From the IMG/VR virus record IMGVR_UViG_3300048550_000801, positions 1 through 24,339 of that record: a DNA stretch of 24,339 bases, one strand, 5' to 3'. Positions 1 to 24,339 of the stretch are shown piece by piece. Source of the stretch: a virus. Both the position numbers and the translations under genes were made by a program. Each line of letters starts with the position of its first letter. Positions within the stretch are counted from its first letter, which is position 1. A model generated the notes under the pieces. That model did not search any database, had not been told where the DNA came from, and worked only from the letters and a program-made list of their open reading frames with translations.

Positions 1-276
1 CTCTATGATGTTGTTGATAACTATAAATTAAAGTATACAGACTATAAATTTCTTGCAGATCATAGAAATGCAGACACTTTTATCAATAAAGTTCAGTCAA
101 ATAATGGAAAATACAATTTAGTTTTAGTACAACCAAAAAAAGATCTTCTAGAAGCAAGATTAAAACTTGCAAAAACCAATTATTACAAGAATTATGATGA
201 AGATTATTTAAAAGAAGTTCTTGAAGATGATTATACTGTTATAAAAGATGAAATAAATACAAATATCAAACCATAA
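1..276 (+). CDS. Unrecognised protein, C-terminal 91 residues (5' end outside window)
   Basis: The frame is open from base 1 to a TAA at 274-276, giving 91 residues of a protein that starts upstream of the window. The visible part is rich in Lys, Asp, Tyr and Asn and looks mostly helical. It has a charged stretch around residues 45-60 (QPKKDLLEARLKLAK) and an acidic, tyrosine-rich tail that ends in NIKP. No signal peptide, membrane segment or recognisable motif is present. It lies immediately upstream of a small gene and gp25, so it is likely another late virion or baseplate gene. In T4 relatives the gp53 and gp5 genes lie near here, but the visible tail shows neither the beta-helix repeats of gp5 nor a gp53-like ending that I recognise. 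That the frame is coding is well supported; the function is unknown. Confidence 0.75.
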   Translation, partial: LYDVVDNYKLKYTDYKFLADHRNADTFINKVQSNNGKYNLVLVQPKKDLLEARLKLAKTNYYKNYDEDYLKEVLEDDYTVIKDEINTNIKP

Positions 277-290
277 AGAGGTTTTTATTA

Positions 291-461
291 ATGGGAAATT
301 CTAAAACAGATTTGGGTGAAGACTTCATTGCAAGTGGTATGACGTTGATCACCGATACTCGTTCAGATTTTTATCTTAAAGAGGATCGGAAGAAAAAATT
401 ATTGAAAGAAGTAGTAAATGATCCAGGTAAAGAGTACGATACGGATAACCTTGATAAATAA
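291..461 (+). CDS. Small hypothetical protein, 56 aa
   Basis: This short ORF starts at ATG 291 and is preceded by a good ribosome binding site (AAAGAGG at 275-281), which overlaps the stop codon of the previous gene. It stops at TAA 459-461. The product is hydrophilic and highly charged. It begins MGNSKTDLGEDFIASGM, has a basic cluster (EDRKKKLLKE, residues 31-40) and an acidic tail ending in DNLDK. There is no membrane segment or known motif. It sits 14 bases after the upstream gene and 23 bases before gp25, and so is probably co-transcribed with the baseplate genes. It could be a small virion component, an assembly factor or an accessory protein; I cannot assign a function. The strong ribosome binding site and tight packing argue that it is a real gene. 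Confidence 0.65.
   Translation: MGNSKTDLGEDFIASGMTLITDTRSDFYLKEDRKKKLLKEVVNDPGKEYDTDNLDK
453..460 (+). promoter_or_regulatory. Candidate T4-type late promoter box upstream of gp25
   Basis: GATAAATA differs by one base from the T4 late consensus TATAAATA. It overlaps the end of the 56-residue gene and lies 24 bases before the gp25 start, a suitable distance for a start site in between. The match is short and the region is AT-rich, so chance is possible. Confidence 0.35.
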
Positions 462-484
462 GTCAAGAAAACTATACAGGATCA

Positions 485-886
485 ATGGCGCTTCCACGGG
501 TTTCTAGAGCATTTAAAGACATCAGTCTATCTTTTGAACCACATCCCGTGACAAAAGATTTGCCAATATTGAAAAACGAATCTGCAATACGTAGATCCAT
601 TATGAATTTGGTACAAACGATTCCTGAAGAGAGGTTTTTTGAACCTCTTTTAGGATCAGATGTACGTTCTAGTCTATTTGACTTCGTTGATTTTGCTACT
701 GCATCGGTTATTCAAGAACAAGTCCTTGAAACGATTGAAAATTTTGAACCAAGAGTTGATAATACTATTGTAGAAGTTGATCCACAACCAGACTCAAACT
801 CATTTGATATAACAGTTATATTTGATATTGTTGGTCTTGAGTTTCCGACACAAGAATTTTCATTTTTACTAGAGGCAGCAAGGTAA
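485..886 (+). CDS. 25: Baseplate wedge protein gp25
   Basis: This is a 133-residue protein; T4 gp25 is about 132 residues. gp25 is a small core component of the contractile-tail baseplate wedge. It binds the gp6 dimer and nucleates sheath polymerisation, and it is related to the TssE-type proteins of type VI secretion. Visible family features are the PEERFFEPLLGSDVRSSLF segment (residues 47-65), matching the usual R-x-x-x-P-x-x-GS-x-x-x-x-LF pattern, and the EPR motif at residues 88-90 (ENFEPRV), the hallmark of the family. The start is chosen because MALPRVSRAF is a sensible N-terminus and AGGA lies just upstream (478-481), although the spacing is short. Four bases separate it from gp6, its direct structural partner. 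I see nothing unusual in it. Confidence 0.92.
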   Translation: MALPRVSRAFKDISLSFEPHPVTKDLPILKNESAIRRSIMNLVQTIPEERFFEPLLGSDVRSSLFDFVDFATASVIQEQVLETIENFEPRVDNTIVEVDPQPDSNSFDITVIFDIVGLEFPTQEFSFLLEAAR

Positions 887-890
887 TAAT

Positions 891-2804
891 ATGCCTTTTA
901 CCAAATTTACAAACCTAGACTTTGATCAAATAAAGGTCTCAATCAAAGATTATTTGAGAGCAAACTCAAACTTTAGTGATTTTGACTTTGAGGGATCTAA
1001 TTTTTCGGTCCTTATCGATACGTTAGCATATAATACTTACATAACGGCGTTCAACTCCAATATGATCGTTAATGAATCCTTCTTGGATTCTGCGACATTG
1101 AGAGAGAACGTCGTTTCTTTGGCAAGAAATATTGGTTACGTACCACGCTCTAGAAGCGCTGCACAGGCAACAGTAGGATTTGACATAACCACTAAGGTTT
1201 CTTCCTCTACACTGACCTTACAGGCGGGTCTAGTGTGTGTTGGGAATACAAATGACACAAACTTTGTATTCTCAATTCCAGAAGATGTTACTACAACCAT
1301 CAATTCTGGTACCGCATCATTCGATGATCTAAAAATCTTCCAAGGAACGTTCCTTAAAAAGACTTTTATCGTTAATGGATCTGTGGATCAGAGATTTATC
1401 CTTGACAATTCATTCATCGATACATCAACAATCATCGTAAAAGTAAAGGGTATTGCTGATACTGGTGAAGGAAGAGAATATTCATTAGCATCAAATATTA
1501 TAAACCTGAATCAAGAATCTGAAATCTTTTTGATTCAGGAAGTTCAAGATGAAAAGTATGAACTGTTGTTTGGTGATGGATATTTTGGTAAAAAATTAGA
1601 AGATGATGCAGTCATTACGGTGTCTTATATCATCACTGATGGTAAGGACGGTAATGGACCTAATAACTTCTCCTTCTCTGGTAGGGTTATTGATAGTGAT
1701 GGAGGCATTGTTATTCCTTCATCAGCAATTACAATCGATACTACTATTGCTGCATCCAATGGCGGCGATATTGAACCTGTCGAATCGATCAAGTATTTTG
1801 CTCCTAGAATCTATGCTTCGCAGAACAGAGCAGTAACAACTCGTGACTATGAAGCAGTTATTCAATCAATCTACCCTAATACAGAGTCTGTTTCTGTTGT
1901 TGGTGGCGAAGAGTTAGATCCACCACAGTTTGGTAATGTTTTGATCAGCATCAAACCAAAGAACGGTAACTTTATTTCTGACTTTGATAAACAAAATATT
2001 CTTTCAAAATTAAAAGATTTTAGTATTTCTGGTATCAATCAAAAAATAATTGATCTGAAGGTTCTTTTTGTTGAGATTGATAGTGCTGTTTATTATAACA
2101 GTTCGCAAGTTACAAGTATTAATGATTTGAAGACAAATGTTAATACGGTTTTAAACACTTTTTCCACATCAAATGTTAATCAGTTTGGTGGTAGGTTTAA
2201 GTATAGTAAGTTAGCACAGACGATTGATAATGTTGATGATGCTATTTCATCCAACATTACTCGTATTAAGATTAGAAGAAATTTAAATTCATTATTAAAT
2301 GCACCAACACAGTATGAACTGTGTTATGGCAATCAATTTCATATTAACGAAAGTGGATTTAATATCAAGAGTACTGGATTTACAGTCTCTGGCAGCACTG
2401 ATGTGTTTTACTTCACTGATGTTCCCAATACCGAAGCAAGTGGAAAACTGGACGGAAGTGGTAAAGGCATTCTTGTTATCACTAGAGATAACAAAAATGT
2501 AGGAGGTAATTATGTAATTGACAGAACACTCAATCCAATTGGTACTGTTGATTACACTAAAGGTGAGATTATAATTAATACCTTAACTATTACATCTACT
2601 GAAAAGGATAATAACGTTATTGAGATTCAAGCAATTCCAGAATCAAATGATGTTATTGGTTTGAAGGATCTTTATCTCTCCTTTGACGTTGCAAATAGTA
2701 AGATAAATATGGTGAGAGACACCATTACATCTGGTGAACAGACATCGGGTGTAGGATATAAAACAACATCGAGTTACTTAAACGGGGAACTAAAGAGGAT
2801 ATAA
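891..2804 (+). CDS. 6: Baseplate wedge protein gp6 (baseplate J-like)
   Basis: This is a 637-residue protein close in size to T4 gp6 (about 660). gp6 is the structural backbone of the wedge: dimers from neighbouring wedges join into the continuous ring around the hub, bound to gp25, gp7 and gp53. The N-terminus (residues about 1-100) has the typical layout for this family, with an FDQIKVSIKDYLRANSNFSDFDFEGSNF-like opening (only partly shown here in order), then a helix-rich part with LIDTLAYNTY and SFLDSATLRENVVSLARNIGY. The middle holds the J-like beta/helix region with the NRAVTTRDYEAVI segment near residues 308-320. The C-terminal ~150 residues are beta-rich with a VDYTKGEIII segment. It follows gp25 by four bases and ends one base before the next gene. 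No frameshift or truncation is seen. Confidence 0.92.
   Translation: MPFTKFTNLDFDQIKVSIKDYLRANSNFSDFDFEGSNFSVLIDTLAYNTYITAFNSNMIVNESFLDSATLRENVVSLARNIGYVPRSRSAAQATVGFDITTKVSSSTLTLQAGLVCVGNTNDTNFVFSIPEDVTTTINSGTASFDDLKIFQGTFLKKTFIVNGSVDQRFILDNSFIDTSTIIVKVKGIADTGEGREYSLASNIINLNQESEIFLIQEVQDEKYELLFGDGYFGKKLEDDAVITVSYIITDGKDGNGPNNFSFSGRVIDSDGGIVIPSSAITIDTTIAASNGGDIEPVESIKYFAPRIYASQNRAVTTRDYEAVIQSIYPNTESVSVVGGEELDPPQFGNVLISIKPKNGNFISDFDKQNILSKLKDFSISGINQKIIDLKVLFVEIDSAVYYNSSQVTSINDLKTNVNTVLNTFSTSNVNQFGGRFKYSKLAQTIDNVDDAISSNITRIKIRRNLNSLLNAPTQYELCYGNQFHINESGFNIKSTGFTVSGSTDVFYFTDVPNTEASGKLDGSGKGILVITRDNKNVGGNYVIDRTLNPIGTVDYTKGEIIINTLTITSTEKDNNVIEIQAIPESNDVIGLKDLYLSFDVANSKINMVRDTITSGEQTSGVGYKTTSSYLNGELKRI
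2702..2709 (+). promoter_or_regulatory. Weak candidate late promoter box inside gp6, before the gp7-like gene
   Basis: GATAAATA, one mismatch from the T4 late consensus, lies about 97 bases before the giant gene and inside the gp6 coding region. The position is reasonable for extra transcription of the giant gene, but the match may be fortuitous because the codons there (AAG ATA AAT ATG) are ordinary. Confidence 0.2.
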
Positions 2805-2805
2805 G

Positions 2806-5800
2806 ATGATACAAACTGGATTTGAGCAGAGGGTTAAGGTTCAGCAGATTATTGGAAGTCAACTACCTGAATTCTTACGCGCCGAAAGTCCCAAATCTAT
2901 TGATTTTCTGAAGCAATATTATATCTCACAGGAATACCAAGGTGGTCCTTCTGATATTGCAGAAAATCTAGATCAATATTTGACACTGGATAACTTCAGT
3001 CAAGAAGTTATTTCTGGTAAGACGACGCTATATTCTGATATTTTATCAACTACAGAGGATATCCAGGTCTACTCGACCAAAGGATTTCCAAATGAGTATG
3101 GTCTGTTTAAAATTGGTGATGAGATTATCACCTACACAGGTCTAACTACAAATACTTTCACTGGATGCATTAGAGGCTTCAGTGGTATTCAGACACATAG
3201 AACTGATTTAAATCGTGAAGAGTTAGTATTCAAGGAAACAAATAAAACTTCTCACGGTAGTGGCACAGAAGTAGAGAACTTGAGTGTACTCTTTTTACAA
3301 GAGTTTTACAAAAAGTTAAAATATACGTTCACTCCAGGATTAGAAAATTCAAAGTTTGTAGATGATCTTGATGTTAACAACTTCATCAAAGAGTCAAATG
3401 CTCTCTATAAGGCAAAAGGTACAAAGGAATCATTTAAAATTCTGTTCAATGTTCTCTATGGTGAGACACCAACAGTTATAGATCTTGAAAGATATCTCTT
3501 CAAACCATCTGATGCACAGTTTAGTAGAAGAGAAGTAGTTATTGCAGAAAGGATTTCTGGAGATCCAAATAATCTTGTTGGACAAACAATCATAAACTCT
3601 GCAGATTCTGCAACAAAAGCATCAGTTTCTGAAGTTGAGATCTTTACAAGATCCGGTATTGGTACATATTTCAAATTAAATCTGTTTGTTGGTTTCACTG
3701 ATGCAGATACTGTTGAGGGAAATTTCAAAGTTCAACCTAAAGTAAAGGCAATCAATGCAGTATCTGTAGGTTCATCTATTATTACAGTAGATTCTACTGT
3801 TGGTTTTGGATCAACAGGTACGATTATTTCTGGTAACAACAGCATTTACTACAACGAAAAAACGGTCAATCAGTTCTTGCAATGTACTGGTGTTGATGCG
3901 GCAATCGGAGTTTCTGATGACATTAGGCAAGACCAAGTATTCTTTGGTTTTGAAAATGGCGATGTAACAAAGAAAGTTGAACTTCGTATCGGTGGAGTTC
4001 TTTCCAACTTTGAAGCGGTTGGAAACCCTTCTCTAGTATCACGGGGACAAATCATTCGTGTTAAAAATGTTGGTGAGGTAATCAAAAATCCAGAGACTAA
4101 TAAGTCATTTAAAGAAATATTTGCAAACTCCTGGATTTATAACACTCCAGTCAGGTTTGAAGTTGATTCAATCCGTGGTTCAACATACACTCTCAGATCT
4201 ACAATTGAAAAGTCAAGTCTGAAAGTTGGTGATACTGTAGATATTCTGGAGGGTTCAACACAGACTGTTGCAGTAGTAGGGGCAAAAATCCAGACTGTAA
4301 GCGTAACTAAGAAGGAAGTAACACTGGGAAGTCTTGGCGGATTTACTCCAGCAGCGGGTGTAGAGTATAGTATCAGAAGAAAACTTAATACATCTTCTAG
4401 TACAGGAGTTGCTCTAGCATATGATGGCGTAACTTCTGATGTTCAGAATGTTTATCTTGAGAATGAAGAAACATTCTATGTTGCAGCAAACTCTTTGCCA
4501 TCTTATGAGATCACTAAAGATATTGAATCTGCAACCATTCCTACTGCTAGTGGTAGTGCATTAGAAAATTTCAATACAAACACCTTAAGATATACAACTC
4601 TTTCATTCCCATCCAGTGTTCCATTTATAACTGGAGATGAAGTTCAGTATACTGCATCAGATAATCTGTTAATAGGTCTTGTGGAGAAGACATATTATGT
4701 GAAGGTATTGAATCCTGATAATAAAATAGAACTATATGAATCACCCTCTTTCATTGAAAGTAGTACTCCTATCGGATTTGAATCACTAAGTGCAGTAGGT
4801 TCTCATACATTTACTTTAGCATCACAAAAAAGTGGATCTCTGCAACCACAAAGACTTCTTAAGAAGTTTCCCAACAGTCAGAACATCAAGAATGCTGTTG
4901 GTGCAGAAACACTTCCAGGAACCATCGGTATGTTGGTGAATGGTGTTGAAATTTCAAACTATAAGTCATTTGATAAGATTTTCTTTGGACCAATCAAAGA
5001 AGTGATTCGTCTTAATACTGGGGATGATTATGATGTTATCAATCCACCTAATGTAACACTCGGAGACTCTGTTGTTAGTGGTGGGACTACAGCGTTGATT
5101 AGACCTGTTATTAGAGGATCTGTCAAGTCTATTCTGGTTGATCCTCAAGACTTTGACATCCGTAGAGTTCAATCAGTCACCATTAGTGGCGGAAACGGAT
5201 CTGGAGCGATATTAGAACCTATCCTTGATACAAAGTATCGTGAGATTGAATTTGATTCAAGAGAGAGTACTGTAGGTGGTGGTATCGATATTGGTGATGA
5301 CACTATCACTTTCCCCAAAAATCATAAATTGAGGAATGGTGACAAGGTTATATACAACAGAAATGGAAATGCAGAGATTAGTATTGGATCATTTAATGGT
5401 AGTAACACCAATCAAACGTCAACTCTTCACAGTGGGTCTGCATATTTTACTGAAATAGTTAATACATCGACTATCAAGTTGTATGAAACTTTTGATGATT
5501 TTAATTCTGGCATCAGCACTGTAGGATTTACAACGTCGATTACTCAAGGTATTCACAAATTTAGACTGTTTGATCCCAAACAAACTCTACGTGAAATTAG
5601 AGTTATTAATCCAGGAAGTGGATATGAGAACAGAAAACTAACTGCAAAACCTGCAGACATTTCAACTGCTTACGGCACGGTCAATTTCCATAATCATGGA
5701 TTCAAAGATGGTGATATTGTTGTTTATACTGCCGATACCACTGCTATCGGTGGTCTTACGAGTGGAAATGAGCACCATATTCTCAAATTAGATAATAACT

Positions 5801-8800
5801 CCTTTAGGTTAAGTGATCCTGGTGTCGGTACAACTGCATTTACAAACAATTATAAGAGAAGAAAGTTTGTAGAATTCACTACACCTGGTGTTGGTAACCA
5901 CAATTTTGCTTATAGAGACATTAGTCTGACAATTGACGCAGAATTTGATGGCGTAACAGGTGTAATTACTGCTACTCCACAGGTTAGAGGTGAAATTGTT
6001 GACCTTTACCTTTACGAAACAGGCACTGGATACGGTTCAACCATCCTAAACTTCCACAAACTCCCCGATGTTACCTTCAAATCTGGTAAAGATGTTGAAA
6101 TCAAACCAATTATCATTGGTGGAAAGATTATAAATGCTCAAATTACCAATTCTGGAACAGAATACACTAGTGCACCAGATTTAACCGTCAATGGTGTGGG
6201 TATTGGAGCAAAATTAAGAGCAGTTGTTGAAAATGAAAAGGTCAAATCCATTATCGTCCTCAATGAAGGTGTTGGATATGACGCCAATACTTCGATTGTA
6301 GCAACATCTATCGGAAGTAAAGCATCTGCTAGAGCATCTGTTAGAGATTTGACAATTGATCATAACGCAAGATTTGGTAATGAACTCGTTTCAGAGGATG
6401 CAACGGGTCTGAAATACAATCTGGTAGGATATAGCACCCAGATTGGCGGAAATGCCTTCCAGGACGCTGTAGGCACCCACTCACCAATCATTGGTTGGGC
6501 ATATGATGGTAATCCGATCTATGGACCTTTTGGATATGCAAATCCATTGAATAATAACTCTGATGTTGTTCAGTTAAACACTGGATATATTAGATCTACT
6601 TCCGATGTTACCGATAGACCATCAGGTTTTGCTGATGGATTCTTTGTAGAAGATTACAAATACGACAATTCTGGAAATCTGGACGAATATAATGGCAGAT
6701 TTACAAAAACACCAGAATTTCCCAATGGTGTCTATGCATATTTTGCAGGAATTTCCACTAATTTTGCAAATGGTACCACACAACCAGAATTTCCATACTT
6801 CGTCGGCAATGTTTACAGATCGACACCTATAACTCAGGATGTAGATCAAACTTTTGATTTTAACTCATCAAAACTGAGGAGAAATACCCTCCCATACAGA
6901 GCAGATTCACTATTTGCTTCAAATGACTTTATTATTGAACCAAATGAAGTTATTGCGCAGAGAGCAGTTGTTGATTCTATTACAAAAGGTTCTGTAACTG
7001 ACTTTAAAGTAATTGAATCTGGATCTGGATATGCTGTAAATGATGTCGCAAGTTTTTCTGGCCAAGGCGGTCTTTCAGCATATATCTCTAAGATTAAAGG
7101 AAAACGTATTGTTGATGTTAATACTACAACAGAGACTTTTACTGACTGTGTAGTTACCAGGTTTAATGATTCTGAAGTCAAGTTGACATTCACATCAACT
7201 CATAACATCAATGATCAAGATAGCATCGCTATTTCTGGACTTTCGACATATATCAAGGGTCTGACTAAGACACATACTGTTGGTGTTAGTAGTGAAAGGT
7301 CGTTCCTGATTGCTGATGTTGCCGCAAATGCAACTTCAGGATTTGTAACTGATATCTACGTTTCCAATATTCCAAAAATTGTCTCTGTAGGATCTACAAT
7401 CGGTATTGGAACTGAAAGACTGTCTGTCCTTAATGTTTATGATGGAAGCAAGGTTCTGAGAGTTGCTAGAGGTCTCTCCGGTGCCGGACACACATCATCT
7501 ACATCAGTCAAAGAGGTTAGCAACACAATTATAGTTCCTCTGAGCACCAAAAACTTTTCATCTGACGTAAATGAAAAGTATTTCTTCAATGCAGCAACAC
7601 AACTTGGTATTGGTGCTACTGCAGGAATCGGTGTCTCGTTTGTATATGCTGTTGGAGAAAATTCAGAATCTATTTCGATTCCAACTCAAAGCATTTTTCT
7701 ACCAAATCACAAATTTAAAACGAATCAACCTGTTGTCCTTGCTGCTCCAGTTGGTGCTTCCAAGATTTCAGTATCTAACACTCCATCTAGCACGACATTC
7801 AATATTCCAAACTCTACAACAGAGAATCTGTTTGTAATTAATAAAGGAAGAGACTTTATTGGTCTTGCGACTCAAGTAGGAGTTACTACAAATGGATTAT
7901 TCTTAAGGTCGTTTAGTCCAAATGGTGATAGTGACGATTACAAGTATTCTATTGCACCTCGTTTTAATCAAGTAACTGCAAAAGCACAAAGAATCACTGC
8001 ACAGGTTGCTGTATCCACAGATCATGGACTTGCTCACGGAGATGCAATTTTTCTGGACTTGAGACCAAACCTTTCAGTCGGTATTGGAGTATCTACAGGC
8101 ATTTTGGTCAAGAGAAATGCTGATGATGAAAAATTGCTTGTTAATCCTATTGGATTTACTTCAGCGGTAGTTGGAATTGCTAAGAGTGAACTATCAATTA
8201 CTGCACATGGATTCAATACTGGCGAGAAAGTACTCTACAATTCTTCAGATTTGATCGTATCTGGTCTTCAAACAGGTTCTTACTATGTTTATAGAATTGA
8301 TGATGATACTATTCAACTGAGTGAAACATATAACGATTCTATTTCAACACCACCAACGATTGTAAGTTTTGCATCAACTGGTGGTGCAGGTCAAGAGTTG
8401 GCAAAAATTAATCCACAAATTCCTGTCATTAAGAATAACAACCTCGTATTTGATCTATCGGATGAATCTTTGAGTGGATATAACTTTAAAATTTTCTGTG
8501 ACAATCAATTCCACAACGAATTAGTATCAGTTGGTGGAACAGTAACAGACTTTAGTGTAACTGGTGTTGGAACAATCGGCATCGGAACCACAGGAACTGG
8601 AACACTTACCCTGAAGCATAGTTCTCAACTTCCATCAAAACTTTACTATGGTCTTGAAAAGGCAGGATACATTAGTAGTGCCGATACTTTTGTAAAAAAT
8701 TATTCAGAAATTATTTTTGTCGATAGTAAGTATTCTGGCAATTACGCAGTTTCTGGTATTGGAACTACAGCATTCCAGATTGCACTGAATCAAGTTCCAG

Positions 8801-11800
8801 AAAATTCTACTTATGTTGCATCCGATTTGGCATTTGCAGAGTATATAACAAATTCGCCAACTGCTAGAGGTGGTGTCCATCAGATGAAGATTACCTCTGG
8901 TGGTGAAGGTTATGAGAATCTTCCAGAATTTGTAAGCATTGCATCAACTTCGGGCATCAATGCGACGATTCTTCCAGTCTCTAAAACGATTGGAAATATT
9001 AATGAAGTGACAATAAAGGATCAAGGATTTGATTTCTCTGCAGATAAAACCTTAAGTCCAGAAGCATTTGTTTCTTCAAACTATCGTTTGAAAAATAGAA
9101 ATACTATTAGTTCAATTAATGTTATTGGTGGTGGTCAAAATTATATTTCTGCACCCGATCTGGTAATTGTAAATCGTGATGGTGATAAAATAAATTCGGG
9201 TGTTTTAGAAGCAACTCTTCAGGGATCATCAATTATTTCCGCATCCGTCTCTGCTACACCTAAAGGATTAAGTGAGGTTATTAATACAGTTTTTGCTATC
9301 AATAATACTAATGGTGTTGGAATCGATAGTTGCACATCATCTCCTGCAGGTATTATAACTTGTAGATTGCAGACACCTATTCTTGGATTCAACACAACAC
9401 CATTTGCTGTTGGAGATAAAATCTTTGTTGAAGGTATCGCAAAACTTGGAACTGATGGCGAAGGATTTAATTCTTCGGACCACGGATTCCAGTTCTTTCC
9501 TGTTACCAAGTTTACTAATACAAACCCCGCTGAAATTGAGTTTGATATAACAGGTATTGCCACCAACGCGGGTATTGCTGTTACCACACAGAACTCATAT
9601 GCAACTTTAATCCGTCAGTCCAACTATCCAACTTTTGAAATTATTCAAACACCTTCAGAACTTGTTGTCGGTGAACAAATTCTCACTCTCGATACAGCAA
9701 CAAATAATTTTGTTTTGCGAGATCTAAATGTTGTTGAGAATACTGGAGAACTTCTGAAGATTTATGGATCTTACGATCTTTCTCCTGATGAAAAAATTCT
9801 TGGAAAGACTTCAGGAATAGAAGTAACGGTTGACTTCATTGAAGAAAATAGAGGTTTATTCAATATCGATTATTCACTTGAAACTAATATTGGATGGCGC
9901 GAAGAGACTGGAAAACTGAATCAAGATTCCCAAGTAATACCTGACAACGATTACTATCAAAATCTTTCATATACTGTTAAGAGTTCGCAACCATTTGAGA
10001 CGATTATTGATCCTGTAAATAGACTGCTCCATACTTCAGGTATGAAGAATTTTTCTGATACTGTAATTAGTAGCACTATTAATGCTGGTATTGGAACTAC
10101 TATTTCTTCAAATAGTATAGCACTTCTAGATATCATCAGTGATAAGAGAGTAGATGTAGTCAAGTCTTTTGACTTTGGTCTTGATGTTGATGTATTAGAT
10201 GGAAAATCGAAGTTCGTTAAACTTGAAAATAAAAAACTTGCAGACTTCATTAAGTGTGATACAAACAGAGTATTGACTATTGATGATGTTAGGAATGAGT
10301 TCTCTAATAGTGAAGATACTGAGGATCTTTTTGTCAATCTTGATTCTATTAATATTAATGAAGGATATGCAAGATATCTACTTCAGGTGAGAAGTGTTGA
10401 CGGCAATGAATTTCAGGCGACTGAAGTTATAGTTGTTCCTTCACAAGATAAAAAGTCTTTACTGACAGTTGAGAAAGCAAACGTTACTATTGGACAAGCA
10501 AACAATAACAATACAAATACAACACTCAGTCTTGGCAGTTTTATTGCAGATACTGATAACTTAGCATTGCAGTTTGCCCCAACCGAACAATTTAATACGG
10601 ATTATGATATTAAGATTCTTAAAAATGAATTCAATACAACTCTGACTGGTATTAATACAAGAACAGTTGGTTTTGCAGATCTTGTTGGCGTTACAACCAC
10701 AGTTGGTGTAGGAACAACAGTATCTTTGATTGTTAGAGATGTAGATACTACTGAAGGTGTTTATGCGAATGTTGAAGTTATTAATAAAGTATCTCAGTTG
10801 AGAACAATTGTTGAACTGTATATGGACCATGATGGATCCGATACATTTGTTTCCGAGTTTTACTTTGATAATGATGGAACTACTGAGGCATCTGATAACT
10901 TCATTGGAACCTTTAGAGGGAATATCAACTCTGGTGTTCTTTCACTAGACTTCACTAACAGCACTGAAAGTGACTCAGTTCTTGTTAGAACTAGAGCAGT
11001 TGGATTTGGATCAACATCTGTCGGTGTTGGAACTTATAGATTCCTTGCAACATCACAACCAGCAGAGACTGAAAAATCCGGAAGACTTCAAACTAACTTT
11101 GCACAAACGGTTGGCATTTCTACTCCTATCAGTGTTTCCAACTCTGATGTAACAACTTTGAAAACACTTGCAAGAGTTGGATATGGAAATACCTCTGCAC
11201 TACATCAACTACTGGTAATACACGATGGATCATCAGCTTATACCGTACAATATCCTTATCTTTCCATTGGAAGTACCAGTGGAATTGGAACATTTGGGGC
11301 AAACATTAGCAGTAATGATCTGTTATTAAACTTCTTCCCAGATTCTACAATCTCTGGATCTCAAGAGATTGTGGTTCAAACTTATACTGAAGTTCTACAA
11401 ACTGCTAGAGATAATGATAATGTTGCCAATATTTTAACATATGGTCCAATAAATGAAAAACTGACTGTAAGTGGTTATAACTCTCTTAATGGTGAAAGAA
11501 GCAATGCCACTGCATTTGAGATGGAGCACGAAGGCATTCCTATTTTTGCGAAGACCTTCAATCCAGCAGAGACTACTGTCCTCGATAAGGGAACTGGCAT
11601 CTTTACCATTGAAGATCACTTCTTCCAAACTGGAGAGCGTCTGATATATGAACCAGGTTCAACTTTCGCCGGTGTTGCTGGAACTGCAATTAATCGTGCA
11701 GGAACCAGTGTTGGACTTGCAACAGAAGTATATGCAATTAGATTAAATTCTGATCAGTTTAAGATTGCAGAATCTGCAGCAAATGCAAACACTGGAACTG

Positions 11801-14703
11801 GGGTTACCTTTACCGATAACGGTGGTGGTAATGCTCACACCTTTGAGATGTTTAAGAAACTTAGCAAGTCTATTGTTTCTATCAGTGGTATTGTTCAAAG
11901 TCCGATTGCATTTACAGACATCAATTATGATCTGACTGATAATGGCGGATCTATTACCGGTCTAACATCATTCTTCTCAGTCTCGGGTATTTCATCCATC
12001 TTATCTGGAGATATCTTTAAGGTTGATGATGAATATATGAAGGTTGAAAGTGTGGGTCTTGGAACTACATCTGTTGGTCCAATTTCTGGAACTGGTAGTT
12101 TCAACCTTGTTAAGGTTGAGAGAGGATTTGTTGGAACTTCCGCTGCAGCGCACGATGATGGTGCTATAGCAAGAATCTTTATTGGTTCGTTCAATATTGT
12201 TAAGAATAAGATTCATTTCACAGAAGCACCAAGAGGTGATCTGGGACAATTAATTAGTCTCGACAATCTACCTAAACCAAAGTCTTCATTTGGTGGAAGA
12301 GTATATCTTAGACAAAACTATGCCACCAATCAGGTATTTGATGATATCTCCAAAGACTTTACTGGGATTGGTAAAACCTATACTGTAACTGTTGCTGGAC
12401 TCAACACAACTGGTATCGAAACTGGAAGTGGTGTTGTTTTTATTAACGATATCTTCCAGAAACCATCAACTGACAATAATATTGGAAACAATTATGAATT
12501 TGATCAAGGTCCTACTGGAATCTCTAGCGTTATATTTACTGGTATCACTTCATCTAACGGTCAATTGATGATCTCTGAAGATAATATTAACAAGAATCAA
12601 CTTCCTAGAGGTGGTGTCATTGTTTCTCTTGGATCTACACCTGGTCTTGGATTTGCACCTCTGGTTGGTGCTGCTGTAACCGCAGTTGTATCTGGCGGTG
12701 CCATTCAATCTGTTGGTCTTGGAATCACTGATATTCACGGATCTGGATATCGTGGTGCATCAGTTTCAATCGGAATCACTGAGTTTGGTGGATCACCTGG
12801 AACTGGTGCGAATGTTTCTGCAGTCGTTGGTGCTGGTGGAACTCTGATCTTTACTGTTAACACTCCTGGATCTGGATATACAAATCCAATCGTAAGTATC
12901 CCTGCACCATCATATGAAAATCTTGAAGTTGTTGGTGTATCACGTCGTGGTATTGGACCAACAACAAAAACTGGTACGGGTCTGCTTCTGACTCTTGATG
13001 TTGGTTCTGCTTCTACAACGGGCATCGGATCAACTTTATTCGAAGTTAAGAGTTTCGATATTGTTAGAAATGGATACTCATTCTTACCTGGTGATAAGTT
13101 CAAACCAGTTGGACTGGTAACTGACAAAGGACTCTCCTCACCACTTGCAGATTTTGAACTGGAAGTTCTTGATACTTTCACCGATTCGTTCTCCTCTTGG
13201 TCATTCGGTGAGTTGGACTTTATTGATCCAATCTCAGATCTTCAGGATGGATCGAGAACAAGATTCCCACTCAACTATGAGGGTGAATTGTTGAGTTTTG
13301 AACTGGGAGAAGATCCAGACTTAGATCTTAACGCAGTTCTATTGATCTTTATCAACGGTGTTATTCAAGAACCTGGTTCTCATTATCAGTTTACTGGTGG
13401 TACATCATTCAGGTTTGTAACTGCACCCAAAAAAGAAGATAATATTTCAGTCTTCTTCTACAGAGGAACACGCGGTATTGATAGTACTTCGGTTGAAATT
13501 GTCGAAACCATTAAAGAAGGTGATGAACTACAACTGATGCAGTTTGGTAATGTTGATACTCAAAATCGCAGAAGCATTGTAGGTATCGTTACTTCAGACT
13601 TAGTTGAAACAAATCTATATCCCGGTGAAGGTGTTAGTGATACAATTTCCAGACCATTTGACTGGTATAAGCAAAAGGTAGATAAGTTTATCAATAATAA
13701 CTTTGTCTTTAAGACAAGACCTTCTATTGAACCACACATTTATCCAACTGCAAGAATTATTGGCGATATTTCATCTTCTTCTAGTGAAATTTTTGTTGAT
13801 AATGCACAATTCTTCAACTATGAAGAAAATGAGTCTTCAATCATTATTGATGATGTAGATGCTCTTATTGTAAATGGTGGTTCTTCGGATCCAGTAGCAG
13901 CAGCAATTACTGCAACTGTTGGAACGGGTGGAACAATTAGTGCTTTGACAATCACCACCGGTGGTTCAGGTTATGTTGGATCTGCAGTAACAATTTCACT
14001 CTCCTCACCTAAAACTATTGGCGTTGGTGTTGGGACGACTGCTTCTGCAACTATTCCAGTTGTAAATGGTGCTCTGAGTGGAACTGCTAACATTACCAAT
14101 CCTGGATTTGGATACAATGCTTCCAATCCTCCATTGGTTCTTTCTCCTACACCTAACCCAACATTTGAAAATATTACTTCTATTGATATTGTTCAAGGTG
14201 GTGCAGGTATTGTTACTGGCATTACAACCGTTATCGGAACTGGTGGTCAGGGAACTCTGGGTCTCAAGTTCTTCCTAAATGCTGCAAGCAATAACGAGTA
14301 TTCAAACTTTGCAAATGGTTATCCAATCTTTATTTCTGACACTATTGTCGGTCGTGGGGTAACTTCTATCAACAACTCTCAAGACATTGCAGTTGTTGGT
14401 GTAGGAACAACCTTTGTTGATAATATTTACATCGTCAGAAACTTCTCTGCTTCTGCGGCGAATGCAGAGTTTATTGCTGACATCCTTTCAACCACAGCGT
14501 CAAGTGCAGAAATATCTGCAACTGGATTCGTCACTTGTGGAAGATTCTCTTGGGGTCGTCTCGCGGGCATCTCAAGATCAAATTCACCAATCTCTATCGG
14601 TGTTACGGGTCTTACATTCTCAGGTCTCAGTACATATCCAACTATTCAAAGAAGAACATTTGGACACAGAGACTCTGGTGCTCTTAGAAACGATCTAGCA
14701 TAG
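2806..14703 (+). CDS. Giant gp7-like baseplate wedge protein, 3,965 aa
   Basis: One unbroken frame encodes 3,965 residues (roughly 420 kDa). AGAGGA (2794-2799) gives a clean ribosome binding site. Residues 1-270 appear related to the C-terminal part of T4 gp7: a helical lead-in, then KAKGTKESFKILFNVLYGE (about 202-220) and LVGQTI at 257-262, in the order and spacing I recall for gp7. The position between gp6 and gp8 is also that of T4 gene 7. The rest is a beta-rich mosaic. It contains an RG module at about 79-130 and again near 1526-1560 and 3066-3115; GSGY-type repeats (Tyr 742, 940, 1076, 1120, 1158, 1409, 2036, 2113, 3315, 3358, 3723, 3770); H-G-x-x-x-G-D repeats (His 840, 964, 1740, 1801, 2938); a YHYH-like domain at about 1200-1345; three related sandwich repeats at about 2521-2866; and two NGV-Q modules at about 3178-3255 and 3470-3555. 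The C-terminus (3929-3965) carries the YPTIQRR segment. The likely role is the wedge-to-periphery, host-facing part of the baseplate. The gp7 assignment is inferred; a structural role is near certain. Confidence 0.85.
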   Translation: MIQTGFEQRVKVQQIIGSQLPEFLRAESPKSIDFLKQYYISQEYQGGPSDIAENLDQYLTLDNFSQEVISGKTTLYSDILSTTEDIQVYSTKGFPNEYGLFKIGDEIITYTGLTTNTFTGCIRGFSGIQTHRTDLNREELVFKETNKTSHGSGTEVENLSVLFLQEFYKKLKYTFTPGLENSKFVDDLDVNNFIKESNALYKAKGTKESFKILFNVLYGETPTVIDLERYLFKPSDAQFSRREVVIAERISGDPNNLVGQTIINSADSATKASVSEVEIFTRSGIGTYFKLNLFVGFTDADTVEGNFKVQPKVKAINAVSVGSSIITVDSTVGFGSTGTIISGNNSIYYNEKTVNQFLQCTGVDAAIGVSDDIRQDQVFFGFENGDVTKKVELRIGGVLSNFEAVGNPSLVSRGQIIRVKNVGEVIKNPETNKSFKEIFANSWIYNTPVRFEVDSIRGSTYTLRSTIEKSSLKVGDTVDILEGSTQTVAVVGAKIQTVSVTKKEVTLGSLGGFTPAAGVEYSIRRKLNTSSSTGVALAYDGVTSDVQNVYLENEETFYVAANSLPSYEITKDIESATIPTASGSALENFNTNTLRYTTLSFPSSVPFITGDEVQYTASDNLLIGLVEKTYYVKVLNPDNKIELYESPSFIESSTPIGFESLSAVGSHTFTLASQKSGSLQPQRLLKKFPNSQNIKNAVGAETLPGTIGMLVNGVEISNYKSFDKIFFGPIKEVIRLNTGDDYDVINPPNVTLGDSVVSGGTTALIRPVIRGSVKSILVDPQDFDIRRVQSVTISGGNGSGAILEPILDTKYREIEFDSRESTVGGGIDIGDDTITFPKNHKLRNGDKVIYNRNGNAEISIGSFNGSNTNQTSTLHSGSAYFTEIVNTSTIKLYETFDDFNSGISTVGFTTSITQGIHKFRLFDPKQTLREIRVINPGSGYENRKLTAKPADISTAYGTVNFHNHGFKDGDIVVYTADTTAIGGLTSGNEHHILKLDNNSFRLSDPGVGTTAFTNNYKRRKFVEFTTPGVGNHNFAYRDISLTIDAEFDGVTGVITATPQVRGEIVDLYLYETGTGYGSTILNFHKLPDVTFKSGKDVEIKPIIIGGKIINAQITNSGTEYTSAPDLTVNGVGIGAKLRAVVENEKVKSIIVLNEGVGYDANTSIVATSIGSKASARASVRDLTIDHNARFGNELVSEDATGLKYNLVGYSTQIGGNAFQDAVGTHSPIIGWAYDGNPIYGPFGYANPLNNNSDVVQLNTGYIRSTSDVTDRPSGFADGFFVEDYKYDNSGNLDEYNGRFTKTPEFPNGVYAYFAGISTNFANGTTQPEFPYFVGNVYRSTPITQDVDQTFDFNSSKLRRNTLPYRADSLFASNDFIIEPNEVIAQRAVVDSITKGSVTDFKVIESGSGYAVNDVASFSGQGGLSAYISKIKGKRIVDVNTTTETFTDCVVTRFNDSEVKLTFTSTHNINDQDSIAISGLSTYIKGLTKTHTVGVSSERSFLIADVAANATSGFVTDIYVSNIPKIVSVGSTIGIGTERLSVLNVYDGSKVLRVARGLSGAGHTSSTSVKEVSNTIIVPLSTKNFSSDVNEKYFFNAATQLGIGATAGIGVSFVYAVGENSESISIPTQSIFLPNHKFKTNQPVVLAAPVGASKISVSNTPSSTTFNIPNSTTENLFVINKGRDFIGLATQVGVTTNGLFLRSFSPNGDSDDYKYSIAPRFNQVTAKAQRITAQVAVSTDHGLAHGDAIFLDLRPNLSVGIGVSTGILVKRNADDEKLLVNPIGFTSAVVGIAKSELSITAHGFNTGEKVLYNSSDLIVSGLQTGSYYVYRIDDDTIQLSETYNDSISTPPTIVSFASTGGAGQELAKINPQIPVIKNNNLVFDLSDESLSGYNFKIFCDNQFHNELVSVGGTVTDFSVTGVGTIGIGTTGTGTLTLKHSSQLPSKLYYGLEKAGYISSADTFVKNYSEIIFVDSKYSGNYAVSGIGTTAFQIALNQVPENSTYVASDLAFAEYITNSPTARGGVHQMKITSGGEGYENLPEFVSIASTSGINATILPVSKTIGNINEVTIKDQGFDFSADKTLSPEAFVSSNYRLKNRNTISSINVIGGGQNYISAPDLVIVNRDGDKINSGVLEATLQGSSIISASVSATPKGLSEVINTVFAINNTNGVGIDSCTSSPAGIITCRLQTPILGFNTTPFAVGDKIFVEGIAKLGTDGEGFNSSDHGFQFFPVTKFTNTNPAEIEFDITGIATNAGIAVTTQNSYATLIRQSNYPTFEIIQTPSELVVGEQILTLDTATNNFVLRDLNVVENTGELLKIYGSYDLSPDEKILGKTSGIEVTVDFIEENRGLFNIDYSLETNIGWREETGKLNQDSQVIPDNDYYQNLSYTVKSSQPFETIIDPVNRLLHTSGMKNFSDTVISSTINAGIGTTISSNSIALLDIISDKRVDVVKSFDFGLDVDVLDGKSKFVKLENKKLADFIKCDTNRVLTIDDVRNEFSNSEDTEDLFVNLDSININEGYARYLLQVRSVDGNEFQATEVIVVPSQDKKSLLTVEKANVTIGQANNNNTNTTLSLGSFIADTDNLALQFAPTEQFNTDYDIKILKNEFNTTLTGINTRTVGFADLVGVTTTVGVGTTVSLIVRDVDTTEGVYANVEVINKVSQLRTIVELYMDHDGSDTFVSEFYFDNDGTTEASDNFIGTFRGNINSGVLSLDFTNSTESDSVLVRTRAVGFGSTSVGVGTYRFLATSQPAETEKSGRLQTNFAQTVGISTPISVSNSDVTTLKTLARVGYGNTSALHQLLVIHDGSSAYTVQYPYLSIGSTSGIGTFGANISSNDLLLNFFPDSTISGSQEIVVQTYTEVLQTARDNDNVANILTYGPINEKLTVSGYNSLNGERSNATAFEMEHEGIPIFAKTFNPAETTVLDKGTGIFTIEDHFFQTGERLIYEPGSTFAGVAGTAINRAGTSVGLATEVYAIRLNSDQFKIAESAANANTGTGVTFTDNGGGNAHTFEMFKKLSKSIVSISGIVQSPIAFTDINYDLTDNGGSITGLTSFFSVSGISSILSGDIFKVDDEYMKVESVGLGTTSVGPISGTGSFNLVKVERGFVGTSAAAHDDGAIARIFIGSFNIVKNKIHFTEAPRGDLGQLISLDNLPKPKSSFGGRVYLRQNYATNQVFDDISKDFTGIGKTYTVTVAGLNTTGIETGSGVVFINDIFQKPSTDNNIGNNYEFDQGPTGISSVIFTGITSSNGQLMISEDNINKNQLPRGGVIVSLGSTPGLGFAPLVGAAVTAVVSGGAIQSVGLGITDIHGSGYRGASVSIGITEFGGSPGTGANVSAVVGAGGTLIFTVNTPGSGYTNPIVSIPAPSYENLEVVGVSRRGIGPTTKTGTGLLLTLDVGSASTTGIGSTLFEVKSFDIVRNGYSFLPGDKFKPVGLVTDKGLSSPLADFELEVLDTFTDSFSSWSFGELDFIDPISDLQDGSRTRFPLNYEGELLSFELGEDPDLDLNAVLLIFINGVIQEPGSHYQFTGGTSFRFVTAPKKEDNISVFFYRGTRGIDSTSVEIVETIKEGDELQLMQFGNVDTQNRRSIVGIVTSDLVETNLYPGEGVSDTISRPFDWYKQKVDKFINNNFVFKTRPSIEPHIYPTARIIGDISSSSSEIFVDNAQFFNYEENESSIIIDDVDALIVNGGSSDPVAAAITATVGTGGTISALTITTGGSGYVGSAVTISLSSPKTIGVGVGTTASATIPVVNGALSGTANITNPGFGYNASNPPLVLSPTPNPTFENITSIDIVQGGAGIVTGITTVIGTGGQGTLGLKFFLNAASNNEYSNFANGYPIFISDTIVGRGVTSINNSQDIAVVGVGTTFVDNIYIVRNFSASAANAEFIADILSTTASSAEISATGFVTCGRFSWGRLAGISRSNSPISIGVTGLTFSGLSTYPTIQRRTFGHRDSGALRNDLA
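3040..3195 (+). repeat. First 'RG' module of the gp7-like giant (protein-level repeat)
   Basis: Residues about 79-130 have the pattern 'GLFKIGDEIITYTG ... FTGCIRGFSG ... TH': a strand pair with G-D/E-E-x-x-x-Y, then a strand ending in RG, then a turn with a small residue and His. Related copies occur at about residues 1526-1560 (GIGTERLSVLNV ... VARGLSGAGH) and 3066-3115 (VDDEYMKVESV ... VERGFVGTSAAAHDDG). A further copy lies in the 2,358-residue protein near 22200-22340 (INNEVIFYDS ... GTRGID ... RSH). It is probably a small beta module reused in baseplate proteins. It interrupts the gp7-like N-terminal region. Confidence 0.55.
4981..9183 (+). repeat. Dispersed GSGY-type protein repeats, first cluster
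   Basis: This stretch of the giant gene encodes repeated units of the form 'hydrophobic strand, two or three residues, G-x-G/E-Y, four to six residues, P-x-hydrophobic strand'. Clear copies have the key Tyr (or Phe) at residues 742 (TGDDY), 940 (PGSGY), 1076 (TGTGY), 1120 (SGTEY), 1158 (EGVGY), 1409 (SGSGY), 2036 (GGEGY), 2077 (QGFDF) and 2113 (GGQNY). Copies at 1076, 1120 and 1158 are spaced about 40 residues apart, as are those at 2036, 2077 and 2113. This regular spacing suggests stacked beta units. Other domains, including the YHYH-like one, are inserted between clusters. Confidence 0.6.
6403..6840 (+). other. YHYH-like domain within the gp7-like giant
   Basis: Residues about 1200-1345 contain the ordered motifs of the YHYH family: HSPIIGWAYDGNPIYGPFGY (1225-1244), then LDEYNGRF, then PEFPNGVYAYFAG (about 1303-1315). 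The classical motif after the Gly-Val/Thr is YHYH; here it is YAYF, so both His are missing. Domains of this type occur in marine phage structural proteins and in bacterial secreted proteins, and their biochemical role is unclear to me. Loss of both histidines argues against a metal or catalytic function depending on them. A structural or ligand-binding role in the baseplate periphery is more likely. I am sure of the motif pattern, less of the domain edges. Confidence 0.65.
10366..11403 (+). repeat. Three related ~80-residue beta-sandwich repeats in the gp7-like giant
   Basis: Residues about 2521-2620, 2664-2747 and 2798-2866 share one pattern. It opens with a strand (YLLQVRSVDGNEFQ, IVELYMDHDGSDTF or HQLLVIHDGSSAY), followed by T-E or S-E/Y plus a second strand. 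Next comes a 'G-S/T-F-x-A/G-x-I/N' turn (GSFIADTDN, GTFRGNINSG or GTFGANISSN), a strand L-x-L-x-F, and a final strand. Copies 2 and 3 share the D-G-S core. This looks like internal duplication of one sandwich domain. The DNA copies are well diverged, so the duplication is old. A structural, possibly carbohydrate-facing, role is inferred only. Confidence 0.55.
12640..14190 (+). repeat. Second GSGY repeat cluster plus NGV-Q module near the giant's C-terminus
   Basis: The C-terminal third has further GSGY-type units with key Tyr at residues 3315, 3358, 3723 and 3770. Each is preceded by a 'G-G-x-I/L strand' unit such as SGGAIQSV, GAGGTLIFTV or GTGGTISALTI. The 12-base string ggatctggatat encodes the motif identically at 12739-12750 and 12868-12879, and also in the first cluster at 7021-7032. 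Between the pairs lies a module with DLQDGSRTRFPL and LLIFINGVIQEPG (NGVIQ at 3517-3521). A degenerate relative (VVFINDIFQKP, N3214) sits just before this cluster. NGV-Q modules of this type recur in phage tail-fibre proteins. Confidence 0.55.
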
Positions 14704-14705
14704 AG

Positions 14706-14713
14706 TATAAATA
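14706..14713 (+). promoter_or_regulatory. T4-type late promoter box (TATAAATA) for gp8
   Basis: A perfect 8/8 match to the T4 late consensus lies in the 28-base gap between the gp7-like giant and gp8, 19 bases from the gp8 start. In T4 this box is read by host RNA polymerase carrying the phage sigma factor gp55 with gp33 and the gp45 clamp. This is the only perfect copy I found on the plus strand in an intergenic position. It probably supplies fresh transcripts for gp8 and the second giant after the 12-kb gene upstream. Confidence 0.75.
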
Positions 14714-14731
14714 TAGAAAAAACCTAGCACG

Positions 14732-16279
14732 ATGGCGGCCATTGTAACAGATCAGTTTAGAATATTGAATGCGGAAAATTTTGTAAATTCCGTTACAAAT
14801 ACTTCTAATTCATATTATGTCTTTGTAGGATTGGCAAATCCTACAGAAAGTGGTTTTGGAAAATCCTCTACTTGGGACACAAACACTCCAAGTCCTATTG
14901 ATAACTTTGAGTATCAAGGATTTGTAAGTGATAATATGTCTTTTGGTAGGAAAATTACTTCCGCAAACGTTAGAAGAGTTGTTAGAAGAATAAATTGGGT
15001 TCAAGGAACGCGATATGAAATGTATCGCCAAGATTACAGTATTAATAGTCTGTCTCCAGTATCTAAATCTGCAAGACTATATGATTCAAACTACTATGTA
15101 ATGAATAGTGAGTTCAAAGTCTATACTTGTATTGATAACGGTTCTTCTGGTATCTCTACAACAGGCAGCGCATCTCTGGATGAACCAACCTTCACTGATC
15201 TTGAACCTTCAAAGGCAGGCGTTAGTGGTGATAAATATGTTTGGAAGTATCTGTTCTCAGTTCCTCCAAGTGATGTCATTAAGTTTGACTCTACAGAATA
15301 TATCACGTTACCTAATGATTGGGAAACAACAACCAATGCTCAGATTACTGCAGTCAGAGACAATGGTGACTCTACAGTTAATGAGAATCAGTTAAAGAAA
15401 ATTTATATTGATGAGCGTGGCGCTGGTTATTCTCAAGGAACTCACGAAGTAAGTATCTTGGGTGATGGTACTGGAGGTAAAGCAATCCTTGACGTTGATG
15501 CTCTGGGAAGAATTATTAGTGCATCAGTTTCTTCTGGAGGTAAGAATTATTCTTACGCAATGGTTGATCTTGGATCAATCAACTCTAGTTCTACAACCAA
15601 AGCAAAACTGATTCCAATTATCCCACCCTCAAAAGGTCACGGATATGATATTTACCAGGAATTGGGTGCAGAAAGGGTTCTCCTTTATGCACGTTTTGAT
15701 GATTCTACTAAGGATTTTCCAATAGATACGACAATATCTCAAATTGGTATTGTTAAAAATCCAACTTCTGTTGGTTCTACTGCAGTATTTGTGGATAATC
15801 AATATTCGTCACTGGGAGCAATCAAGTTTACGACAACTTCGGGCACTCTTGCGATAGGTGATGCTCTTAGTCAGACTGTGAGTGGTGGAACTGCTAAAGG
15901 ATATGTTTTTTCATATGACACAGAAACCAAAGTTGTTAAGTATGCTCAGGACAGATCACTATTCTTGAATCCAACAACATTTGATCAAACTGATTATGTT
16001 GGAGTGACAACTTCTGCCCGTGTTTATGAATTTGCTTCAAACGCAAACGCTGTGACTAGCGACAATGGTTTCTCAGGAACAGTTCATCAAGCATTTACTG
16101 GAGTTTCAACTAATCCAACAGGATCAAAGATTATCTCCTTAGGTGTTGTGTTTAACGATGGTGTTGCAACACCAGAGATAAATAATGGATCAGGGGATAT
16201 TATTTACATTGACAATAGACCTGCAATCTCTAGAAATTCTAGACAAAAAGAAGACATTAAAATTATCCTGGAATTCTAA
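14732..16279 (+). CDS. 8: Baseplate wedge protein gp8
   Basis: This is a 515-residue homologue of T4 gp8 (about 334 residues), a dimeric wedge protein that joins gp7 and gp10 to gp6. The N-terminus MAAIVTDQFRI is typical of marine T4-like gp8. Motifs shared with T4 gp8 as I recall it are GDKYVWKYLFSVPPSD (166-181), then T-E-Y-I-x-x-P, an ISQIGIVKNP strand (335-344) equivalent to the T4 ISIITNP region, and a C-terminal IIYIDNRPAI plus QKEDIKIILEF ending. The extra length relative to T4 includes two GSGY-type repeats near residues 230-300 (GAGY at 230-233, then GGKNY), the same repeat type as in the neighbouring giants, and a beta insert between 345 and about 470. No good ribosome binding site is visible before the ATG. 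The next gene starts four bases after the stop. Confidence 0.9.
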   Translation: MAAIVTDQFRILNAENFVNSVTNTSNSYYVFVGLANPTESGFGKSSTWDTNTPSPIDNFEYQGFVSDNMSFGRKITSANVRRVVRRINWVQGTRYEMYRQDYSINSLSPVSKSARLYDSNYYVMNSEFKVYTCIDNGSSGISTTGSASLDEPTFTDLEPSKAGVSGDKYVWKYLFSVPPSDVIKFDSTEYITLPNDWETTTNAQITAVRDNGDSTVNENQLKKIYIDERGAGYSQGTHEVSILGDGTGGKAILDVDALGRIISASVSSGGKNYSYAMVDLGSINSSSTTKAKLIPIIPPSKGHGYDIYQELGAERVLLYARFDDSTKDFPIDTTISQIGIVKNPTSVGSTAVFVDNQYSSLGAIKFTTTSGTLAIGDALSQTVSGGTAKGYVFSYDTETKVVKYAQDRSLFLNPTTFDQTDYVGVTTSARVYEFASNANAVTSDNGFSGTVHQAFTGVSTNPTGSKIISLGVVFNDGVATPEINNGSGDIIYIDNRPAISRNSRQKEDIKIILEF

Positions 16280-16282
16280 AAA

Positions 16283-19200
16283 ATGCCACAAAAAACGAAT
16301 CTCAATATAAGCCCATATTTTGATGATTTTGATAAGGACGATAACTTTTATCGTGTCCTATTCAAACCAGGATTCCCTGTTCAAGCGAGGGAATTGACGA
16401 CTCTGCAATCTATTTTGCAGAATCAAGTAGAAAACTTTGGTAGTCATATTTTCAAAGAAGGATCGATGGTGATCCCTGGAAATATTAGCTACGATGGTGA
16501 ATATACTTCTATAAAAATTAACTCCGACTACTTAGGAATACCTGTAACGGCGTATGTAGATAAACTAATAGGAAAGAGACTGAGGGGACAAACCTCAGGT
16601 GTAACTGCTAGTGTTGATAAATTTCTGGATGTTTCTCCTGCAGAAGGTATCACAGATTTAACTCTATTTGTTGGATATCATAGTTCTAATGAATCTGGAG
16701 AAATTGCATCATTCGATGATGGTGAGGTTCTGATTGTTGAAGAAGGATTTACTTACGGAAACACTTCTGTTAATGCAGGAGATGTGGTTGCTACGGTAGT
16801 ATCTGAAGATTCTGCTTCTATTGGTAGTAATGTTTCTATCGGCACTGGTGTTTATTTTATTAGAGGAACATTTGTTGATGTTGCCGCAGATAAAATTGTT
16901 CTGGATGCATATAGCAATAATCCATCCTTTCGAGTTGGTCTAGAAATTATTGAAGAACTCATCACCGCAAAGGATGATGATTCTCTATATGATAATGCAA
17001 AGGGATTTTCTAACTTTGCTGCACCAGGTGCAGATAGATTAAAGATTTCTACAAAACTTTCTAAAAAACTTCTAACTGATTACGACGACAAAACTTTTGT
17101 CGAATTACTTAGAATTGAAGATGGTGAAATAAAGAAGTTACAGAATAGTTCTGTTTATAGTATTATCAAAGATTACTTTGCAAAGAGAACCTTTGAAGAG
17201 TCTGGAGACTATTCTCTTGGAAACTTTGGTGTTAGTACATCAGAGATCTTAAACGATAGAATGTCTAACGAAGGTGTATATTTTGAAGATCAAATAACTG
17301 ATCAAGGTAATACTGCTTCTGAAGACCTGTATGCAGTAAAACTTTCTGCAGGAAAGGCATACGTCAAAGGATTTGACGTAGAGACTATTTCAACAACAGT
17401 TGTTGATGTAGAAAAACCAAGGGATACAAGATCAGTATCAGATGCTTTGGTTCCATTTGAGTTTGGAACAGTATTAAGACTGAACAATGTCAATGGTTCT
17501 CCTTTCATTGGTGTTAATAATAATGATAATATCGTAAATCTATTCAATCAAAGAAAGACAACTGCAAACGCAACTGCTGGTTCTGGAACTCAAGTTGGTA
17601 GGGCAAGAGTTTATTCTTATGGTTTGACTGATAGCGCATATTCAAATGCATCATCAAAGTTTAATCTTTCTCTGTTTGATGTTCAAACTTTTACGGAACT
17701 TACTCTCAACTCTTCAGTAACAAATGCACAACTTCCAGACTCTTCATTTGTTGAGGGTGTAAGCAGTGGTGCATCAGGTTTTGCAAATGCTCAGGGCGGT
17801 GGTAGTGCTACAGTCAACCTTGTTCAAACAACCGGAACCTTTATTGCTGGAGAACAATTAAAAATTAATGGAACTTCTTTAGTTTCAAGATCTGTAACCA
17901 GCGTTAGAACTTTTGGTATTGAAGATGTTAAGTCTGTATTCCAAGATTCTACTGCAGTTGATTCAGAATTAAAATCTGATTTCTCTGGCGACCTAATTTT
18001 GCAGAAAAAGACTGCACCAAACTTCAGTATTGCAGATCAAATTACTATCAGTAATGCTGGTATTGCTACAGTTGCTGGTAAAAACTTTGTTGGTATTAAG
18101 AAAGATTCAATTGTCAGATACCAGACCTCATCTCTTTCAGTTCCAACATTCAACAGAGTCTCTGCAGTTGCTGCTGATGGATTAACAATGACACTGGCAG
18201 CAACCACTGATGTTGCCAATGTTTGTGCTGGTCCTATAACTGAAGGAACAGTTAATTTTACAATTGGTGCCCCTATTGTAAGAAATAATGGTGGTATGTA
18301 TGCATCTTTAGAAGAAACTAGTGTTGCTACCGTTGGTCTTTCTGGATCAAATCTTACTGTAACCACTCAAATCAGAGAAAAGTCTACTAATGATTCTGGA
18401 GAACTGAGTCTGGTTCCTGGAGATACTGGTATTACTAGTTCTAGATATGAGACATTTGATGCTGATCGTTACTCAATTCACTATTCTGATGGAAGCATTG
18501 AAGATCTAACCTCAGATCAGTTTAGTTTAGGAACTGATGGTAATGTCACGATCACAGGTTTGACAGCATCACAGTCAAGTAATGTTACTGTTAATGCAAC
18601 TGTCAAGAAGATTGGTATAAGCGAAAAAAGAAAAGATTACATCAGAAGTGAAAAGATTAATATTAATCAATGTAGAACTGGAGTTACAACTTCTCTGACA
18701 GGACTTACACAGAGCAATTTCTACGGAACAAGGATTGAGGACAAAGAAATCTCACTCAACGTTCCTGATGTTGTAAAGGTTATTGCTGTCTATGAAGCAC
18801 TCGATATCAATATTCCTGTATTAGATAAATTAATCTTCCCATCTGGACTTGCTCTAGATACAAATTCTATTCTTGGTGAGAAGATTCTTGGTAAGGAGAC
18901 TGGTGCTCTAGCACAGATTGTCACAAGATCTTCTGCAACAGAGGTTGAGATTGTATATCTGAATGATTCCAAATTCTCTATTGGAGAATTGGTGAATTTT
19001 GAAGAGTCAAACATCAATTCTATTATTTCTAACATCACTATTGGTAACTATCAAAATGTAACTGATCACTATACTCTAGACAAAGGACAGAGAGAAGAGT
19101 TCTATGACTATGGACGTATTGTTAAATCCAATGATGGATATACTCCGACACGCAGACTGCTTATCATTTTTGATTATTATCTAGTTCCTAGCAATGACAC

Positions 19201-22200
19201 CGGTGATATTTACACTGTAAATTCATATGATCCTGAAAGATATAAGTTTGATATTCCAACTCTTCCTAGTGAAGCGAGAGCATCTGATATTCTTGATGTA
19301 AGACCAAGAGTTACTGCCTTTGATCCTTCAACTAGTAGATCTCCATTTGATTTTGATTCAAGAACATTTGGAACCACAGGAAATAATCCAACTTTGGTTG
19401 TTGCACCTGAAGAAAGTTCGATTGTCGATTTTGCATACTATCTGCCAAGGATTGATAGGATTAGTTTGAATAAAGATGGTGTCTTTACCGTAACTAAAGG
19501 AACTTCCGCAGTAAATCCAAAGGCACCAACTTCGGTTGATGAGGCAATGGAAATTGCAACTCTGAAGTTACCTGCATATCTCTACAATCCTGAGGACATT
19601 GAAATCACGGTTGTTGACAATAGAAGATACACGATGCGTGACATTGGAAAAATTGAAGATAGAGTTGAAAATTTAGAAACTCTTACTTCACTGACTCTTC
19701 TTGAACTTGACACTAAGACCCTTCAAGTTAGAGATGCTGACGGTCTTGACAGATTTAAGTCAGGTTTCTTTGTTGACGACTTCAAAGATGTTAATAGAAC
19801 TGATTTTGATAGTTCAGATATTGCAGTTGATAGTCGAACAAACACTTTGACAACACCTAGAGATTTCTTCTCTCTGAAACCACAGGTTGCTTTAGAACCA
19901 TCAATTAATATCAACACAGCAGATTTCAGTCAAAACCTATCTCTTTTGGACTCCAATGTTCAAAAGACTGGTGATTTAATCACTCTCAAATATACTGAAA
20001 AAGGATGGATTGAGCAACCTCTTGCATCTAGAGTTGAAAATGTCAATCCATTCAATATGATTGACTTTACTGGAAGAATTCAACTGACTCCTGCCTCTGA
20101 TAACTGGACAAGAAATGTTTTTGTTTCTGGTGGAACTAGAAGGATCACCGGAAGTTTTAATGGATCTTTCATTGAAACAATTAAGATTTCTAGTAAACCA
20201 GACACTCACGTTAGATCAAGAAACGTATCATTTGTTGGTGGTGGTTTAAGACCTTTAGCAAGACACTATCCTTTCTTCGATAGTGCTAGTGGTATCGATA
20301 TTGCTCCAAAACTAATTGAAATTGCAATGTCTTCTGGCGTATTCAATGTAGGTGAAAATGTTAGTGGATTTATTGGTGGAAGAAGAATATTCAGGGCAAG
20401 AGTTATTCAACCAAACCACAAGACTGGTCAATATAATAAACCAGCAACGACTATTAGTTTGAATCCATATGATAGATCTGTAAGTCTCCCAACAACATAT
20501 TCTGCATCTTCGACTGTTCTTAACGTTGACATTGAAGCACTTGCAGATGAAGTTCAGGGTCGTTATTTTGGATTTGTTCAAAAAGGTGTAGTTCTCATCG
20601 GCAATACGAGCGGTGCACAAGCGACTGTGAGTGACGTTAGACTGTTTACGGATACATTTGGTGATGTAGGTGGTTCAATCTTCTTCAGGAACCCTCTAGC
20701 GTCTCCTCCACCACCTTTAAGGTTTAAAACTGGTACCAATGCTTACAAGTTAACTTCAAGCTCAACAAACGCAGAACCTCTCAAGGGAAGTTTGTTGATC
20801 AGTTCTGCTGAAACTACTTATAGAGCAACGGGTATTGTTGATACCTTTAGACAAACAAGAGTTGTTGTAAGAAGACCACCTCCACCACCAGCACCACCAA
20901 GACGCCGCCGTCGCCGCCGTGGCGGAAAAGATCCACTGGCACAATCATTTACAGTGGATGAAACTGGTGCATTTATGACTTCAATTGACTTGTTCTTCGC
21001 GAACAAGGATGAAGCGGAAAAAGTTACTATTGAAGTTAGGACAGTTGAATTGGGCACACCAACAAATCAACTGGTTGATGATTTCTCTAGAGTCACTTTA
21101 GAACCTTCCCAAATTAATACTTCAACTGATGGAACAGTTCCAACGAATGTTAAGTTCCCATCACCAATCTATTTGGAACCAAATACTGAATATGCAGTTG
21201 TTATTTTGGCACCAACAACCAATCAATATGAGCATTGGGTTGCTAGAATGGGCGAAAGAACAGTCAACACAACCACATTGCCAAACGCTGAGAGTGTTCT
21301 TGTAACTAAGCAATATGTTGGAGGAAGTCTCTTCAAATCTCAAAATGGAACCATTTGGACCGCAAGTCAATTTGAAGATCTTAAGTTCAAACTTTATAAG
21401 GCGAACTTCACAACTACAACAGGAACAGCATTTTTCTATAATACACCATTAACACCCACAGATAGTAATCTGCCTAAATTGAATGCAGATTCTGTCAAAA
21501 CTCTACCTAGAAGACTGAAGGTTGGTATTAGTACAACAAATACAATGAATGCCGTATTGCAAGTTGGTAGAAAGGTAAGTGATGGAACTGCAGGAAGACC
21601 TTTTGGTTTCATTGATCAAGTTGGTGGAAGAGTCAATACATTGAGTCCTTCCATTGTAGGTGCTGGATATAGTAACGGCACATATAGTGATGTTCCACTC
21701 TATACCATTACAGGAAACGGCAGTAACAGTAGAGCAACTGTTGTTGTTTCTGGTGGGGTAGTTTCTTCAGTTAGTCCAACCACAGACGGAAATGGATATG
21801 TAGTCGGTGACGTTGTTGGTGTTACTACTTCCAATATGGTAAAAGGACGTGGTGCAAAAATTACTGTTACTGAGTTGGACGGATTTGATACTCTGTATCT
21901 GACTGGTGTTCAAGGACAAACTTTTGATACAGGAAACTTAGTTGTTTATGATAGCAGCACTGCCGTTTCCTATGCAAATACTGATATTTTAAGTTCCACT
22001 GTCCTAGATTCTCTGTCAGAGGGTAATGTTATTGAGGTTACTCATCATAGTCACGGTATGCATGCAAGTAACAATATTGTTACTCTGTCGGATATTGAAC
22101 CAAATACAGTTTCAACTACACTCACGTCCGAACTGTCAAACAGTGGGGGATCGATCTCTGTTGCCAATACTTCTCTCTTTGGAACATTTGAAGGTATTAC

Positions 22201-23359
22201 AACTTCAAGAGGATTTGTTAAAATCAACAACGAAGTTATCTTCTATGATTCAATCACCGCAGGTGGTGGCGGATCAGGATCTCTTGGTATTGGAACAAGA
22301 GGTATTGATTCATCTCTAGTAAGATCTCATCCAAATAATTCAGAAATCTTCCCATATGAACTGAATGGTGTATCTCTGACCAAGATTAATAAGCAACATA
22401 GTATGTCTAGTAACGCATTACTGAATGCATCACAAGATATTGATAAGTATTATCTTGAAATTGATCGTCAAGATAGAGCAAGTGGTGATACGCTTCTGTG
22501 TTTCACTAGTGATAACCAAGTTGGTGGCGATGGTGCAGTTGGCACAAGAAACATTCAGTATAATACTCTTGAACCAAGAGTTAACGTAATTACTCCAGGT
22601 GAGGGAACATCTTTGTCTGCATCCATCAGAACAACTTCTGGTACAAGTGCTGGTGGTATTGAACCATCTTTTATTGATCAAGGATTTGAACCTATTGAAT
22701 TGAATGTAGATAACTCTCTGTCTACACCAAGAATTGTTGCCTCTGAAGTCAATGAAACAACCAGATTGACAACATTGCCCAAGAACAGATCATTTACTCT
22801 GGGAATCCAGATGAACTCTAGTGATTCAAACTTGTCACCAGTCATTGATACTCAAAATATAACAATGATCTATGGTAGAAACCGTATTAATAATCCTATT
22901 AGTGATTATACAATTGATGGTCGTGTCAATCTGAGTAGTGAAGATCCGCATAGTTCAATCTATGTCACTAATAGAGTAGATTTGGCACAACCTGCCACAT
23001 CTCTCAAGGTTCTGGTTTCTTCTTATCGACACGCATCGGCAGATTTTAGACTTCTCTATCAACTGTTTAGAACAGATTCTTCTGGTATTGAGACATCATA
23101 TCAACTGTTTCCAGGTTTCAACAACCTTAATGACACTGATGGTGATGGTTTTGGCGATGAAGTAATTGATAATACTCAGAACAATGGTAGATCTGATGCG
23201 TTTGTTTCTGCAAGTGCTGATGGACAGTTCTCTGAATATCAGTTCAGTGCTGATAATTTGGAACAGTTCACTGGATTCAGAATCAAGATTGTTATGAGTG
23301 GAACTAATGAAGCTCGTTCTCCGCAGTTCAAGGACTTTAGAGCAATTGCTCTTGCTTAA
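16283..23359 (+). CDS. Giant DUF4815-type baseplate/tail protein, 2,358 aa
   Basis: One unbroken frame encodes 2,358 residues (roughly 250 kDa). The opening MPQKTNLNISPYFDDFD and then GFPVQARELTTLQSILQNQ is the signature of DUF4815 phage proteins. That region appears to run to about residue 1175 and includes a predicted coiled coil (DIGKIEDRVENLETL, from 1120) and DGLDRFKSGFFVDDF (1153-1167). GLRPLARHYPFFD (1321-1333) follows. A Pro/Arg linker at 1530-1548 leads into DPLAQSFTVD and a long beta region typical of phage adhesion or fibre-anchor proteins. GSGY-type repeats (Tyr 1796 and 1839) and an RG module follow. A calcium-type loop (D2284 to D2292) and the C-terminal segment FTGFRIKIVMSGTNEAR then FKDFRAIALA close the protein; this ending is shared by many such phage proteins. 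It lies in the T4 gp9/gp10 region but I see no gp9 or gp10 similarity. The likely role is the outer baseplate, anchoring fibres. There is no clear ribosome binding site before the ATG. Confidence 0.85.
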   Translation: MPQKTNLNISPYFDDFDKDDNFYRVLFKPGFPVQARELTTLQSILQNQVENFGSHIFKEGSMVIPGNISYDGEYTSIKINSDYLGIPVTAYVDKLIGKRLRGQTSGVTASVDKFLDVSPAEGITDLTLFVGYHSSNESGEIASFDDGEVLIVEEGFTYGNTSVNAGDVVATVVSEDSASIGSNVSIGTGVYFIRGTFVDVAADKIVLDAYSNNPSFRVGLEIIEELITAKDDDSLYDNAKGFSNFAAPGADRLKISTKLSKKLLTDYDDKTFVELLRIEDGEIKKLQNSSVYSIIKDYFAKRTFEESGDYSLGNFGVSTSEILNDRMSNEGVYFEDQITDQGNTASEDLYAVKLSAGKAYVKGFDVETISTTVVDVEKPRDTRSVSDALVPFEFGTVLRLNNVNGSPFIGVNNNDNIVNLFNQRKTTANATAGSGTQVGRARVYSYGLTDSAYSNASSKFNLSLFDVQTFTELTLNSSVTNAQLPDSSFVEGVSSGASGFANAQGGGSATVNLVQTTGTFIAGEQLKINGTSLVSRSVTSVRTFGIEDVKSVFQDSTAVDSELKSDFSGDLILQKKTAPNFSIADQITISNAGIATVAGKNFVGIKKDSIVRYQTSSLSVPTFNRVSAVAADGLTMTLAATTDVANVCAGPITEGTVNFTIGAPIVRNNGGMYASLEETSVATVGLSGSNLTVTTQIREKSTNDSGELSLVPGDTGITSSRYETFDADRYSIHYSDGSIEDLTSDQFSLGTDGNVTITGLTASQSSNVTVNATVKKIGISEKRKDYIRSEKININQCRTGVTTSLTGLTQSNFYGTRIEDKEISLNVPDVVKVIAVYEALDINIPVLDKLIFPSGLALDTNSILGEKILGKETGALAQIVTRSSATEVEIVYLNDSKFSIGELVNFEESNINSIISNITIGNYQNVTDHYTLDKGQREEFYDYGRIVKSNDGYTPTRRLLIIFDYYLVPSNDTGDIYTVNSYDPERYKFDIPTLPSEARASDILDVRPRVTAFDPSTSRSPFDFDSRTFGTTGNNPTLVVAPEESSIVDFAYYLPRIDRISLNKDGVFTVTKGTSAVNPKAPTSVDEAMEIATLKLPAYLYNPEDIEITVVDNRRYTMRDIGKIEDRVENLETLTSLTLLELDTKTLQVRDADGLDRFKSGFFVDDFKDVNRTDFDSSDIAVDSRTNTLTTPRDFFSLKPQVALEPSININTADFSQNLSLLDSNVQKTGDLITLKYTEKGWIEQPLASRVENVNPFNMIDFTGRIQLTPASDNWTRNVFVSGGTRRITGSFNGSFIETIKISSKPDTHVRSRNVSFVGGGLRPLARHYPFFDSASGIDIAPKLIEIAMSSGVFNVGENVSGFIGGRRIFRARVIQPNHKTGQYNKPATTISLNPYDRSVSLPTTYSASSTVLNVDIEALADEVQGRYFGFVQKGVVLIGNTSGAQATVSDVRLFTDTFGDVGGSIFFRNPLASPPPPLRFKTGTNAYKLTSSSTNAEPLKGSLLISSAETTYRATGIVDTFRQTRVVVRRPPPPPAPPRRRRRRRGGKDPLAQSFTVDETGAFMTSIDLFFANKDEAEKVTIEVRTVELGTPTNQLVDDFSRVTLEPSQINTSTDGTVPTNVKFPSPIYLEPNTEYAVVILAPTTNQYEHWVARMGERTVNTTTLPNAESVLVTKQYVGGSLFKSQNGTIWTASQFEDLKFKLYKANFTTTTGTAFFYNTPLTPTDSNLPKLNADSVKTLPRRLKVGISTTNTMNAVLQVGRKVSDGTAGRPFGFIDQVGGRVNTLSPSIVGAGYSNGTYSDVPLYTITGNGSNSRATVVVSGGVVSSVSPTTDGNGYVVGDVVGVTTSNMVKGRGAKITVTELDGFDTLYLTGVQGQTFDTGNLVVYDSSTAVSYANTDILSSTVLDSLSEGNVIEVTHHSHGMHASNNIVTLSDIEPNTVSTTLTSELSNSGGSISVANTSLFGTFEGITTSRGFVKINNEVIFYDSITAGGGGSGSLGIGTRGIDSSLVRSHPNNSEIFPYELNGVSLTKINKQHSMSSNALLNASQDIDKYYLEIDRQDRASGDTLLCFTSDNQVGGDGAVGTRNIQYNTLEPRVNVITPGEGTSLSASIRTTSGTSAGGIEPSFIDQGFEPIELNVDNSLSTPRIVASEVNETTRLTTLPKNRSFTLGIQMNSSDSNLSPVIDTQNITMIYGRNRINNPISDYTIDGRVNLSSEDPHSSIYVTNRVDLAQPATSLKVLVSSYRHASADFRLLYQLFRTDSSGIETSYQLFPGFNNLNDTDGDGFGDEVIDNTQNNGRSDAFVSASADGQFSEYQFSADNLEQFTGFRIKIVMSGTNEARSPQFKDFRAIALA
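20870..20926 (+). other. Pro/Arg-rich linker (RR-P5-A-P2-R7-GG) inside the DUF4815 giant
   Basis: Residues 1530-1548 read RR, PPPPP, A, PP, RRRRRRR, GG. It lies exactly between the baseplate-type part and the DPLAQSF region. Six of the seven arginines in the long run use CGC or CGT, while this gene otherwise uses mostly AGA, so the DNA is a short GC-rich island in AT-rich sequence. The frame stays open across it. A shorter ASPPPPLRF stretch lies about 55 residues upstream. It is probably an extended hinge; a basic surface or a proteolytic processing site is possible. Confidence 0.8.
23132..23158 (+). other. Calcium-type loop (DxDxDGxGD) in the DUF4815 giant
   Basis: Residues 2284-2292 read DTDGDGFGD, followed by E. 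The spacing of D2284, D2286, D2288 and D2292 is that of EF-hand-like or thrombospondin type-3 calcium loops. It lies in the conserved C-terminal domain, between a receptor-type beta strand region and the final FRIKIVMSG segment. Calcium binding is inferred from the motif only. Confidence 0.5.
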
Positions 23360-23361
23360 TT

Positions 23362-23559
23362 ATGATTAGAGTTGAAGGGCAAAAAAATCTGTATCGGGAC
23401 AATTCTGGCGCTATTGTCAATACCGATACAGAGCAATATAATCAGTATGTTAAACTGAGAGAGAGAAGGAAATTTGATAAAAAAGAAATCACTGATATCA
23501 AACAAGAAATTGAGGAACTTAAATTACTTCTTAAGGAGGTTTTAAAAAATGGATCCTGA
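23362..23559 (+). CDS. Small coiled-coil protein, 65 aa
   Basis: It starts two bases after the stop of the giant gene. The N-terminal half (MIRVEGQKNLYRDNSGAIV) looks like a small beta unit. The C-terminal half, about residues 33-62, is a strongly charged helix with heptad spacing (KKEITDIKQEIEELKLLLKEV), which predicts a coiled coil and oligomerisation. I recall similar small proteins at this place in marine T4-like phages, but no function. Its end overlaps the next gene by 11 bases. The ribosome binding site for that next gene lies inside it. It may be a minor virion or assembly protein. Confidence 0.75.
   Translation: MIRVEGQKNLYRDNSGAIVNTDTEQYNQYVKLRERRKFDKKEITDIKQEIEELKLLLKEVLKNGS
23533..23539 (+). 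promoter_or_regulatory. Strong ribosome binding site for the 58-aa gene
   Basis: AAGGAGG, nine bases before ATG 23549, is the strongest Shine-Dalgarno match seen at any gene start in this window. It lies inside the preceding gene and decides the start of the overlapping 58-residue ORF. Confidence 0.75.
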
Positions 23560-23725
23560 TAGCATAGAATTGACAAATCTATCTAAAAGTTTTGAATATG
23601 CAAAAATGGCAAAAGAGTTAGAAGATTGTGATGATCGTGATGAACTTCGTAATGTTGCAAAGGCATATCTAAAACTCTATCTAAAGCAGCAAGAGGTTGT
23701 TGCGCAACTAGGTCTGTCTAAATAG
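23549..23725 (+). CDS. Small helical protein, 58 aa (unassigned)
   Basis: ATG 23549 to TAG 23723-23725, overlapping the previous gene by 11 bases in another frame, with a near-perfect ribosome binding site. The product starts MDPDSIELTNLSKSF and is predicted to be two helices: residues about 12-27 and 31-54 (DELRNVAKAYLKLYLKQQEVV). It has one Cys and no membrane segment. The IELT start, small size and two-helix layout are loosely like NblA, the phycobilisome-degradation adaptor also carried by some cyanophages. However, the NblA core pattern is not clearly present, so I do not assign it. It is more simply a conserved small phage protein of unknown role encoded among tail genes. Confidence 0.7.
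   Translation: MDPDSIELTNLSKSFEYAKMAKELEDCDDRDELRNVAKAYLKLYLKQQEVVAQLGLSK
23717..23724 (+). promoter_or_regulatory. Candidate late promoter box before the 112-aa gene
   Basis: TCTAAATA differs by one base from TATAAATA, overlaps the stop of the 58-residue gene and lies 20 bases before the next start, a distance very like that of the perfect box before gp8. The next gene has no strong ribosome binding site. The assignment is tentative. Confidence 0.35.
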
Positions 23726-23744
23726 TTAAAAATATTATTAGAAA

Positions 23745-24083
23745 ATGGCAGTATATACTTCTAATATTATAGTCAACACTGGAACAGACTTTTCCCAAAT
23801 TTTTACTTTAGAGGATGGTCAAACCAATGCTGCTCTCAATTTGAGTAGTTTTGGTGTAAAAGCACAGATGAGAAAGCATCCCACTTCATCGGGAGTAACA
23901 ACTTTTACTGCATCAATTTACAGTGCTTCTAATGGTCAAATTCAGTTAGGGTTATCAACAACCACAACTTCTAGTTTGAAAGAAGGTAGGTATATGTATG
24001 ATGTAGTCTTGACAGACGCAGGAAGTATTATGAGTAGGGTTCTAGAAGGATCTGTAATGGTCACCAAAGGAGTTACTCAGTAA
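23745..24083 (+). CDS. Putative small structural protein, 112 aa (beta-sandwich)
   Basis: A 112-residue all-beta protein. It shows MAVYTSNIIVNTGTDFSQIF, then FGVKAQMRKH (a strand ending in a basic cluster), a Thr/Ser-rich loop, GQIQLGLS, and LKEGRYMYDVVLTD, ending RVLEGSVMVTKGVTQ. The order 'G-x-DF, strand, x-R, G-x-I-x-L-x-L, G-x-Y-x-YDV-x-L, L-x-G-x-x-x-V-x-x-x-V-T' resembles small phage proteins related to the N-terminal domain of baseplate upper proteins. Marine T4-like phages often carry one before tail-fibre genes. It is probably a virion component or fibre adaptor. Its stop overlaps the start of the next gene by one base (TAATG), so the two are likely translationally coupled. Confidence 0.75.
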   Translation: MAVYTSNIIVNTGTDFSQIFTLEDGQTNAALNLSSFGVKAQMRKHPTSSGVTTFTASIYSASNGQIQLGLSTTTTSSLKEGRYMYDVVLTDAGSIMSRVLEGSVMVTKGVTQ

Positions 24084-24339
24084 TGGCAAACATCAAGGTC
24101 AGATCAAGAAATAATTCTATTGTTGTTAGAGTTGGTCAAACCAATGCAACTAAAGTTGTTGCATCAAATTCTGCTGCATCAGCAGCAGGCACACTTTTAG
24201 CTATTGCAAGTGATGTTGTTGACACTGGTCTCGCAACTAATACATTTTTAATGTATGATGGCAGTGACTATATACATGTACCTGCATCTCAGATTCTAGA
24301 TCTGGCAGATACAACTGATGATGATACTATTGATTATGG
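24083..24339 (+). CDS. Putative tail-fibre-like protein, N-terminal 85 residues (3' end outside window)
   Basis: ATG at 24083 uses the last A of the upstream stop (TAATG), and the frame stays open to the end of the window. The product begins MANIKVRSRNNSIVVRVGQT. An Ala/Ser-rich stretch (residues 26-37) and repeat-like segments follow: 'IASDVVDTGLATNTFLMYDG' and 'YIHVPASQILDLADT'. The D-x-x-D-T-G-L ... L-x-Y-D-G pattern is typical of the N-terminal repeats of phage tail-fibre and structural proteins in marine T4-like phages. It is probably the first part of a fibre or fibre-associated protein coupled to the 112-residue gene. Its full length and receptor domain lie outside the window. Confidence 0.7.
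   Translation, partial: MANIKVRSRNNSIVVRVGQTNATKVVASNSAASAAGTLLAIASDVVDTGLATNTFLMYDGSDYIHVPASQILDLADTTDDDTIDY

Follow-up and report, generated by a model that had tools for sequence, protein, structure and literature searches.

A 3,965-residue phage protein encoded between gp6 and gp8 is very probably a gp7 orthologue whose baseplate wedge core is split by insertions

Cyanophages and pelagiphages rank with the most abundant marine viruses. A core bundle and trifurcation fold is common to gp6, gp7, TssF and TssG (PMC6300606). Sullivan et al. 2010 (PMC3037559) placed gp7 in the non-cyanophage core and noted it as highly divergent, and a 2020 pelagimyophage survey described T4 gp7 as absent from cyano- and pelagimyophages and seemingly substituted by VrlC (PMC7029224); the premise of a sequence-only reading of the present locus, that gp7 counts as missing in marine T4-like phages, is correct for that part of the literature. 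A gp7 label for homologues of the protein described here is not new, since GenBank already names the P-SSM2 and P-HM1 proteins 'gp7, baseplate wedge initiator'; other relatives are labelled 'structural' or 'hypothetical protein'. One homologue, of 6,619 aa, was detected by mass spectrometry in purified virions of S-SZBM1 (71 peptides, 13.5% coverage; PMC9146016). No publication describing a split gp7 core was found in the literature.

The window analysed here, a stretch of 24,339 bases that is itself a whole virus record, carries wedge genes in T4 order:

485..886, plus strand: gp25-like wedge protein
891..2804, plus strand: gp6-like wedge protein (Pfam Gp6-like_1st 1.4e-17; Gp6-like helical domain)
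2806..14703, plus strand: giant protein of 3,965 aa, the proposed gp7 orthologue, in a single open frame without internal stop (phrog_2885 'baseplate wedge subunit', E=0)
14732..16279, plus strand: gp8-like wedge protein (Pfam Phage-Gp8 1.4e-12)
16283-23359, after gp8: DUF4815 protein of 2,358 aa (Pfam 9.3e-59; phrog_358)

The slot of gene 7, between gp6 and gp8, is filled by the giant open reading frame. We consider it very probable (about 0.9) that this frame encodes the gp7 orthologue of the phage, a single-copy partner in the (gp6)2-gp7 wedge, with a core split by insertions within one chain. The first 280 residues matched 470 phage records, the closest annotated relatives being cyanophages. 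The DUF4815 protein lies at the position of the 'VrlC protein' gene in HTVC008M, P-HM1 and Syn19, whose product is the one proposed as gp7 substitute (PMC7029224). Further downstream, a 112-aa ORF at 23745-24083 resembles phrog_3304 'L-shaped tail fiber protein assembly' (2.2e-32).

A closer comparison of the N-terminal part with T4 gp7, for which the NC_000866 record served as reference throughout, confirmed the two motifs that had been claimed from the sequence, in the same order as in T4 gp7 and with a similar spacing (53 residues in the giant protein and 43 in T4):

3415..3459, plus strand: KGTKESFKILFNVLY, residues 204-218, equivalent to T4 gp7 738-752 (KGIEASYKFLFKVLY)
3574..3591, plus strand: LVGQTI, residues 257-262, equivalent to T4 gp7 781-786

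Taken by itself LVGQTI is weak evidence, since strand motifs of this G-x-T/I kind are found repeatedly in such proteins, and it was dropped as a stand-alone proof of homology; most of the signal comes from the KGT segment. A BLASTP comparison of residues 1-280 with T4 gp7 aligned residues 149-262 of the giant protein to T4 676-786 (E=3e-4). A phmmer search of the PDB with residues 1-280 as a single sequence found nothing relevant, and profiles were therefore needed. The N-part profile was built from 18 non-T4 sequences (the window family, P-SSM2, S-H9-1, the HTVC008M family, Melnitz, Cr30, DLP6, and YB07 with its relatives). Against the whole PDB this profile, made without T4-type sequences, ranked gp7 first (9f4a, 1.2e-6; 5hx2/5iv5, 6.6e-6), the next unrelated entry reaching only 0.4, and in the complete T4 genome it matched a single place, 84992-85336 in gene 7 (E 1.7e-8). 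Profile-profile comparison with six T4-type gp7s gave a probability of 97.8% and an E value of 8e-13 over T4 639-814, which bears out the homology that the sequence-only reading had proposed for this part. The hhalign score of 70.4 stood against a maximum of 33.3 for 399 of 400 column shuffles; the remaining one scored 134 on a degenerate 16-column end alignment, judged to be an hhalign artefact and set aside. Comparison with seven other T4 baseplate proteins (gp53, 5, 6, 8, 9, 10 and 11) gave scores of 14.5 or less. A gp6-like nature of the N-terminal hairpin was also considered and rejected, as the profiles match gp7 and not gp6. Homology was thus found for the N half of the gp7 C-terminal core (T4 ~645-800), and these sequence comparisons support homology between the first ~285 residues and the last third of T4 gp7. 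No counterpart of the T4-specific N-terminal ~640 residues was found, the match beginning at T4 ~639-645; this region is T4-type rather than a defining feature, because shorter gp7 relatives are also without it.

The core is not complete at the N-terminus. The claim that the gp7 core is retained there stood for the residues up to ~285, and failed for the core as a whole, since the piece equivalent to T4 862-906 lies at residues 2331-2434. The resulting arrangement along the chain is as follows:

2806..3000, plus strand: gp7 core island I, residues 1-65, a predicted helical hairpin (H5-19, H22-27, H29-43) equivalent to T4 gp7 ~645-700 (core-bundle hairpin)
3001..3270, plus strand: insert 1, residues 66-155, a beta-barrel-like module
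3271..3660, plus strand: gp7 core island II, residues 156-285, helices with the KGTKESFKILFNVLY and LVGQTI strand region, T4 gp7 ~701-800
3661..9795, plus strand: insert 2, residues 286-2330, inside the gp7 core
9796..10107, plus strand: gp7 core island III, residues 2331-2434, with DNDYYQNLSYTVKSSQPFETIIDPVNRLLHTSG, T4 gp7 ~847-906 (SYYVMKIKSNLPSSRWKSDVIRFVHPVG)
10108..14703, plus strand: C-terminal extension, residues 2435-3965, for which no T4 gp7 equivalent was found

In island III the segment DNDYYQNLSYTVKSSQPFETIIDPVNRLLHTSG lies around residues 2380-2412 and its T4 counterpart SYYVMKIKSNLPSSRWKSDVIRFVHPVG at about 861-887, the conserved T4 862-906 stretch reading SYYVMKIKS...FVHPVG. A C-part profile of 15 non-T4 sequences spanning this stretch found gp7 as the best PDB entry, but with an E value of 0.011 (862-908; next entry 0.81), the match to T4 resting on ~45 residues. 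Compared by hhalign with the T4-type gp7 alignment, the C part gave 2.8e-6, and a six-frame search of the complete T4 genome returned gene 7 only (85643-85777, E 8.6e-4), downstream of the N-part match and thus in the same order as in the giant protein. We therefore regard homology of the C half of the core (T4 ~860-906) as found too. Each of the three recognizable stretches of the core is found a single time in the window protein, in T4 order. Island III occurs exactly once per giant protein, and in 14 other contigs a distance of 2,329-2,374 residues separates the N and C parts, which share one reading phase.

It could be argued that the complete gp7 core is N-terminal, that everything after ~285 was appended and that the HPxG segment (2331-2434) has no relationship to gp7. 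The N-part match is strong by itself, and the narrow window-family C part hit T4 gp7 at the right place at an insignificant level (hhalign score 19, E 0.21), so that the C-part match gains significance only with more diverse relatives. The wider profile, however, ranks gp7 top in the PDB and has gene 7 as its sole match in T4, in order, and the HPxG segment is present once per giant protein and stands only ~330 residues after the N part in short relatives. We consider this explanation very unlikely. The earlier proposal that ~3,700 new residues were simply added to the core is rejected because island III was found at 2331-2434: this position implies that ~2,050 residues were inserted within the core, while ~100 lie at 66-155 and only ~1,530 follow the core.

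The split core can be followed among relatives by three landmarks (the first-helix proline, the KG glycine and HPxG) placed by profiles. The distance from the proline to KG is 81-86 residues in T4-type gp7, Cr30, DLP6, YB07 and the rhizobial phage RHph_I34, ~180-190 in HTVC008M, Melnitz, P-SSM2 and the window, where insert 1 is present, and ~690 in Syn19 and S-SZBM1. From KG to HPxG there are 332-340 residues in proteins of 460-503 aa, 405-621 in those of 767-1,288 aa, 1,656 in S-H9-1 and 2,862 in S-SZBM1; the core of the window protein is not contiguous, with its halves 2,207 residues apart versus 147-149 in T4-type gp7. Because the short relatives grade into the split form, we regard the split as a variant feature and not as a ground for exclusion. 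In T4 and the rhizobial phages the extra sequence stands ahead of the core. All three islands are present, single and in order in Syn19 and in S-SZBM1, the latter being the homologue detected in virions. In Syn19_088 (6,483 aa) and S-SZBM1_208 (6,619 aa) the core pieces lie at 1-109, ~620-785 and ~3410-3580, and genes annotated gp9-like or structural stand between the giant gene and gp8.

Such a long interruption of the core invites the idea that the inserts are processed or removed, by protein cleavage or intein-like splicing, leaving a gp7 of normal size to work in the virion. Neither an intein nor a protease family appears among the Pfam or PHROGs matches, insert sizes change gradually along the ladder, and the 71 peptides of S-SZBM1, covering 13.5% of 6,619 aa, exceed what a ~300-residue core could yield. 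We regard removal of the inserts as very improbable, and retain the reading of a core split within one chain.

Structure models were inspected for the same regions. In the AlphaFold model of residues 1-300 (pLDDT 60), a helical hairpin is followed by a beta module at insert 1 and then by helices and strands. A Foldseek search of the PDB with this model gave T4 gp7 (9.6e-4) and Klebsiella phage KP1 gp7 (2.4e-3) as the top two entries, with low global TM-scores. The VIA-align matches listed for the same model are taken up by insert 1 (residues 68-162) and do not include gp7, an absence that does not count against gp7. Insert 1 is missing from T4 gp7, YB07 and Cr30, and its modelled fold has among its neighbours the phage JBD30 baseplate protein 8rk3_b (Z 6.3, 2.2 Å, 76 residues). 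In the model of a 503-aa relative (pLDDT 49), residues 97-432 superpose on T4 gp7 740-892 (56 residues, 2.5 Å, 30% identity, Z only 3.5), with global TM-scores below 0.2; both models are of low confidence. Since both halves of this protein superpose on that T4 segment, they come together in the model, a weak indication, though one that falls on just the residues expected.

The reciprocal comparison bears on orthology. A profile of T4-type sequences alone, searched against nine complete relatives, matched only the equivalent ORF in five (P-SSM2, Syn19, S-SZBM1, Cr30 and YB07) and nothing in the other four; this search for a second gp7 ran on complete relatives, the window itself being a 24-kb fragment. 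Links are also present among the PHROG profiles, which were built by others: T4 gp7 646-759 connects to phrog_2885 (the giant proteins), phrog_26741 and phrog_17744, and Cr30 662-738 to phrog_2885 2390-2464. Members of phrog_3465, phrog_26741, phrog_4406 and phrog_701 carry one or both gp7 core halves. Labels given to gp7-type proteins in PHROGs include 'head closure Hc2', 'unknown function' and 'head and packaging: virion structural protein'.

An alternative is that the protein is not the gp7 orthologue but another TssG/gpI-type or gp6-like wedge protein sharing the ancient hairpin and trifurcation fold, with VrlC or another protein acting as gp7. Such a reading draws on the fold shared among gp6, gp7, TssF and TssG (PMC6300606) and on the stated replacement of gp7 by VrlC (PMC7029224). 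It is opposed by the preference of the profiles for gp7 over gp6, by the gene slot between gp6 and gp8, by the lack of any second match to the T4 gp7 profile in those complete genomes that it hits, and by the presence of 'VrlC' as a separate ORF after gp8 in HTVC008M, P-HM1 and Syn19. Hence we give it hardly any probability and maintain the assignment to gp7.

The inserts and the tail contain recognizable modules:

6121..6297, plus strand: GxGY module, residues 1106-1164 (HMM iE 3.5e-5)
6412..6768, plus strand: YHYH domain, residues 1203-1321, within insert 2 (Pfam PF14240, E=5.3e-24)
6958..7299, plus strand: GxGY module, residues 1385-1498 (HMM iE 1.4e-6)
8839..9066, plus strand: GxGY module, residues 2012-2087 (HMM iE 2.1e-16)
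13894-14247, plus strand: weak GxGY match by HMM, residues 3697-3814, in the C-terminal extension

The YHYH match (85.7 bits, with a Pfam gathering cut-off of 25) covers only residues 1203-1321 and defines a domain, not the identity of the protein. The GxGY module at 2012-2087 is the last one upstream of core island III, an arrangement also seen in the short relatives. The confident part of the model of the 503-aa relative (220-372) superposes on residues 99-186 of the T4 sheath protein gp18 (Z 9.5, 2.0 Å, 73 residues), and the six best PDB entries for the GxGY sequence profile are tail sheath proteins (best E=0.0019). Thus, one type of insert module resembles a domain of the T4 sheath (gp18). 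Weak GxGY copies are also seen in the gp8-like and DUF4815 proteins.

In the arrangement that we propose, islands I-III of one polypeptide would come together as the wedge core alongside two gp6 subunits. In the core bundle the helical hairpin of island I would join a pair of gp6 hairpins; the gp7 arm of the trifurcation may be formed by the KGT helix, the strands and the HPxG helix. Both inserts and the C-terminal tail would leave the core at its surface and project outward as outer baseplate, where sheath-domain-like and carbohydrate-binding-like (YHYH) modules could offer contacts and attachment. More tentatively, and with somewhat less than even confidence, the periphery of marine T4-like baseplates could consist largely of insertions in the core of one wedge protein, grown stepwise (500 to 6,600 residues) from modules including sheath-like copies, so that six giant chains per virion would form most of the outer baseplate.

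If the assignment is right, a true gp7 completes the conserved wedge of cyanophages and pelagiphages, which contradicts the statement of its absence and substitution by VrlC (PMC7029224), and names such as 'head closure Hc2' or 'hypothetical protein' would be corrected. With the ladder from ~460 to 6,619 residues one could trace how a baseplate grows by internal insertion, and structural biologists would know the three short parts of a 400-700 kDa chain that belong in the wedge core.

Among the known systems, T4 gp7 (NC_000866 gene 7; PDB 5IV5, 5HX2) has the core pieces 645-760 and 862-906 ordered as in the giant protein and, like it, lies between gp6 and gp8. It differs in its length of 1,032 aa, its contiguous core (148 residues from KG to HPVG) and the ~640 residues in front, whereas the giant protein has ~2,150 inserted residues inside the core and a tail of 1,530 residues. 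P-SSM2 PSSM2_111, the 'gp7 baseplate wedge initiator' of 5,195 aa, belongs to the same family (~57% identity over residues 2-280), and it and P-HM1 gp7 (4,446 aa) have the same split, with 2,303 and 2,421 residues from KG to HPxG, respectively; unlike the window protein, both have longer inserts and tails and already carry the gp7 label in GenBank. Pelagibacter phage HTVC008M AGE60389 (1,016 aa, 'putative structural protein') has all core islands and a GxGY module, but only about 600 residues between KG and HPxG, and is labelled 'head closure Hc2' in PHROGs. Caulobacter phage Cr30 gp248 (767 aa), annotated as a baseplate wedge subunit, has both core halves, with 621 residues from KG to HPxG and without insert 1. 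Stenotrophomonas phage YB07 HWC11_gp256 (503 aa) and its relatives approach a minimal core, its halves separated by one GxGY region; the YB07 protein, annotated as hypothetical, differs from the giant protein in having neither insert 1 nor a long tail. Likened by role, Vibrio phage XM1 gp17 and T6SS TssG are gp7-type wedge proteins with the same function in a 2:1 wedge; XM1 gp17 has only 242 aa. The tail spikes of XM1 are borne by its gp7-type protein, on an inserted loop and on the C-terminus (PMC10457771), a precedent for inserts in a gp7 core serving the periphery.
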